Shown piece by piece: positions 1-64,000 of a DNA stretch of 64,000 bases. The notes under the pieces were generated by a model. It was not told where the DNA came from and ran no database searches. It was given only the letters and a program-made list of their open reading frames with translations. Made by a program: the position numbers and the translations under genes. Positions within the stretch are counted from its first letter, which is position 1. Every line of letters begins with the position of its first letter. Source of the stretch: an uncultured Bacteroidales bacterium (GTDB lineage Bacteria; Bacteroidota; Bacteroidia; Bacteroidales; UBA932); contig ONII01000004.1 in assembly GCA_900317845.1 (NCBI GenBank), positions 94,235 to 158,234 of the forward strand. Direction: 5' to 3'.

Positions 1-45
1 GCCCTCGGGAACAGCTTCACCATCGGCCTGGGCTATGCCTTTTAA
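1..45 (+). CDS. C-terminal end of an upstream gene, probably an outer-membrane barrel protein
   Basis: The first 14 codons are open and end in TAA at 43-45. They read ALGNSFTIGLGYAF. Alternating small and hydrophobic residues with a terminal phenylalanine are typical of the last strand of an outer-membrane beta-barrel. The gene starts outside the window, so only the tail can be judged. The barrel assignment rests on this short tail alone. Confidence 0.45.
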   Translation, partial: ALGNSFTIGLGYAF

Positions 46-103
46 TGCTTCCCGGGCGTTTTAATGCTCCCCTGACTCTGGGTTGCCGCTCTCGCCGGGC
101 CGC

Positions 104-383
104 GTTAAAGCACACCCACCCCCTTTGAGTGCCCTCAGTGGCCTCCTGCTGTGCTTTAATGCCCTCTCTGGGCTGCGTTAAAGCACACCCACCCTCATCT
201 GAGTGACCTCAGTGGCCTCCCGCTGTGCTTTAACCACCCTCCCCGGTCCCCGTTAAAGCACACCCACCCTCATCTGAGTGACCCCTGTGGCCTCCTGCCG
301 TGCTTTAACCACCTCCCCGGGCCCCGTTAAAGCACATCTCCCCCCCCTCTGAGTGCCCTCAGTGGCCTCCTGTTGTGCTTTAA
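104..383 (+). repeat. Array A: four tandem 57-58 bp units, about 75-bp period
   Basis: Units lie at about 104-160, 177-233, 252-308 and 326-383. Each begins GTTAAAGCACA and ends TGTGCTTTAA, so the two ends of every unit are inverted repeats of each other. Spacers of 16-18 bp are rich in C and G. The interior (ACCCACCC, then CTGAGTG, CCTCAGTGG) is conserved but imperfect. No coding potential is convincing. The array recurs in inverted orientation at 2872-3226. Confidence 0.9.
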
Positions 384-397
384 TGCCCGGCAGGTCC

Positions 398-513
398 CAC
401 TGCTGCCACGTTTTGGCCCCAAATTGCGCCACTGGCGGACCTTCTGGCCCGCCAATGCTACGTTTTCGCCCATTTTCGCGCCCGTGGCGGTCCTCCCCGC
501 CCTCGAAGGTCCC
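398..513 (+). repeat. Spacer module B, inverted copy at 2754-2862
   Basis: This stretch holds the blocks TGCCACGTTTTGGCCCC and GCGCCCGTGGCGGTCCTCCC. Both recur as reverse complements between 2754 and 2862. It sits immediately inside array A here and immediately inside array A' there, so the order A then B is kept on both sides of hflX. No gene is seen in it. Confidence 0.75.
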
Positions 514-515
514 TC

Positions 516-633
516 CCGTTGTGATAGCTAATCGCTTGATAATCATGGATTTGTGTACTAATCCTCGTTCGGATTTTGAACGAGGATTATATGGCATCTT
601 ACTAATAATCAAGCGATTAGCTGCCACGACGGG
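516..633 (+). repeat. Nested palindrome D with a perfect 12-bp stem at its centre
   Basis: Outer arms at 526-540 (AGCTAATCGCTTGAT) and 608-622 are perfect reverse complements; with a few mismatches they extend to about 516 and 633. Inside lies a hairpin at 559-589 with a perfect 12-bp stem, TAATCCTCGTTC against GAACGAGGATTA, and a 7-base loop. The core hairpin recurs at 2522-2546 in the same orientation. The form resembles a small mobile palindromic element. It lies just downstream of hflX and could also act as its transcription end, though there is no clear U-tract. Confidence 0.85.
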
Positions 634-680
634 GATGATACAATCGGCCCCGGTACAGCAGAGCGGATGAAGCCTTGCCC

Positions 681-1865
681 TTACCAGAGGAAGTTGTTGA
701 AAGGATAGCGGCCGGCATGAATTTCCGCAACAATTTTGTAGAGGTCGTTGCGGAGTTTTTCGATGCCAATCTTCTCCCGGGCACTGATGAAGATGCAGGG
801 AGTTTTTTCGCTGGCGATCCAGCTGGTTTTGAGCTCCTCCAGCGTGCGGTTGATGGGCTGCTTGGGCGTGAGCGAGAATTCGTCATAGGGCTCGTAGGTG
901 TAGGCGTCCACCTTGTTGAACACCACGTACACCGGTTTGTTGGCGGCGCCAATGTCCCGAAGGGTCTGTTCCACCACCTGCATCTGCTCCTCGAAGTCCG
1001 GGTGTGAGATATCGACCACGTGCACCAGCACATCGGCCTCGCGGACCTCGTCCAGGGTGCTCTTGAAAGCCTCCACCAGCTGGGTGGGCAGTTTGCGGAT
1101 AAAGCCTACGGTGTCGCTCAGCAGGAACGGCACGTTCTCTATCACCACTTTGCGCACGGTGGTATCCAGCGTAGCAAAGAGCTTGTTCTCCGCAAAGACG
1201 TCGGACTTGGCGAGCAAATTCATCAGGGTGCTCTTTCCCACATTGGTATAGCCCACCAGGGCCAGCCGCACCAGGGAGCCTCTGTTGCCCCTTTGCGTGG
1301 CCATTTGCTTGTCCACCTTTTTGAGGTCCTCCTTGAGTTTGGAGATGCGCTGCTTGACAATACGGCGGTCGATTTCGATCTGGGTTTCACCCATACCGCC
1401 GCGGGTTCCCATACCGCCGCGCTGGCGCTCCAGGTGCGTCCACATGCCTGCCAGGCGCGGAAGCATGTAGTTGTAATGGGCCAGCTCCACCTGCATTTTG
1501 GCGTAGGAGGTTTTGGCCCGCTGGGCAAAGATTTCCAGGATAAGGGACGTCCTGTCGATAACGTCCGAGCAGGCAATCACCTTTTCGATGTTGCGCTGCT
1601 GCATGCCCGTGAGTTCATCGTCAAAGATGACGTACTCAATCTCGTTCTCCTGACAGTATTTCTTGATTTCCTCCAGCTTTCCGGGGCCGATATAGGTGGC
1701 TTTGTCCGGGCGGTCCAGCCGCTGGGTGAACATTTTGTCCGGGAGTGCGCCGGCGGTCTCGGCCAGGAAGGCGAGTTCGTCCAGGTATTCCTGCACTTTG
1801 CGTTCGCCGCCCTTTTCCAGGATGACGCCCACAAATACCGCTTTGTTAGTTTTAAATTCGCTCAT
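681..1865 (-). CDS. hflX: HflX, ribosome-associated GTPase
   Basis: HflX binds GTP and acts on stalled or damaged ribosomes, splitting them in heat or antibiotic stress. The 394-residue protein has the N-terminal HflX domain, a glycine-rich linker (RQRGGMGTRGGMGETQIE near residue 170) and a C-terminal G domain with the P-loop GYTNVGKST, DTVGF and NKVD. An ATG 17 codons upstream is in frame, but the start at 1865 (MSEFKTNKAVFVG) is preferred because a promoter lies between the two. The gene stands alone between repeat-rich noncoding stretches. The family call is secure; the exact role here follows from the family. Confidence 0.95.
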   Translation of the reverse strand: MSEFKTNKAVFVGVILEKGGERKVQEYLDELAFLAETAGALPDKMFTQRLDRPDKATYIGPGKLEEIKKYCQENEIEYVIFDDELTGMQQRNIEKVIACSDVIDRTSLILEIFAQRAKTSYAKMQVELAHYNYMLPRLAGMWTHLERQRGGMGTRGGMGETQIEIDRRIVKQRISKLKEDLKKVDKQMATQRGNRGSLVRLALVGYTNVGKSTLMNLLAKSDVFAENKLFATLDTTVRKVVIENVPFLLSDTVGFIRKLPTQLVEAFKSTLDEVREADVLVHVVDISHPDFEEQMQVVEQTLRDIGAANKPVYVVFNKVDAYTYEPYDEFSLTPKQPINRTLEELKTSWIASEKTPCIFISAREKIGIEKLRNDLYKIVAEIHAGRYPFNNFLW

Positions 1866-1872
1866 ACGAGTG

Positions 1873-1903
1873 CAAAGGTACAAAAAAAGAGATGCCCGGT
1901 CAA
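1873..1903 (-). promoter_or_regulatory. Promoter of hflX, very close to the start codon
   Basis: On the minus strand TTG (1903-1901) is followed after 20 bases by TACCTTTG (1880-1873), which fits the Bacteroidetes sigma-ABfr consensus TTG/TAnnTTTG. The hflX ATG begins 8 bases after the -7 box, so the transcript would be leaderless or nearly so. Confidence 0.8.
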
Positions 1904-1917
1904 GCCTGGTCTCCATG

Positions 1918-2052
1918 CCGGAAGGGAAGCGGGAGAATTTTCTGGGCCCTTTAACGAAGCCCGGAAAATTTTTCCCGCTAACCGCCGAGCCGCGTAATGC
2001 GAGGCGGTGGTTCCGTGTCCTGCCAGCCGCCGCACTTGGTATTGTGCGGCGG
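1918..2052 (+). repeat. GC-rich module C, inverted copy at 2599-2729
   Basis: A block of about 135 bp with landmarks GGGCCCTTTAACG, CCGCCGAGCCGCGTA, GAGGCGG and TTCCGTGT. The reverse complement of 2599-2729 carries the same landmarks in the same order with roughly 80 percent identity by eye. The two arms enclose the 22-bp phased repeats, forming an imperfect palindrome of about 800 bp. No gene is seen. Confidence 0.85.
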
Positions 2053-2061
2053 CCAACCTTT

Positions 2062-2450
2062 GGTGCAGGTCGGTGAGGGGCGTGGCGCAGGTCAGTGTAC
2101 CCAACGGTACAGGTCAGTAAGGAGCCTGGTACAGGTCATTGAGGTGAACGGCGCAAGTCTGTTTGTACCCTACTGACCGGCACCATGAATCGCCATTCTG
2201 GGTATTTTAGCGGTGCAGGTCACCACCATCAAATCGGACCTGACCCCTTACCCCACCGACCTGCACCACCGACCCCACTCTCCTGCGCCGCTTACTTCAC
2301 AGACCTGTAGCATCCCCCTCTGGCCTATACCGCTGACTGCGCCCTCCTACACCACTTATCGTACCGACCCGCTCCACACTACCCCGACCTGCACCGTTCA
2401 CTGTACCCTCCTGCTCCACTTACCGCACTATCCTTTATAACCTGTACAAA
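2062..2450 (+). repeat. 22-bp phased degenerate repeats E in two opposed halves
   Basis: In the left half the block GGTRCAGGTC or a close variant starts at 2062, 2084, 2106, 2128 and 2150, an exact 22-bp period. From about 2237 the reverse complement (CCTGCACC-like) recurs near 2239, 2260, 2282, 2304, 2346, 2368, 2388, 2410 and 2432, again mostly 22 bp apart but more degenerate. The change of orientation falls between about 2170 and 2235. Short open frames here follow from the repeats and are not credible genes. Confidence 0.7.
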
Positions 2451-2480
2451 AATTATCCGCCACATTTGCACACAGAGCGA

Positions 2481-2587
2481 GTGGCAACTAAGATTTTGAC
2501 TATCAATAAAATATAATACATTCCTCGTTCGGATTTTGAACGAGGATTAGTATGTAAATCATTGTGGAAGAAGATGTTAGCTGTCAC
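2481..2587 (+). repeat. Second palindromic element D' with the same core hairpin
   Basis: The core TCCTCGTTC, seven-base loop, GAACGAGGA at 2522-2546 matches the hairpin of element D. The outer arms (GTGGCAACTAA at 2481 and TTAGCTGTCAC near 2577) are only partly complementary, so this copy is more degenerate. It lies between the 22-bp repeats and module C'. Confidence 0.75.
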
Positions 2588-2598
2588 GGAGAGGTGCA

Positions 2599-2729
2599 CC
2601 GCCGCACACAACCAGGTGCGGCGGTTACCAGTACACGGAACCGCCGCCTCGCAATACGCGGCTCGGCGGCTAGCGGAAACCCTCTCGGGCACCGTTAAAG
2701 GGCCCAAGAGGGTTCCGCTTTCCTTCCGG
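2599..2729 (-). repeat. Module C', inverted copy of 1918-2052
   Basis: Read on the minus strand this block repeats the landmarks of module C in the same order, including GGGCCCTTTAACGG, CCGCCGAGCCGCGTA and the closing GTGCGGCGG. Divergence is spread as single changes. No gene is seen. Confidence 0.85.
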
Positions 2730-2753
2730 AAGTCGCTGAGTCCACAGTCACAG

Positions 2754-2862
2754 AACCTTCGGAGGTGGGGTGGGCAGGACCAGCCACGAGCGGGGCAACC
2801 GCAACGGTCAGGGAGGACCGCCACGGGCGCATTTGGGGGCAAAAACGTGGCAACATCTGGAC
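2754..2862 (-). repeat. Module B', inverted copy of 398-513
   Basis: On the minus strand the blocks TTGCCACGTTTTTGCCCCC and GCGCCCGTGGCGGTCCTCCC match module B. The middle is more divergent. It directly abuts array A'. Confidence 0.7.
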
Positions 2863-2871
2863 CAGCCAGTG

Positions 2872-3226
2872 GTTAAAGCACACCATGTGGCCACAGAGGG
2901 TACTCAGAGGGGGATGGGTGTGCTTTAACGGGGGCTGGGGAGGATGGTTAAAGCACAGGGGAATGGCTCTGAGGACGGTCTGAAGGGGGTGGGTGTGCTT
3001 TAATGGGGTTCAGGGATGGTGGTTAAAGCACAGGGGCATGGCTCTGAGGACGGCCTGGAGGGGGTAGGTGTGCTTTAACGTGAGCCAGGAGGGTGGTTAA
3101 AGCACAACAGGATGCCGCAGAGGGTGCTCTGATGAGGGAGGGTGTGCTTTAATGGGGTTCAGGGATGGTGGTTAAAGCACAGGAGGATGCCCCAGAGACC
3201 ACTCAGAGGGGGTAGGTGTGCTTTAA
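2872..3226 (-). repeat. Array A': five tandem units inverted relative to array A
   Basis: Units start at 2872, 2947, 3022, 3096 and 3171, a period of 74-75 bp. Each again begins GTTAAAGCACA and ends TGTGCTTTAA. Asymmetric interior sequence (GGTGGGTGTGC near the right end, CTCTGAGGACGG in the middle) shows the array is the reverse complement of array A. Confidence 0.9.
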
Positions 3227-3239
3227 TGGGGGCCTGGGA

Positions 3240-3392
3240 GGGGCAAACCTTGCCCCGGCAGGACGAGGCAAGCCGGCAGGACGAGGCAAGCCGAGCATGA
3301 CGGGCAAGTCGGGCATGACGAGGCAAACCGGTCAGGCCGGGCAGGACGGTCAAACCAGCCAAACCAGTCAGGCCAGCCAAGCCAGGCAGGCC
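3240..3392 (+). repeat. Short degenerate GGCAAGCC/GGCATGAC repeats after the synthetase operon
   Basis: This stretch consists of short units such as GCAGGACGAGGCAAGCC, GCATGACGGGCAAG and CAAACCAGCC repeated with changes at about 10-20 bp steps, directly downstream of the last synthetase stop codon (minus strand). The GGGCATGAC core also appears inside the upstream synthetase gene (13177-13222, as GTCATGCCCGG). No gene and no clear terminator hairpin with a T-tract was seen. Confidence 0.65.
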
Positions 3393-3398
3393 AGGAGG

Positions 3399-6300
3399 TT
3401 ATCCGAAATACTGCAGGGTTCGGAGCATTTCAAAAATCATATCCACATAGGCGGAGGAGGTGTGGTCCCAGGTGAAGCCCAGGCGGTAGAGCACCTGCAT
3501 GGTGAAGTGCACGGATGGCTGGTTGATCACTGTCTCCTGCTCGGTGGGGGACTGGGCATAGGCCACCAGGCTGCTCAGGAGCTGGGCCTTGTCCGGCTGG
3601 GCCATCAGGGCCTGCACCTGCGCCATAAATTCCGGGAATTCCACGTAATCCATCCTGTTGCCGTCTATCTTCTGCAGCCGGGACACGATGTCTTCCATGG
3701 GCAGCAGGTGGTTGTTGGACACATTGAAGACGCAGTTTTCCCGCGGCGTTGTGGCCAGGAGCATCATCGCGTGGGCGCTGTCGTCCACCGGCGAGAATTC
3801 CATCTTGGCATCCAGCAGGGAGTACGGGCAGGCCCCCAGCAGTTTGTAGGCCCTCAGGCGACCCATGGTCGAGTTGGCATTGAAGTTTACCTGGAACTCG
3901 CCGTCCGCAGAGCGGGGCGACAGGTTGCCGGCGCGAAGGATCTTGGCGTTGAGGGCTCCGGCGGCCATCCGCCCCAGAATGAACCGTTCCGCCATAAACT
4001 TGGAATGGACGTACTGGTTGGAGGTTTGCTGGCCAAAGTACAGCTGCTGTTCCGTGAGCTGTTTGGGACGACTGCCCGGGCTGGTACCGGACACGCTCTC
4101 CGTGGAGACGTGCACCAGACGGGCGGCCGTGGCCTCGCAGAAGGCGCAGAGGTTCTTGGCCCCGCCGTAGTTAATATCCTCAATATCAGTTCCCTTTGAG
4201 AAGTGCTTCACATTGGCGGCGCAGTTCACCACTACGCTCCAGGGAATGCCGGAAGCCTTGAGGGAATCGAACACGGCCGGCTGGGTGATGTCCCCGTTCA
4301 CTACGCGGATGCGCCTCCCAACAAGCGGCCGGTAATCTTTCTCAAAGTAGTACACCAGCATCTCTTTCAGGCGGCGCTCCGCCGAGAGGGTTCCCTTGGG
4401 CCGGAGGAGGCACCAGATGACAGTTTCTTCCGGCGTGTTTTCCACCAGCTCCCGCAGCATGTGGATGCCCAGGAAGCCGGTGGCGCCTGTAAGCAGAATC
4501 TGCCCCTCCAAGCTTTGCTGCCGCCCGTTCAGGAAGGCCTCCAGCGTATTGCCGGCCAGCAGCTTGTCGATAGCGGTATAGTCGTACTGGCTAATCTCGC
4601 TGTCTTCCTTGGGAGCAGCCGGGACTCCCCCACCCAGGAAGGCGCCCAGCTCGCGGGCGGTAGGATGGGCGAAGACATCGGCATAGGCAAACTTGAGACC
4701 GCGTTTTTCTGCGCATACCATCACGTTGGTCACCATGAGCGAAGAACCGCCCAGGTCGAAGAAATTGTCCGTTGCACCCACCTTTTCCATGCCCAGGACC
4801 TCGGCGAAAATCTCGCACAGGTCCTTTTCCAGGTCCGTGGCGGGGGCCACATATTCCCCTCCGGCGTCGGGCGTGGGTTTGGGCAGGGCCTTGCGGTCCA
4901 CCTTCTGGTTCACGTTGAGCGGAATCCGGTCCAGCTGGACAAAGGAGGCCGGCACCATGTACGGCGGCTTGCGCTCCTGGATGAAGGCCTTGGCGGCCGG
5001 GATGTCAAAAGTGCCGTCAGAGACCACATACGCGGCGATAAACTTGCCGCCGGAAGGGTTGTCGAAGGCCTGCACCGTGATGTCCTTCACGCCCGGGCAT
5101 TCCCGCAGCACTTCCTCCACTTCCTTCAGCTCGATGCGGAAGCCGCGAATCTTCACCTGACCGTCCTGACGGCCCACAAATTCGATGTTGCCGTCGGTTC
5201 TCCAGCGCACAATGTCGCCGCTCCGGTAGGCCCGCATGCCTTTGTGGAAAGGATTGTCGATAAAGACCTCCGCCGTCTTTTCAGGCCGATTAAGATACCC
5301 CCTGCCCACGCAAGGGTTTCCGGCAATGAGCAGTTCTCCGGCGGCGCCCACCGGCACGCGACGGAAGTCGCCGTCCATCACATACATGCTGGTGTTGTCC
5401 AGGGCGTGGCCGATAGGAATGTTGGCCTCGCGCTTCTTCACGTCGAAGATGGTGGAGAAGATGGTGCACTCGGTGGGGCCGTAGCCGTTGTGGAAGCCAT
5501 AGGAAGGCGGATCCATGGAAACCAGCTTTTCGCCGCCCACGGAGAGGTGCTTGAGGGACTTGTTGTCCGGGAAGTTCTTGGCGTACATCACACCCACCTG
5601 CGTGGTCATGAAGCTGTGGGTGATGCCGTTATCCGTGATAAAGGCATCCAGCTGGCTCATGTCGTGGCGGGTTTCCTCCGGGATAATGTGCAGGCATCCG
5701 CCGGCGGTGAGCACGGGATACATGTCCATCATGCACGCGTCGAAGCCGTAGCTGGCATAGGCCGCCACCCGGCTGTGGTCCGTAAGCTTATAGTATTTCT
5801 GGTACCAGGCGCAGAAATTCACCAGGTTGTGGTGCTCCAGCATCACGCCCTTGGGTACGCCCGTGGAGCCGGAAGTGTACAGCAGGATAAAGAGGTTTTC
5901 CGGCCCGGGACCCGCAGGAACGGGGCCTTCTGGCAGGGACTCCAGCTCGTCGGTAGTGAGCACGGGTCCCGTGTACTCATTGAGCAGCGGCAGGAACTCT
6001 TGATCGGCAATGAGCAGTTTGGCCGATGCGTCCTTCACCATAAAATTGAGGCGCTCCTGCGGGTAGGAGGGATCCAGCGGCTGATAGGCGCAGCCGGCCT
6101 TGAGAATGCCCAGGGAAGCCAGCGCCATCCACTGGTTGCGGCCGATAAGTACGGATACCACGTCTTCCGTCTTCAGGCCCCTTGCGGCAATGGCGGCGGC
6201 GATGCGGTCCGTGAGGGCGTTGGCCTGCGCATACGTGCAGGTATAGTCCTGATAGCAAACAGCGGGCGCATCGGGCGTCTTTTGCGCCTGCCTGCGGAAG

Positions 6301-9300
6301 AGACTGACGATGGTTTGGCTCTCGTCCACCTTCAGGCTATAATGGTTGAAGCTTTCCAGCTCTTTGAGGCGCTCTCCGTCCACGAAGGGCACCTCGCAAA
6401 GTTTTTCGTGCGCCAGCAGGCCCCGGACCACGCATTCCATGGCATCGGCAAAGGCCTCCATAATGGCTTTGCTGTATTTGCTGTTGTCGTAGCCCAGTAC
6501 GATGGCCTCCTTGCCCTCGGTGCCGTCGATGTAGATGCTCAGCGGGAACTTGGGCGCCCCGGCGTCCATATTTTCTCCCGTCACCGGCTTCCCGTTGATG
6601 CGGTAATCGGCCAGCACGCCCACCTGGTAGGCCAGCATCACCTGCGGCTGGAAGCCGAACTCCGCCGCTACCTTGGCAAAAGGATACTCCTGGTGCTGCA
6701 AGGTGGCCTGGAAGTCTTCGTCGCACTGTTTGAGGAAGGCTTCGGTGCTTTCCGTGGAGCAGTCTCCGGCAAGGGCCAGGGTGTTCACGAACATACCAAA
6801 GCTGTCGGCTGTTTTGAGGTTGCCGCGGCCATTGCTGATGGTGCAGATATACACCTTCTTGCTGGCATTGTAGGCACTCAGGGTGAGGTAGGCGGCGCCC
6901 AGGTAGAAGCAGGCGGGCGAGATGCCCATTTTTTTGCAGAGCGGATGGATGTTGGCCTGAACCAGCTTTTGGAGGAAGACCTCGCGACCGGGCTGGTCGC
7001 TGTGCTCCAGGTCCGGAATGATGGTGGAAGGGCTCTCCAGGCCGTCCAGCTGCCGGGCAAAGAAGTCCCGGGCCCGGGCATAGGCCTCGCTGCCCTCCGC
7101 GGCTTTCTGCCAGGCGGCGTACTGGAAGTAGGTATAGGCCTCGGGGACTATCTCTTTTCCTTCCAGCGCGGAGCAGACTTCCTGGATAAAGAGGTCATAG
7201 CTGCGGCCGTCAAACACCAGGTGGTGGAAGTCGCTCAACAGGTATGTCTTGTCTTTTCCGGGCACAATCACCACCTTCCCCAGCGGACCTTTGCCAAGGT
7301 CGAAGGGAAGGATGAAGCTCTCTTTCAAGGCTTCCAGTTCTCCCTCCTGGATGGAGACGGGGATGGGAATGTCGGTGGGGACCTGGCACACCTGTCCGTC
7401 TATCCGGTTAAAGCAGGACTGCAGGGCGGGATGGGCCGCCAGAACCTTCCGGACGGCCTCCTGCAGGGCCTGGGCCGATACATCCCCGGGGAAAGTCCAC
7501 AGCATGGGAATGTTGTAGATGGTTTCCTGCGGGGCTTTCATGCAGTCCAGGAACACGCCGGCCTGCTGGTTGGTGAGGAGCTGGGGGTGGAGAGATTCTT
7601 CGCTTCGCTCAGAATGACAGGAAGCATCCCCGGCCATCCAGCTTTTAAGAATCTCGTTCTCAATGCTTTGCAGGGTGGCCGTTTTGGCAAAGCTGTTCAT
7701 GTCGGCCTGAATGCCGTAGCGCTTGAACAGTTCGGTGGCCAGGCGCAGGCCGCTCAGGGAGCTGAGGCCGTAGAGCATGAGGGGTTCCGTGAGAGAGGCC
7801 CCTTCTATTCCGGTGGTTTCCTTGAGGAGGGCCACCAGTTCTTCTTCCAGGAGGTTGAGTGGCGCGGCCCCCTGGCCCTGGGCCTTTTTCGCCTGCGGCT
7901 TGGGCAGGGCCTTTACGTCCACCTTCTGGTTCACATTGAGCGGAATGGCTTCTATCTGCAGGGTGACGGATGGCACCATGTAGGGCGGCTTGCGCTCCAG
8001 GATAAAGGCATTGAGGGCGGTGGTGTCTATCTCCCGGTCGCTCACCACGTACGCGGCCAGGAACTTGCCGCCGCCTTCCTGGTCAAAGGCCTGTACGGTG
8101 ACGTCCTTGATGTCCGGGAATTCGCGGATGACGGCTTCCACCTCCTTGAGTTCTATGCGGAAGCCGCGGATTTTCACCTGGGCGTCTTTTCGGCCGATAT
8201 ATTCGATGTCTCCGTCGGGGCGGTAGCGCACAATGTCTCCGGTGCGGTACAGGCGCTTGTAGGCAGGATCTTGCTCATACGGGTTGCATGCAAAGGACTC
8301 TGCGGTTTTGTCCGGACGGCCCAGATAACCGTCTCCCACCTGCTCACCGGCCTCCAGCAGTTCTCCGGCGGCTCCCACGGGCACGCGCTTTCCGGCCTTA
8401 TTCACTACATAACAGTGGATGCCGGGCATGGGAATGCCAATGGGGATGTTCTCTTCCTGCTTTTGCACCTCCTTGGAAACCACATAACAGAGACTCTCGG
8501 AGGGGCCGTAGCAGTTGAACAGCTTGTAGCTGGGCAGCGGCAGGGCGCTCAGCTTTTCGCCGCCGGTGTACAGCACCTGCAGGCCCTTGCAACTGGGGTA
8601 GTTGATGGCAAACTGGGTGGCCACCTGGGTGGTCATGAAGCTGTGGGTAATGCCGTTCTCCTCAAAATATTGGTGCAGTGCCTGGAGGTCCAGCCGGATT
8701 TCCTCGGGAATGAGGTACAGGGTGGCCCCGGCCGCCAGCGCACCATACAGGTCTCCCACAAAGGCATCGAAGCCAAAACTGGAGTAGGCCGTGAGTTTGC
8801 TTTGGGCCGATATGTCCGTGCGCCAGGCATGGCGCTGGGCGAAGAGGCTTACGTTGCGGTGATTCAGCATACAGCCCTTGGGCGTACCGGTGGTGCCGCT
8901 GGTGTACAGGAGCACAAAGAGGTCCTCCGGCTTGGGGAGGGAAACAGGCTTGCCATCCGGCAGGGAAGGAATGTCCTTCGTTGCAAGCACCGGACCCTGG
9001 AAGCCCTCCACCAGTTCTGCCAGGCCTTCATCGGCAATGAGGAGGGCACTGGAGGCGTCTTGTACCATGAACCGGAGGCGCTCCTTGGGATAGGACGGGT
9101 CCAGCGGCTGGTAGGCGCAGCCGGCTTTGATTACGCCCAGCGGGGCAATGACAGTGTATTCGCTCCGGCCCAGGATAATGGACACCACATGGCCGGGCTT
9201 GACGGTTTTTTCAATGTAGACGGCCAGTTTGTCCGACAGAAGATCTACTTCCTTGTAGGTCAGTTTCTTATCCTTGCATACAAGGGCCAGTTGCTCCGGC

Positions 9301-10643
9301 GCTTCTTGTACCCTTTCCCGCCAGAAATCCACCACGGTTTTCCCGGGATTTCCCACGGAGGCATCCGGATTGAAGCTGTCCAGCAGCTTGATCTGTTCCG
9401 GTGTGGCAAAGTCCAGCTGCCCTACGGTGTCGGCCTGCCTGAGCGACAGCACCGCGGCGGCCATACTCTGGGCAAAGTTCCGCAGGATGCCCTCCGTGAA
9501 CATGCTGGGCCGATACCAGAAGCGCATCATGTAAGGGCGGTCGGTGGGCGTAAAGAGCTCCACGGCGAGGTTCAGGCCCGGCGGATTGGTGCGGAGGTCT
9601 TCTCCCAGGACACGTTCTCCCGCGAGAACCAGCGAAGGGACTTCTACCACAAACTGGCCCTGGAATCCAAAGTTGATGCCCGGGCCCAGGCCCAGGTAGG
9701 TGCCGCAGTCGGCCATGGAAAAGAACGGACGGGCCCTCAGGCCCATGGTCTGCGCCTTCATGTGGTCCAGCACCTCGCTCACCGGCGTATCCGGGGTGGC
9801 GTTCACAAAGGTGGGCAGGGTGTGCACGCACATGGTGAAGGCGGTTCTTGCCGCCACGCCCTTGCGGCCGTTCCAGATGGTGGAGAAGCTGGCGGCGTTG
9901 TCGGCATTCCAGGAGGCCAGCGTGAGGCCGAAGAGGGCGGTGAAAAGGATGCTGTCCGCATAACGGTAGCGCTCCAGGACCTCGTGCATGGCGGCGCTGT
10001 CCAGCGGCAGTTCCACCAGCAGCGACTTATAGGCCGACGGCTTGGCGCCAAAGACATCCGGCACAATCCGGCTTTCGGTCTCCGTGGCCGGGCCGAACTC
10101 CTGCGCGAACCACTGCTTGGCCTCCTCGAAGGCCTCGCTTTCCCGCTGCGCCTGCTCTTGACGGGCAATATCGGCCCCGCTTATCTTCTCTGCCGGGACC
10201 TCCAGGCCCTCGTAGGCGGCCTGCAAATCCTGCAGCATGATCGGGATACAGGCACCGTCTGCAATGATGTGGTGAAAGTCCCCGTAGAAGTAGGCGGCAT
10301 TCGGCGTTTTGTAGAGCTCCAGGCGGAAGAGGCGGTCTTTGTGCAGGTCCATGGGCCGCGCAAAGGTCCCCCTTACCTGGTCGATGCTGTCTATTTCCTG
10401 AATCTCTGCCGTCCACGTTTCCTCAAGCTGTTCCATACACGGGACCCCGTCCACTTCCTTCACGCGGGAAAGGATGTAGGGATGGGCGGCCACAAAGGCC
10501 TCCAGGGCCTTTTTAAATTGTTGGAGGTCGATGGAAGGAGGCAACTTGAACAGCAGGGCCTGCTGGTAGTTGCCGGAATGGGCGTCCAGTCCCTGGCTGG
10601 AGAGGAACATGCTCAGTTGCGCTTGGGAAAGTGGAGAGGTCAT
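3399..10643 (-). CDS. Nonribosomal peptide synthetase, C-A-T-C-A-T-reductase
   Basis: A 2414-residue two-module synthetase with an extra N-terminal condensation domain. Approximate order: C1 (HHIIADG at 123), A1 (YTSGTTGTPKG at 578), T1 (GLSSL at 956), the inserted CHSERSEES (1007), C2 (HHLVFDG at 1140), A2 (YTSGSTGVPKG at 1588), T2 (DLGGSSL at 1960) and a thioester-reductase domain (TGATGFLG at 2047, later YVHSK) that should release the peptide as an aldehyde or alcohol with NAD(P)H. My reading of the A-domain pockets is DAGFYGCCYK and DAMFSGGIFK; the leading Asp and final Lys fit alpha-amino acids, but I cannot name them. C1 has no upstream carrier in this protein, so it may attach an acyl cap. 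Six bases separate it from the preceding synthetase. No phosphopantetheinyl transferase or exporter is nearby. Confidence 0.93.
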   Translation of the reverse strand: MTSPLSQAQLSMFLSSQGLDAHSGNYQQALLFKLPPSIDLQQFKKALEAFVAAHPYILSRVKEVDGVPCMEQLEETWTAEIQEIDSIDQVRGTFARPMDLHKDRLFRLELYKTPNAAYFYGDFHHIIADGACIPIMLQDLQAAYEGLEVPAEKISGADIARQEQAQRESEAFEEAKQWFAQEFGPATETESRIVPDVFGAKPSAYKSLLVELPLDSAAMHEVLERYRYADSILFTALFGLTLASWNADNAASFSTIWNGRKGVAARTAFTMCVHTLPTFVNATPDTPVSEVLDHMKAQTMGLRARPFFSMADCGTYLGLGPGINFGFQGQFVVEVPSLVLAGERVLGEDLRTNPPGLNLAVELFTPTDRPYMMRFWYRPSMFTEGILRNFAQSMAAAVLSLRQADTVGQLDFATPEQIKLLDSFNPDASVGNPGKTVVDFWRERVQEAPEQLALVCKDKKLTYKEVDLLSDKLAVYIEKTVKPGHVVSIILGRSEYTVIAPLGVIKAGCAYQPLDPSYPKERLRFMVQDASSALLIADEGLAELVEGFQGPVLATKDIPSLPDGKPVSLPKPEDLFVLLYTSGTTGTPKGCMLNHRNVSLFAQRHAWRTDISAQSKLTAYSSFGFDAFVGDLYGALAAGATLYLIPEEIRLDLQALHQYFEENGITHSFMTTQVATQFAINYPSCKGLQVLYTGGEKLSALPLPSYKLFNCYGPSESLCYVVSKEVQKQEENIPIGIPMPGIHCYVVNKAGKRVPVGAAGELLEAGEQVGDGYLGRPDKTAESFACNPYEQDPAYKRLYRTGDIVRYRPDGDIEYIGRKDAQVKIRGFRIELKEVEAVIREFPDIKDVTVQAFDQEGGGKFLAAYVVSDREIDTTALNAFILERKPPYMVPSVTLQIEAIPLNVNQKVDVKALPKPQAKKAQGQGAAPLNLLEEELVALLKETTGIEGASLTEPLMLYGLSSLSGLRLATELFKRYGIQADMNSFAKTATLQSIENEILKSWMAGDASCHSERSEESLHPQLLTNQQAGVFLDCMKAPQETIYNIPMLWTFPGDVSAQALQEAVRKVLAAHPALQSCFNRIDGQVCQVPTDIPIPVSIQEGELEALKESFILPFDLGKGPLGKVVIVPGKDKTYLLSDFHHLVFDGRSYDLFIQEVCSALEGKEIVPEAYTYFQYAAWQKAAEGSEAYARARDFFARQLDGLESPSTIIPDLEHSDQPGREVFLQKLVQANIHPLCKKMGISPACFYLGAAYLTLSAYNASKKVYICTISNGRGNLKTADSFGMFVNTLALAGDCSTESTEAFLKQCDEDFQATLQHQEYPFAKVAAEFGFQPQVMLAYQVGVLADYRINGKPVTGENMDAGAPKFPLSIYIDGTEGKEAIVLGYDNSKYSKAIMEAFADAMECVVRGLLAHEKLCEVPFVDGERLKELESFNHYSLKVDESQTIVSLFRRQAQKTPDAPAVCYQDYTCTYAQANALTDRIAAAIAARGLKTEDVVSVLIGRNQWMALASLGILKAGCAYQPLDPSYPQERLNFMVKDASAKLLIADQEFLPLLNEYTGPVLTTDELESLPEGPVPAGPGPENLFILLYTSGSTGVPKGVMLEHHNLVNFCAWYQKYYKLTDHSRVAAYASYGFDACMMDMYPVLTAGGCLHIIPEETRHDMSQLDAFITDNGITHSFMTTQVGVMYAKNFPDNKSLKHLSVGGEKLVSMDPPSYGFHNGYGPTECTIFSTIFDVKKREANIPIGHALDNTSMYVMDGDFRRVPVGAAGELLIAGNPCVGRGYLNRPEKTAEVFIDNPFHKGMRAYRSGDIVRWRTDGNIEFVGRQDGQVKIRGFRIELKEVEEVLRECPGVKDITVQAFDNPSGGKFIAAYVVSDGTFDIPAAKAFIQERKPPYMVPASFVQLDRIPLNVNQKVDRKALPKPTPDAGGEYVAPATDLEKDLCEIFAEVLGMEKVGATDNFFDLGGSSLMVTNVMVCAEKRGLKFAYADVFAHPTARELGAFLGGGVPAAPKEDSEISQYDYTAIDKLLAGNTLEAFLNGRQQSLEGQILLTGATGFLGIHMLRELVENTPEETVIWCLLRPKGTLSAERRLKEMLVYYFEKDYRPLVGRRIRVVNGDITQPAVFDSLKASGIPWSVVVNCAANVKHFSKGTDIEDINYGGAKNLCAFCEATAARLVHVSTESVSGTSPGSRPKQLTEQQLYFGQQTSNQYVHSKFMAERFILGRMAAGALNAKILRAGNLSPRSADGEFQVNFNANSTMGRLRAYKLLGACPYSLLDAKMEFSPVDDSAHAMMLLATTPRENCVFNVSNNHLLPMEDIVSRLQKIDGNRMDYVEFPEFMAQVQALMAQPDKAQLLSSLVAYAQSPTEQETVINQPSVHFTMQVLYRLGFTWDHTSSAYVDMIFEMLRTLQYFG
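7594..7620 (-). repeat. CHSERSEES palindromic repeat, in frame in the distal synthetase
   Basis: The minus strand reads TGTCATTCTGAGCG then AAGCGAAGAATC, translated as CHSERSEES, in the linker between T1 and C2. It matches the dispersed repeat at 14905-14930 and 19605-19632. It falls between domains, where nine extra residues should be tolerated. Confidence 0.85.
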
Positions 10644-10649
10644 GGCGGA

Positions 10650-13600
10650 TTATCCAAAATATTGCAGGGTTCGGAGCATCTCGAAGATAAGGTCCAGGTA
10701 GTCGCTGGAGGTGTGGTCCCAGCGGAAGCCCAGGCGGTGCAGCACTTGCATGGTGTAGGCGGTGGAAGGAACGGTTTCTACGCCTTCCGCTTCTGCGGCG
10801 GACTGCTGGTAGGCTACCAGCGGCGCCATGATGCGCGTCTTGGCAGGGTCTGCGTTGGCTTTTTCCACACGGCGGCCGAATTCGTCGTTCTCCACGTATT
10901 CCAGCGGTTTGCCGTCAATCTTCTCCAGACGCACCAGAATATCGTCCATGGGGATGAGGTGGTTGTTGGACACGTTGAAGACGCAGTTCTCCAGCGGCGT
11001 GCGGGAGAGCAGGACCATGGCGCGGGCCGACTGGTCGATGGGCGAGAACTCCATCTGTCCTTCCAGTAGCTGGAACGGGCAGGCGCCCAGCATCTTGAAG
11101 GCCTTGAGACGTCCCATGGAGGCGTTGGCGTTCAGGTTCACCTGGAACTCGCCGTCCTCCGCGCGGGGCGACAGGTTGCCGGCGCGCATGATTTTGGCCT
11201 TGAGCGTTCCTGCAACCATGTGCTCCAGGATATAGCGCTCTGCCAGGAACTTGGAGTGGACATACTGGTTGTCCGTGAGCTGACCGAAGAAGAGCATCTG
11301 CTCCGTGAGGGTTCCGGGAACATAGCCCGGGGTAAGGCCGCCCACGCTCTCGGTGGAGACATGTACCAGGTAGGCGCCATTGCGCTCGCAAAGGGCCACC
11401 AGGTTCTTGACGCCGCCGTAGTTAATGTCCTCAATGTCCGTTCCTTTGGAGAAGTGCTTCACATTGGCGGCGCAGTTGAACACCGTGTCTATCTGCGTAA
11501 GCGGCTCCAGCGTCTGGGGCTGGGTAATGTCTCCCGCGACGGGCCGGATGCGCGTTCCCAGGAGCTTGCGGTAGTCTTTCTCGAAGTAATACACCAGCAT
11601 TTCGCGCAGGCGGCGCTCCGGGGAAACGCTGCCCTTGGGCCTGAGCAGGCACCAGATGGTGGTGTCCGGCCCGGTGCTCTCGATGAGTTCCTTGAGCATG
11701 TGGATGCCCAGGAAGCCCGTGGCGCCGGTGAGCAGGATATTGCGTCCCAGGTGGAGGTGTTCCCCGCCCAGGAAGGATTCCAGCGTGTTTTTGGAGAGCA
11801 GGGCGTCGATGGCGGAGTAGTCGTAGTCCGTAATGTTGCTGTCCTGCTCCTGTACCGCTACCTCGCCTGTGAGGAAGGCCGCAAGGGAGCGGGCCGACGG
11901 GTGCGAGAACACGTCCGAATAGGCAAAGTGCAGGCCTTGTTTCTCGGCGCTCACCATCACGTTGGTGACCATGAGCGAGGAACCTCCCAGGTCGAAGAAG
12001 GAGTCCGTGGCGCCCACGCGCTCCATGCCCAAGATATCGGCAAAGATGGCGCAAAGGGCTTTTTCCGTTTCGCCGACGGGGGCGACGTACTCGTCCATGG
12101 AGGTGGGAACGAGCTCCGGCAGGGCCTTGCGGTCTACCTTCTGGTTCACGTTGAGCGGAATCTTGTCCAGCTGCATCCAGGCGGCGGGTACCATGTAGGA
12201 CGGCTTGCGCTCGCGGATGAAGTCGCCGGCGGCTTTGGGGTCGAAGGTGCCTTCCGCCACCACATACGCAGCCAGGAACTTGCCGCCGGACGGGGCGTCC
12301 AGCGCCTGCACCGTGACGTCTTTCACGCCCGGGAACTCCTGCAGCACGCCTTCCACTTCCTTGAGCTCGATGCGGAAGCCGCGGATCTTGACCTGACGGT
12401 CCTTTCTGCCCACAAATTCAATATTGCCGTCGGCCCGGTACCGTACAATATCGCCGGAGTGGTACATGCGCGTACCCGGCTGGAACGGACTGTCCACAAA
12501 GCATTCGGCCGTCTTTTCCGGGTTGTTGAGGTAGCCGCGGCCCACACCGGCGCCGCTGATGAGCAGCTCACCGGCGGCCCCCACGGGCAGGCGACGCAGG
12601 TGACGGTCGGCCACGTACAGCGGCATGTTGCTCAGCGGATGGCCGATAGGAATGTTTTCCTCCCGCTCCTCCACCTTGAAGATGGTGGTGAAGATGGTGC
12701 ATTCCGTGGGGCCGTACCCATTGTAGAAATTGTAGGACGGCGGCGGCATGGAGATGAGTTTTTCACCGCCCACGGAGAGGTGCCTGAGGACCGGATTGTC
12801 CGGGTAGTTCTTGGCATACATCACACCTACCTGGGTGGTCATGAAGCTGTGGGTTACGCCATTGTCGATGAGGAAGCGGTTCAGGGCGCCCAGGTCGTGA
12901 CGGACATCCTCTGGGATGATGCAGATGCAGGCTCCGCAGGAGAGGGCGGGATACTGGTCCATCATGTTGGCGTCGAAGCCGTAGCTGGCGAAGGCCGCCA
13001 CTTTGTCTCCGGGCTGGAGCTTGTAGTAGTCCTGGTACCAGGCGCAGAAGTTCACCAGGTTGCGGTGTTCCAGCATAACGCCCTTGGGCGTGCCGGTGGA
13101 ACCGGAAGTGTACAGCAGGATGTACAGGTTCTCCGGCTTGGGATTGCCGATCGGGGTCGGCAATGACGCCCCGCCCGTCATGCCCGGCAACGACGAATTG
13201 TCCGTCATGCCCGGCAGCGACCGGGCATCTTCCAGCTCCGCCGTGGTGAGCACGGGCCCGGTGTAGTCCCCTACCAGCGGGATGAGTTCTTTGTCGGCAA
13301 TGAGGAGCTTGGCGCCGGAGTCCTGAATCATGAAGTTGAGGCGCTCCGTGGGGTAGGACGGATCCAGCGGCTGGTAGGCGCAGCCTGCTTTCATGGCAGC
13401 CAGGGAGGCCTTGGTCATCCAGGCGTTGCGGTTAATCAGGACCGAAACCACATCTTCTTCCCCGAGACCGTACGACAGGATTTTGGCCGCCAGGGCATCC
13501 GTATAGGCGTCCAGTTCCTTATAGCTGATGGTTTTTCCGTCGAAGAGCACGGCCGGAGCATCCGGGGTGGCCTGGGCCTGTTTGCGGAACAGGTCCACGA

Positions 13601-16600
13601 TGGTGAGGCTCAGGTCCACTTCCTGGGTGTAGTTGTTAAAGCTGTCCAGCTGCTTGAGGCGTTCCCCGTCCACAAACGGAATCTCCGTGAGCGGAACGTT
13701 CTTCAGCAGACCCCGCACCACGCACTCCATGGCGTCTGCAAAGGACTGGATGAGCGGCTCCGAGTACAGGCTGCTGTCGTAGGCCAGGGCCAGTTCCGGG
13801 GCCTCCTCCGTTCCTTCGATGAAGATGCTCAGCGGGAACTTGGGGGTGTCCTGCGTAATGAGCTCGTCCTCAAGCGGTTTGCCGTTGATGGTGTACTTTT
13901 CCACGAGCCCTACTTGGTAGGCCAGCATAACCGCCGGGTGGAAGTCGTAGGCCGATGCCACGCGGGCGAAGGGATAGTTCTGGTAAGAGAGCGTGGTGGC
14001 AAAGTTGCGGTCCGTCTCCTTGAGGAAGTCATCGGCCTTCCGGTCCCCTACCTCTCCGGAAAGGGCCATGGTGTTCACGAACATGCCGTAGGTGTCGGCG
14101 CAGCGCATGTCACTGCGGCCGTTGGCCACCGTGCACATGTAAATTTTTTGCTGCCCGCAGAACGCGCCTATCGTGACGTAGGCGGCACCCAGGAAGTAGC
14201 TGGCCGGGGAGATGCCCAGTTCATGGCAGCGGGCCATGACATCGGCCCCAATCTTTTTGCGGAGCCAGATTTCGTGGCCAATCTCGTCTTCCAGGGGCGT
14301 TTTGTCCGGTATAACGCCGGTTTCGTCCTCCTTGCCGGCGATTTGCGCGGCAAAGAAGGCTTCTGCCTCCTGGAATGCTGCGCTGTCCTGGTAGGCTTTT
14401 TGGTCTCGGGCGTAGCTAAAGTAGGTATAGTCCTCTTTTTCAGGTGCTTTGCCTTCCAGGGCGGCGGTGAGCTGGCCCAGGAAAAGGTCGTAGGAGTGGC
14501 CGTCAAAGATGAGGTGGTGGAAGTCGCCCATCAGGCGCAGCTTGCCGGGCGTTTGCACCAGGGTGAGCCTGTAGAGCGGACCGGAAAGGTCGAAGGGCTG
14601 CATGAAGGCCTCTTTGAGAGCCTCGTATTCTTCTTCGCTGCCCAGCTTGACGGAAGGGATTTCTTCCTCTGCCCGGGCGGGCACCAGGTACACTTTTCCG
14701 TCCCGCTGCTCAATGCGGGCGGTAAGGGCTGGATGGGCCTCCAGTACGTCCAGAAGGGCTTTTTTGACCTCCCCTGCCAGCGTTCCTTCCGGGAAGGTGA
14801 GGATGAACGGCAGGTTGTAAGCGGTGGACGAAGGGTTCCTGACGCAGTCCAGGTATAGGCCGGTTTGCTGGAAGGTGAGCTCCTGGGGCTGGTCTTCCCC
14901 ATTAGATTCTTCGCTGCGCTCAGAATGACAGGAATCTCCCGACAGAAGGATGTCCAGGATATCGTTCTCTATGCTTTGCAGGCTGGCGGTTTTGGCAAAG
15001 CTGTTCATGTCCGGCTCCAGGCCGAAGCGCTTGTACAGTTCCGTAGCCAGGCGCAGGGCACCCAGGGACGACAGGCCACTGTAATACAGCGGGTCTGTGA
15101 GGCCGAAGCCGCCAATGCCCACGCTCTCCTTGATGATGTCGCTGATTTGCTGTTCCAGCTTGTTGAGCGGCGCCACGTGGGCCTCCGCCTTGTGCTCCTG
15201 CGGTTCCGGCTTGGGAAGGGCCTTCACGTCCACTTTCTGGTTCACATTCAGCGGAATGGCTTCTATCTGCATGGTAACGGCCGGCACCATGTACGGCGGT
15301 TTTTTGCTGGCAATAAAGGCGTCCAGCTCCTGGATGTTTATCTCCTTGGGGCTGACGATGTACGCTGCCAGGAACTTGCCGGCACCGGCGCCGGGCTCGT
15401 CAAAGGCCTGCACCGTAACGTCTTTAATGTCAGGGAATTCGCGGATGATGGCCTCTACTTCCTTGAGCTCGATGCGGAAGCCGCGGATTTTCACCTGGCC
15501 GTCTTTTCGGCCCATGAATTCAATTTTGCCGTCTTCCCGCTCGCGGACAATGTCTCCGGTGCGGTAGGCCGTGGCGTACTTGGGGTCATCGTCAAAGGGA
15601 TTCTTCACAAAGACCTCTGCGGTTTTGTCCGGCCGGTTGAGGTAGCCCAGGCCCACCTGTTTTCCGGTGATCCAGAGTTCTCCCGGCTCGCCTTTGGGCA
15701 CCTGCTTGCCGTCCTTGACCACATAGACCTTAATATCTTTGAGGGGAAGGCCGATGGGGATGTTCTCTTCCTGTTTTTTCACTTCTTCGCAGAGCACGTA
15801 GCAGATGGTTTCCGTGGGGCCGTAGCAGTTGAACAGGCGGTAGTGCGGCAGCGGGAAGCTGGACATTTTTTCGCCGCCGGTGTACAGAATTTTGAGGCCC
15901 TTGCAGTCCGGATAGTTGATGGCGAACTGGGTGGCCACCTGGGTGGTCATGAAGCAGCAGGTGATGCCGTTTTGCTCAAAATACTCGTGCAGGGCGGGCA
16001 GGTTGAGCCGGATGCGATCCGGAATAATGTAGAGGGTGGCACCGCTGATGATAGCGCTGTACAGGTCCGCCACAAAGGCGTCGAAGCCAAAGCTGGCGTA
16101 GGCTGTCATGCGGGTGGTATGGTCCATGCCCATGAGCTCGCTGTGGTGGCTGCAAAAGGCGTAAATGTTCCTGTGGCAGAGCATGCAGCCCTTGGGCGTG
16201 CCGGTGGTGCCGCTGGTGTACAGCAGGATGAACAGGTCCTCCGGTTTGGGCGGCTGTGCCTTGGGCGTGCCGGGATGCAGTTTGCGGATGTCGGCGGTTT
16301 TCAGGACGGGGCCCTTGTACTCCTTCAGGATGGGAAGGAGGTCTTCGTCGGCCACCAGCATTTTTGCGCCGGCGTCTTTCATCATGAATTCCAGGCGCTC
16401 CGGCGGGTACGAAGGGTCCAGCGGGAGGTAGGCGCAACCGGCTTTGAGCGCGCCCAGCGGGGCCAGCATCATGTACTCGTTGCGGCCCAGCATAATGCCC
16501 ACAACGCTTCCTGCGGGCACTTGGGTTTCTATATAAGCGGCGAGGTTGTCTGTCAGTTTTTCTACCTCTGCGTAGGTCAAACGGATGTTTTCATAGACCA

Positions 16601-16679
16601 CGGCAGTTTGGTTGGAATGGGCTTTCACCTGTTGGTGAAAAGCTTCCAGAACAGTGTTGCAAGAACTTTGGCTCATCAC
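10650..16679 (-). CDS. Nonribosomal peptide synthetase, A-T-C-A-T-reductase
   Basis: A 2009-residue two-module synthetase that begins directly with an adenylation domain, as initiation modules do. Approximate order: A1 (YTSGTTGTPKG near 160), T1 (GLSSL near 535), CHSERSEES (about 583), C (HHLIFDG at 720), A2 (YTSGSTGTPKG near 1190), T2 (DLGGSSL near 1563) and a thioester-reductase domain (TGATGFLG at 1646, YVHSK further on). Pocket readings are DAAFYGCCYK and DAMFSGGIFK, nearly those of the downstream paralogue. A free-amine dipeptide aldehyde is the expected product; such aldehydes can cyclise and oxidise to pyrazinones, as known for gut-bacterial synthetases with this domain order. About 20 residues carrying the PGMT repeat are inserted just before the A3 motif of A2. 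First gene of the operon, divergent from a SpoIIE-type phosphatase. Confidence 0.94.
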   Translation of the reverse strand: MMSQSSCNTVLEAFHQQVKAHSNQTAVVYENIRLTYAEVEKLTDNLAAYIETQVPAGSVVGIMLGRNEYMMLAPLGALKAGCAYLPLDPSYPPERLEFMMKDAGAKMLVADEDLLPILKEYKGPVLKTADIRKLHPGTPKAQPPKPEDLFILLYTSGTTGTPKGCMLCHRNIYAFCSHHSELMGMDHTTRMTAYASFGFDAFVADLYSAIISGATLYIIPDRIRLNLPALHEYFEQNGITCCFMTTQVATQFAINYPDCKGLKILYTGGEKMSSFPLPHYRLFNCYGPTETICYVLCEEVKKQEENIPIGLPLKDIKVYVVKDGKQVPKGEPGELWITGKQVGLGYLNRPDKTAEVFVKNPFDDDPKYATAYRTGDIVREREDGKIEFMGRKDGQVKIRGFRIELKEVEAIIREFPDIKDVTVQAFDEPGAGAGKFLAAYIVSPKEINIQELDAFIASKKPPYMVPAVTMQIEAIPLNVNQKVDVKALPKPEPQEHKAEAHVAPLNKLEQQISDIIKESVGIGGFGLTDPLYYSGLSSLGALRLATELYKRFGLEPDMNSFAKTASLQSIENDILDILLSGDSCHSERSEESNGEDQPQELTFQQTGLYLDCVRNPSSTAYNLPFILTFPEGTLAGEVKKALLDVLEAHPALTARIEQRDGKVYLVPARAEEEIPSVKLGSEEEYEALKEAFMQPFDLSGPLYRLTLVQTPGKLRLMGDFHHLIFDGHSYDLFLGQLTAALEGKAPEKEDYTYFSYARDQKAYQDSAAFQEAEAFFAAQIAGKEDETGVIPDKTPLEDEIGHEIWLRKKIGADVMARCHELGISPASYFLGAAYVTIGAFCGQQKIYMCTVANGRSDMRCADTYGMFVNTMALSGEVGDRKADDFLKETDRNFATTLSYQNYPFARVASAYDFHPAVMLAYQVGLVEKYTINGKPLEDELITQDTPKFPLSIFIEGTEEAPELALAYDSSLYSEPLIQSFADAMECVVRGLLKNVPLTEIPFVDGERLKQLDSFNNYTQEVDLSLTIVDLFRKQAQATPDAPAVLFDGKTISYKELDAYTDALAAKILSYGLGEEDVVSVLINRNAWMTKASLAAMKAGCAYQPLDPSYPTERLNFMIQDSGAKLLIADKELIPLVGDYTGPVLTTAELEDARSLPGMTDNSSLPGMTGGASLPTPIGNPKPENLYILLYTSGSTGTPKGVMLEHRNLVNFCAWYQDYYKLQPGDKVAAFASYGFDANMMDQYPALSCGACICIIPEDVRHDLGALNRFLIDNGVTHSFMTTQVGVMYAKNYPDNPVLRHLSVGGEKLISMPPPSYNFYNGYGPTECTIFTTIFKVEEREENIPIGHPLSNMPLYVADRHLRRLPVGAAGELLISGAGVGRGYLNNPEKTAECFVDSPFQPGTRMYHSGDIVRYRADGNIEFVGRKDRQVKIRGFRIELKEVEGVLQEFPGVKDVTVQALDAPSGGKFLAAYVVAEGTFDPKAAGDFIRERKPSYMVPAAWMQLDKIPLNVNQKVDRKALPELVPTSMDEYVAPVGETEKALCAIFADILGMERVGATDSFFDLGGSSLMVTNVMVSAEKQGLHFAYSDVFSHPSARSLAAFLTGEVAVQEQDSNITDYDYSAIDALLSKNTLESFLGGEHLHLGRNILLTGATGFLGIHMLKELIESTGPDTTIWCLLRPKGSVSPERRLREMLVYYFEKDYRKLLGTRIRPVAGDITQPQTLEPLTQIDTVFNCAANVKHFSKGTDIEDINYGGVKNLVALCERNGAYLVHVSTESVGGLTPGYVPGTLTEQMLFFGQLTDNQYVHSKFLAERYILEHMVAGTLKAKIMRAGNLSPRAEDGEFQVNLNANASMGRLKAFKMLGACPFQLLEGQMEFSPIDQSARAMVLLSRTPLENCVFNVSNNHLIPMDDILVRLEKIDGKPLEYVENDEFGRRVEKANADPAKTRIMAPLVAYQQSAAEAEGVETVPSTAYTMQVLHRLGFRWDHTSSDYLDLIFEMLRTLQYFG
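13150..13230 (-). repeat. In-frame PGMT repeat insert in the second adenylation domain
   Basis: GTCATGCCCGGCA occurs at 13177 and 13204, giving SLPGMT twice in the protein. The paralogous synthetase lacks about 20 residues here. The insert falls just before the A3 phosphate-binding motif. Confidence 0.75.
14905..14930 (-). repeat. CHSERSEES palindromic repeat, in frame in the proximal synthetase
   Basis: Same nine-residue translation and same position (T1 to C linker) as in the paralogue at 7594-7620, differing by one base in the core. The shared position suggests insertion before the synthetase genes duplicated. Confidence 0.85.
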
Positions 16680-16697
16680 TTTAGTGTTTGGTTTTCA

Positions 16698-16705
16698 CAA
16701 ATTTA
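16698..16705 (-). promoter_or_regulatory. -7 box of the synthetase operon
   Basis: The minus strand reads TAAATTTG 18 bases before the ATG at 16679, matching TAnnTTTG. No good TTG lies at the usual distance, so the -33 part is weak or replaced by an activator. The surrounding DNA is strikingly AT-rich compared with the genes. Confidence 0.6.
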
Positions 16706-16730
16706 AATATAATTTTCAATTTTTATCGTT

Positions 16731-16760
16731 TTGAGTTGTCGAAAACAAATGATAACTTTA
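16731..16760 (+). promoter_or_regulatory. Promoter of the SpoIIE phosphatase operon
   Basis: TTG at 16731-16733 is followed after 19 bases by TAACTTTA (16753-16760), one mismatch from TAnnTTTG. The ATG at 16780 follows after 19 bases. Confidence 0.5.
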
Positions 16761-16779
16761 CAGTTTGATAGAAAAAGGC

Positions 16780-18885
16780 ATGAAAAAACTGGATTCCGCT
16801 TGGATAACCCGCGTGGGAATTGTGGTCTTCGCCGCTGTGCTGGTGGAGGTCATTTCCGTGGTGCAGTACCAGCGGCTCCGTGGTATGATGGCGGAGGAGA
16901 TGAACCTTAGGAGCAAGGTGGTCCTGGGCTCCATGGTCCACGATATCGAGCATATGCTGGAACTCACGGAGGTTACCCTGGCAGAGAACAAGTGGGACAT
17001 CATGCGGCACCTGAACAATCCGGATTCCCTTTTCCCGGTTATGGTGCGTCTGATCGACGACAATCCCAACGTGGTGGGCGGCTGCCTGGCCTTCATGCCT
17101 TATTACTATCCTTCCCTCGGCCGCCTTTTTGAGCCCTATGCCCACAAATTGCCGGATGGCAGTATTGTGACCGAACAACTAGGTACGCCGGAGCACGATT
17201 ATAGCCAAAATCCGGAATTCCTCTGGTCCCTGGATCACCTGGGGCCCTCCTGGACAGACCCTTATCTCTACGGGACGGACTCCCTTTCCTATGCCACCTA
17301 TTCTGTGCCCATCTACAATAATGAGGGCCGGTTGGCGGCCCTGTGCGGTCTGGACATCGACCTTTCTTGGCTGGGAGATACACTCAATGCCCATCAGCCC
17401 TACGAGAATTCTTTTGGCCTGTTACTCACTGTAGAGGGCGATCTGGTGGCCGGGCCTTCAGTGGCGCGCATTCCCCGGGAGGAGGTTTTCCGGGTAGTGG
17501 AAATTGTAAATGGGCGGGTGCCCGAGACCGATTTTCCGGGTCTTGCCATCCGGAAAACGCAACTGGAAAAGGAGCCTTTCTGGCAACTCATCCAGGTGTA
17601 CCAGACGAACGAAGTCTTTGGGCCGATGCAAAAGATGCGGCACCAGCACATCCTCTTTATGCTGCTGGGTCTGGCTGTCCTCGCTTTCATGATCAACCGC
17701 TACGCGCGGAACGAGAACAAACTCAGGGTGGCATCGGCCGAGCAGGCGCGAATAGGCGGAGAACTGGCGGTTGCACGGGATATTCAGCAGCAAATGCTCC
17801 CCAAGGTGTTTCCTTCCTATGTATATGGCACGCTGGAACCGGCGCTGGAAGTGGGCGGAGACCTGTACGACTTCTACATCCGGGACGGCAAGCTGTTCTT
17901 CTGTATTGGCGATGTAAGCGGCAAGGGGGTACCGTCGGCCATGCTCATGTCCATGATTCATTCGCTGTTCCGCGTGGTGTCCCGGAAGGAGGAGAGCCCT
18001 TCGCAGATTCTGGGGGCCCTGAACAACCAGCTTTGCGCCGGCGACGACAACAATATGTTTGTGACGTGCTTTGTGGGTTGCCTGGACTTGTATACGGGTA
18101 AGCTCAATTATGCGAATGCCGGTCATGATAAACCCTTTCTTCTTACTTCATCGGCCTCTTTGCTGCCGGTCAAGGCGAATCTTCCCCTAGGCGTTTTCCC
18201 GGATACGCAGTTCGAACTTCAGTCCATGCTGCTTTCTCCTGGCAGCACGCTTTTCCTTTATACCGATGGTCTTACGGAGGCTAAGAACAAGTTTCGCCAG
18301 GCCCTGGGTCGTGAAAGGGTTCAGCAAGTGTTGGATTATTCTATGAGCATTGGCGCAGATACTCCTGAGGAGCTTGTGGGTGCGTTGAGTGCAGAGGCTC
18401 GTACTTTTGCCGAAGATTGTCCCCAGAGCGACGACCTCACTCTCCTTTGTATCCGGTTCCAGCCGGGCCATACCCTTTCCGAGAACATCACGCTTGGAAA
18501 CAATAAGGAAGAGGTGGCGGCCCTGAGCGATTTTGTAAAGCATTTCCTGGGGCAAATCGAGATGGAGCGCCGGGTTTCCGCAGGGCTTCGTCTGGCGCTG
18601 GAGGAGGTCGTGGTGAACGTGATGAATTACGCCTATCCTCCCGGCGAGCACGGGGAGGTAACAGTGTATGCAGACAGCAATTATAAAGAGGTCCGGTTCA
18701 CGGTTGTGGACTCCGGCTTCCCCTTCGACCCCACGGCTGTTTTGTCGGTAGATACCACCCTGGATGCCCAGAACCGCCCTATTGGAGGCCTGGGAATCCA
18801 CCTTACCCGTAAAATGGTAGACTCCGTTTCCTACTCCCGTAAACACGGATTCAATGTATTAACTTTAACCAAATCCATATCATGA
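16780..18885 (+). CDS. Membrane sensor with SpoIIE phosphatase and anti-sigma kinase domains
   Basis: A 701-residue partner-switching regulator. Order: transmembrane segment (about 9-27), a periplasmic Cache-like sensor (about 30-285), second transmembrane segment (about 290-308), coiled linker, PP2C/SpoIIE phosphatase with metal motifs GGDLYDFY, IGDVSGKG, NAGHDKP and DDLTLL (about 340-560), and a C-terminal RsbW-type ATPase with EEVVVNVMNYAYP, DSGFPFDP and GGLGIHLTRKMV. In this family the phosphatase dephosphorylates a STAS antagonist and the ATPase domain phosphorylates it or binds a sigma factor. The start at 16780 is preferred over an in-frame TTG five codons upstream. The stop overlaps the STAS gene (ATGA). 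Divergent from the synthetases with a 100-bp shared control region. The signal sensed is unknown. Confidence 0.9.
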   Translation: MKKLDSAWITRVGIVVFAAVLVEVISVVQYQRLRGMMAEEMNLRSKVVLGSMVHDIEHMLELTEVTLAENKWDIMRHLNNPDSLFPVMVRLIDDNPNVVGGCLAFMPYYYPSLGRLFEPYAHKLPDGSIVTEQLGTPEHDYSQNPEFLWSLDHLGPSWTDPYLYGTDSLSYATYSVPIYNNEGRLAALCGLDIDLSWLGDTLNAHQPYENSFGLLLTVEGDLVAGPSVARIPREEVFRVVEIVNGRVPETDFPGLAIRKTQLEKEPFWQLIQVYQTNEVFGPMQKMRHQHILFMLLGLAVLAFMINRYARNENKLRVASAEQARIGGELAVARDIQQQMLPKVFPSYVYGTLEPALEVGGDLYDFYIRDGKLFFCIGDVSGKGVPSAMLMSMIHSLFRVVSRKEESPSQILGALNNQLCAGDDNNMFVTCFVGCLDLYTGKLNYANAGHDKPFLLTSSASLLPVKANLPLGVFPDTQFELQSMLLSPGSTLFLYTDGLTEAKNKFRQALGRERVQQVLDYSMSIGADTPEELVGALSAEARTFAEDCPQSDDLTLLCIRFQPGHTLSENITLGNNKEEVAALSDFVKHFLGQIEMERRVSAGLRLALEEVVVNVMNYAYPPGEHGEVTVYADSNYKEVRFTVVDSGFPFDPTAVLSVDTTLDAQNRPIGGLGIHLTRKMVDSVSYSRKHGFNVLTLTKSIS

Positions 18886-19184
18886 CAACAAAAGTAGAAG
18901 AACAGGACGGCAAGTTTGTCGTTACTTTTAATGGCGAGCTGGATACTGCTGCCGCAGCAGAGACGGAAGAGGCCTTGGCGCCTGTGATGGAGAGCCTGGG
19001 CAAGGATATTATTTTTGACTGCACAGACCTGGAGTATATTGCTTCCAGCGGGCTTCGTCTGCTGCTGGGAGTCCTTAAGAAAGCACAGGCTGCCGGCTCC
19101 CATGTGGTCCTGAAAAACGTGAACGACGTGGTTAAGGATGTGCTGGACTTAACCGGTTTTGTAGCCCTTTTCGATATAGAGTAA
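18882..19184 (+). CDS. STAS-domain anti-sigma factor antagonist
   Basis: A 100-residue single STAS domain (SpoIIAA/RsbV type). The phosphorylatable serine lies in DLEYIASSGLRLLLG near residue 56, the family signature. It overlaps the phosphatase/kinase gene by four bases, so it is almost surely the substrate switched by that protein. No sigma factor gene is in the window, so the final target is unknown. The stop abuts the ybeY start directly. Confidence 0.93.
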   Translation: MTTKVEEQDGKFVVTFNGELDTAAAAETEEALAPVMESLGKDIIFDCTDLEYIASSGLRLLLGVLKKAQAAGSHVVLKNVNDVVKDVLDLTGFVALFDIE

Positions 19185-19604
19185 ATGGTTTCCTACTTTA
19201 CAGAGGATATTGCGTTTCCGTTTAAGGAAAAACGCCTTACTTCGCGTTGGCTCAAGTTTGTTGCAGAGAGTGAGGCCAAGCGCCTGGGAGATATATCGGT
19301 TATATTTTGTTCCGATAATTATATTCTGGATGTCAATATAAAATATCTGAAACACGATTATTATACCGACATCATCACCTTTGACTACTGTGAAGGGAAT
19401 CGGCTCAGCGGAGACCTCTTTATCAGCATTGATTCCGTGCGTGAAAATGCCGCTTTTTACGGGACGGAGTTTGCGGATGAACTCAACCGGGTCATTGTCC
19501 ATGGCGTGCTGCATCTGATTGGTTACGACGACCATACAGAGGAAGATATCGCCGTGATGCGGGCCAAGGAAAACTACTACCTGTCCCAGCGTCCTAATAT
19601 GTAA
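19185..19604 (+). CDS. ybeY: YbeY endoribonuclease, rRNA maturation factor
   Basis: YbeY is a zinc-dependent endoribonuclease needed for 16S rRNA 3'-end maturation and ribosome quality control. The 139-residue protein carries the metal motif HGVLHLIGYDDHTEED near residues 105-120, with the three histidines in place. Length fits the family. Its ATG follows the STAS stop with no gap (TAAATG), suggesting coupled translation. Confidence 0.95.
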   Translation: MVSYFTEDIAFPFKEKRLTSRWLKFVAESEAKRLGDISVIFCSDNYILDVNIKYLKHDYYTDIITFDYCEGNRLSGDLFISIDSVRENAAFYGTEFADELNRVIVHGVLHLIGYDDHTEEDIAVMRAKENYYLSQRPNM

Positions 19605-19632
19605 CTGTCATTCTGAGCGTTGCGAAGAATCT
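19605..19632 (+). repeat. CHSERSEES-type repeat in the ybeY-mnmG gap
   Basis: CTGTCATTCTGAGCG and TGCGAAGAATCT fill the 30-bp gap between ybeY and mnmG. The same element lies in both synthetase genes. It supplies an in-frame TTG that would extend mnmG by five codons, but the ATG after it is the better start. Confidence 0.85.
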
Positions 19633-19634
19633 GT

Positions 19635-21575
19635 ATGAACAATTCTTTTGATGTCATTGTGATCGGTGGAGGCCATGCCGGCTGTGAAGCGGCGATGGCC
19701 GCTGCCAATATGGGCTCATCCGTTTTGCTGCTCACACCGGACCTGAACGGTCTAGCCAAGATGAGCTGCAACCCTGCGGTGGGCGGCATTGCCAAAGGTC
19801 AGATTGTCCGGGAGATTGATGCCCTGGGCGGATACTCAGGTTTGGTGACGGATGCCGCCACGCTTCAGTTTCGCATGCTCAATCGTTCCAAGGGACCTGC
19901 CATGTGGAGCCCGCGGGCACAATGTGATAAACAGCGCTTTTCTGCAACCTGGTTAAAATTTCTTCTAAGTAATTGTAATTTAAGGATTTACGCAGATTTT
20001 GCCGCGGATTTCCTCTTTGAGAATCAAAAAATTACCGCTGTTCGCACTGTTACAGGGGCTATTTTTTATGCTGGCGCCTTTATTTTGACTGCCGGCACCT
20101 TTCTGAACGGGCGGATGTACATTGGACAGCATTCCTTCGAAGGCGGCCGCATAGGGGAAAAGGCGTCGTACGGAATCTCCGACCAATTGGCGTCACTGGG
20201 AATTCCTACTGCCCGGATGAAAACGGGCACTCCCCCGCGCATCGACTTTCGGTCCGTGGATATTTCGCGTCTGCAGCGACAGGCTGGGGATGCGGAGCCT
20301 GAGCGTTTTTCCTTCCTGGATGTGCCTTCTGCAGTACAGGAGGGTGGTTCCCAGATGGATTGTTACCTTCTCCATACCAACGAAAAGGTTCACGACATCC
20401 TTCGTACGGGTTTTGACCGCTCTCCCCTTTTTACGGGCATGATTCACGGAAAAGGGCCGCGTTACTGTCCTAGCATTGAGGATAAGCTACGTACGTTTGC
20501 CGATAAAGATTCGCACCAGCTCTTCCTGGAGCCAGAGGGGCGTGAGTCTCCGGAATATTACCTGCAGGGATTCTCTTCTTCCCTTCCGCTGGAAGTGCAG
20601 TTAGAGGCCATGCATGCCATTGAAGGCCTGGAAAATGCCGTGGTCTTTAAGCCGGCCTATGCGGTAGAATACGACTACTTTGACCCGCAATATTTACATT
20701 ATTCACTGCGCTCCAAGGTGGTGGAAAATCTCTTCCTGGCCGGTCAGGTGAATGGTACCACCGGTTATGAGGAAGCGGCCGCCCAGGGCATTGTGGCGGG
20801 TATGAATGCCCATTTGTGGTTGCAGGAGAAAGACGCTCTGGTGCTTCGCCGGGACCAGGCCTATATTGGCGTTCTCATTGACGACCTTATCAATAAAGGT
20901 GTGGATGAGCCTTACCGCATGTTTACCTCCCGCGCAGAGTATCGCATTCTTTTGCGTCAAGACAATGCGGACTTCCGTCTCACGGCTCTTTCGCATAATC
21001 TGGGGCTTGCTACGCAGGCCCGTTATGCGGCCATGATGCGCAAACAGGAGGCGGTGGAATCCCTTTCGGACCTCTGTCGCGATACAAAAGTGAAGCCTGC
21101 TACGGTGAATGCCTACCTGGAATCGATCGGCTCCACTCCCCTTTCCGAGGGTAAACATCTGGAAGATCTGGTCTCCCGTCCAGAGATTTCATTGGATGAA
21201 ATTTTGAAAATTGTTCCACGTGGAACAAAGTCTGGCGACTTTGTTCAAAATGCTTCGCATGACCGGGGGGCGTTCCCCCCAGACCCCCTGCGTCGCTCCG
21301 CTCCGACATTTTCAAGCGAAGTCATTGCGGCTGTGGAAGTGGCTATCAAATACGCAGGCTACATTGAGCGGGAGAAGTTACAAGCTCAGAAGAATGCCCG
21401 CCTGGAGTATATCCGGATTCCTTCCGACTTTGATTTTGACCAAATTCAGAGTTTGTCCATTGAGTGTCGCCAGAAATTGAAAAGATATAAGCCCGAGACC
21501 ATTGCTCAGGCTTCCAGAATCTCCGGGGTCTCCCCCGCCGATATTTCCGTTTTGCTGGTTTATTTCGGTCGTTAA
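19635..21575 (+). CDS. mnmG: MnmG (GidA), tRNA uridine-34 carboxymethylaminomethyl modification enzyme
   Basis: MnmG with MnmE modifies the wobble uridine of several tRNAs using FAD and a folate carrier. The 646-residue protein has the FAD fold ([11 protein letters not shown], residues 8-18), [21 protein letters not shown] and the C-terminal helical domain ending [19 protein letters not shown]. Between about residues 525 and 562 it has an unusual stretch: IVPRGT, encoded by a parS-like palindrome, then about 25 residues ([18 protein letters not shown]) encoded by a GC-rich hairpin repeat. The conserved sequence resumes at [20 protein letters not shown], in frame, so the enzyme is probably intact. 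Fourth gene of the SpoIIE-led run. Confidence 0.95.
21211..21228. other. parS-like centromere site inside mnmG
   Basis: TTGTTCCACGTGGAACAA is an 18-bp perfect palindrome. Its 16-bp core TGTTCCACGTGGAACA is within the known chromosomal parS family (TGTTNCACGTGAAACA and the Pseudomonas-type TGTTCCACGTGGAACC). It encodes IVPRGT within MnmG. parA and parB are not in the window; mnmG is a classic origin-linked gene. Confidence 0.75.
21241..21318 (+). repeat. In-frame palindromic repeat insert in mnmG
   Basis: The stretch contains the hairpin GGGGGG-CGTT-CCCCCC at 21265-21280, followed by CAGACCCCCTGCGTCGC and CTCCGCTCCGACA. Its length keeps the mnmG frame, adding about 25 residues in a region where other MnmG proteins pass directly to the EIKYxGYIxRE motif. 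It begins 13 bases after the parS-like site. Confidence 0.75.
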
Positions 21576-21584
21576 CTCGAAAAT

Positions 21585-21600
21585 TGTTCCACGTGGAACA
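21585..21600. other. Second parS-like site between mnmG and ruvA
   Basis: TGTTCCACGTGGAACA, a perfect 16-bp palindrome identical in its core to the site at 21212-21227. GAAAAT precedes both copies, giving a 22-bp shared block. It lies in the 25-bp gap between the convergent mnmG and ruvA stops and touches the ruvA stop codon. Confidence 0.78.
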
Positions 21601-22188
21601 TTAAAGTTTTTGCAGGGCAGACTTGATGATGTCTTCCACCTTTGCGTTGGGGTGTTCTTTGAGTATGCCCGGCATGACCTTGCTGATATTGGCTTTGGAG
21701 AATCCCAGCATGGTAAGGGCGGTTGTGGCCTCGTCCACCACGGCGGAATTGTCGGCCTTGAAGAGGATGGGACTGTCTGCGCCCTCCCCTTTTGCCACTT
21801 TGTCTTTTAACTCCAAAATGAGCCGTTGGGCACTCTTGAGGCCAATCCCTTTCACACTCTTGATCCGGTTTACGTCTCCAGCGAGGATGGCCTGGCGGAT
21901 TTCCTCCGAGCTGAGCGTGGACAGCATCATGCGGGCCGACGCCACGCCTATGCCGGATACGCCTATGAGCAGGCGGAACAGTTCCCGTTCGTCCTTGGTG
22001 GCAAAACCGTAGAACAATTCTTCGTCTTCCCGAATGTAGTGATGGATGTATGCTACGGCCTGGGTTTGCAGCTGGAAGGCCTCATAGGTTTGAAGGGAAA
22101 TGAGGATGCTGTAGCCAATTCCATGGTTTTCCAGAATGAGCTCCGTTGGAGTTAATTCAATGATTTGTCCTTTAATATAGTCTATCAT
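21601..22188 (-). CDS. ruvA: RuvA, Holliday junction branch-migration subunit
   Basis: RuvA binds four-way DNA junctions and loads the RuvB motor. The 195-residue protein starts MIDYIKGQIIEL (OB-fold domain I), has two helix-hairpin-helix motifs (LLIGVSGIGVASARMML and IKSVKGIGLKSAQRLILELKDK, about residues 72-130) and the C-terminal RuvB-contacting domain (TTALTMLGFSKANISKVM). Length is normal. It converges on mnmG and diverges from sufS. Confidence 0.96.
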   Translation of the reverse strand: MIDYIKGQIIELTPTELILENHGIGYSILISLQTYEAFQLQTQAVAYIHHYIREDEELFYGFATKDERELFRLLIGVSGIGVASARMMLSTLSSEEIRQAILAGDVNRIKSVKGIGLKSAQRLILELKDKVAKGEGADSPILFKADNSAVVDEATTALTMLGFSKANISKVMPGILKEHPNAKVEDIIKSALQKL

Positions 22189-22192
22189 AACG

Positions 22193-22223
22193 CAAAATTA
22201 TGTAAATTTGCAGACTTATCCAA
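22193..22223 (-). promoter_or_regulatory. Promoter of ruvA, leaderless
   Basis: On the minus strand TTG (22223-22221) is followed after exactly 20 bases by TAATTTTG (22200-22193). The ruvA ATG starts five bases after the -7 box, so the message should have almost no leader. The promoter overlaps the sufS promoter on the other strand. Confidence 0.8.
22203..22210 (+). promoter_or_regulatory. -7 box of sufS
   Basis: TAAATTTG, 17 bases before the sufS ATG at 22228, fits TAnnTTTG. A clear TTG at the usual distance is not seen. It lies inside the divergent ruvA promoter, so the two may exclude each other. Confidence 0.6.
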
Positions 22224-22227
22224 AGAT

Positions 22228-23445
22228 ATGGTAGAAGAGATTCGCAAACAGTTCCCCGCCCTTTCCGCACACGTGTACGGCAAGCCGCTGGTGTATCTGG
22301 ACAACGCTGCCACCGCCATGCGCCCGCAGTCGGTAGTAGATACCTGGTCGCAGTCCGTGCTGGCGGGAAATGCGAACATCCATCGAGCCGTCCATTATTT
22401 GGCAGGTGTTGCAACGGAGGCCTATGAAGGCGCTCGCGACTGCGTTCAGGCGTTCATCAACGCGTCCAGTCGGGAGGAAATTGTGTTTACCTCCGGTGCC
22501 ACGGCAGCCGTTAATCTGGTGGCCTTCTCTTTTGGGGAAGCGTTCATCGGAGAAGGCGACGAAGTAATTGTTTCTACAGCGGAGCATCATTCCAATATTG
22601 TCCCCTGGCAATTGCTTTGTGAGCGCAAAAAGGCCGTTCTTAAAGTGCTGGACATTCGTGAAAACGGTACCTTGGCTGTAGAACAGTTGGAAAAACTGCT
22701 TTCTCAGCGCACCAAAATTGTAGCTATCTCTAACATTTCCAATGTGTTAGGCCTTATAAACCCCGTGCGGGAAATCGCTCAGATTTGTCATGCCCATGGG
22801 GTTCCGGTGCTGGTAGATGGTGCGCAAGGCATTGTACATGAGCCCGTGGATGTCCAAGCGCTGGACTGCGACTTCTATGTGTTCTCCGGACACAAACTGT
22901 ATGCTGCAACGGGAACGGGCGTCCTTTACGGTAAGCGCAAATGGCTGGACGCCATGCCTCCGTATATGGGTGGCGGCGAAATGATCAAAAGCGTGAGTTT
23001 TGCCCAAACCACCTTCGCTCCCCTGCCGGAAAAATTTGAGGCCGGTACGCAAAACTTCAACGGGGCCCCTACCCTGGTCCCGGCCATCCGTTTTGTGCAG
23101 GAGGCCCGCGCTAATGTGGCCGTGCAAGCGGAACAGGCCGCCATCACGGAATATGTCTATACGAAACTAACTGAGGATGAGCGTATTACGCTATATGGGA
23201 CATCTCTCGAGCAAAAAATTCCGCTCTTCTCGTTTGCCGTTAAAGGCGCCCACCATGAGGACCTTGCGCTCATTATGGATAAGATGGGCGTGGCTCTCCG
23301 CTCCGGCCAAATGTGTGCAGAGCCGCTCATGGACCGGCTGGGGGTGACGGGGCTTTTGAGGGCTTCCTTCGGCCCGTACAATACCCTTCAGGAAGCGGAG
23401 TATTTTATCAAGTGCCTGGATAAGGCCATTAATATGCTACTATGA
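22228..23445 (+). CDS. sufS: SufS, cysteine desulfurase
   Basis: SufS takes sulfur from cysteine onto its own active-site cysteine, using PLP, for iron-sulfur cluster building. The 405-residue protein begins MVEEIRKQFPALS and shows YLDNAATAMRP, TSGATAAVNLV, the SGHKLYAATGTGVLYGK lysine that holds PLP (about residues 222-238) and the catalytic cysteine in RSGQMCAEPLM near 361, the group II context. An upstream in-frame ATG would add 21 residues but lies before the promoter. Its stop overlaps the sufE start. Confidence 0.95.
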   Translation: MVEEIRKQFPALSAHVYGKPLVYLDNAATAMRPQSVVDTWSQSVLAGNANIHRAVHYLAGVATEAYEGARDCVQAFINASSREEIVFTSGATAAVNLVAFSFGEAFIGEGDEVIVSTAEHHSNIVPWQLLCERKKAVLKVLDIRENGTLAVEQLEKLLSQRTKIVAISNISNVLGLINPVREIAQICHAHGVPVLVDGAQGIVHEPVDVQALDCDFYVFSGHKLYAATGTGVLYGKRKWLDAMPPYMGGGEMIKSVSFAQTTFAPLPEKFEAGTQNFNGAPTLVPAIRFVQEARANVAVQAEQAAITEYVYTKLTEDERITLYGTSLEQKIPLFSFAVKGAHHEDLALIMDKMGVALRSGQMCAEPLMDRLGVTGLLRASFGPYNTLQEAEYFIKCLDKAINMLL

Positions 23446-23843
23446 GTTTAGAGGAAAAGAAACAGCAGATTGTAGAGGATTTTTCCGTCTACGACGAGTG
23501 GCTGGACAAATACGAGTATCTGATTGAACTGGGGAAAAGCCTGGAGGCCTTCCCGGAGGAGAAAAAGACGGAGGAGCGGCTCATCAAGGGCTGTCAGTCG
23601 CGCGTGTGGCTGGACAGCGAGGAGCGGGACGGCCGGCTGTATTTTACGGCCGACAGCGATGCCATCATCACCAAAGGCATCATTTCGCTGCTTATCAGCG
23701 TGTACTCCGGCAGCACCAAGGAAGAGATTGCCGCGGACGATTTTGGCTTTGTGGCGGAGATAGGCCTAAAGGACAACCTCTCCCCTACCCGTGCCAACGG
23801 GCTGGTGTCCATGATAGAGCGGATTAAAGAGATTGCCGGTTAA
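23442..23843 (+). CDS. sufE: SufE, sulfur acceptor
   Basis: SufE accepts sulfur from SufS and passes it to the SufBCD scaffold. The 133-residue protein has the family cysteine in LIKGCQSRVWL near residue 50 and the typical C-terminal region. It overlaps sufS by four bases (ATGA), matching their direct partnership. Confidence 0.96.
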   Translation: MSLEEKKQQIVEDFSVYDEWLDKYEYLIELGKSLEAFPEEKKTEERLIKGCQSRVWLDSEERDGRLYFTADSDAIITKGIISLLISVYSGSTKEEIAADDFGFVAEIGLKDNLSPTRANGLVSMIERIKEIAG

Positions 23844-23846
23844 GAT

Positions 23847-24221
23847 ATGGAAAAAGACATACTTACAGCAGAGGACGTACAGGCGCTGCAGCCGCTTTAC
23901 GCGGCGGTGATATCGGCCCTGAAGGAGGTCTACGACCCGGAGATTCCGGTGAATATCTATGACCTGGGGCTCATTTACGAACTCACCATCAATAAGTCGC
24001 GTGAGGTGTCCATCCTCATGACCTTCACTGCTCCCAACTGCCCCATGGCAGACCAAGTGCTGGCAGAGGTGCAACAGGGTGTGGAGGCTGTCCCGGGCGT
24101 CACCAAATGCAGTATTGAGCTCACCTTTGAGCCCGAATGGGACCGCAGCATGCTCTCGGAAGAGGCCCGCGTGGAACTGGGACTGGACTATGAGGAGGAC
24201 GATTACAGCAAACTGAATTAA
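23847..24221 (+). CDS. SufT-like MIP18 family (DUF59) iron-sulfur assembly factor
   Basis: A 124-residue MIP18/DUF59 protein. The signature is VYDPEIPVNIYDLGLIYEL (about residues 30-48) and TAPNCPMADQV with the conserved cysteine near residue 67. Family members help iron-sulfur protein maturation, and the position three bases after sufE supports that role. It is the domain often called SufT, but the symbol is left blank because the family also holds PaaD-type proteins. Its stop overlaps the folK start by one base. Confidence 0.88.
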   Translation: MEKDILTAEDVQALQPLYAAVISALKEVYDPEIPVNIYDLGLIYELTINKSREVSILMTFTAPNCPMADQVLAEVQQGVEAVPGVTKCSIELTFEPEWDRSMLSEEARVELGLDYEEDDYSKLN

Positions 24222-24703
24222 TGGAAAGAATCAATGTATATCTGGGGCTGGGCTCCAACCTGGGAGACCGGGATGTGAACCTGCTGCGGGCCGTGAATCT
24301 GCTGGACCAGGCGTTTGGCACGCATCCGGAGCGCATCTCCCGCATTGTGGAAACGCCCGCATGGGGCTTTGAAGGGCCCTCCTTCCTGAACCTTTGCGTG
24401 TTGTACCGTCTCCCTCGCGTGGGCTCCCCTACGGAACACGGCATGGAGATATTGCGACAGGTGAAGGCGGTGGAAAAGGCCATGGGACGGGAAGAAGAGC
24501 CACTGTTCGATGCAGATGGCAAACGCCTGTACCACAACCGTATCATCGACATCGACCTGCTGTGTTATGGCGCGGAAACTATTCATACAGAGGAGCTTAC
24601 AGTCCCCCACCCGCTTATTGGCCAGCGGGACTTCGTGAAAAAGCCGCTATTGGAAATTTCCAAACCGGAGATCCGCACGGCGTTTCCGGAAATTTTTGCG
24701 TAA
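24221..24703 (+). CDS. folK: FolK, 6-hydroxymethyl-7,8-dihydropterin pyrophosphokinase
   Basis: FolK transfers pyrophosphate from ATP to the pterin in folate synthesis. The 160-residue protein shows YLGLGSNLGDR at the N-terminus, VETPAWGFEGPSFLN, and the metal and pterin motif RIIDIDLLCYG (about residues 107-117), then the VPHP motif. Last gene of the suf run, sharing TAATG with the preceding gene. Its last bases overlap the -7 box of the glyS promoter. Confidence 0.95.
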   Translation: MERINVYLGLGSNLGDRDVNLLRAVNLLDQAFGTHPERISRIVETPAWGFEGPSFLNLCVLYRLPRVGSPTEHGMEILRQVKAVEKAMGREEEPLFDADGKRLYHNRIIDIDLLCYGAETIHTEELTVPHPLIGQRDFVKKPLLEISKPEIRTAFPEIFA

Positions 24704-24708
24704 ATTTG
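24701..24708 (+). promoter_or_regulatory. -7 box of glyS
   Basis: TAAATTTG starts at the folK stop codon and lies 65 bases before the glyS ATG. It matches TAnnTTTG. The upstream half is weak. Confidence 0.5.
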
Positions 24709-24710
24709 CG

Positions 24711-24762
24711 AGATTTCTCGACTTCGCTCGAAATGACAGAAAGGAAGCTCGAAATGACAGAA
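24711..24762 (+). repeat. Dispersed palindromic repeat in the glyS leader
   Basis: AGATTTCTCGACTTCGCTCG with AAATGACAG at 24711-24739 is the reverse complement of the common CHFERSREIS-type relative of the CHSERSEES element. A second partial copy (GCTCGAAATGACAGAA) follows at 24747-24762. It fills the glyS 5' leader. Confidence 0.8.
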
Positions 24763-24773
24763 TAAAGTAATAT

Positions 24774-26312
24774 ATGACACAAGATGAACTTTTTAAGGTG
24801 CTGGTAGCCCACTGCAAGGAGTACGGATTCATTTTCCCCTCCAGCGAAATTTACGATGGTCTGGCTGCCGTTTATGATTATGGCCAGATGGGCGTGCAGC
24901 TCAAAAACAACATCAAGAACTATTGGTGGGAGGCCATGACCCGTCTGAACGAGAATATCGTGGGCATTGACTCCGCCATCTTCATGCATCCCCGCATTTG
25001 GGAGGCTTCCGGCCACGTGGGCGCCTTCAACGACCCGCTTATCGACAATAAGGACTCCAAGAAACGCTACAGGGCCGATGTCCTCATCGAGGACTTCCTG
25101 GGCAAGATCGAGGAGAAGATCGAGAAAGAGGTGGCCAAGGGCCGCAAGAAGTTTGGCGATGCCTTTAACGAGGAACAGTTCCGCGCCACCAACCCCAATG
25201 TGCTGCGTGAAAAGGCCAAATGGGAAGAAGTACACAACCGCTATGTGGCGGCAGAAAAAGCCAACGATCTGGCCGAGTATCGCCAGATTATCATCGACAA
25301 CAATATTGTGTGCCCTATCAGCGGCACCTGCAACTGGACGGAGGTGCGTCAGTTTAACCTCATGTTCCAAACCTCCATGGGCAGCACTGCAGAAGGCGCC
25401 AACACCATTTATCTGCGTCCGGAGACCGCTCAGGGCATCTTTGTGAACTACCTGAACGTGCAGAAGACCGGCCGCATGAAGATTCCTTTCGGCATCGCCC
25501 AGATTGGCAAGGCGTTCCGCAACGAGATTGTGGCCCGTCAGTTCATCTTCCGCATGCGGGAGTTCGAGCAAATGGAGATGCAGTTCTTCATCAAGCCCGG
25601 CACCGAGCTGGATTGGTTCAAAAAATGGAAGGAAACCCGCATGAAATGGCATGTGAACCTGGGCATGGGAGCCGAGAATTACCGCTTCCACGACCATGAG
25701 AAACTGGCCCACTATGCCAATGCCGCCACGGACATTGAGTTCAACTTCCCCTTCGGCTTCAAGGAGCTGGAAGGCATCCACAGCCGCACCAATTTTGATC
25801 TGGGCAACCACCAGAAGTTCTCCGGCAAAAAGATTGAATACTTTGACCCTGAGGAGAATACCTCTTACACGCCGTACGTCATTGAAACGTCCATCGGCGT
25901 AGACCGTATGTGCCTGGCCGTGCTGGCGCACTCCTATACGGTGGAGAAGCTGGAAAATGGCGAGGAACGTGTGGTGATGCGCATCCCTGCTCCGCTTGCT
26001 CCCATCAAGGTGGCCGTGATGCCGCTGGTGAAAAAGGACGGTCTGCCGGAAATGGCCCAGAAGGTGGTGGACGAGCTTAAGTACGACTTCTCCTACCAGT
26101 ACGATGAAAAAGACTCCATCGGCAAGCGCTATCGCCGCCAGGATGCCATTGGTACGCCTTTCTGCGTCACCGTGGACCACGATACCCTGAACGACGGCTG
26201 CGTGACCGTACGCGACCGCGACACCATGACCCAGGAGCGCGTGAAGATTGAGGACCTCCGTGCCCTTATCGAGAAGAAGGTGAGCCTGACCAACCTGCTT
26301 CGCAACCTGTAG
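24774..26312 (+). CDS. glyS: Glycyl-tRNA synthetase, single-chain alpha2 type
   Basis: Charges tRNA-Gly. The 512-residue protein has FIFPSSEIYDGLAAVYDYG near the N-terminus, CPISGTCNWTE (about 182-192), class II motif 2 region IPFGIAQIGKAFRNEI, motif 3 region IETSIGVDRM and an anticodon-binding domain at the C-terminus. This is the eukaryote/Bacteroidetes homodimer form, not the alpha/beta tetramer. The symbol follows common bacterial usage. Confidence 0.95.
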   Translation: MTQDELFKVLVAHCKEYGFIFPSSEIYDGLAAVYDYGQMGVQLKNNIKNYWWEAMTRLNENIVGIDSAIFMHPRIWEASGHVGAFNDPLIDNKDSKKRYRADVLIEDFLGKIEEKIEKEVAKGRKKFGDAFNEEQFRATNPNVLREKAKWEEVHNRYVAAEKANDLAEYRQIIIDNNIVCPISGTCNWTEVRQFNLMFQTSMGSTAEGANTIYLRPETAQGIFVNYLNVQKTGRMKIPFGIAQIGKAFRNEIVARQFIFRMREFEQMEMQFFIKPGTELDWFKKWKETRMKWHVNLGMGAENYRFHDHEKLAHYANAATDIEFNFPFGFKELEGIHSRTNFDLGNHQKFSGKKIEYFDPEENTSYTPYVIETSIGVDRMCLAVLAHSYTVEKLENGEERVVMRIPAPLAPIKVAVMPLVKKDGLPEMAQKVVDELKYDFSYQYDEKDSIGKRYRRQDAIGTPFCVTVDHDTLNDGCVTVRDRDTMTQERVKIEDLRALIEKKVSLTNLLRNL

Positions 26313-26315
26313 CCT

Positions 26316-26891
26316 ATGGGAGCCCTTGCGCTGCTTGTAACGGCTATTCTGGCCACGCTGGTGCTTTATTTCTGGGCACGCAAAGCCCAGCTCGAAAAGC
26401 AGCTGCTGGAGGAGCGCGAGGAAAATGAACGGATGATGTCGGTGGCTGAGGACCTGGAAAGGCGCCTCAGCCACCTTAAACAACAAAAGAAGAACACGCC
26501 CGCTCTGGGGGTGGATGTGCTGGATCGCCTTTGCCAGCAGTATTACGTATACGAAGGCACCGACAACCTGCAGCCCCGCATTGTAAAAGAAGTCCGTTCC
26601 GTGGTGGAAGGCTTACGGACCGATGCCGCTATGCAGCGGTCGCTTGAGCAGGCGCTCAACGAGCAAAACAACCAGGTGATGGAGAAACTCCGCGCCTTTT
26701 TCCCCCGCTGGAAAGAAGAAGATTTTCTGCTGTATTTATTCACCGCTTCCGGCTTTTCTTCCACTACGCTCTCTACCCTTTTGGAGAAAGATAAGCCGTA
26801 TATCTACAATCATCTGTATCGGCTCAAGGAGCGCATCAAGGTGTCCGGTTCTCCGGACCGGGACCTGTTTTTGGCCTGTTTGGAGCGCTAA
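26316..26891 (+). CDS. Small membrane-anchored coiled-coil protein with LuxR-like C-terminus
   Basis: The 191-residue protein has an N-terminal membrane segment (about 2-19), a charged coiled coil (about 25-60), a middle region and a C-terminal stretch FSSTTLSTLLEKDKPYIYN followed by HLYRLKERIK. That ending resembles the helix-turn-helix of Bacteroidales TPR sensor proteins, where a membrane segment is followed by a LuxR-like domain, but the TPR sensor half is missing. It starts three bases after glyS, so it is probably co-transcribed. A DNA-binding role is plausible but unproven. Confidence 0.75.
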   Translation: MGALALLVTAILATLVLYFWARKAQLEKQLLEEREENERMMSVAEDLERRLSHLKQQKKNTPALGVDVLDRLCQQYYVYEGTDNLQPRIVKEVRSVVEGLRTDAAMQRSLEQALNEQNNQVMEKLRAFFPRWKEEDFLLYLFTASGFSSTTLSTLLEKDKPYIYNHLYRLKERIKVSGSPDRDLFLACLER

Positions 26892-27036
26892 CGGCACGGT
26901 GGAAAACGGCAAAATTTCGGTGGTATTCGGCGCTTTGTTAGGCAGGTGCGAGAATTTTCCAAAAATGAAGCCTTGTAAAAAGCTGACAATCAAGCACTTA
27001 TGAAATAGCGTTGCGAGAATGTTTTTATTAAAATGT

Positions 27037-27067
27037 TTGCGTGCGTGGAAAGGTGATTTTATCTTTG
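27037..27067 (+). promoter_or_regulatory. Promoter of tonB
   Basis: TTG (27037-27039), exactly 20 bases, then TATCTTTG (27060-27067). The tonB ATG is 33 bases further on after an A-rich leader. The rest of the gap from 26892 shows nothing else recognisable. Confidence 0.8.
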
Positions 27068-27100
27068 CATTTGGAAAATAACCCAAAAACAAACAATACC

Positions 27101-27793
27101 ATGGAAATTAAAAAGTCGGAAAAAGCCAGTCTTGAAAACAAGCGACTGCTCTTCACGGAGGCCGGTCTGGTAATCGCCCTCCTGATTGTGTACTTTGCTT
27201 TCAACTGGAGCTCCCGTGAGGCCAAGGTGGCCGCCCTCGAGGACACCACCCAGGTGGTCGTGGAAGAAGAAATGATTGCCATCCAGGACAATCTTCCGCC
27301 GCCCCCGCCGGAGGCTCCCTCCATCCCGGTCCTGAGCGACCAGATCGATATCGTGGACGACGACATCAAACTGGACGACGACCTGTTCATCAACCTGGAA
27401 GACAACAACCAGGCTGTTGAGATTCAGGACTACAAAGAGGCCGCCGTGGAAGAAGAGGAAGTGGAAGAAGAAGCCATTCCTTTCCAGTTGGTAGAGCAGA
27501 AGCCTTCCTTTAATGGTGGCGATGCCAACGAATTCTCCAAGTGGGTGAACTCCCGCCTGGTGTATCCGGAAATTGCCAAGGAAAACGGTGTGCAGGGTCG
27601 TGTAACCCTCCAGTTCACCGTGGAAGCAGACGGCCGCGTGACCAACGTGCGCGTGCTCCGTGGCGTGGATGAATCCCTGGACAAGGAAGCTGTGCGTGTT
27701 GTTTCCAGCTCTCCCAAATGGAAGCCGGGTAAGCAGCGTGACCGCGCCGTAAAGGTAACCTACACCTTCCCGGTTATCTTCCAGCTCCGCTAA
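27101..27793 (+). CDS. tonB: TonB-family energy transducer
   Basis: Transmits proton-motive force from ExbBD to outer-membrane receptors. The 230-residue protein has an N-terminal membrane anchor (about 18-36), a short proline run (LPPPPPEAP near 65) and acidic periplasmic spacer, and a C-terminal TonB domain (FNGGDANEFSKWVNSRLVYPE, then VQGRVTLQFTVEADG to the end). An in-frame ATG 20 codons upstream precedes the promoter and is rejected. A receptor operon follows, and further SusC receptors lie downstream. exbB and exbD are not adjacent. Confidence 0.9.
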   Translation: MEIKKSEKASLENKRLLFTEAGLVIALLIVYFAFNWSSREAKVAALEDTTQVVVEEEMIAIQDNLPPPPPEAPSIPVLSDQIDIVDDDIKLDDDLFINLEDNNQAVEIQDYKEAAVEEEEVEEEAIPFQLVEQKPSFNGGDANEFSKWVNSRLVYPEIAKENGVQGRVTLQFTVEADGRVTNVRVLRGVDESLDKEAVRVVSSSPKWKPGKQRDRAVKVTYTFPVIFQLR

Positions 27794-27816
27794 TTTCCGG
27801 AGGTGTTTTTCTAGTC

Positions 27817-27847
27817 GGCTTGCAGGTAACTGCAGGCCGTTTTTTTT
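27817..27847 (+). terminator. Rho-independent terminator after tonB
   Basis: GGCTTGCAG, loop GTAA, CTGCAGGCC forms a 9-bp stem with one G-U pair, followed by G and eight T residues. It ends the tonB transcript before the receptor operon. Confidence 0.88.
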
Positions 27848-27852
27848 GTAAA

Positions 27853-27870
27853 ATCCCCACAAATGGGGAT
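27853..27870. promoter_or_regulatory. Operator-like palindrome, first copy
   Basis: ATCCCCACAAATGGGGAT, an 18-bp imperfect palindrome, agrees at 15 of 18 positions with the motif at 28087-28104. It lies just before the truncated ABC-ATPase remnant. The two may bind the same regulator. Confidence 0.55.
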
Positions 27871-27894
27871 AGGGGAGTGCGCAAAAAATAACCT

Positions 27895-28086
27895 GTGATT
27901 TCCGGCGAGCATCTGACGCACTATTATGGTAAGCGCAAGATCTACGAGGACCTGAATTTCACGGTGGAGCCGGGCCGGATTGTGGGCCTTCTGGGCAAGA
28001 ATGGCACCGGCATGAGCCGGAAGGGGAGTGTCGATATTGTTGAAATGGCTTCCAACACCCTTCGGGAAGAGAAAACGCGCCTGTAA
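27895..28086 (+). pseudogene. Truncated ABC-transporter ATPase remnant
   Basis: From a GTG the frame reads like the first 40 residues of an ABC ATPase: EHLTHYYGKRKIYEDLNFTV, then GRIVGLLGKNGTG. The Walker A motif breaks before its essential lysine and Ser/Thr (GKNGTG is followed by MSRKG), and the remaining 24 residues resemble nothing in the family. A normal ABC ATPase is well over 200 residues. No downstream ABC sequence is seen, so this is a broken 5' end. Confidence 0.75.
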
Positions 28087-28104
28087 ATACCCAAAAATAG
28101 GGAT
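28087..28104. promoter_or_regulatory. Operator-like palindrome, second copy
   Basis: ATACCCAAAAATAGGGAT runs directly into the TTG of the TonB-receptor promoter, a placement typical for a regulator acting at the -33 region. It matches the copy at 27853-27870 at 15 of 18 positions. Confidence 0.6.
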
Positions 28105-28134
28105 TGCCGCGCGTACGCGTAACCACTACCTTTG
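28104..28134 (+). promoter_or_regulatory. Promoter of the TonB-dependent receptor operon
   Basis: TTG (28104-28106), exactly 20 bases, TACCTTTG (28127-28134). The receptor ATG follows 11 bases later. Confidence 0.85.
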
Positions 28135-28145
28135 CTGTCCGATTC

Positions 28146-30854
28146 ATGACGGTTAAGGTAGTTCATATTTTTACGATTTTCTTCAGCCTCCTGGCTTTCT
28201 GCGCTGCGGCAGAGGCCCAGGAGGTTTATTCCGGTACCGTCAAGGATGCGCAGACGGGGGAGCCCGTTCCCGGCGCCGCCGTCACGCAAGGGAAAAACTG
28301 GGCCATAACGGATTCTTTGGGTATATTTTCGCTGAAAACCTACCAAAACACGTCGTTTACCATCACGTGCCTGGGCTATAAAACCCTCGAGGCAGCGCCG
28401 GAAAAGGGGGGCGTCTACCGCCTTCAGCCAGACATTTTCGCCCTCCAGGAAGTGGTGGTTACGGCGCAGGAGGAGCGGGGCGTTACGGCTACGTCCGTTA
28501 TCGGCAAGGATGCCATCGAGCACATTCAGCCGTCCAGCATCAAGGACGTGCTGGAGCTGCTTCCCGGCGGCCGTGCCGTGGACCCCAACCTGGCCTCTCC
28601 GCAGGTGGCGAACCTTCGCAGCGCGGCTTCGGTGAGCGGCAATTATGCCACATCGGCCCTGGGAACGGCCGTGTACATTGACGGGAAGCCGGTGGGAAAC
28701 AACGCCAATTTGCAGTCATCGCCCGCCTACAGCAACCTGGGCAGCAGCTACGTGAATTATGGCACGGACCTCCGCACCATCACCACGGAAGACATCGAGT
28801 CGGTGGAAGTGGTGCGCGGCATTGCCTCCGTGGAGTACGGAGACCTCACCAGCGGCCTGATGAAAATCACGCGCAAACGCGGCGGAAAAATGCTCCGGGC
28901 CCGTTTTAAGGCCGATATGGGCTCCAAGCTCTTCTATGTAGGCAAAGTCTTCCAGTGGAAGACTTTCACGCTCAATGTGGGCGCCAACTACCTCCATTCC
29001 ATGGCCGATCCCCGGAACCCGCGCCAGAATTACCAGCGCGTCACCGGCACGGTCCGCCTGGGTAAAACCTGGAAAAAAGCGCTGGAATACGTGTTCAACG
29101 CTTCGCTGGACTACACGGGCTCTTTCGACAACCAAAAGAGCGACCAAAACCAGGATTTTGGCGCCATGGGCCCCATAGAAACCTATTTCTCGTCCTATAA
29201 CAAGCTGGATGCCGGCCTGGATTATTCCGTGAAGGCGCGGGACAACGCTTCGGCGTTCCGCAGCTGGGTAACGTCGGCCTCGCTCACCGTGGAAAACGAC
29301 CGCATCCGCCGCTGGAAATACGTGATTAACGGTGCCGAACAACCTTACAGTACGGCCACGGAGCCGGGGGAGTGGGATGCCCTTATCCTCCCGGTCCGCT
29401 ACGAATCCAACCTGGAGGTAAAAGGCCTTCCGCTATACGCTTACCTGCAGTCGGCCGTCACCTTCAAATGGGGTGAGCAGCGGCTCAAAGGGGGCCTCCA
29501 GTGGACCCTGGACAAGAACCTGGGCGAGGGGACTGTATTTGATATCACCCGCCCTTTCTCCTCGGTCACCAGCGCCCGTCCGCGGCCGTATTATGCCATC
29601 CCGGCCAATCACCAGCTATCGCTGTACGCAGAGGAAAACGGCAGCGCCCAATTGGGCTGGGGGGCGTTGGAATGGGCCGCCGGCGTGCGAATGAGCATGC
29701 TGCTGGGCGCGGGCAAAGCGTTCCAGGTAAATGCCCGTCCGTATGTGGACCCGCGCGCCAACGTCCGCTATAATTTCCCCACCGCCATCGTTAAGGGACA
29801 CCGCCTGGACGCGGGCATTTATGCCGGCGCAGGCCTTCATACCAAATTCCCCACCATGGACATGCTGTACCCGGAGCCGGTGTACGGTGACATCCAGGTG
29901 TTCAACTACTGGCCCGTAGAGGCACAGCTTCGCCGTTCCTACATGTACGTGTACAAGGAAGACCCCACCAATTACGCCCTGGCGCCTGCCCGCAACTTCA
30001 AGTGGGAGGTGGGGGCCGATCTTTCCTGGAACGGTTTCCACCTGTCCGTGGACTATTTCCGGGAAAACATGACCTCCGGCTTCCGCAGCAGCTCCCGTTA
30101 CGGACGGTATATCGTCAAGCGTTACGACGGCAGCGGGATTGACAAAAACGCCCTTACAGGCCCGCCGGACGTGACTTCTCTGCCCTGGAAGGCCGATACC
30201 CTCCTGCAGGCGCACGGCATCACCACCAACGGTTCCCAGACCCTCAAGCAGGGCGTGGAATTTACGTTTTCCTCGCCCCGCATCCGGGCCATCAATACGC
30301 GCATTACGGCCAACGGCGCCTGGTTTGTTACCAAAAACACCAACAGTGCGCCGCTGTACTATGTTCCGTCGGCCATCGTCAGCGGCAGCCGGTACAATTA
30401 TGTGGGGTATTATGAGGTGAACGACGGCAGCACCTTTACCCAGCTTAATACCAACATTATGCTGGATACGCAGATCCCGCGACTGGGGCTCATCCTGTCC
30501 GTATCCTGCCAAACCTCCTGGTTCAGCAACCACTATCCCATTGCGCGCTCCACCATGCCGCTGTCCTACCTGGACAAAAACCTGGTGGAACACCCCTATA
30601 CGGAGGCCGATGCGCAGGACCCGGTACTCCGCTACCTGGTACTGGAGGAGAGTTCCATGAACTACAATTACCTGGTGCCCTTTGCTACGTACTTTAACCT
30701 GAAGGCCACCAAAAAGTTCCTGAATGGGAGAATGGGCATTTCGCTCTTTGTGAACCGCCTCCTGGCCATTGCACCGGACTATTACATGAACGGCGCCTTT
30801 GTGCGGCGTTCCTCCACCCCGTACTTCGGGATGGAAATTGACTTTAAACTATGA
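28146..30854 (+). CDS. TonB-dependent outer-membrane receptor
   Basis: A 902-residue receptor that imports an unknown ligand. It has a signal peptide ending near AEAQE (about residue 26), a carboxypeptidase-regulatory-like domain (YSGTVKDAQTGEPVPGAAV, about 28-105), a TonB-box-like LQEVVVTAQ, a plug (IKDVLELLPGGRAVD to EYGDLTSGLMKI) and a barrel ending in YFGMEIDFKL. It is not a SusC of the RagA type. It heads an operon with a lipoprotein, a DUF6850 barrel and a DUF4876 lipoprotein, a recurring Bacteroidales set of unknown substrate. The start at 28146 follows the promoter; an earlier in-frame start does not. Confidence 0.92.
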   Translation: MTVKVVHIFTIFFSLLAFCAAAEAQEVYSGTVKDAQTGEPVPGAAVTQGKNWAITDSLGIFSLKTYQNTSFTITCLGYKTLEAAPEKGGVYRLQPDIFALQEVVVTAQEERGVTATSVIGKDAIEHIQPSSIKDVLELLPGGRAVDPNLASPQVANLRSAASVSGNYATSALGTAVYIDGKPVGNNANLQSSPAYSNLGSSYVNYGTDLRTITTEDIESVEVVRGIASVEYGDLTSGLMKITRKRGGKMLRARFKADMGSKLFYVGKVFQWKTFTLNVGANYLHSMADPRNPRQNYQRVTGTVRLGKTWKKALEYVFNASLDYTGSFDNQKSDQNQDFGAMGPIETYFSSYNKLDAGLDYSVKARDNASAFRSWVTSASLTVENDRIRRWKYVINGAEQPYSTATEPGEWDALILPVRYESNLEVKGLPLYAYLQSAVTFKWGEQRLKGGLQWTLDKNLGEGTVFDITRPFSSVTSARPRPYYAIPANHQLSLYAEENGSAQLGWGALEWAAGVRMSMLLGAGKAFQVNARPYVDPRANVRYNFPTAIVKGHRLDAGIYAGAGLHTKFPTMDMLYPEPVYGDIQVFNYWPVEAQLRRSYMYVYKEDPTNYALAPARNFKWEVGADLSWNGFHLSVDYFRENMTSGFRSSSRYGRYIVKRYDGSGIDKNALTGPPDVTSLPWKADTLLQAHGITTNGSQTLKQGVEFTFSSPRIRAINTRITANGAWFVTKNTNSAPLYYVPSAIVSGSRYNYVGYYEVNDGSTFTQLNTNIMLDTQIPRLGLILSVSCQTSWFSNHYPIARSTMPLSYLDKNLVEHPYTEADAQDPVLRYLVLEESSMNYNYLVPFATYFNLKATKKFLNGRMGISLFVNRLLAIAPDYYMNGAFVRRSSTPYFGMEIDFKL

Positions 30855-31225
30855 AAAAGTTCGCCCTCATATTGTCCTTGCTGGTGCTGGTTTCCTGCTC
30901 CAGGCAAAACCTGTTCTGCCGGGTAACGCTCCAGGTAGATTCCGCACAGCCCGTAGTGGCGCTTACGGTAGATAACAGCCTGGAAGGCAATTATTTCCGG
31001 AACCTGAACACCGGGGAAACCTATCCGTTCCCCGTATTCGTGAACGGCAAGTGCGAACTGCAGGTATTAAAAGGCGTGTATGTGCTGGCGTTCGACGGGG
31101 TGGCCGCCGGCGCGGACGGAACGGCCCGGCGGGTGCGCTCGGCCCAGTATGCCACCATGCTGGATGCCGTAACGCTTACGGCCGATGACGCCACGGTAAC
31201 GCTTAAACTGCTGGAACTGCAATGA
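30851..31225 (+). CDS. Small lipoprotein of the receptor operon
   Basis: A 124-residue protein with a lipoprotein signal (LVLVSCS, cysteine at residue 16) and a beta-rich body without a motif I recognise. It overlaps the receptor stop and the following gene start by four bases each (ATGA), so it is tightly coupled to both. It is probably exposed in the periplasm or at the outer membrane. Confidence 0.85.
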   Translation: MKKFALILSLLVLVSCSRQNLFCRVTLQVDSAQPVVALTVDNSLEGNYFRNLNTGETYPFPVFVNGKCELQVLKGVYVLAFDGVAAGADGTARRVRSAQYATMLDAVTLTADDATVTLKLLELQ

Positions 31226-32664
31226 GAAAGTGTTGGCTCATACTTGCTTTGTTAACGGGCGTGACGCTGCCGCTTACCGGTCAGGTGCGCTCGGAAGGCC
31301 AGACCCTGCTTTTCCAGCCGGAGGAGAACCGAACCCGGACGCAGGTGGGCTTCCGGATGCGGGAAGAGGACGACGCCTGTCTCCCGGCAGAGGGAAAAGG
31401 CCTCCTGCAAGGGGAGTTCCGCGCCCACTCCCGCCACAGCCTGAACTCCATCCACCGGGTAGAGGGTCACGCCTCCTACGAGCGGGGCGTCAAGCGGGCC
31501 GTAAACTGGAACACCTCGTCGGACTGGGACCTCCTGGCCCCGTACATTACGTTGGATACGGTGGGCGGAGACCTGCAAAAGGAGCAGTACCGCTTTGCCG
31601 CTCGTTTTGCCTCGCGTCCGGGCCGTTTCTTCTACAGCTTATGGGCCGACTATCGCGCCTTGCACGAGTATCGGAACGTGGATCCGCGTCCGCGCAACAT
31701 TACGGCCGACTTACAAGTATCGGCCCAAGGGGGCCTGCAAATGGGGGCCTATGCGCTTTCCCTGGAGGCGGGCTACCGGCGCTATCACCAGAGCGAGGAC
31801 GTGGAATTCATGGACCCGCGGGGCAACAACACTTCCGTGCTGCATTACCTGGGCTTCGGGCGCTATTCCACCCGTTTCTCCGGCGCCAAGAAGAACACGG
31901 CGGTGCGTTTTAACGGCAATGGCTTTACCGCCCGCCTGGTCCTGGAGCCCGTCAACGGCCTGGGCTGGATAGGCGGCGCCTCCTACGCCTGGCTCCAGGT
32001 GACAAGGCATCTTCCCGGGAACAACGAAACACCTATAACACAGTTGCTTAACCAGGAACTCGCCCTGTGGTGCGGGCACAAATGGTCGCAGGCCTATCTC
32101 CGGGCCGATGCCCAGCTGCGCCTCAAGACCGGAACGGAGAACATTGTGGACCAGACCAGCGCGTTTAACGTACTCGTCGGCCTGCCCATGCTCCAGGCGC
32201 TGTCCTGGAAGGCCTCTGTAAGCGGCTTCCGGAGCTGGGAAGGGGAGCAGGTCACCTGGACGCTCCTGCCGCGCCTTTCCTACGCCGGTGCCAGCTGGCA
32301 AAACGCACAGCCGCTGGCCGGAGTGTCGTTCCATTATGCGCAGGCGGCCGCTACGGGCAGTGCCGCTTTCCGGGCAGGGGAGTGGCGGTTCCGTGTGGAA
32401 GGGGAGGCCGGCGTCCGCCTTTGCGTCGTCAGCCGCCGGGACCTGGAAGCCCTGCCTCTGGACAGCCGGTTCCAGGCCTATTGGGACCACCTGTATGGCA
32501 GATGGTCGGACCACACGGTCCACGGCGGCCTCAAGGCTGTGGCGGGCCGGAAGGTGGCCAAAGGGTTGTTTTTATACGCAAGGCCGGAGGCGGCGTATCG
32601 GCATGCCCTCAAGGAGGGGCACCACCGCTGGGATGTACTCATGGCTATTGGATTGGAATTTTAA
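31222..32664 (+). CDS. DUF6850-like outer-membrane beta-barrel protein
   Basis: A 480-residue protein with a signal peptide (MRKCWLILALLTGVTLPLTGQ) and a body of alternating aromatic and polar strands ending in LMAIGLEF, a barrel-type C-terminal phenylalanine. Layout and neighbours fit the DUF6850 family, found beside TonB receptors and DUF4876 proteins in Bacteroidales. The family name is from recall and gene context; the function is unknown. Confidence 0.75.
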   Translation: MRKCWLILALLTGVTLPLTGQVRSEGQTLLFQPEENRTRTQVGFRMREEDDACLPAEGKGLLQGEFRAHSRHSLNSIHRVEGHASYERGVKRAVNWNTSSDWDLLAPYITLDTVGGDLQKEQYRFAARFASRPGRFFYSLWADYRALHEYRNVDPRPRNITADLQVSAQGGLQMGAYALSLEAGYRRYHQSEDVEFMDPRGNNTSVLHYLGFGRYSTRFSGAKKNTAVRFNGNGFTARLVLEPVNGLGWIGGASYAWLQVTRHLPGNNETPITQLLNQELALWCGHKWSQAYLRADAQLRLKTGTENIVDQTSAFNVLVGLPMLQALSWKASVSGFRSWEGEQVTWTLLPRLSYAGASWQNAQPLAGVSFHYAQAAATGSAAFRAGEWRFRVEGEAGVRLCVVSRRDLEALPLDSRFQAYWDHLYGRWSDHTVHGGLKAVAGRKVAKGLFLYARPEAAYRHALKEGHHRWDVLMAIGLEF

Positions 32665-32681
32665 CTCAAAAATATCGTTTT

Positions 32682-33878
32682 ATGCAAAAATTAGCTTTTG
32701 TATTTAGTGCTGTGCTGGCCCTGGCGGCCTGCAACAAAACCCCGGATCCGGCCGTGTCCGTGAGCCCCGCTACCGTAGAGGTGGGCTATGAAGGCACCGC
32801 CGAACTTGTAAAAGTGGAACTCAAGGCCAACCGTGCCTGGAAACTTACCCGCGACGAGCAAACCTGGTACAGCGTGGAGCCGCTGGAAGGGACCGGTGAC
32901 GCCACGCTCTACATCCGCGTAGACGCCCTGGAAGAGGTGGCTACCCGCGCCGCGGAGCTCACCATCGTGGCAGAGACCGCTACCGCCAAACTGAACATCG
33001 TCCAGGGCCTTCCGGAAGTGGAGGACGTCAAGTCCGGCAGCTTTGTCCTTGAGGAAGTGTTCTTTGCCGGCTGCCTGCTGGAAGACGGCTCCACCAGTGA
33101 CGCCATGGACGGCGACCAGTATTTCAAGATCACCAACAACACGGACAAGCTGCTCTATGCCGACGGCCTCCTGGTGTGCAAATCGTCCGAGAACTCCCAG
33201 AACGGCGGCTTCTCCTACTGGCTCATCGACGATGACCTTTCCGGCCACATCCTGGTAAAAGACATGTTCCAGATTCCCGGCGACGGTGACGATGTCCCCG
33301 TCCTGCCCGGCCGGTCCCTTGTCATCGCCCTTGCGGCGCAGGACTTTGCCACGGAGAACGGGTATGGCCTGGACCTGAGCGAGGCAGACTTTGAAATCTT
33401 CGACGGCGAGGAGCTGGACGTGGACAACCCCGACGTGCCCAACATGAACATCTTCCTTAAATCGTCCAAGTCCTTCAGTTTCCTGCACAACCGCGGCTAC
33501 GAATCCTATGCCCTGGTGAAGCTTCCGGAAACGGTTACGGAGGAGTCTTTCCTGGCCGACAACGCCTTCACCGGCACCCGCTCCTTCTGGATGGACGGCG
33601 AGCCGCTCATGGAAGGAAACGCTTATCCGTCAGGCAGTTACCTGATTCCGAACGCCTGGGTGGTGGACGGCATCAACTGCGGCGTGGAAGAGGATTATGG
33701 CAACCCGGCCTTCAACGCCACTATCGACGCCGGCTATACCGGTTGCGGCAAGGTGGACAAAGACCCGGACCGCTTTGGCAAGAGCGCCCTCCGCAAGAGC
33801 GCCGGTGGCAAGCTGGTGGATTCCAACAACTCCACCAACGATTTCACCCGCGACGCCACGCCCACCCTTAAGAAATAA
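32682..33878 (+). CDS. BACON/DUF4876 lipoprotein of the receptor operon
   Basis: A 398-residue lipoprotein (signal MQKLAFVFSAVLALAAC, lipidated cysteine at 17). Residues about 25-105 form a BACON-like domain (VSPATVEVGYEGTAELVKVE to TAKLNIVQGLPE). The rest matches what I know of DUF4876 (FVLEEVFFAG, DQYFKITNNTDKLLYADGL and an aspartate-rich middle). It is likely the surface or periplasmic ligand-binding partner of the receptor. The start at 32682 gives the signal peptide. Confidence 0.82.
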   Translation: MQKLAFVFSAVLALAACNKTPDPAVSVSPATVEVGYEGTAELVKVELKANRAWKLTRDEQTWYSVEPLEGTGDATLYIRVDALEEVATRAAELTIVAETATAKLNIVQGLPEVEDVKSGSFVLEEVFFAGCLLEDGSTSDAMDGDQYFKITNNTDKLLYADGLLVCKSSENSQNGGFSYWLIDDDLSGHILVKDMFQIPGDGDDVPVLPGRSLVIALAAQDFATENGYGLDLSEADFEIFDGEELDVDNPDVPNMNIFLKSSKSFSFLHNRGYESYALVKLPETVTEESFLADNAFTGTRSFWMDGEPLMEGNAYPSGSYLIPNAWVVDGINCGVEEDYGNPAFNATIDAGYTGCGKVDKDPDRFGKSALRKSAGGKLVDSNNSTNDFTRDATPTLKK

Positions 33879-33882
33879 TTGC

Positions 33883-33890
33883 TATATTTG
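33883..33890 (+). promoter_or_regulatory. -7 box before the ThiL-like gene
   Basis: TATATTTG lies 24 bases before the ATG at 33915. The leader between them contains CAGAAG and CTTCTG as a small inverted repeat. No clear -33 TTG. Confidence 0.55.
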
Positions 33891-33914
33891 CAGAAGTTTA
33901 ACGCTTCTGAAAAC

Positions 33915-34925
33915 ATGGCAGAATCATTCTCCGATATTGGCAAAGTGGAGGCGATAGAACAGCTCTATCGCCTCTCTGCCTATAATCCCGTTTCCGGGCT
34001 CTCCTATACGTCTTCCAAAGGTGGCAAGGTAACCACCGCGGCGCGCATGTACCTGGAGGGCGTGGACTTCAACCTGGTGTATTTCCCCCTTAAGCACCTG
34101 GGTTACAAGTGCGTGATGGGTGTGGTAGGGGAGCTCTATGCCGCCCTGGCGCATCCCAAACTGCTAAACGTGGTGCTGGGGGTATCGGCCAAACTGGATT
34201 TTCCGCAGGTCAAGGACCTCTGGATGGGCATAACGGTGGCGGCCAAGGAACACGGCTTCGAGGCCGTGAACCTGGACCTGCAGCCCTCTGCCAACGGCCT
34301 GTTTGTGTCTGTGGCGGCAACGGGGGAGTGCGCGCTCCTTACGGATAAACGCCGGCAGGCGGCATCGTCCAAGGACCTTTTGTGCGTTTCCGGCCCGCTG
34401 GGCGCGGCGTACCTGGGCCTGCAGGTGCTGGAGCGTGGGGCGCAGCAGTTCCAAAAAGACGGCACCCAGCCGGACATGGCGCAGTACAAAATGCTGGTGG
34501 GGGACTATTTAAGGCCGGAATTAAGTGCTTCTGTGGTCTCGCGGCTGGAAGACGAGGAAATCTACCCTTCGTACGGTTATTTTGTCACACGCGGCCTTTC
34601 CGACGCCGTTAAACGCCTCTCGCGGGACAGCGGCCTGGGCGTAAAGGTATATGCAGACAAAATTCCGTTCGAGGGCAACAGCTTCCAGTTGGGCAAGGAG
34701 CTGGACCTGGATCCCGTTTCCGCGGCCATGAACGGCGGGGACGACAACCGCCTGCTCTTTGTGGTGCCCATCCTGCATGCGGAGAAATTCCGCCGGGAGT
34801 TCCAGACCTTCGACATCATCGGCCACCTGGCGCAGCCGGAGGTTGGCACAGTTTTGGTAACCCCCGAGGGCGTCGAATTCCCGGTGAAGGCCCAAGGCTG
34901 GAGGGAGCCCGAAGAAAACAACTAA
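33915..34925 (+). CDS. ThiL-like protein lacking the catalytic motifs
   Basis: The 336-residue protein follows the thiamine-monophosphate kinase (ThiL, AIR-synthase-related) fold over its whole length: EGVDFNLVYFPLKHLGYK, DLLCVSGPLGAAYLGLQVLER, MNGGDDNRLLFVVPI and a C-terminal KAQGW. The aspartate motifs that bind ATP and metal in the family are replaced: the N-terminal GDDAA motif is absent, SDIYAM reads GELYAA, GGDTT reads NLDLQ and DISDGL reads FVTRGL. It may be a pseudoenzyme or have a new ligand. No thi genes are nearby. Confidence 0.75.
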   Translation: MAESFSDIGKVEAIEQLYRLSAYNPVSGLSYTSSKGGKVTTAARMYLEGVDFNLVYFPLKHLGYKCVMGVVGELYAALAHPKLLNVVLGVSAKLDFPQVKDLWMGITVAAKEHGFEAVNLDLQPSANGLFVSVAATGECALLTDKRRQAASSKDLLCVSGPLGAAYLGLQVLERGAQQFQKDGTQPDMAQYKMLVGDYLRPELSASVVSRLEDEEIYPSYGYFVTRGLSDAVKRLSRDSGLGVKVYADKIPFEGNSFQLGKELDLDPVSAAMNGGDDNRLLFVVPILHAEKFRREFQTFDIIGHLAQPEVGTVLVTPEGVEFPVKAQGWREPEENN

Positions 34926-34940
34926 TACTTATTATAGCTT

Positions 34941-35567
34941 ATGAAAAAATTCTTTTCTGTTCTGGCCCTGGCTGCCGTAGTTGCAGTCTCCGCCAATGCC
35001 CAGAGCAACCTGGGTGGTATTTTGGGTAACCTGGGTAACCTGGGCAATGTGCTCACCAACGCCGCCGGCGCCATCTACTCCGGCCCCGTCTCCCTCAACG
35101 GCACCTATTCCTACAACGGTATCGCTGTCTCCGTCACCAGCTCCGAGGGTGGCATCATTTCTAACCTGGCCGGTTCCGCCGTCACTTCCGGTATCGAATC
35201 CAAGGCCGATGAATACCTGGCCAAGATTGGTGTGAAACCCGGCGCCATGACCTGGACCTTCAACAACACGGACAACACCTTCACCCTCAACGTGGCCGGC
35301 ATCTCCATCCCCGGTAAGTACAAGGTGGGCGACGGCGAAAAGACCGTAACCCTCACTTTCGGCAAGTCCTTCCAGTTCCTGGACATGCCCGGCACCCTGG
35401 AAAGCACCATGAGCGGCGCCCGCATGACCTTCACCTCCGCCAAGGCCATGGCCTTCTTCAAGAAGCTCGCCGGCGCCCTGAGCCAGTCCTCCTCCCAGAT
35501 TTCCAGCATCGCCAAGCTGGCCGACGGCTACGACAACTACCGCATCGGCTTCAAGCTGAGCAAGTAA
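34941..35567 (+). CDS. Secreted DUF4923-like protein
   Basis: A 208-residue protein with a signal peptide (MKKFFSVLALAAVVAVSANAQ), a short repeat LGGILGNLGNLGNVL, then a domain rich in Gly, Ser and Thr ending SIAKLADGYDNYRIGFKLSK. It resembles the DUF4923 family of small Bacteroidales exported proteins, of unknown function. It starts 15 bases after the ThiL-like gene and is followed by a strong terminator, so the two probably form one unit. Confidence 0.78.
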   Translation: MKKFFSVLALAAVVAVSANAQSNLGGILGNLGNLGNVLTNAAGAIYSGPVSLNGTYSYNGIAVSVTSSEGGIISNLAGSAVTSGIESKADEYLAKIGVKPGAMTWTFNNTDNTFTLNVAGISIPGKYKVGDGEKTVTLTFGKSFQFLDMPGTLESTMSGARMTFTSAKAMAFFKKLAGALSQSSSQISSIAKLADGYDNYRIGFKLSK

Positions 35568-35612
35568 TCCCATCCCGGCCCCTGCCCGTGCGGCATCGGC
35601 CCCGATTCAACA

Positions 35613-35641
35613 CCGGCTCCCATCTCGGGGGCCGGTTTTTT
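35613..35641 (+). terminator. Rho-independent terminator before dnaE
   Basis: CCGGCTCCC, loop ATCTC, GGGGGCCGG pairs as a 9-bp stem with one G-U pair, followed by six T residues. It ends the transcript of the DUF4923-like gene. Confidence 0.88.
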
Positions 35642-35685
35642 GTGGCCCCGGCCGGGAAACCGGGCAAAATTGTTCATAACTTGAT

Positions 35686-35716
35686 TTGGGCAGACAAGGG
35701 AAAATCGCTACCTTTG
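35686..35716 (+). promoter_or_regulatory. Promoter of dnaE, leaderless
   Basis: TTG (35686-35688), exactly 20 bases, TACCTTTG (35709-35716). The ATG follows after five bases, so the dnaE message should be leaderless. Confidence 0.85.
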
Positions 35717-35721
35717 TCCTT

Positions 35722-38700
35722 ATGAGTTTTGTGCATCTGCATGTCCATACCCAGTACTCCATCCTGGACGGACAATCTTCCATAGAAAACCTTTTTAACC
35801 GGGCAGACGAGCTGGGCATGCCGGCCCTTGCCATCACGGACCACGGCAACATGTTCGGCGTCAAGGAGTTCTTCAAATACGCCAAGAAGCACCCCAATGT
35901 GAAGCCCATCATCGGCTGTGAAATCTATGTGTCCAAAGGGGACCATCGGCTCAAGGAAAAAGGCTATTACCACCTCATCCTCCTGGCCAAAAACTACACC
36001 GGTTACCTGAACCTGGTGAAGATTGTCTCGGAGGGGCACATCAACGGCCAGTATTACCGGCCCCGCGTGAGCCATGAGGTAATTGAGCAGTACCATGAGG
36101 GGCTCATCTGCTCCAGCGCCTGCCTGGCCGGAGAGGTTCCCCGCGCCATCATGGCCCATGACGACGCAGCCGTGGAAAAGGCCATCCTTTGGCACAAGCG
36201 CGTGTTCGGGGAAGACTATTACCTGGAGGTGATGAAGCACAAGACGGAGGTCCCGGGGCTGGACAACCAGCTGTACCAGGACCAGTGCTACTACACGGAG
36301 GAAATTTTCAAGCTGGCCCAGAAATACGGCATTAAGGTCATCGCCACCAACGACGCCCACTTTGTACGCAAGGAAGACGGCCCCGTGCACGACCGCCTCA
36401 TCTGCCTTACCACCAACTCCTATATCGACGATCCCGGCCGCCTGCGCTACACCCAGCAGGAGTACATCAAGACGGAGGAGGAGATGCTCGCGCTGTTCCC
36501 GGACCATCCGGAGGCGCTCGCCAACACGCTGGAAGTGGCGGAAAAGGTGGAAAGCTATTCCATCGACCGGGATCCCGTGCTGCCGGTGTATGAGATCGAC
36601 CCTGCCTTTATGGCCGATATCGACACGTACCTGGAAAAATACAAGGACATCATTGATGCGGGCCGATGCGACAAGCACGGCACCTACCGCGGGGACGGCT
36701 TCTGCCATTCGGTGGCGTATCTGTGCCACCTGACGTACCTGGGCGCGCACCAGCGCTACGGGGAAACGCTCACATCGGAGCAGGAGGAGCGTATAGACTT
36801 TGAGCTCAAGACCATCTGCCGCATGGGCTTCCCGGACTATTTCCTCATCGTGCAGGACTATATCGCCGCGTCCCGCGCCGCAGGCTCCATGGTGGGCCCT
36901 GGCCGTGGCTCCGCTGCCGGTTCCGTGGTCGCCTACTGCCTCAAAATCACCAACTTAGACCCCATCAAGTACCAGCTCCTGTTCGAGCGTTTCCTCAATC
37001 CGGACCGTATCTCCATGCCGGATATCGACGTAGACTTCGAGGACCTCACCAAGGCGCACCAGTACGTGGAGCAAAAGTACGGCACTTCGCATGTCTCGCG
37101 CGTGATTACCTTTGGCACCATGGCCGCCAAGAGCGCCATCAAGGACATTGCGCGCATCAGCCACCTGAGCATTGACGAGAGCAACCGCCTCACCAAAATG
37201 GTGCCGGACCGCCTGAGCGAGAAAAAGGAGAAGGAATACCCCTTCAACCCCAAGCTGGACGAGCTCAAGCCCGGCTTCAAGGTGGTGGAACGGGACGGCA
37301 AAACCTATCAGGTGGGCCTGGAGGACGCCGACGTTAAAATCACCCTCAAAAACTGCTATCGGCTTGTGCCTGAGTTCATTGAAGAGCTCAAGAACGGCCC
37401 GGAAATCAATAAGGAAGTGCTCAGGTACGCGCAGGCGCTGGAAGGCTGCGTGCGGCAGGTAGGCGTGCATGCGTGCGCCACCATCATCGGCCGCGGAGAC
37501 CTTACGGATTATCTCCCCATCACCCTGTCCAAGGACAAGGAAACCGGGGAAGATGTCCGCACCTCGCAGTACGACGGCCACTACATCGAGGACGTAGGCA
37601 TGCTCAAGATGGACTTCCTGGGGCTCATCACCCTGTCCATCATCCACAACTGCCTGGACCTCATCAAGGAACACCACGGAGAGGACATTGACATAGAAGC
37701 CATTCCCATTGACGATGCCCCCACCTATGAGCTCTACGGCCGCGGAGACACCACCTCCGTGTTCCAGTTCGAATCGGAGGGCATGAAAACCTGGCTGCAG
37801 AAGCTGCGCCCGTCCCGTTTCGAGGACCTTATCGCCATGAACGCCCTTTATCGGCCCGGGCCGATGGACTATATCCCGGACTTTGTGGCGCGTAAGCTGG
37901 GCGAGCAAGCCATCGAGTACGACCTCCCGGAAATGGAGGAATACCTGCAGGATACCTACGGCGTTACGGTGTACCAGGAGCAGGTGATGCTGCTGTCGCA
38001 GAAGCTCTCCGGCTTTACCAAAGGCGAGGCAGACAAGCTGCGTAAGGCCATGGGCAAGAAGCAGATCGACATCCTGAACTCCCTCAAGGACAAGTTCATG
38101 ACGGGCGGCCAGGCCAACGGACATCCGGAAAAGGTGCTGGACAAGATTTGGAAGGACTGGGAAAAATTTGCCCAATACGCCTTCAACAAGTCCCACGCCA
38201 CCTGCTACGCCTGGGTGAGCTACCAGACCGGCTGGCTCAAGTGCCATTACCCGTCGGAGTTCTTTGCCAGCTGCCTCAACTGTGCCAAGAGCATGGACGA
38301 GATTACCAAAATCATGGACGATTGCAAAGGCCATGGCATCAAGGTGCTCAATCCGGACATCAACGAGAGCGCCGGGCACTTCACCGTGAACAAGAACGGG
38401 GACGTGCGCTTTGCCCTGGGCTCCATCAAGGGTTTTGGCGCCAACGTGGTAGACGCTATTGTCAAGGAGCGCGAGGAAAACGGCTTATTCACAGATATTT
38501 ACGATTTTGTGGAGCGCATGGCGGGCAGCGTGAACCGCAAAAGCTTCGAGAGCCTGGTGAACTCCGGCGCCTTTGACAGTTTTGGCCACAAACGCAGCAT
38601 GTACTTCCAGTTCGGGCGGGGCGGGGAGATGTTTATCGACCAGGTTACCCGCTACGGGGACCTGTACAAGAACGACACCGTGTCCAGCGCCGCATCGCTG

Positions 38701-39459
38701 TTCGGGGATATGGAAGAGATGAAACCGGAGCGTCCGCCGCTGCCGGAGAGCGAGGGCGAGATGGACATTATGGAGCTGCTGCAGCGGGAAAAAGACCTGG
38801 TGGGCATGTACTTAAGCTCCCACCCGCTAGACCGTTACGAGTTCGAGATGCACAACTTCACCAACTGCAAGCTGGCCGATCTGGGGAACTTTGTGGCGGA
38901 CTGCGAGGCACACAAAAAGACCGCCAAGGTGTATGTGGCGGGCATCGTGACGGATTTCAAGCAGCTCACCACTAAAACGGGCAAGCCCTATTCCCGCACC
39001 ATGCTGGAGGACTACAGCGGCTCCTATGAACTCACGCTCTTCGGGAAGGACCACGAGGCCTTCATGCAGTACATGCAGCCCAAGGCCACGTTGTTTTTTG
39101 AAGGTGTAGTGGAGGAGAAATTCTTCCTGAAGCCGGAGGAGCGCGCTCAGGGGAAAACGGCCCCGTACGCCTTTAAGGTACGGAAAGTCACCCTGCTGGG
39201 GAACATCTCGGACGATCTTCTCACCGGCTTCTGCATGGACATCACCACGCCCATGCTCACCCAGCAGTTCCGCCAGGACCTGGTGCGGGTGGTGCGGAAG
39301 CACAAGGGCAACATCCCCCTCACCCTGTACCTGTATGACCCGCTCACCCGCTACCGTATCCAGTTCTATTCCAAGAAGTTCCAGGTAGCCGTCACCTCGG
39401 AGTTCATCCGCGACCTCCGCGCCATCGGCGTGGATCAGTACGAGGTTCAAAGACGATAA
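35722..39459 (+). CDS. dnaE: DNA polymerase III alpha subunit
   Basis: The replicative polymerase. The 1245-residue protein has the N-terminal PHP domain (HLHVHTQYSILDG, then TDHGNMFGVKEF), the polymerase core with catalytic aspartates in MPDIDVDFED near residue 433 and LKMDFLGL near 630, the helix-hairpin-helix region, and a C-terminal OB fold (about 1073-1130). Length is normal for the DnaE1 class. The start at 35722 is chosen because it follows the promoter directly; an in-frame start 12 codons upstream lies within it. Confidence 0.97.
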   Translation: MSFVHLHVHTQYSILDGQSSIENLFNRADELGMPALAITDHGNMFGVKEFFKYAKKHPNVKPIIGCEIYVSKGDHRLKEKGYYHLILLAKNYTGYLNLVKIVSEGHINGQYYRPRVSHEVIEQYHEGLICSSACLAGEVPRAIMAHDDAAVEKAILWHKRVFGEDYYLEVMKHKTEVPGLDNQLYQDQCYYTEEIFKLAQKYGIKVIATNDAHFVRKEDGPVHDRLICLTTNSYIDDPGRLRYTQQEYIKTEEEMLALFPDHPEALANTLEVAEKVESYSIDRDPVLPVYEIDPAFMADIDTYLEKYKDIIDAGRCDKHGTYRGDGFCHSVAYLCHLTYLGAHQRYGETLTSEQEERIDFELKTICRMGFPDYFLIVQDYIAASRAAGSMVGPGRGSAAGSVVAYCLKITNLDPIKYQLLFERFLNPDRISMPDIDVDFEDLTKAHQYVEQKYGTSHVSRVITFGTMAAKSAIKDIARISHLSIDESNRLTKMVPDRLSEKKEKEYPFNPKLDELKPGFKVVERDGKTYQVGLEDADVKITLKNCYRLVPEFIEELKNGPEINKEVLRYAQALEGCVRQVGVHACATIIGRGDLTDYLPITLSKDKETGEDVRTSQYDGHYIEDVGMLKMDFLGLITLSIIHNCLDLIKEHHGEDIDIEAIPIDDAPTYELYGRGDTTSVFQFESEGMKTWLQKLRPSRFEDLIAMNALYRPGPMDYIPDFVARKLGEQAIEYDLPEMEEYLQDTYGVTVYQEQVMLLSQKLSGFTKGEADKLRKAMGKKQIDILNSLKDKFMTGGQANGHPEKVLDKIWKDWEKFAQYAFNKSHATCYAWVSYQTGWLKCHYPSEFFASCLNCAKSMDEITKIMDDCKGHGIKVLNPDINESAGHFTVNKNGDVRFALGSIKGFGANVVDAIVKEREENGLFTDIYDFVERMAGSVNRKSFESLVNSGAFDSFGHKRSMYFQFGRGGEMFIDQVTRYGDLYKNDTVSSAASLFGDMEEMKPERPPLPESEGEMDIMELLQREKDLVGMYLSSHPLDRYEFEMHNFTNCKLADLGNFVADCEAHKKTAKVYVAGIVTDFKQLTTKTGKPYSRTMLEDYSGSYELTLFGKDHEAFMQYMQPKATLFFEGVVEEKFFLKPEERAQGKTAPYAFKVRKVTLLGNISDDLLTGFCMDITTPMLTQQFRQDLVRVVRKHKGNIPLTLYLYDPLTRYRIQFYSKKFQVAVTSEFIRDLRAIGVDQYEVQRR

Positions 39460-39524
39460 GCGCCAGGTGCGACCTCGGCCCGGTTCATCGGCCGGTCCCG
39501 CTTGGGTTCAAGCAGTGAGGCAAC

Positions 39525-39555
39525 AAAAAACCGGCCCCCTGCGATGGGGAGCCGG
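39525..39555 (-). terminator. Terminator between dnaE and secDF
   Basis: On the minus strand CCGGCTCCCC, loop, GGGGGCCGG is followed by six T residues (39530-39525), ending secDF. The plus strand has only a short T run after the hairpin, so it may serve dnaE weakly as well. Confidence 0.82.
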
Positions 39556-39582
39556 CTTTGTGGAAGTCTGTGGCCCAGGAGC

Positions 39583-42522
39583 TTACTTCTTCTCTTTCTT
39601 GGCCGCGCGGGCGGTGGCGTCGAACATGATGGGCGTACCAATCATGATGGAAGCGTAGGTACCGATGATAACACCCAGGCACAGGGCCACGGCCAGACCG
39701 CGGATGCTTTCGCCGCCCCAGATGGCGATGGCGAGCATGGGCAGGAGGGTGGACACGGAGGTGTTGAGGGTACGGGTGAGCGTGGCGTTGAGAGCGGTGT
39801 TCACCGTGGTGCGGAAGTCTTCCTTCGGGTGCAGGCCGCGCTGCTCACGGATACGGTCGAAGATAACCACGTTATCGTTGATGGCGTAACCGATGATGGT
39901 CAGGATGGCGGCGATGAACGTCTGGTCCACATCCAGGTTGAACGGCAGGATACCGTTGAACAGGGAGAAGAAACCAATGACGATAAGGGCCGTGTGTGCC
40001 AGGGAGACCACACCACCCAGACCCCAGGTCCAGCCTTTGAATCGGGCGGCGATGTAGGCGAAGATGGCGATCAGGGCCAGGAACACGGCGATGAATGCGC
40101 TGCGGGTGATATCACGGGCGATGGTAGGACCCACCTTGTCGGAGGAGATGATACCGTTGGGGTTCTCCAGGGTGGAAGTGAAGTCTGCCAGCTGGATGTT
40201 CTCCGCGTAGAAGCCCTTCAAAGCATTGAACAGCAGGCCTTCTACCTCGGCGTCTACCTCGGTGCTTTCCTGGTCGTTCTTGTACTGGGTGGTGATCTTC
40301 ATCTGGGCGTCGCCACCGAACTGCTTCACCTCAACAGAATACTGGTCGATGCCGGCAGCGGCAGCGGCCTCCTGGAAGGTGGCCTCTACGGAAGCGCGGA
40401 CGTCCTCCGCGGTGACACTCTTGTCGAAGCGGACTACATAGGTACGGCCACCGGTGAAGTCTACACCGTAGCTGAAGCCCTTGAAGGCGATGCTGGCGAT
40501 GGAAATCACGATGAGGGCACCGGAGATCATGTAGGACCACTTCTTGGCACCGATGAAGTCTACCTTGGTGTTCTTGAGGATGTTCTGGGTGAGCTTGTTG
40601 CTCATGGCCACCGTCTTGCCCTTCTGGATACGGTCATCGAAGATGATGCGCGTAATGAAGATGGAGGTGAGGACGGAAGTGATGATACCGATGATAAGGG
40701 TGGTAGCAAAGCCCTGCACAGGACCGGAACCGAAGATGTAGAGGATGATACCGGTGATGAGGGTGGTGAGCTGACCGTCGATGATGGCGCTGTAAGCGTT
40801 CTTGTAACCGTCGTGCACGGCCAGGGAGAAGCCCTTGCCGGCAGCAAGTTCTTCCTTGATGCGCTCGTAGATGATCACGTTGGCATCCACGGCCATACCC
40901 AAGGTTAACACCAGACCGGCGATACCGGGCAGGGTGAGGACGGCGCCAAAGCTAACCAGCACGCCGAACAGCAGCACTACGTTGCAAAGCAGCGCAACGT
41001 CTGCGATGAGACCGGCGCCCTGGTAGAAGAATACCATGTAGATGAGCACCAGGCAGAAGGCGATGAGGAAGGAGATGAGACCGGCCTTGATGGAAGCGCT
41101 ACCCAGGGAAGGACCCACAACCTGCTCCTGGATGATGGTGGCAGGGGCGGGGAGCTTACCGGATTTGAGCACGTTGGCAAGGTCCTCTGCTTCCTGAACG
41201 TCGAAGTTACCGGTAATCTCGGAGGAGCCGCCGGTAATTTCCGTGTTCACGGTAGGATAGGAATACACCAGACCATCCAGGACGATGGCAACCTGCTTGC
41301 CGATATTGTCTTTGGTGAGACGGGCCCAGATGGAGGCACCCTCTGCGTTCATGGTCATGGATACGGAAGGAGCACCGTTACCGCCGTTCTGGGCGCCGTT
41401 GAAGTTCACGCGGGCGTCTGTTACCACGCCGCCGTCCAGCGGAGCCTTGCCGTCACGGGAGTTCACCTTGATGGCAACGAGTTCGTACAGGTTGCTGCCT
41501 TTCACCAGATCCGTGGGCTTTACAGACCACATGCCCTTGAAGCCGGCGGGGAGCACGTCCGCGGCCATGGCCAGGTACTGGTTCACCTTAACGGTGTCCA
41601 CGCCCTGGGCAAAGCCGATGCAAGCGTTGTTCCAACCGGAAGGGGAGAGCACCTGGAACAGGGGATTGGCCACCGCGGTGGAGTCCCCGAGGTTGCCCAG
41701 GATTTCGCTCACGCGGGCGTCTACGGCGTAGAGGTCTACCTCGTTGCCCTGATAGGTGGGCCAGAATTCCAGGGAGGCAGTACCCTGCAGGAGCTTGCGC
41801 ACACGCTCAGGGTCTTTCACGCCCGGCAGTTCGATGAGGATTTTGCCGGAGTTGCCCACCTGCTGGATGTTGGGCTGGGTTACGCCAAAACGGTCGATAC
41901 GGTTGCGGAGCACGTTGAAGGAGTTGTCAACGGCGCTCTTGGCCTCGCTGCGGATTACGTCGATGACCTGGGCGTTGGTGGCGTCGTTGGACACTTTGTC
42001 GCGGAGTTCATAGGTGGCGAAAATCTCTGCCAGACGACGCTGGGGAGCCACCTGGTTCCATGCTTCTGCGAACAGGCCGATGAAGTCTGCGCTGGAGGCC
42101 GTGTTATTGGCCTTGGCCTGCGCCATGGCGGCCACGAAGTCCGGATCCGTGCTGTTGCCGGAAAGGGCCTTCACCAGGTCTTCCAGCTGGACCTGCAGCA
42201 TGACGTTCATGCCGCCCTTGAGGTCCAGACCCAGGTTAATCTCTTTTTCTTTCACGCTCTTGTAGGTGTATCCGAAGAACACCTTTTCCGTGCTGATGGA
42301 GTCAATGTAGGCTCTGTTTCTGATGTTGGCCACGGAGTCCTGCACATACTCACGGACTTCTGCGGCTACATTGTTAGACTCGACAAACTGCAGGGCCTGT
42401 TCCTCTGCGTACTTGGCAGCTTTGTTCTCCTGGATGCGGGTTACCGCCGTGAAGGAAAGCTGCCAGACGCTGGCGATGGCCAGCAGAATGGCTACGAGTC
42501 TGATCCAACCTTTGCTTTGCAT
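39583..42522 (-). CDS. secDF: SecDF, fused protein-export membrane subunits
   Basis: SecD and SecF help protein export through SecYEG with proton-motive force. Here they are one 979-residue chain. The SecD half has an N-terminal membrane segment, LGLDLKGGMNVMLQV near residue 97, a large periplasmic domain and VDANVIIYERIKEE. The SecF half begins near residue 620 with VDFTGGRTYVVRF and ends with NDNVVIFDRIREQ and further membrane helices. Fusion is usual in Bacteroidetes. It converges with dnaE. Confidence 0.96.
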   Translation of the reverse strand: MQSKGWIRLVAILLAIASVWQLSFTAVTRIQENKAAKYAEEQALQFVESNNVAAEVREYVQDSVANIRNRAYIDSISTEKVFFGYTYKSVKEKEINLGLDLKGGMNVMLQVQLEDLVKALSGNSTDPDFVAAMAQAKANNTASSADFIGLFAEAWNQVAPQRRLAEIFATYELRDKVSNDATNAQVIDVIRSEAKSAVDNSFNVLRNRIDRFGVTQPNIQQVGNSGKILIELPGVKDPERVRKLLQGTASLEFWPTYQGNEVDLYAVDARVSEILGNLGDSTAVANPLFQVLSPSGWNNACIGFAQGVDTVKVNQYLAMAADVLPAGFKGMWSVKPTDLVKGSNLYELVAIKVNSRDGKAPLDGGVVTDARVNFNGAQNGGNGAPSVSMTMNAEGASIWARLTKDNIGKQVAIVLDGLVYSYPTVNTEITGGSSEITGNFDVQEAEDLANVLKSGKLPAPATIIQEQVVGPSLGSASIKAGLISFLIAFCLVLIYMVFFYQGAGLIADVALLCNVVLLFGVLVSFGAVLTLPGIAGLVLTLGMAVDANVIIYERIKEELAAGKGFSLAVHDGYKNAYSAIIDGQLTTLITGIILYIFGSGPVQGFATTLIIGIITSVLTSIFITRIIFDDRIQKGKTVAMSNKLTQNILKNTKVDFIGAKKWSYMISGALIVISIASIAFKGFSYGVDFTGGRTYVVRFDKSVTAEDVRASVEATFQEAAAAAGIDQYSVEVKQFGGDAQMKITTQYKNDQESTEVDAEVEGLLFNALKGFYAENIQLADFTSTLENPNGIISSDKVGPTIARDITRSAFIAVFLALIAIFAYIAARFKGWTWGLGGVVSLAHTALIVIGFFSLFNGILPFNLDVDQTFIAAILTIIGYAINDNVVIFDRIREQRGLHPKEDFRTTVNTALNATLTRTLNTSVSTLLPMLAIAIWGGESIRGLAVALCLGVIIGTYASIMIGTPIMFDATARAAKKEKK

Positions 42523-42594
42523 TTTTGTATTTGTTTTAAATTATTTGTATTCCGCTAATGGTAACGTCTTTAGACACTACCGCAAAATAGGCTG

Positions 42595-42602
42595 CAAATT
42601 TA
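42595..42602 (-). promoter_or_regulatory. -7 box of secDF
   Basis: The minus strand reads TAAATTTG about 72 bases before the secDF ATG. The leader is longer than for most genes here. No clear -33 TTG was seen. Confidence 0.5.
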
Positions 42603-42658
42603 CTAATTTTTTCTTATTTACGAAGAATTATTTACAGATGCATGTCATAAAAAATTCG

Positions 42659-42666
42659 TAATTTTG
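42659..42666 (+). promoter_or_regulatory. -7 box of the PD40 protein gene
   Basis: TAATTTTG, 15 bases before the ATG at 42682, matches TAnnTTTG. The region between the two divergent boxes (42603-42658) is very AT-rich. Confidence 0.6.
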
Positions 42667-42681
42667 CAAACTGCAGTAGAG

Positions 42682-44187
42682 ATGAAGCCATTTTTCACCG
42701 GTATCCTTGCCCTGCTCGTGTCGGCGGGCGCCTTATCGGCCCAGAACGTTCTGGACCGGCCTGTGCCTATCAACATGCCGGTGGCGCCGGAGCGCATGAC
42801 CCTGGAGCAGATGGTGGCGCGGGCGGACAGCCTGCACCGGGCCTACCGCTTCCGGGATGCGCTGGAGCTGTACCAGCTGGCCGGAGAAACTGCCAAAGCC
42901 ACGGAGGCCCAGAACGGCCTCAACCTCATGGACCTTTGCGCCAAACCGCATGTGGTGGCCCGCCAGCGCTTCTCCCGCAAGGACTTCTTCCTGTACTACC
43001 CGCTGCCGCAGCATGCCTGGCACCCCGCGCCCAACCAGCTGGACTCCTCGGAGCTCTATCCGCTGTATTATCCCAAGGGGGCCGATGTCATCTATTATTC
43101 CACACGCGACCGCGCGGGCACGCGAAGCCTCTTTGTCACCGAAGACCTGGACAGCCTCTGGCGTGCGCCCCGGCTCCTGGGAGAATCCCTCCTGAGCACC
43201 GGCACGGAAGTGTTCCCCATGCTTTCGCCGGACGGCCAAACACTCTATTTTGCCTCCGACGGCCTCTTCGGGGTGGGTGGCCTGGACCTGTACATGTCCC
43301 GCTGGGACGCAGAATCGGGCCGATGGGGCGTGCCCGTGAACATGGGCTTCCCCTTCAATTCGCCCGGGGACGATTTCCTCCTCTGCGACACCGAGGACGG
43401 CAAATATACGCTCTTCGCCTCCAACCGGGAGTGCTCCCGGGACAGTGTCTATGTCTATGTGCTGGAACGGGAGTCCCTGCAAAAGCGGGAGGCGGTGCGT
43501 GATGCCACGGAGCTCTCTGTCCTTGCGGCGCTGAGGGCCGTGAAGGACCTTGGCCGCATGGACGCGGCATCGGCCATGTCGGGGGCCCCGCAGGAAAATG
43601 CCAATACGCGGCTGTACGCTCGGAAGATGGACGAAGCCCGGAAGCTGCGGGACGCCATTTCCCGGGAAAACGTGCAGGCCGCGCGGGATTCGCTGCTGAG
43701 CCTCCTGGAAGAGGTGAACCTGGAAATCCGCCTGGTGGAACAGAGTTTCCTGCAAAGCGGCGTGGTGGCCCAGGCGGAGGACAAGGAGGTGGTGGGCGCC
43801 TCGCTCAGCTATACCTTTGCCAAGAATGCCATGGGCGGCAAAATCAAGCTGCGCCTGGGGACGCAACGGGAGGAATCGGGCTTCCGCGTCATGCCCGTGG
43901 GGCGTTTTGCCGATGACAACCGCCTCCCGGAGGGCATCATCTACCAAATTGTGCTGTTTACCTCCGCGGGCCACGCCGGCCTGGACGAGCTTCGCGGCGT
44001 ATCACCCGTGTACGAGCGCCTGGGCGCGAACCTCCGCTACACCTACTCCACGGGGCTGTATCGGCACTATTCCAGCGCCCTGCTGGACCTGAACACCGTG
44101 CGTGTGCTGGGCTTCCCGGAGGCGCACATCGTGGCCTACCGGGACGGCCGTCCGGTGTCCGTGCAACTGGCAAGACAAGAAGAATAA
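42682..44187 (+). CDS. Exported PD40 (WD40-like propeller) protein with SPOR-like C-terminus
   Basis: A 501-residue exported protein with a signal peptide (MKPFFTGILALLVSAGALSAQ), a short helical TPR-like segment (about 40-80), propeller-type repeats (ADVIYYSTRDRAGTRSLFV, FPMLSPDGQTLYFASDG, DGKYTLFASNR), a coiled helix (about 300-365) and a C-terminal region (IIYQIVLFTS to VAYRDGRPVSV) that looks like a SPOR peptidoglycan-binding fold. Related proteins occur in Bacteroidetes cell-envelope and type IX secretion contexts. Exact role unknown. The next gene follows after 12 bases. Confidence 0.78.
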   Translation: MKPFFTGILALLVSAGALSAQNVLDRPVPINMPVAPERMTLEQMVARADSLHRAYRFRDALELYQLAGETAKATEAQNGLNLMDLCAKPHVVARQRFSRKDFFLYYPLPQHAWHPAPNQLDSSELYPLYYPKGADVIYYSTRDRAGTRSLFVTEDLDSLWRAPRLLGESLLSTGTEVFPMLSPDGQTLYFASDGLFGVGGLDLYMSRWDAESGRWGVPVNMGFPFNSPGDDFLLCDTEDGKYTLFASNRECSRDSVYVYVLERESLQKREAVRDATELSVLAALRAVKDLGRMDAASAMSGAPQENANTRLYARKMDEARKLRDAISRENVQAARDSLLSLLEEVNLEIRLVEQSFLQSGVVAQAEDKEVVGASLSYTFAKNAMGGKIKLRLGTQREESGFRVMPVGRFADDNRLPEGIIYQIVLFTSAGHAGLDELRGVSPVYERLGANLRYTYSTGLYRHYSSALLDLNTVRVLGFPEAHIVAYRDGRPVSVQLARQEE

Positions 44188-44199
44188 CACACATACCCC

Positions 44200-45363
44200 A
44201 TGCGCTTAGTGATGATAACGGATTTCACGGAGCAGTTTTCCTACAAGCTGCTCCGCGGAATCATGGCCTGGTCCCGGCGGCAGGAACAGCCGTGGGTGGT
44301 GTGCAAGATGCCGCCGTCCTACAAGCGGGAAATCGGCATTCCCCGCGTGGTGGAATGGGCCAAAAACTGGCGTGCCGACGTTGTGGTGGGCCAGTTCGAG
44401 CCGGACGAGGACGTAACGCTGTTCCGCAAAAACGGCATTGTGGCCATCGCCCAGGACTACATCACCCAGTTCGAGGAAATTCCCAACCTTACCGGCGACT
44501 ACTATCTCACGGGGGTCATGGCCGCCCGCCGGCTCTGCGGCCACGGATTCAAGAACCTGGGCTTCTTCGGCTACGAGAACGTGTGCTGGAGTGACGGCCG
44601 TCTCGAGGGCTTCCGGGAAACGCTCAGGGAGGATTTCCATATAGACGATATCCACATCTTCACGGACCGCCAGCTGTCCAGCATGTGGAGCTACGATATC
44701 TCCGAGCTCCAACAATGGCTGTATGCCCTTCCCAAGCCCATCGCCATTTTTGCCTGCGACGACAACCAGGCGGAAATCCTGTTGGAAACCTGCCAGGCAT
44801 CGGGCATCAACGTTCCCATGGAGGTGGCCATTATTGGCGTGGACAACGATGAAGTCACCTGCAACCTTACGTCGCCGGCCATTTCGTCCGTGAGTGTCGA
44901 TATCGAAAAAGCGGGCTTTGAACTGGCAGCCATGGCCACCCGGATGGTGCAGGACCCCTCGTATCCGGGCGAGGACATTGTCATTCGTCCCGTAGCGGTT
45001 GTGGGCCGGGGTTCTACCGCCATTCAGGCCACCAGCGACCCCGTGGTGGCGGAGGCCATGCGCTTCATTTACCAGAACCGTGCCCGCAAAATCCTGGTAT
45101 CCGACGTGGTAGACCAGGTCCCGGTGTCGCGCCGGCTGCTGGAGCAGCGTTTCAAGGACGTGACCGGAACCAGCCTGTATACCGCCATTTCCAATCTTCG
45201 GATAGACTACTTTGCCCAGCAGCTCATCACCTCTTCCCACACCGTATCCGAGATTGCCGCGCGCATGGACGAGCCGGACACGAAAAGCCTTTCCCGCCGC
45301 TTCCGTGCACTGAAAGGATGCACTCCAACGGAGTATCGAAAGAAGAAATTGCGCAAATTGTGA
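44200..45363 (+). CDS. XylR-type regulator, sugar-binding domain plus AraC HTH
   Basis: A 387-residue transcription factor. Residues 1-275 form a LacI-type periplasmic-binding-like sensor (MITDFTEQFSYKLLRGI, GFFGYENVCWSDGRLEGF, VAIIGVDNDEVTCNLTSPAISSV); residues about 285-385 form an AraC helix-turn-helix pair (VPVSRRLLEQRFKDVTG and SEIAARMDEPDTKSLSRRFRALKGCTPTEYR). This is the XylR arrangement. Adjacent to a sugar kinase and glycan locus, it is probably their regulator, responding to a released sugar. Confidence 0.9.
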   Translation: MRLVMITDFTEQFSYKLLRGIMAWSRRQEQPWVVCKMPPSYKREIGIPRVVEWAKNWRADVVVGQFEPDEDVTLFRKNGIVAIAQDYITQFEEIPNLTGDYYLTGVMAARRLCGHGFKNLGFFGYENVCWSDGRLEGFRETLREDFHIDDIHIFTDRQLSSMWSYDISELQQWLYALPKPIAIFACDDNQAEILLETCQASGINVPMEVAIIGVDNDEVTCNLTSPAISSVSVDIEKAGFELAAMATRMVQDPSYPGEDIVIRPVAVVGRGSTAIQATSDPVVAEAMRFIYQNRARKILVSDVVDQVPVSRRLLEQRFKDVTGTSLYTAISNLRIDYFAQQLITSSHTVSEIAARMDEPDTKSLSRRFRALKGCTPTEYRKKKLRKL

Positions 45364-45406
45364 ATACAAATACGCAAATTTCGTAATTTTTCGACTTTTC
45401 ACCGAT

Positions 45407-45414
45407 TATCTTTG
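45407..45414 (+). promoter_or_regulatory. -7 box of the glycan locus
   Basis: TATCTTTG, 33 bases before the ROK kinase ATG. The upstream region is AT-rich and lacks an obvious TTG at 20 bases, consistent with dependence on an activator such as the adjacent XylR-type protein. Confidence 0.6.
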
Positions 45415-45447
45415 TGGTAGCTAAAACTAGTAACCACTGATAATCGA

Positions 45448-46269
45448 ATGCTTTTAGGAATCGACATCGGCGGAACCACCATCCATATGGGGCTTGTCAA
45501 GGGCTCCGTATTGGTGGTGGAGAAAACCGTCCCATCATTTGACCGTAACTGGTCGCAGCAGCAGACGCTGGATTACCTGTGCGACAAAATCTCCGCACTC
45601 ATGTGCCCGGAGGTTGAGCGCATCGGAGTGGGCGTCCCTACGCTGGTAGATCCCGCCAAAGGCATTGCCTACCAGGCGGCCAACATCCCTTCCTGGGACG
45701 AAGTTCCCATCAAGGACGTACTCCAAACCCGGTTCGGGGTTCCCGTATCCGTAAACAACGACTCCAACTGTTTTGCCCTGGGTGCCGCGGCATGCCAGGA
45801 AAAAGCGCACAACATCCTGGTGGGCATAACGCTGGGAACGGGCGTGGGCGTAGGTGTTATTGTGAACGGAAAGCTGTGCGACGGCTCGCATTGCGGCGTG
45901 GGAGAGATTGGCGCCCTGCCCTACCTGGAGGAAGATTTCGAGGCCTATTGCTCCAAGAAGTTCTTCCACGTGCGCGGTCACAGCCCCAGAAGTGCGGCAG
46001 AGGCTGCAGAAAGCGGCAATCCGGAGGCCATCGCCCTGTATAAAGCCTTTGGTGAGCATCTGGGCATGTTCCTTTCCGTGGTCATGTATGCCTATGACCC
46101 GGACTGCGTGGTCCTTGGCGGCGGCATTGCCCGCTCCTATGCGCTGTTCCATGAAAGCATGTGGAACACGCTCCGCGAAAAATACCCTTATACAAGAGCC
46201 CTGTCCAGTCTTTGCATCCAGGCTATGCCGGAGGAAGAGATTGCACTGGTGGGCGCAGCATCCCTTTAA
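45448..46269 (+). CDS. ROK-family sugar kinase
   Basis: A 273-residue ROK kinase: ATP site GIDIGGTTIHMGLV at the N-terminus, sugar-binding VNNDSNCFALGAA, LGTGVGVGVIVNG, and a second phosphate motif VLGGGIA. The usual zinc-binding loop (CxCGxxGCxE after GEIGH) is absent; the sequence runs GEIGALPYLEEDFEAYCSKKFF. This short form is common in Bacteroidetes. It probably phosphorylates a hexose or amino sugar released by the locus enzymes; the exact sugar cannot be read from sequence. First gene of the locus, 84 bp after the regulator. Confidence 0.9.
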   Translation: MLLGIDIGGTTIHMGLVKGSVLVVEKTVPSFDRNWSQQQTLDYLCDKISALMCPEVERIGVGVPTLVDPAKGIAYQAANIPSWDEVPIKDVLQTRFGVPVSVNNDSNCFALGAAACQEKAHNILVGITLGTGVGVGVIVNGKLCDGSHCGVGEIGALPYLEEDFEAYCSKKFFHVRGHSPRSAAEAAESGNPEAIALYKAFGEHLGMFLSVVMYAYDPDCVVLGGGIARSYALFHESMWNTLREKYPYTRALSSLCIQAMPEEEIALVGAASL

Positions 46270-46279
46270 GATTGGTATC

Positions 46280-48721
46280 ATGAGAACTTTTGCATCTTTG
46301 TCCGCACTTCTGCTTATGCTGGCCTGCTCTGCCACCCCGGAGCAAGGCCGGCTCACCGAGTGGACGCTTCAGCAGGAAGGGGCCTCCCAACAGTATCAGG
46401 TGAATGTTCCCTGCACCGTTGCCGGCGCGCTCAACCGGGCCGGCGTCTTTGGGGAAGACCTCTTCCTGGAGGACCACTACAAGGCGGCAGACAAGAGCCT
46501 TTTTGACAAGCCCTGGGTGTACACCACCTGCTTTGGCGCGGAAAAAGGCAAGTGCACCGTCCTTCGTTTCGGCGGCCTCAATTACCGGGCCGATATTGAC
46601 CTCAACGGAACGCGCATCGCCAGTGCCGATACCACCTGTGGCACCTTTGCCGTGCGGGAATTTGACGTGACGGCGCTGGTAAAACGCAGCAATACCCTGC
46701 AGGTAACCGTTTACCGGGCACAGCCTGGAGAACTCAACCACGGCTACGTGGACTGGAACCCCCGCGCCCTGGACGAGAGCATGGGCATTACGGGCCCCGT
46801 GGAACTCATCGTTACGCCGGATGTGCAAATCCGTGACGTTTTTGTAAGACCTGTCGTAAACCCCGAAGACCTGTCTTCGGCGGTCTTATTGGTTAATTGT
46901 GTGGTTAATAATCGTTCCTCGCGTGCCGTGAAGGGAGCGCTTCGCGGCACGTACGAGGGCGGGAGCTTTGCCCTTCCCGTCTCCCTGGCCGCCGGCGAGG
47001 AACGCACGTTCACCGTGGAGGAAACGGTGGAGAGCCCCCGTATCTGGTGGACGCGCGAGCTGGGCGCCCCGGAGCTGTACCACATGGACGTGGCGTTTGA
47101 GAAAGACGCTATCGTCTCCCACAGCAAGCAAGTGACGTTCGGTATCCGTGATATTCAGGGCATTGTGGACGCAAACGGGCATCGGCAGTTTTTCCTCAAC
47201 GGCCGTCCCGTCCTCATCAAGGCCGCCGGCTGGACCGATGACCTGTTCATGCAGGACACCCCGGAGAGCCTCGCCGAGCAGGTGGCTCTGGTGGCCGATA
47301 TGGGCCTCAACTGCATCCGCTTCGAGAACATCTGGGGCCTGGATGACACCGTGTACAACCTCTGCGACGAGCAAGGCATCCTCACGCTGGTGGGCTTCAG
47401 CTGCCAGTGGGAGTGGGAAGACTACTGCGGCCTCCCGGAAACCCGCGGTTACGGTTGCATCAACGACCCCGCCTCGGAGGATATGGCCGTCCGTTATTTC
47501 CACGACCAGATTGTCCGCCTGCGCAACCATGCATCCCTGATCGGCTGGCTGACCGGCAGCGACCGCATTCCCAACCCGCGTCTGGAAACGCGCTATCTTG
47601 ATATATATAACAAGCTGGAATATCGTCCTTACGTTTGCTCCGCCAAAGGACTCACGTCCCTGGCCGGCCCTTCCGGTACCAAGATGGAAGGCCCTTACGA
47701 GTGGGTGGCTCCGGACTATTGGTGGACGGACACCAAATGCGGCGGTGCGTATGGTTTCAACACGGAAACCGGCCCCGGCCTCAACATCCCGCAGCTGGAA
47801 AACCTGCGCCGCACGGTAGGGGAGAAGGACCTGTGGCCCATCGGCCCCAACTGGGCATATCACTGCACGGCCTCATCGTCCTACATGAACAATACCTCTT
47901 TCCAGGAAAAAGTGATGGAGGGTGTTTATGGGAAAGCGACTGATTTAGAGGACTATATGCGTAAGGCCCACGCCCTGGACTATGATTCCATGCGCGCCAT
48001 GTACGAGGCCTTCCGCGGCAATGTGCCCAACGCTACCGGCATCGTCCAGTGGATGCTCAACAGCGCCTGGCCCAGCCTGTACTGGCAGGTATACGACTGG
48101 TGGAACGTCCCCACCGCCGGTTATTATGGCACCAAGGCCGCCTGCAAGCCCATCCAGCTGGTATTCAATTATGCCGATGGTTGCGTATGGGCGGTGAATG
48201 AAGCCATCCCGGAAACCACGGTGACGGCTATCATGAAGGTGTACGACGTCAACTCCAAGCTGGTCAGCGAGGAAAAGAAGGAAATCACTTCCCGCGCCTA
48301 TGAGCCCGTGAAGGTGTTCGGCCCCATTGCCCGGCCGGCCTTCGTGAGCCTGGAGCTGAGCGGTGTCCATGAGGCCCACAACTTCTACGCCGTCGCGGCC
48401 AAGAACAGCGTCTATGGTAAAGGCGACTGGTGGGGCTGCGAAACGGAAGAATATCCCGACCTCCGCTTTGTGGCCCAGCTGCCCAAGGCTACGGTGGAAA
48501 TGACCACCGAGCCGGTGGAGGACGGTGTGCTCGTCAAGTTGGAAAACACCTCCGACGCAGTGGCCTATCAACTGGTCCTGAAGGCAAAGGACGCCGACGG
48601 ACAGCTGGCTTCCGGCCCCGTCTGGAGCGACAACTTCTTCTCCCTGGCACCCGGCGAAAGCCGCACGGTGCGTTGCGCAAAGAACGGACTGAACATAACT
48701 CTTGAAGGTTGGAACCTATGA
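46280..48721 (+). CDS. Glycoside hydrolase family 2 lipoprotein, exo-glucosaminidase-like
   Basis: An 813-residue GH2 enzyme with a lipoprotein signal (LLLMLACS, cysteine near residue 14). It has sugar-binding and immunoglobulin-like domains (about 20-300), then a TIM barrel. The acid/base region reads WLTGSDRIPN with an aspartate, and the nucleophile region GFNTETGPG with a glutamate. The Asp/Glu pair is the pattern of the exo-beta-D-glucosaminidase (CsxA) branch of GH2, not of beta-galactosidases. Substrate is therefore inferred as beta-linked GlcN. An in-frame longer reading starts inside the ROK gene and is rejected. The next gene overlaps by four bases. Confidence 0.85.
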   Translation: MRTFASLSALLLMLACSATPEQGRLTEWTLQQEGASQQYQVNVPCTVAGALNRAGVFGEDLFLEDHYKAADKSLFDKPWVYTTCFGAEKGKCTVLRFGGLNYRADIDLNGTRIASADTTCGTFAVREFDVTALVKRSNTLQVTVYRAQPGELNHGYVDWNPRALDESMGITGPVELIVTPDVQIRDVFVRPVVNPEDLSSAVLLVNCVVNNRSSRAVKGALRGTYEGGSFALPVSLAAGEERTFTVEETVESPRIWWTRELGAPELYHMDVAFEKDAIVSHSKQVTFGIRDIQGIVDANGHRQFFLNGRPVLIKAAGWTDDLFMQDTPESLAEQVALVADMGLNCIRFENIWGLDDTVYNLCDEQGILTLVGFSCQWEWEDYCGLPETRGYGCINDPASEDMAVRYFHDQIVRLRNHASLIGWLTGSDRIPNPRLETRYLDIYNKLEYRPYVCSAKGLTSLAGPSGTKMEGPYEWVAPDYWWTDTKCGGAYGFNTETGPGLNIPQLENLRRTVGEKDLWPIGPNWAYHCTASSSYMNNTSFQEKVMEGVYGKATDLEDYMRKAHALDYDSMRAMYEAFRGNVPNATGIVQWMLNSAWPSLYWQVYDWWNVPTAGYYGTKAACKPIQLVFNYADGCVWAVNEAIPETTVTAIMKVYDVNSKLVSEEKKEITSRAYEPVKVFGPIARPAFVSLELSGVHEAHNFYAVAAKNSVYGKGDWWGCETEEYPDLRFVAQLPKATVEMTTEPVEDGVLVKLENTSDAVAYQLVLKAKDADGQLASGPVWSDNFFSLAPGESRTVRCAKNGLNITLEGWNL

Positions 48722-49884
48722 GAAAATTGATGCTTTTTGCCGGAGCGCTGCTCCTGAGTGTATGGGCCTTTGCCCAAAATCCGGAGGACCTGGACCGGGA
48801 TCGCTCCAAGTATGCCACCTACTCCTTCTCCAAGGACGATAAATACAAGGTGGAAACGCCCTATGAGACCGTGCACGTAAAGCAGCCCAAAGGCAAGAAG
48901 GTGAAAAACGTCATCTTCATGATTGGCGACGGCACCGGTCTGTCGCAGTGGAGCGTGGGCTGGGTCGCCAACGGCGGCGCCCTTAATATCGACCAAATGC
49001 CCGTGGTGGGGTACTCCCGTACCTACGCCACGGACAAGCTCATTACGGACTCCTGCGCCGGTGGTACTGCCCTGGCCAACGGTAAAAAGACCAAATACGG
49101 CTATATCGGCCTGGGTCCCAACGATGAAAAGGTGGAATCCAACCTGCAGTGGGCCAAGCGCGTCAAAGGCATGAAGACCGGCGTTACCGTTACCTGCCGC
49201 ATCAACGACGCCACCCCGGCAGATTTCTGTGTCTACGGTCCCTCCCGCAAGGATGAAGAAGGGCTGGCCGCCCAGTACATCGACGCCAACGTGGACTTCA
49301 TCTCCGGTGGCGGCACCCATTTCTGGAACCAGCGCTCCGACGGCCGCAACCTCATCGAAGAGATGAAAGCCAAGGGCTACACCTATGTGGACAAGCTGGA
49401 AGATATTGCCGGTGCAGAGGGCGACAAGTTCCTGGGCCTGTACGACGAATACGACCTCAAGCCCAGCCTGGACCGTGGTCCCATCCTGATGGAAAGCACC
49501 ATGAAGGCCATCCAGATGCTGGACAACAAGAAGGGCTTCTTCCTGATGGTGGAGGGTTCCCAGATTGACGACTGGGCCCACAAGAACAAGGTCGGCTACA
49601 TGTGCGAAGAACTCTTCGACTTTGACAAGGTGATCGGCGCCGTCCTGGAATGGGCGGAGAAAGACGGCCACACGCTGGTAGTCGTTACGGCGGACCACAA
49701 CACCGGCGGCCTCACCCTCCTGAAGGGCAGCATCGAGGACCGGGAAGTGAAGGTGCATTTCTCCACCAAGGGCCACGACGGCATCATCGTTCCGGTGTTC
49801 GCCTACGGCCCCGGTGCGGAGAACTTCGCCGGCATGTTCGAAAACGAGGAAATCGGCCAGATTGTACGTGAACTCATGCAGTAA
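48718..49884 (+). CDS. Alkaline phosphatase
   Basis: A 388-residue exported phosphatase with a signal peptide (MRKLMLFAGALLLSVWAFAQ). Metal and catalytic motifs of the family are visible: VIFMIGDGTG, the catalytic serine in ITDSCAGGTALANGKKT (residues about 110-126), FFLMVEGSQIDDWAHKN and VVVTADHNTGG, with a late histidine in TKGHDG. It overlaps the GH2 gene (ATGA) and is followed by a chitinase-like gene after five bases, so it belongs to the glycan operon. It may remove phosphate from a phosphorylated glycan or serve general phosphate release. Confidence 0.92.
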   Translation: MRKLMLFAGALLLSVWAFAQNPEDLDRDRSKYATYSFSKDDKYKVETPYETVHVKQPKGKKVKNVIFMIGDGTGLSQWSVGWVANGGALNIDQMPVVGYSRTYATDKLITDSCAGGTALANGKKTKYGYIGLGPNDEKVESNLQWAKRVKGMKTGVTVTCRINDATPADFCVYGPSRKDEEGLAAQYIDANVDFISGGGTHFWNQRSDGRNLIEEMKAKGYTYVDKLEDIAGAEGDKFLGLYDEYDLKPSLDRGPILMESTMKAIQMLDNKKGFFLMVEGSQIDDWAHKNKVGYMCEELFDFDKVIGAVLEWAEKDGHTLVVVTADHNTGGLTLLKGSIEDREVKVHFSTKGHDGIIVPVFAYGPGAENFAGMFENEEIGQIVRELMQ

Positions 49885-49889
49885 CCACC

Positions 49890-51191
49890 ATGAAACGACT
49901 GTTCATAACCATTTTGCTGGCGTTGCCCCTCGTCGCGGTTTCGTGCACGAAGGGTGGCCAAGGCATGGTAATTACCCCCCCCTCGAACACTAAACCCAAT
50001 ACCGGGGATAACGGCGGGAACAACAACGGCGGGAACAACGGCGGGAACAACAGCGGGAACAACAGCGGGAACAATGGTGGAAACACTACACCCGAAACAC
50101 CCCCTACTCCCGGCACGCTGTGCACCGACATCGGTCAGACGCCCATCGTCCTGGCTTATTTCACCGAATACACGGAGACGCTGCCGGAGGTTACCCTCCT
50201 CACGCATATCAACTATGCGCACGGTCGTTTCAAGAATCCCAAGACCGGCGACGGCGGTATTGTCATAACGGAATCGTCCAAGGCCCCCATCAGCAAGGTG
50301 GTGGCCTTGAAGAGCGTTAATCCCAAGCTCAAAGTGATGCTCATGATCGGCGGCTGGGGCGGCCATGCCGACGGCTTCTCCATGATGGCCCGCGACGCCG
50401 CCAAGCGCACGGAATTCTGCAAGAGCGTAAAGCAGCTGCTGGACTTCCATAAGCTGGACGGCGTGGACATCGACTGGGAATATCCCACCCAAAGCGCCGA
50501 CAACGAGACCGGCTGCGACCCGTCCGACACCCAGAACTTCAACCTGCTGCTCAAAGAGCTCCGGGAAACCCTGGGTACCGGCAAGATTATCTCCTTTGCC
50601 AGTAAGAGCGATGCCAAATACGTGGACTGGAAAACGGCGCTCAACTACCTGGATTACGTCAATGTAATGACCTACGACATGGGCGCCGCCCCTGACGGAC
50701 ACAACTCGCCGCTACATAAAGGCGAGCGCTTCAAGCACCGTAGCTGGGACGAGAGCATAGACGCCCATGTAAAAGGCGGCGTGCCCAGGAACCGGCAGGT
50801 GATGGGCGTGCCTTTTTATGGCAAGGCAGAAAAGAACCCGTCAGATGCCAACAAGGTCTTTGTGGACAGCAAGGGCAAGCTGGGCTATTCCATTAAATAT
50901 AGGGACATCGTCCCCGTGCTGGAAAGCGGGAAATACGGCGGTGCAACCTTGAACCGGAAGCTCCACCGCGTATGGGACGCCCGGTCCATGGTCCCCTTCC
51001 TCTCCGATGACGCCGGCCGCAATTACCTTTCCTACGACGATCCCGAATCCGTTGAGGCCAAGGGCCTCTATGTAAAAAACAACGGCATGCTGGGCGCCAT
51101 GTTCTGGGAGTACCGGGGAGACACCGACAAGCACGACCTCCTCAAAGCCCTGGTCAAAGGCGTGTACGGAAAAGAGACTGTTTTGCAATAA
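49890..51191 (+). CDS. GH18 chitinase-like lipoprotein
   Basis: A 433-residue GH18 enzyme. Lipoprotein signal (ALPLVAVSC, cysteine at 19), then a low-complexity Asn/Gly linker (about 40-66), then a TIM barrel with VMLMIGGWGG, the catalytic motif LDGVDIDWEYP (DxxDxDxE complete), VNVMTYDMG and MLGAMFWEYRGD. These are the chitinase-type GH18 signatures; it should cut beta-1,4-linked GlcNAc chains, though endo-N-acetylglucosaminidases share the motif. The linker probably holds it away from the outer membrane. Six bases separate it from the phosphatase gene. Confidence 0.92.
   Translation: MKRLFITILLALPLVAVSCTKGGQGMVITPPSNTKPNTGDNGGNNNGGNNGGNNSGNNSGNNGGNTTPETPPTPGTLCTDIGQTPIVLAYFTEYTETLPEVTLLTHINYAHGRFKNPKTGDGGIVITESSKAPISKVVALKSVNPKLKVMLMIGGWGGHADGFSMMARDAAKRTEFCKSVKQLLDFHKLDGVDIDWEYPTQSADNETGCDPSDTQNFNLLLKELRETLGTGKIISFASKSDAKYVDWKTALNYLDYVNVMTYDMGAAPDGHNSPLHKGERFKHRSWDESIDAHVKGGVPRNRQVMGVPFYGKAEKNPSDANKVFVDSKGKLGYSIKYRDIVPVLESGKYGGATLNRKLHRVWDARSMVPFLSDDAGRNYLSYDDPESVEAKGLYVKNNGMLGAMFWEYRGDTDKHDLLKALVKGVYGKETVLQ
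50012..50083 (+). repeat. 12-bp tandem repeats coding for the Asn/Gly linker
   Basis: About six copies of GGCGGGAACAAC and variants encode GGNN or SGNN repeats in the GH18 linker. The multiple of three keeps the frame when copy number changes. Confidence 0.85.
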
Positions 51192-51235
51192 AATACAAAC
51201 ACTATAAAAAAACTATTAACTAAACTAGTAACCCA

Positions 51236-54200
51236 ATGAAACAGAAAGTAGTCCATTTTGCAAGACTGGCTGCTGTGCTGTGTCTCCTTCTGGGAATGTG
51301 GGGCCCCACGGCCCTGGCCCAGCGGGGTATCTCTGTGAAAGGCAGGGTAGTGGACGCGGACGGTTTGCCGGTGATCGGTGCGGGCGTCACCCTGAAGGGG
51401 ACCACCACCGGTGTGGCTGCCGACGTGGACGGAGGCTTTACGCTCCTCGTTCCCGGTGAGACTGCTGTGCTGGAAGTGTCGGCCCTCGGTTATGTGACCG
51501 AAGAGGTGAAAGTGGGCAAGCAGCGGAACTTTACCGTTGTCCTGCGCGACGACACCCAGTCCATCGAAGCCACGGTGGTGGTTGCTTATGGTACGCAGAC
51601 CAAGGCAACCGTTACAGGCGCTTTGACCTCCATCGACAACAAGGCCCTTATCAAGGCGCCGGTGGCCGATGTTACCAACGTGCTGGCGGGTCAGATGCCC
51701 GGTGTTTCTACCGTGCAGGAAACCGGTCAGCCTGGTGAAGACTATGCCAAAATTTACATCCGTGGTGCCGGCTCCCTGAGCGACTCCAACGCCAGCCCGC
51801 TCATCCTGGTAGACGGCGTGGAACGTCCCCTGAACACGGTGGACCCCAACGAAATCGAGAGCCTGTCCATCCTTAAGGACGCCGCCTCCACCGCCGTGTT
51901 CGGTGTGCGAGGCGCTAATGGTGTCATCATCGTCACCACCAAGCGCGGCGACACCGGCAAGCCCCGGATTTCCGTGAGCTCCATCACGGGTGCGCAGGTC
52001 CCCATGTCCTACATTACCCAGAGTTCCAGTTATGACTTTGCCCGTTACTACAACGTGTACCAGTGGAACGACGGCAAGACGGACCCCGGCCTGTACTTCA
52101 CCCCGGAGGCCATCGAGGCCTACCGCACGGGCAGCGACCCTGTCATGTTCCCGAACACCCAGTGGCACGAGCTCATGTTCCGCAAGGCCTTCGTCCAGAC
52201 CAAGAACAACATTAACATCTCCGGCGGTTCGGACAAGGTGCGCTACTTCGTTTCCATGGGTTACATGTTCCAGAACGGTCTGCTCAAACAGATTCCGGAC
52301 GTCCCCTACGACAACAACTACTCCTACAACCGCTATAACTACCGCGCCAACCTGGACTTCAAGCTCACCGAAACCACGGACATGAAGTTCAACATCAGCG
52401 GTGTTATTGGCAACACCCGGGAACCCCTCGCCAGCGACCGTGACAACATCTGGATGCTCACCATGCTGTGGGCCCACCCCACGGCCTCTCCGGGCATTGT
52501 GAACGGCATGCCGGTGACGGTGGTCTCCTACGACGCCCTGCCCGACGGCCTTACCAAGTGGAACGGCTGGGAGTACTACTACTGGTCCGGTTACCAGAAC
52601 AAGTACAAGACCACCCTGAACATGGACATGACCATCACCCAGCGTCTGGACTTTCTTACGCAGGGCCTGAGCGTTTCCGTGAAGGGCAGCTTCGACACCA
52701 GCATGGCCCTCACCAAAAAACGCACCGGCAGCGGCGGCTATCACCAGACCATCGAATACCAGTCCTGGGCCGACAATTCCGGTCTGGATATGAGCGACCC
52801 CGCCTTTGACCGCACCTATCTGCCGGTTATCAGCGGCTCCGAGCCCACCTTGAGTTACTCCGAATCCACAGACGACGACAAGAGCTGGTACCTGGAAGCC
52901 AGTATCAACTACAAGCGCAAATTCGACGGCAAGCACAGCGTGAGCGGTCTGCTGCTGTACAACCAGTCCCGCAACTACTATCCTACAAACTATCCCTGGC
53001 TGCCCCGCGGCTATGTGGGCTGGGTGGCACGCGCAACGTACGGCTACAAAGACAAGTACCTTGTAGATGTGAGCGCCGGTTACAACGGCTCCGAGAACTT
53101 CGCCCCGGGCAAGACCCGTTACGGCTTGTTCCCGTCGGCCTCCCTGGGCTGGGTCATCTCCGAAGAAAAGTGGATGAAGAAAGCGCAGTGGATCGACTTC
53201 CTCAAGCTGCGTGCTTCCGTGGGTAAGGTAGGTAACGACCTCACCAGTTCCGCGCGTTTCATGTACATGGACGGCGTGTGGACCGATGCCGGCGTGTACT
53301 ACTTCGGTACCGGCAAGAGCGACGGCGTTCCGCGCTATGAACTGGGCACCCCCGGCAACAAGGGTGTCACCTGGGAAACCGCCCTCAAGACCAATGTGGG
53401 TTTGGATTTCGACCTGCTCAACTACCGCCTGCACTTTAGCGGCGATATCTTCTACGAGCACCGTACCGGTATCCTCATCGCCCCGCGGTCCCTGCCTTCC
53501 ATCATTGCCACCAGCCTCCCGAACATGAACCTGGGTGTGGTGGACAACAAGGGTTTCGAAATCGAACTGGGCTGGAAAGACCACGTGGGCGACTTTACCT
53601 ACGACATCAGCGCCAACGCCACCTTCGCCCGCAACAAGATTATCTTCGAGGACGAGGTAGAACCCGAGTATGAGTACCAGCGTGAAACCGGCGGTCCTAC
53701 CGGCCGCTACATGCTGTACCAGTTCGAGCGCCTGTACCAGAAGAGCGACTTCTACACCGACGCCGACGGCGTCCAGCGCCTGAACCCCAATCTGCCGCAG
53801 CCTTCCAACGCCGTTTATCCCGGTGACTGTATGTACAAGGACCTGAACGGGGATAACATCATCGACGGCCGTGACCGCATGTACGACGGCTATCCCAACC
53901 GTCCCGAGTACGTGTTCGGTTCCAACTGGAAGTTCGGCTACAAGGGCTTCAACCTGGCCCTCAACTGGGTGGCCGCCACCAATGTGAGCCGTGTATGGAA
54001 TGCCGACTATCGCATCCCGTTCACCAACTCCGGCCACCGCGGCCTGCTGCAGTACTTTGCCGACGGCTGCTGGATTGACAACGACAACCCCTGGGCTCCC
54101 GGCCGTGAAGACGGTACCCTGCCGCGCTTCACCAAGACCAACTACCCCTGGAACTCCATGGATTCCACCCTCTGGACCGTGGATGCCAGCTACATTCGTC

Positions 54201-54409
54201 TGAAGAGCGCCAGCTTTGGCTACACCTTCTCCCGGAACAAGTTCTTTGACAAGCTGGGTATCAGCAGTCTCAACATCATGTTCACGGGCTACAACCTGCT
54301 CACCTTCTCCAAGATGAAGCTGCAGGACCCGGAGGCCAAGTCCAGCTCTTCCAGCGGTAACTATCCGCTGGTAAAGACCTTCAACGTGGCTCTTAACATC
54401 ACATTCTAA
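51236..54409 (+). CDS. SusC/RagA family TonB-linked outer-membrane transporter
   Basis: A 1057-residue transporter that imports oligosaccharides with its SusD partner. Signal peptide ending GPTALAQ (about residue 30), carboxypeptidase-regulatory-like domain (ISVKGRVVDADGLPVIGAGV, about 32-110), plug with VVVAYGTQTKATVTGAL, YIRGAGSLSDSN, LILVDGVER and LKDAASTAVFGVRGANGVIIVTTKRG, then a barrel to the final NVALNITF. The 44-bp gap before it has no promoter box, so it is probably transcribed from the kinase promoter. First of two SusC/D pairs. Confidence 0.96.
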   Translation: MKQKVVHFARLAAVLCLLLGMWGPTALAQRGISVKGRVVDADGLPVIGAGVTLKGTTTGVAADVDGGFTLLVPGETAVLEVSALGYVTEEVKVGKQRNFTVVLRDDTQSIEATVVVAYGTQTKATVTGALTSIDNKALIKAPVADVTNVLAGQMPGVSTVQETGQPGEDYAKIYIRGAGSLSDSNASPLILVDGVERPLNTVDPNEIESLSILKDAASTAVFGVRGANGVIIVTTKRGDTGKPRISVSSITGAQVPMSYITQSSSYDFARYYNVYQWNDGKTDPGLYFTPEAIEAYRTGSDPVMFPNTQWHELMFRKAFVQTKNNINISGGSDKVRYFVSMGYMFQNGLLKQIPDVPYDNNYSYNRYNYRANLDFKLTETTDMKFNISGVIGNTREPLASDRDNIWMLTMLWAHPTASPGIVNGMPVTVVSYDALPDGLTKWNGWEYYYWSGYQNKYKTTLNMDMTITQRLDFLTQGLSVSVKGSFDTSMALTKKRTGSGGYHQTIEYQSWADNSGLDMSDPAFDRTYLPVISGSEPTLSYSESTDDDKSWYLEASINYKRKFDGKHSVSGLLLYNQSRNYYPTNYPWLPRGYVGWVARATYGYKDKYLVDVSAGYNGSENFAPGKTRYGLFPSASLGWVISEEKWMKKAQWIDFLKLRASVGKVGNDLTSSARFMYMDGVWTDAGVYYFGTGKSDGVPRYELGTPGNKGVTWETALKTNVGLDFDLLNYRLHFSGDIFYEHRTGILIAPRSLPSIIATSLPNMNLGVVDNKGFEIELGWKDHVGDFTYDISANATFARNKIIFEDEVEPEYEYQRETGGPTGRYMLYQFERLYQKSDFYTDADGVQRLNPNLPQPSNAVYPGDCMYKDLNGDNIIDGRDRMYDGYPNRPEYVFGSNWKFGYKGFNLALNWVAATNVSRVWNADYRIPFTNSGHRGLLQYFADGCWIDNDNPWAPGREDGTLPRFTKTNYPWNSMDSTLWTVDASYIRLKSASFGYTFSRNKFFDKLGISSLNIMFTGYNLLTFSKMKLQDPEAKSSSSSGNYPLVKTFNVALNITF

Positions 54410-54421
54410 CCAAGGCGTCCT

Positions 54422-56254
54422 ATGAAAAAAGTCATTCGTATACTGAGTATCGCCCTCTGTATGGGCGCAGGACTGGTCGCCTGTGAAAGCCTGAAACTGG
54501 GCGACGCCGGCCTTTCCAAGGCCCCCGAAACATCCGGTGCCACCATAGACACCCTGTTTGCCACCCTTACGGACGCAGACAAGGTGCTAGCATCGGCCTA
54601 TTATTATCTGCCGTACGGTCTGGTGTCGGACTTTGACTCCAAGATGGGAGGCGATTTCCTGGAGTCCATCACCGACCATTTCATCTCCAACAAGCATTCG
54701 GACAGCGACGGTCCCAACAACCTCTACTACTCCGGCGGCCTTTCCGCCAACCTCACCGGTTCCTATGCCGGCGGCGAGAACTACCGCTTCGGTTCCGAGA
54801 AGGACTACACCGTCATCCGTTATGCCTGGCTGTTCCTGGAGAACATCGAACGCGTTCCCAATGCGGACCTCGGGCTCCTGGAGCGCAAGAAGGCCGAGGC
54901 CAAGGTTTGCATGGCCATCGCCTATGCCAATATGCTTCGCTATCTGGGCGGCGTGCCCATCCTGGACCACGCTGTGGAGGCCTCCGAAGAGATGAAATAC
55001 CCGCGCAATACTTTTGCCGAGACGGTAGATTTCATTGTGAAGTTGTGCGATGAAGCCGCTCCCAATCTTCCCTGGACGGTTCCTGCAACGGAAGACGGCC
55101 GCATGACGCGCGCCGCTGCCCTGGGCCTCAAGCTGCGCGTGCTGTGCTTCGCCGCTTCCCCTACCTTCAACTCCGACACCAAGTGGCACCCCCAGGCCGA
55201 CGAGTACACCTGCTACGGCAATTACGACCCCGCCCGCTGGCAGGCCGCCAAGGCCGCAGCCGACGAGTTCATGCGCGAGCAGCTCTCCAACGGCGGTTAT
55301 GCCCTGGAACAGGCCACCGTGGCGGACCCAGTCAAGGGCATCCAGCCCCGTGATTACCGCCTGGCCTACCGCAAAGGCTACTCCCAGCGCGGCTCCGTAG
55401 AAAGCATCATCTCCATCCGCAAGAACAACAGCACCAGCTACCACGACAAGCACTTCGAGATCCAGGGCTCCTACGGCAGCGGATGTTCCCTGAACTGGGT
55501 GAACAAGTTCCCCTGGGCAAACGGCGAGCCTTTCCCGGAGGATTTCGACTGGGAAAACAAAGGCAACTGGCCCGAGCATCCCTTCTTTAAACCCGACCCC
55601 AACGGTACCCTCAAAGTGGGCAACGCCACCTTCACCGAAACCCGTGACCCCCGTCTGTACGAGAACGTGGGCGTTCCCGGCGACATCTGGAGAGACGGCA
55701 CCGTGGGCCGTGCCTATGACAACCACAAGTATCACCAGGACGGCTGTCCCGGTTTCCTGATGATGAAATTCGTGATGCAGCAGGGCAACGACCGGGCCAA
55801 CCCGCCGCACTGGTGCATGATGCGTTTTGCAGAGGTGCTCCTGAACGCAGCGGAGGCCTACAACGAGGCCGATGGCGGTCCCTCCGACAAAGCCTACTCC
55901 TATGTGAATGCGGTCCGTAACCGCGTGGGTCTCCCGAACCTTCCGGAAGGCCTGACGAAGGAAGAGTTCCGCAAGGCCCTCATCCTGGAGCGCGAGCTGG
56001 AGTTCGGCTTTGAGGAAGTGCGCTGGTTTGACATGATTCGCTGGGGGCTCAAGGAAGCCTTCACCACGCCCCTGAAGGGCCTCACCTCCATCGGTGACAA
56101 GAACAGCGAGGCCACCGTCTTCCGCTTTGCCGTGAAAGACGCCTATCCGCCCCGCAAGTGGTACACTGAATTCGACACCAAGTGGTATCTGGCCCCCATT
56201 CCCGCCGTTGAAATCCAAAAGAACTACGGGATGACACAGAACCCCGGCTGGTAA
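54422..56254 (+). CDS. SusD/RagB family glycan-binding lipoprotein
   Basis: A 610-residue surface lipoprotein forming the lid of the preceding SusC. Lipoprotein signal (MGAGLVACES, cysteine at 21). SusD features: TPR-like helices, RYAWLFLENIERVPN, AKVCMAIAYANMLRYLGGVPI, CMMRFAEVLLNAAEAYNEA and the closing VEIQKNYGMTQNPGW. Eleven bases follow the SusC stop. Confidence 0.95.
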   Translation: MKKVIRILSIALCMGAGLVACESLKLGDAGLSKAPETSGATIDTLFATLTDADKVLASAYYYLPYGLVSDFDSKMGGDFLESITDHFISNKHSDSDGPNNLYYSGGLSANLTGSYAGGENYRFGSEKDYTVIRYAWLFLENIERVPNADLGLLERKKAEAKVCMAIAYANMLRYLGGVPILDHAVEASEEMKYPRNTFAETVDFIVKLCDEAAPNLPWTVPATEDGRMTRAAALGLKLRVLCFAASPTFNSDTKWHPQADEYTCYGNYDPARWQAAKAAADEFMREQLSNGGYALEQATVADPVKGIQPRDYRLAYRKGYSQRGSVESIISIRKNNSTSYHDKHFEIQGSYGSGCSLNWVNKFPWANGEPFPEDFDWENKGNWPEHPFFKPDPNGTLKVGNATFTETRDPRLYENVGVPGDIWRDGTVGRAYDNHKYHQDGCPGFLMMKFVMQQGNDRANPPHWCMMRFAEVLLNAAEAYNEADGGPSDKAYSYVNAVRNRVGLPNLPEGLTKEEFRKALILERELEFGFEEVRWFDMIRWGLKEAFTTPLKGLTSIGDKNSEATVFRFAVKDAYPPRKWYTEFDTKWYLAPIPAVEIQKNYGMTQNPGW

Positions 56255-56274
56255 ACTAAAAACTGTACCCGAAG

Positions 56275-59016
56275 ATGAAAAGAATCTATACATATATCCT
56301 TCTTCCGCTTCTTCTGGCAGGTTCTGCGGCCTTTGCCCAGGAAAAGTCCATGCTGGACTCCATTTCCATCGGCAACGCCTACAACCTGAAAGCCTACTCA
56401 AGCTTGAACGCCGGGACCGAGCTCTTTGAAAAGAGCCCCGAAGCGGACATTTCCCATGCTCTCTACGGCCAGTTCTCCGGTCTGCTGGTGAAAAACAGCT
56501 CCAGCACCTACGACTCCAACCAGGCCAAACTCAAGCTGTCCCTGCGCCTGCACGGCCACAGCCCGCTGCTGCTGGTGGACGGACTGCCCCGTGACGTGGA
56601 GGATATCTCCGGATTGGAGATTGAATCCGTGACCGTGCTCAAGGATGCCGCCGCCGCTGCGCTGTATGGCGTAAAAGGCGGTAACGGCGTGGTCATGATT
56701 ACCACCCGCCGCGGCCAGGACTCCCGCCTCAAGGTGAGCGCCCAGTACCGCTACGGCGTGGCCACCATGTTCCGTGCACCGGAATTTGCCGATGCCTACA
56801 CCTACGGCTTCATGATGAACGAAGCCCGCAGCCTGGACGGCCTTCCGGCCAAGTACTCGGACGCCGAGCTCCTGGCCCTGTACAGCGGCCAGTATCCGTA
56901 CGCTTATCCCAACGTAAACTGGTGGAACGAGGTCTTCCGCGACCACGGCGACAACCACCGTGCCCAGTTCACCTTCCAGGGCGGTAACCGGAACTTCCGT
57001 TACTTCGCTGCCCTGGATTACCTGAAGGAAGACTTCCTGTACAAGAAAGGCACGGCCGACAACCGCTACAATGCCAACCATTACGACAACCGCCTGGGGC
57101 TCCGCGCCAATGTGGATGTGAACATCACCCGTTCCACTTCCATGAAGATTGGCGTGATGGCCCGCCTGAGCGAGTTCAACCAGGGGTATTACTCCGACAA
57201 CATTGAAAAGACCCTGTACATGCTGCCCGCCGCCGCCTTCCCGGTGAAGCAGGCCGACGGCATCTATGGCGGCAGCGCCCTGTACGGCGCCGTGAACCCG
57301 GTGGCCGTGATGCAGGAGAACGGCCAGCGCCAGTGGTCCCAGACCAAAGTACTGGCCGATGCCACCCTGCGCCAGGACCTGGGCGCCCTCACCAAGGGCC
57401 TCTGGGTCGATTTGAACGTGGGCTTCGACTATATCGGCCTCCTGTACGAGCGCGCCTCCAAAGAGTGGCAGTACTCGGAACTGGCGAGCACCGTTGCCGC
57501 GCTGGACAACCGGAGTTACATCCTCAGCGAACAGCTCTACTACGGCAAGAACTCCAAGACGGTAGACTTTGACCACTATTTCAAGAACCTGCAAATGCGC
57601 TTCGAGCTGCAGGGCCGCGTGAACTACGCCCGTGACTTCGGGAAGAACCACCTGGAGGCCCATGCCGCCTACCGCATGCGCTCCTGGATCCTCAGCGGTC
57701 AGAACGCCTCCTCCAAGACGCAGGAAATCCTGGGCACCGTGAGCTACAACTGGGGCGAGCGTTATTTTGCCGACCTGGTTCTGAACTACTCCGGCAGCGC
57801 CTACATGCCCAAGGGCAAGCGCTTCCACCTGTATCCGGCCCTTAGCCTGGGTGCGGTAATTCTCCCCGGAGACCCGTACCTGAAGGCCTATGCATCGGCC
57901 GGTATGTCCGGCAGCGACGGCGACCTGGAGCATGAACTCTGGCGCGAGAACTACGTGAGCGGTAACAGTTATTACTTTGACGGGCAAGGAAACAACAGCA
58001 TCAGCGGCCGTAAGGAAGGCGACATGCCCGCCGTTACCCTCGCTCCCGAACTCTCCTCCAAGGTGACCCTCGGGGTGGATGCCAAATTCTTTGGCGGACG
58101 CCTGGGCGTGAATGCAGACGGCTTCCTGGAGAAGCGCAGCAACATCCTCATCACCCCGTCCAACATTTCCGGCGTCATCGGTATCGGCCTCAAGGACCAG
58201 AGCCTGGGCGAGCAGTCCTACAAGGGCTTCGACCTGGCCCTGAACTGGGACGAGACCCGGGGCGACTTCAACTACGGCGCCTATGCCAACGGCAGCTGGC
58301 TCTTCACCAAGGTGATCAACGACGGCCAGGCCTACCAGATGTACGACTACCTGTACCGCAGGGGCAACCCCGTGGGCCAGAAGTACGGCCTGGAAGTGAT
58401 TGGCATTTTCCAGAACCAGCTGGAGATTAACAACAGCCCCCAGCAAACCTTTGGCGAGGTTCGCCCCGGCGACCTTAAATACCGTGACCAGAACGGCGAC
58501 GGCGTTGTGGACAGCCAGGACGTAGTAAAGATGTTCGGCAGCTCCACGCCGCTCCTGCAGTTCGGCTTCGGCCTGCACTTCGGATGGAAGGGCCTGAAAA
58601 TCTATGCCGACTTCCAAGGGGTAACGGGTGTCACCGTGAGCCTGCTGGACAGCCCGCTGTACCAGCCGCTGGTGGGGAACGGAACCATTTCCAAGACCTT
58701 CCTCAACCGCGAAATCACCTGGGCTCCCGGACGTGAGAGCGTAGCCACCATGCCGCGCCTGACCACCCAGGAGAACAACAATAACTACCGTTCCAACTCC
58801 CTGTGGTATCGTGACGGCTCCTTCATCAAACTGCGGAATCTGGGTATTTCCTACACCATTCCCAGAAAGGCCATGAAGATATGCGACGCTACCATCTCCC
58901 TCACCGCAACCAACCTGTTCAGCGCCGACAACATCGGTTTTGCCGATCCCGAACAGCTGGGTGCCTATTATCCTTCCACCCGCACGTTCTGGGCCGGAAT
59001 CAAGTTTAACTTCTAA
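56275..59016 (+). CDS. Compact SusC family TonB-linked transporter
   Basis: A 913-residue SusC relative with a signal peptide (LLLAGSAAFAQ) but without the carboxypeptidase-regulatory-like domain: about 40 residues after cleavage the plug begins (DISHALYGQFSGLLVKN, LLLVDGLPRDVEDISG, LKDAAAAALYGVKGGNGVVMITTRRG). The barrel ends FWAGIKFNF. It is the second SusC of the locus and is followed by its own SusD. Loss of the N-terminal extension may change how it is energised or assembled. Confidence 0.94.
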   Translation: MKRIYTYILLPLLLAGSAAFAQEKSMLDSISIGNAYNLKAYSSLNAGTELFEKSPEADISHALYGQFSGLLVKNSSSTYDSNQAKLKLSLRLHGHSPLLLVDGLPRDVEDISGLEIESVTVLKDAAAAALYGVKGGNGVVMITTRRGQDSRLKVSAQYRYGVATMFRAPEFADAYTYGFMMNEARSLDGLPAKYSDAELLALYSGQYPYAYPNVNWWNEVFRDHGDNHRAQFTFQGGNRNFRYFAALDYLKEDFLYKKGTADNRYNANHYDNRLGLRANVDVNITRSTSMKIGVMARLSEFNQGYYSDNIEKTLYMLPAAAFPVKQADGIYGGSALYGAVNPVAVMQENGQRQWSQTKVLADATLRQDLGALTKGLWVDLNVGFDYIGLLYERASKEWQYSELASTVAALDNRSYILSEQLYYGKNSKTVDFDHYFKNLQMRFELQGRVNYARDFGKNHLEAHAAYRMRSWILSGQNASSKTQEILGTVSYNWGERYFADLVLNYSGSAYMPKGKRFHLYPALSLGAVILPGDPYLKAYASAGMSGSDGDLEHELWRENYVSGNSYYFDGQGNNSISGRKEGDMPAVTLAPELSSKVTLGVDAKFFGGRLGVNADGFLEKRSNILITPSNISGVIGIGLKDQSLGEQSYKGFDLALNWDETRGDFNYGAYANGSWLFTKVINDGQAYQMYDYLYRRGNPVGQKYGLEVIGIFQNQLEINNSPQQTFGEVRPGDLKYRDQNGDGVVDSQDVVKMFGSSTPLLQFGFGLHFGWKGLKIYADFQGVTGVTVSLLDSPLYQPLVGNGTISKTFLNREITWAPGRESVATMPRLTTQENNNNYRSNSLWYRDGSFIKLRNLGISYTIPRKAMKICDATISLTATNLFSADNIGFADPEQLGAYYPSTRTFWAGIKFNF

Positions 59017-59034
59017 ACAGGGAGGATACGAGAT

Positions 59035-60711
59035 ATGAAAAAACTACTTTATATTCTGAGTGTTCTCGCGCTGACTGCCAGCTGCAACTTCCTGGATTTT
59101 GACGAGTCTTCCAGCCAGTACTCCCGCGAGGATATGTACAAGACCTACAGCAATATCCAGAAGATGCTCGCGAACATCTACGGATACCTGCCCAACAAGG
59201 ATATTGCCGATGTGTCCAGCGCCCTGCGTGACTGCGGCTCCGACGACGCCGAGTACGCCGACCCTGACGCCTCCGTCCAGCGCTTCACCAACGGCAACTG
59301 GAGCCCCATCGCCACGGTGGACGACAAATGGAGCCTGTACAACGGCGTGCGCAGCGCCAACGAGTTCCTGGAGTCCATCAAGACCGTGGACCTGAGCATG
59401 TACCGGTTCGACACCAAGTACCAGCGCTGGCAGGAGCACCTGCAGTATTATCCTGCCCAGGCGCGTGTGCTCAGGGCATACTTCTTCTTCGAGCTGGCCC
59501 GCCGCTACGGCGACATTGCCATGCCGCTGACCATGCTCACCGCAGAAGAAGCCAATGCCATCCCGAAAACGCCCTTCAACGAGGTCATCGACTTTGTTGT
59601 AAAGGAGTGCGAAGAGAGTGCGGCAGAGCTTCCCAAGACCTATGTGGGCCTGCTGGACGACGAAGTGGGACGCATCACCAACGGTTTTGCCTTAGCCGTG
59701 AAAGCCAAGGCCCTGCTGTATGCCGCCTCCCCGCTGCACAACCCTTCCGGAGACCGGGAAAAGTGGCGTGCAGCCGCCCAGGCCGCCAGGGACATCATGG
59801 ACCTGAACCAGTACAGCCTGGATCCGGCGGAAAAGGCCAACAACGCGGCTTCGCCGGAGGTGATTTTCGCCATCTCCCGTTCCGAGAGCCAGAGCTTCGA
59901 ACGGTACAACTTCCCGGTGCGTTTCACCGAGGGTGAGCGTACGTCCATCGCCGGCACCTATCCCAGCCAGCAGCTGGTGGATGCCTTCCAGACGCTGGGC
60001 GGTTACGACATCACCCTGGAAGGGAACAGCTGGCGTACCACCGACCCCGACTTCAACCTGGACGAGCCCTACGAGGGCCGCGACCCTCGCTTTGCCCGCG
60101 CCATCCTGGCCAACGGCATGTCGTTCAAGGGTACCGCCATTGAGACGTTCGTGGGCGGCAAGGACTACAGCGCCACCCGCAGCGACCTGGGTACCGTAAC
60201 GGGCTACTACCTGCGCCGTTACATCCAGGAAAGCACCAGCTTCACGCCGGAAAACACCGTGACCAACAAGCACCAGTGGATTGTTTACCGCTACGCGGAG
60301 GTGCTGCTCAGCTTTGCAGAGGCCGCCAACGAGGCGCTGGGCAGTCCTACGGATGCCTCTCTGGGCATGAGTGCCCTGGAGGCCCTGAACCAGGTACGCG
60401 CCAACGCCGGCATGCCCAATGTGACGGCTACGTCCCAGAGTGCCTTCCGTGAGGCTATACGCCGGGAATGGCGGGTAGAATTCGCCTTTGAGGACCACCG
60501 CTTCTGGGACATCCGCCGCTGGAACATCGCCTCCGGCGTGATGGGCCAGCTGGACGGTGTGGAGATTGTCAAAAACGGCGCCACGCTCTCCTACAAGAGA
60601 AAAGTGGTGGAAACCCGTACCTGGTCCGACAAGATGAACCTGTATCCCATTCCGCAGGCCGAAACCTTCAACAATCCCAACCTCACACAAAATACCGGAT
60701 GGACTCTCTAA
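59035..60711 (+). CDS. SusD/RagB family lipoprotein, second copy
   Basis: A 558-residue lipoprotein (MKKLLYILSVLALTASC, cysteine at 17) with SusD features: YPAQARVLRAYFFFELARRYGDIAMPLTM, ALAVKAKALLYAASPLHN, VYRYAEVLLSFAEAANEAL and the ending YPIPQAETFNNPNLTQNTGW. It partners the compact SusC 18 bases upstream. Confidence 0.95.
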   Translation: MKKLLYILSVLALTASCNFLDFDESSSQYSREDMYKTYSNIQKMLANIYGYLPNKDIADVSSALRDCGSDDAEYADPDASVQRFTNGNWSPIATVDDKWSLYNGVRSANEFLESIKTVDLSMYRFDTKYQRWQEHLQYYPAQARVLRAYFFFELARRYGDIAMPLTMLTAEEANAIPKTPFNEVIDFVVKECEESAAELPKTYVGLLDDEVGRITNGFALAVKAKALLYAASPLHNPSGDREKWRAAAQAARDIMDLNQYSLDPAEKANNAASPEVIFAISRSESQSFERYNFPVRFTEGERTSIAGTYPSQQLVDAFQTLGGYDITLEGNSWRTTDPDFNLDEPYEGRDPRFARAILANGMSFKGTAIETFVGGKDYSATRSDLGTVTGYYLRRYIQESTSFTPENTVTNKHQWIVYRYAEVLLSFAEAANEALGSPTDASLGMSALEALNQVRANAGMPNVTATSQSAFREAIRREWRVEFAFEDHRFWDIRRWNIASGVMGQLDGVEIVKNGATLSYKRKVVETRTWSDKMNLYPIPQAETFNNPNLTQNTGWTL

Positions 60712-60735
60712 CCTCTGAATAAAAACAATACCGAT

Positions 60736-62460
60736 ATGAAAACGTTAACAAGAATCTTTGCTCCTCTGGCTGTGCTTGGTGCACTGGCTTCCTGCCAGAT
60801 GTACAAGATTGACACGCAGATGACCCCGGAAAAGGCGGCCGCGTCCATCCGCATGGAGTGCAGTGCCGTCGATGTGTACACCCTGGCATCCCAGGATCCG
60901 GATGCCATCACCTTCAACGTGAGCGCCAATACGCCCTGGACCCTTACCCTGTCCAGCGGTGCGGACTGGCTGGACGTAACCCCCGCCTCCAGCGCGTCAT
61001 CCTCCCTTATCACCGACGTGGTGGTAATAGCCAAATCCAACACTTCGCTGGAAGACCGGAGCGCAACCCTTACCCTGCGGGGTGAGAATATCGCCAAAAC
61101 CAAAGTTATCACCATCAAGCAGGGCCGCGCCGGAAGGCTTTATGTCACGCCTCCGTCCAAGGACTTCTCTGCAGCCGGCGGTCCCCTGAACTTCACCATC
61201 CAGACCAACCAGGATTGGGAAGTCCGCTGCGACCAAAGCTGGATTAGCTTCAACCGCGAAAAGGGTACCCCGGATCCGGAAGGCCGCACCCTCACCATCG
61301 TCGCCGTCGCCGAACCCAGCGATGTGCTGGAGCGCAGTGCAACCATCACCGTGAAAGCCGGTGACGATGAGGAAAGCTTCAACATCAGCCAGAAAGGCTC
61401 CTTCAGCCTCACCGCCCTCTCCGACCCCTTCGAGAGTGCCGGTGGAGACCAGACCTTCAGCATTAAGACCGACCTCTCCTGGGAGATTGTAGCGGACCAG
61501 ACCTGGCTCACCTTCGACCAGACTTCCGGCACCGGGGATGCCGCCATCACCGCCACCGCTGCGGCCAATGACGGCGCCATGCGCAAGGCCACCGTTACCA
61601 TTTCCGCCGGCGGCATAGAAAACAGCTTCGAGGTGACCCAGAAGGGCTTCACCTTCGAGATTGTGGCTCCCGCTTCTACCGAACTGTCCGGGATGGGCGG
61701 CGAACTGGTCCTGGGCGTGAATGCTGCCACTGCCTGGGAGCCCGCCACCGAGGTAGAAGGCTGGAGTGTGGAGAAGATAGACGCTACCTCCTTCAAGGTG
61801 AAGATGGCCCCCAACAACCTCTTTGTGCAGAAGGCCGGCATGGTGAAGATTGTTTCTGCCAGTGCTACTGCAGAACTGGAGCTCACCCAGCTCCTCGCCT
61901 TCGCGTTCAACGGCCATTATGAGATGCTTCCCGACGGCAGCGTCAAGCTCTTTGGCGACCAAACCAGTAATATCACCCTTGTCGGCGGCTTCCGCTACGG
62001 CTCCATCGACCTGAAAATCTCGGAAGCAAGCTTTGCCGAGGACGGGAATTTCTGGTTCGAGTGCAAAGTCAAGAGTGAAGACCCTGCCATTGTTACGGAC
62101 TGCCAGCTCTACAACTGGCTTACCGTTGGCAAGACGCGTCTGCGTGCCGAAGGTACGGCAAACGGAAAATCCATGAAGGCGGACGGCACCAGCTACATGA
62201 GCGAGACCTACGCCATCACCAAAGATGAACTCAATGTCATGACCAGCTACAAGATGACCTTGGCCGCCAATGCCGAGAATCCCAGCCTCCTGGACATGGA
62301 GTTCTTCTACAATGGTACCTCCAAGTGCCTGGCCACTTGCCAGAATCCTTTCCTTGCGGCAGGTTTGGTGGGCGATACCTTCATCGGTTTCCACGCAGTT
62401 TCTGCCAGCTCCTGGGTTATCCTTAAGTCTTGCGACGTTACTGTAACCGCCGAAGAATAA
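60736..62460 (+). CDS. Multi-BACON surface lipoprotein
   Basis: A 574-residue lipoprotein (LGALASCQ, cysteine near 20) at the position where SusE/SusF-like glycan-binding proteins are found. At least three BACON-type domains are visible from NTPWTLTLSSGADWLDVTP (about 60), TNQDWEVRCDQSWISF (about 155) and TDLSWEIVADQTWLTF (about 245), with a fourth, weaker one near 310-385. The remaining 190 residues look like a beta-sandwich. A spacer-plus-binding role at the cell surface is inferred. Confidence 0.85.
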   Translation: MKTLTRIFAPLAVLGALASCQMYKIDTQMTPEKAAASIRMECSAVDVYTLASQDPDAITFNVSANTPWTLTLSSGADWLDVTPASSASSSLITDVVVIAKSNTSLEDRSATLTLRGENIAKTKVITIKQGRAGRLYVTPPSKDFSAAGGPLNFTIQTNQDWEVRCDQSWISFNREKGTPDPEGRTLTIVAVAEPSDVLERSATITVKAGDDEESFNISQKGSFSLTALSDPFESAGGDQTFSIKTDLSWEIVADQTWLTFDQTSGTGDAAITATAAANDGAMRKATVTISAGGIENSFEVTQKGFTFEIVAPASTELSGMGGELVLGVNAATAWEPATEVEGWSVEKIDATSFKVKMAPNNLFVQKAGMVKIVSASATAELELTQLLAFAFNGHYEMLPDGSVKLFGDQTSNITLVGGFRYGSIDLKISEASFAEDGNFWFECKVKSEDPAIVTDCQLYNWLTVGKTRLRAEGTANGKSMKADGTSYMSETYAITKDELNVMTSYKMTLAANAENPSLLDMEFFYNGTSKCLATCQNPFLAAGLVGDTFIGFHAVSASSWVILKSCDVTVTAEE

Positions 62461-62473
62461 GCGTTCCTGAGCC

Positions 62474-64000
62474 ATGAAAAAGATTATTCACATATTCATT
62501 GCTGCCACCGTACTTCTGATGGCCCTCGCGGGCTGTCAGAAGAAGGCGGAAGCTCCCGTCAAGACGGTGGACCTGCGTTACCGGGCGGGCGACAGCTACG
62601 ACCTGCCGGCCACGGGCGCACAGGCCTTCACCATCCTGGTGGCCTCCACCGACCCTTGGACGGTGACCAGCGAGCATCCGGACTGGTGCATCATCTCCGA
62701 AGAGGAGGGAGAAGCCTCCGACCCCGAGCTGGTGCATACCGGCAAGGCGACGCCTACCACCATCCGTATCCAGTACTACGACAACACCTCCCTGGACGAC
62801 CGTACGGACAAGATTTTCATCAAGAGTGACTACTGGACCGGCAAGACCATCACCGTGAACCAGAAGGGTATCGCCTTCCTCACTATCCCGGATGCCGACC
62901 TGGACCTCGCCGTGGAAAAAGCGGGCGGTGACTACTTCATCCATATCGCTTCCAACCAGCCCTGGAGCTCCGAGGTAACCGACGGCGACTGGATTGAGAT
63001 CACCGACGGCGCCACCGGCGAAGGCGACGGCCTGGTTACGGTATCGGCCGATGTCAACACCATGGAGCTGCGCTACGCGGAGGTTACGGTCTATGACCGC
63101 CACCAGGAGCCTGTGGCCCAGATCCTGTTCACCCAGGACGGCGTGCAGCTGGTGCCTGCCAGCGAGGAAATCCGTGCCGGCTACGACCAGCTCTCCGGAG
63201 AACTGGAGATTGTCTCCAACACCAAGTGGACGGTTTCCAAGGCTTCCGAGGGTGACGACTGGTTCACCATCGTGAATCCTGCCGGCGAAGGCGACGGAAA
63301 AATCCAGCTCACCTTCACCCAGAACGACGAAGAAGGCCTCCGCAAGGCGGACATCATCGTGAAGAACGTGGTGGAGAATCCCGAAGACTTCCAGGTAGAG
63401 AAGACCATCGTGGTAAAACAGGCCTACCGGATAGAGCCCGTACGCGTGGTGGTGGACAACGACGAACTCTCCCTGTGGAAGAGCGACTGGGCCAATGCAC
63501 CCACCTATGCCAAGGGCGTGGGTACCACCTTCGTGGGCAAGGCCCGTCTGAACCGCAGCATGGCTTTCGGCTCCTACACCTTCCGCTGGAGCAACTTCGT
63601 CACCGACCCCGAACTGGGCGGTCCGCGCGTGCGCCACTGGTTCTGCTTCTCCGAGAGCGCGGAGATAAAGGCCGATATCCGTCCCGCGGATGCCAAGGTA
63701 AGCTTTGACTTCAATGCGGCCGGCGACGGCAACAAACCCAGTGTAGATGCCTACACGGCCATCGAAGACTGGACGCAGCCCGTGGAACTCACCATCAAGT
63801 TCGACCCCAGCGGTCCCGAGCACTGCCACATCACCTACCTGGTGAACGGTGTTGAGGCCGGCAGCTGGGATTCCGGTCCCGAGCTCATGCGAAGCGTCCT
63901 GTGGAACGCCGGCATCAACATGTACTTCGGCGTAGACGTGGGCGGCAGCGCCATCTGCGAATGGTACGAGTACACGGCCCCGATGAACTGGGACGAATAA
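62474..64000 (+). CDS. BACON-domain surface lipoprotein with C-terminal sandwich domain
   Basis: A 508-residue lipoprotein (TVLLMALAGCQ, cysteine near 20). BACON-type domains at about 45-135 (STDPWTVTSEHPDWCIIS), 140-225 (NQPWSSEVTDGDWIEITDG) and 230-320 (TKWTVSKASEGDDWFTIV), then a C-terminal domain (about 330-508) with YTFRWSNFVTDPELGG and ELTIKFDPSGPEHCHITYLV suggesting a concanavalin-like fold. TAA falls on the last three bases of the window, so the gene is complete. It is 13 bases after its paralogue; both probably bind the glycan imported by the SusC/D pairs. Confidence 0.85.
   Translation: MKKIIHIFIAATVLLMALAGCQKKAEAPVKTVDLRYRAGDSYDLPATGAQAFTILVASTDPWTVTSEHPDWCIISEEEGEASDPELVHTGKATPTTIRIQYYDNTSLDDRTDKIFIKSDYWTGKTITVNQKGIAFLTIPDADLDLAVEKAGGDYFIHIASNQPWSSEVTDGDWIEITDGATGEGDGLVTVSADVNTMELRYAEVTVYDRHQEPVAQILFTQDGVQLVPASEEIRAGYDQLSGELEIVSNTKWTVSKASEGDDWFTIVNPAGEGDGKIQLTFTQNDEEGLRKADIIVKNVVENPEDFQVEKTIVVKQAYRIEPVRVVVDNDELSLWKSDWANAPTYAKGVGTTFVGKARLNRSMAFGSYTFRWSNFVTDPELGGPRVRHWFCFSESAEIKADIRPADAKVSFDFNAAGDGNKPSVDAYTAIEDWTQPVELTIKFDPSGPEHCHITYLVNGVEAGSWDSGPELMRSVLWNAGINMYFGVDVGGSAICEWYEYTAPMNWDE

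Follow-up and report, generated by a model that had tools for sequence, protein, structure and literature searches.

Among known systems, one of the closest to the genes discussed here is AusA, the aureusimine / phevalin synthetase of Staphylococcus. Its reductase, as summarised in two accounts, frees a dipeptide aldehyde which then cyclises (PMC12153313, PMC8210680). From gut bacteria, both free and N-acylated dipeptide aldehydes are known, again going by summaries (PMC8210680, PMC8518294). The rup pathway of Ruminococcus bromii, a further gut system, is described as yielding ruminopeptin, a dipeptide aldehyde that carries an N-acyl group (PMC8518294, PMC12327764).

This work concerns a window of 64,000 nucleotides, the whole stretch of DNA that was analysed, from an uncultured Bacteroidales bacterium of the gut. 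It holds two reductase-terminated synthetase genes, NRPS1 and NRPS2, arranged head to tail with a gap of 6 nt.

Layout and setting of the locus

NRPS1 (10650..16679, minus strand) encodes 2009 amino acids, and NRPS2 (3399..10643, minus strand) encodes 2414. The NRPS1 reading frame opens with GTG-ATG, so that translation may really begin at the ATG at 16676. The Pfam domains Condensation, AMP-binding, PP-binding and NAD_binding_4 give the order C-A-T-C-A-T-R in NRPS2 and A-T-C-A-T-R in NRPS1. The preliminary description had proposed these orders, with an extra N-terminal C domain in one synthetase only, and reading frames and domains agree: that domain is found in NRPS2 and is missing from NRPS1. 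The elongation C domains (C2) were located by domain search at 13650..14897 in NRPS1 and 6354..7592 in NRPS2. A dispersed 27-bp repeat lies in both T1-C2 linkers, at 14904..14930 in NRPS1, where it reads CHSERSEES, and at 7593..7619 in NRPS2 (all minus strand).

The best NCBIfam match of both genes is AusA, over nearly the whole A-T-C-A-T-R part, with E-values around 1e-295 and 1e-286. The scores of 984 and 954 bits do not reach the 2500-bit cut-off of the AusA equivalog, NF047350. The sequences support placing NRPS1 and NRPS2 among the reductase-terminated dimodular synthetases of the AusA and gut dipeptide-aldehyde kind.

The terminal reductase domains (10653..11774 in NRPS1, 3402..4538 in NRPS2, both minus strand), delimited with Pfam and motif alignment, are of the short-chain-dehydrogenase type and intact. 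TGATGFLG, S-T and Y-x-x-S-K, which we take to be the catalytic residues, are kept in 15 of 15 aligned sequences. Both proteins end in FEMLRTLQYFG, as had been noted earlier. This tail is no mark of recent copying, since the orthologue L042 ends identically and other orthologues nearly so.

In the window's own genome (2.41 Mb, 97.75% complete), a Condensation search finds three places, all within the two genes. The single phosphopantetheinyl transferase of the genome lies away from the locus. Among the nearest genes, no acyl-CoA ligase or transport gene adjoins the pair, which counts against the product model favoured below.

The locus is bounded downstream by the GTPase gene hflX (681..1916, minus strand), with mnmG-ybeY-STAS-spoIIE on the other side. 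Divergent from the synthetases runs a sensor phosphatase gene (16765..18885, plus strand), combining a Cache/PDC-like sensor, a SpoIIE phosphatase and an RsbW-like ATPase. It is followed by a STAS-domain protein of the anti-anti-sigma type (18882..19184, plus strand). These synthetases usually adjoin such a SpoIIE-type phosphatase and STAS protein. When 4 kb was required on both sides, 7 of 80 loci were kept, 3 of them with spoIIE; the requirement was then eased to 3 kb of upstream and 1.5 kb of downstream sequence, a choice made after the first count had been seen. Within what could be searched, this recurrent neighbourhood is the first concrete lead to a possible regulation of such synthetases in Bacteroidales. 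Regulation has been left open for both the aureusimines and the gut aldehydes.

Ancestry of the two synthetases

NRPS1 and NRPS2 are 63% identical. In trees of the C2, A1, A2 and R domains they fall into separate clades, each with its own orthologues from other species. Identity and trees together rule out a recent tandem duplication: the twins are not each other's nearest relatives. The preliminary description's one duplicated pathway is thus unsupported in any recent sense. Judging by the sequences, NRPS1 and NRPS2 are paralogues of long standing that a minority of species have acquired or retained side by side at this locus.

Of 88 genomes with such a synthetase, at least 4 have the tandem, and most loci of the genus that were examined carry one synthetase. 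At other loci, C-A-T-C-A-T-R synthetases stand alone, including the NRPS2 orthologues of genomes G122 and G347. Recombination is visible in the family. In L035 and L036, an NRPS2-type C1-A1-C2 is joined to an NRPS1-type A2-R. A mosaic is seen in the window's NRPS1 too: its A1 follows L086/L088 and the remainder follows L042. The front C domain has been lost about twice, and recombination has restored it. Both genes show dN/dS values of 0.06-0.15 by domain.

Adenylation pockets and the front condensation domain

Pockets were read from the alignment, at nine positions per adenylation domain. Their correspondence with GrsA positions 235-331 is presumed, as is a lysine at the tenth position. The A1 pocket is DAAFYGCCY in NRPS1 (15165..16679) and DAGFYGCCY in NRPS2 (7884..9368), which is one difference among nine, A versus G at position 239. 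The A2 pocket is DAMFSGGIF in both (12135..13604 and 4899..6323; all four domains on the minus strand). This confirms the earlier readings for all four domains.

The earlier claim that both synthetases make the same dipeptide is weakened. The A2 pockets are indeed identical in the window, but the claim is not secured, because the A1 pockets differ at one site, the A2 code is family-wide, and in G229, one of the four tandem genomes, the A2 pockets are unlike (DAMFSGGIF in NRPS1, DCMFTAGIL in NRPS2). Of 67 A2 rows for the genus, one gapped, 66 could be read, and 58 of these have DAMFSGGIF, which rules out matching A2 pockets as a hallmark of the pair. In the window, G229 and G122 alike, NRPS1 has A or S at position 239, and NRPS2 has G. 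The DCMFTAGIL of G229 sits in a stretch of lower identity between flanks that are 90-95% identical, a pattern that looks as it would after a subdomain swap. In the window genome, the second residue (here Y) is probably the same for both synthetases. The first residues, X for NRPS1 and X' for NRPS2, would be of one class, though not necessarily identical.

The front domain of NRPS2, C1 (9369..10643, minus strand), was assessed by motif, profiles, fold and dN/dS. It is intact: all 24 of the C1 domains aligned keep D-x-HHxxxDG, and dN/dS against two orthologues is 0.13-0.14, which means purifying selection. The predicted structure is a complete C fold (pLDDT 91.5). Foldseek finds the C fold with elongation domains ranked first, which settles nothing on the subtype.

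Profile scores are mixed. EntF and CDA-C1 favour the C1 profile over the C2 profile, by at least 43 and at least 27 bits. Most elongation domains, for example LgrA, TycC and DhbF, give the C1 profile 31-65 bits less than the C2 profile. The starter reading is blurred by RzmA-Cs, a starter domain of solved structure, for which the C2 profile is the better one by 6 bits, and by epimerisation and TycB-type domains, which likewise favour the C1 profile.

C domains of first modules have been described, in the source as excerpted, as starter domains (PMC1894796). Heterocyclisation domains are described as carrying DxxxxD; C1 keeps HHxxxDG, so that this type is not supported, and the cyclisation-type first domain that the preliminary description had named as evidence against itself was not seen. 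In G122, the 219 nt upstream of the NRPS2 orthologue hold no NRPS1, NRPS1 there being followed by hflX, and in G347 NRPS2 is alone at its locus. From these solo orthologues it appears that C1 works without an upstream synthetase or carrier. A sister group retains just the C-terminal half of the front domain, which there lacks HHxxxDG, so a synthetase can evidently persist without it. The best reading of C1, if a tentative one, is a probable starter domain that caps the N-terminus, because it is intact, selection on it is purifying and its profile scores tend away from those of elongation types.

Possible products and comparison with known systems

We lean, somewhat beyond even chances, towards two complete and separate dimodular lines, with a free aldehyde from NRPS1 and an acylated one from NRPS2. 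There is a smaller but serious chance that the lines make different dipeptide aldehydes, as substrate-diverged paralogues, with capping as only part of the difference. Position 239, the swap-like A2 of G229 and the mosaic NRPS1 all point that way, against which the window has identical A2 pockets and A1 pockets that are unlike at just one of nine positions. C1 might also be idle, or draw on a donor other than a fatty acid, such as an amino acid or an acid of aryl or another type. Its subtype is not fixed, it is only 26-33% identical to more distant C1 domains, and the sister group does persist with half a domain; with motif, whole fold and selection all intact in NRPS2, this is nevertheless unlikely.

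A joint line, in which the NRPS1 dipeptide is passed to C1 to yield a tetrapeptide aldehyde, would suit the closely spaced, head to tail genes. It is very improbable, since NRPS2-type genes occur solo; in addition, an intact reductase terminates NRPS1, and C1 leans away from elongation domains. Finally, the tandem could lack any joint function, having arisen incidentally where genes often recombine and move. Single-synthetase loci and the L035/L036 recombinants fit such an origin, but recurrence in four genomes and the low dN/dS of both genes make it rather doubtful.

With two separate lines, the genes would probably be co-transcribed. The NRPS1 reductase would release a free dipeptide aldehyde, X-Y-H, whose free amine would allow cyclisation to an imine and oxidation to a pyrazinone. 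In NRPS2, C1 would first acylate the first residue, and the reductase would release acyl-X'-Y-H, which could not cyclise and would remain an aldehyde. Both lines would thus probably release short peptide aldehydes, compounds that block proteases. If the pair does make capped and uncapped aldehydes, one organism governs the lifetime and end product of a protease inhibitor directed at host or neighbours.

A bolder idea, to which we give little credence as yet, is a protease-inhibitor device with two lifetimes. One promoter would yield both a short-lived, self-cyclising aldehyde, ending as a pyrazinone that is possibly a signal, and a capped, lasting one. The Cache-SpoIIE-RsbW-like phosphatase and STAS partner switch would set output on sensing the product or its target, and the genus would toggle the capping domain through recombination between both synthetases. 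The effect of capping is directly testable, because the family has natural variants with a full, half, absent or regained front domain.

AusA, as far as described, is likewise dimodular, A-T-C-A-T-R with a terminal reductase. Unlike AusA, the window genes score far under its cut-off, have no adjoining phosphopantetheinyl transferase gene and have pockets that are not known to match any substrate pair, and NRPS2 has a front C domain. C1 resembles the starter C domains of lipopeptide synthetases, in the accounts available, as first domain of its line with an intact HHxxxDG, its mixed profile scores making the assignment tentative. The ruminopeptin pathway is from another phylum, and its excerpted descriptions mention no uncapped twin. 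The gut dipeptide-aldehyde / pyrazinone clusters (Guo et al. 2017, via reviews) also have reductase-terminated dimodular synthetases. There, as far as described, free and acylated forms come from separate clusters, whereas the window, from an uncultured Bacteroidales genus, has both architectures in one locus. New here are this tandem occurrence, the loss and regain of C1, and the usual SpoIIE/STAS neighbourhood.

Gene content of the locus

NRPS1 (10650-16679, minus strand, 2009 aa) and NRPS2 (3399-10643, minus strand, 2414 aa) lie head to tail, with a stop-to-start gap of 6 nt. Open reading frames and Pfam domain order bear out the two adjacent synthetases of the preliminary description, A-T-C-A-T-R and C-A-T-C-A-T-R, with a front condensation domain (C1) in NRPS2 alone. 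The adenylation pocket codes read here are also the same as given there, under a position numbering that we assume. The genome itself contains three condensation domains, every one inside these two genes. It has one match to a phosphopantetheinyl transferase, a 229-aa ORF on a different contig. The near named relatives are uncultured Bacteroidales, with titles mentioning rumen, reticulum, omasum and similar samples.

Downstream of NRPS2 lies hflX. Upstream of NRPS1 the order is SpoIIE-type phosphatase, STAS, ybeY, mnmG. The phosphatase gene is divergent, encodes a Cache/PDC-like sensor as well as an RsbW-like ATPase domain, and together with the STAS gene spans 16765-19184. Such a phosphatase and STAS gene adjoin most synthetases of this kind across Bacteroidales loci. 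Neighbours were counted where a locus extends 3 kb or more upstream and 1.5 kb or more downstream, which leaves 46 of 80 named and 41 of 64 genus loci; the two sets share contigs. SpoIIE or STAS is found within 4 kb in 34 of the 46 named loci (12 without) and 35 of the 41 genus loci (6 without). Away from the mnmG/ybeY/hflX setting, this is 29/40 and 19/25. Arrangements vary: divergent beside NRPS1, in line downstream (L048, L092), in line upstream (L146, L077) or opposed (L104).

In a sample of 200 genomes of the genus, SpoIIE occurs in 34/34 with an R-type synthetase versus 103/166 others (Fisher p 9e-7, kinship ignored), assuming that the 400 genomes of the T2-R query described below contain these 200, as handle numbers suggest. 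The window's genome has four SpoIIE domains. SpoIIE together with a nonribosomal peptide synthetase was not found among the literature matches listed. The linkage itself is observed; any meaning would have to be inferred.

Age, exchange and frequency of the pair

NRPS1 and NRPS2 share 63.2% identity across 1983 aligned residues, with 48% in the elongation domain C2 and 67% in R. By comparison, NRPS1 is 90% and 85% identical to its orthologues in genomes G037 and G122, and NRPS2 86% to that in G122. Domain trees with 66 R, 91 C and 125 A sequences (a quick method, SH-aLRT support only) place all NRPS1 domains within an A-T-C-A-T-R synthetase clade and all NRPS2 domains within a different one. 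This means that the split predates the species sampled here. A recent tandem duplication is thereby ruled out, and there are no grounds for the earlier "duplicated pathway" in that sense.

The genes do exchange parts. In loci L035/L036 the synthetase switches near residue 1400 from the NRPS2 clade (C1, A1, C2) to the NRPS1 clade (A2, R). NRPS1 of the window is also a mosaic: across residues 101-500 it matches L086 at 91-100% identity and L042 at 82-95%, and past these it is closer to L042 in every 100-residue window.

Within the genus, a T2-R query from NRPS2 has matches in 88 of 400 genomes, and loci were fetched from 60 of these 88, the window included in both. The tandem is present in the window, G224 (L059), G229 (L061, continuing on L060) and G363 (L069, with an in-frame interruption in its NRPS1 part), with short junction gaps. 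Four is a lower bound, since the 28 unfetched genomes could contain more broken tandems. NRPS2-type pieces at contig ends in G209 and G360 fall outside this judgement. G122 carries both genes unlinked: NRPS1 runs directly into hflX (L054), and NRPS2 is on a separate contig (L034), without NRPS1 in the 219 nt present upstream. Among the best 80 of 560 named loci, more distant synthetases form two further tandems, L146 and L163 (first gene cut); L109 and L113 are taken to duplicate the contigs of G224 and G363.

The synthetase is followed by an inverted hflX in L059, L060, L068 and L079, so an inversion has taken place at the locus. In L066 (3203-10465, G317) the A-T-C-A-T-R frame continues stop-free through hflX as a 2421-aa open frame, either a fusion or an assembly error.

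A dispersed 27-bp repeat lies in frame in the T1-C2 linkers of NRPS2 (7593-7619) and NRPS1 (14904-14930), read as CHSERSEES. It has 27 genome copies at up to 2 mismatches, and 0 in a reversed control. The corresponding linkers of the closest orthologues (L042, L034 and L059) lack it; similar linker insertions occur in L044, L066, L084 and L093. A2 of NRPS1 carries an insertion of another repeated peptide, two copies of SLPGMT (~13155-13220), and DNA resembling it lies downstream of NRPS2 (~3230-3390). Palindrome-like GTGCTTTAAC ... GTTAAAGCAC arrays, seen by eye, occur in the interval from hflX to the NRPS2 end and also on the far side of hflX (~120-450 and ~2880-3210).

The front condensation domain

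C1 of NRPS2 has a complete predicted fold, its HHxxxDG motif is invariant in 24/24 aligned C1 domains, and its dN/dS of 0.13-0.14 is like that of other NRPS2 domains (0.10-0.15; NRPS1 domains 0.06-0.14; Nei-Gojobori, two partners each).

In the C tree, the C1 and C2 domains separate into two deep classes. Among solved chains, the C1 profile beats the C2 profile on EntF (≥43 bits) and CDA-C1 (≥27 bits), which are minima because the C2 score, not among the 60 matches listed, was set to 30 bits. It loses by 31-65 bits on most elongation domains, such as LgrA, TycC and DhbF. A first-module position is the mark of starter domains, according to PMC1894796. RzmA-Cs profile scores and the Foldseek ranking point the opposite way. 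On balance, C1 is quite probably an N-capping domain.

On the R tree, C1 is full in 28 rows, half in 7 and absent in 23, requiring at least 3 changes. The simplest reading, as the deep lineages all have C1, would be two losses (the A-T-C-A-T-R clade and the half-C group) and one regain in L035/L036, a direction that hangs on midpoint rooting. The half-C group (L048, L049, L050, L051, L075, L077, L078) has only the C-terminal half, without HHxxxDG; the match to C1 begins only at about residue 170. The missing half was not seen, by eye, in ~900 nt upstream of 5 of the 7 genes.

Two products and known aldehyde pathways

The proposal of one dipeptide aldehyde in free and capped forms stands in part. 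Two products, a free aldehyde from NRPS1 and a capped one from NRPS2, remain the best reading. That the dipeptide is the same is on weaker grounds, given the G229 pair: its NRPS1 A2 pocket is DAMFSGGIF and its NRPS2 A2 pocket DCMFTAGIL, inside a stretch of 75-85% identity with flanks at 88-95%. Tandem partners can thus diverge in the second residue as well.

The open-licence literature searched yielded no report of aldehyde synthetases for capped and uncapped products in tandem. Gut dipeptide aldehydes are described as host protease inhibitors that often cyclise, and an N-acyl tail may stabilise them (PMC8210680); a Clostridium cluster makes N-acylated dipeptide aldehydes, and ruminopeptin is an N-acylated Leu-Glu aldehyde (PMC8518294); AusA has the order A1-T1-C-A2-T2-R (PMC12153313). 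The tandem arrangement is real and uncommon, within a known kind of pathway.
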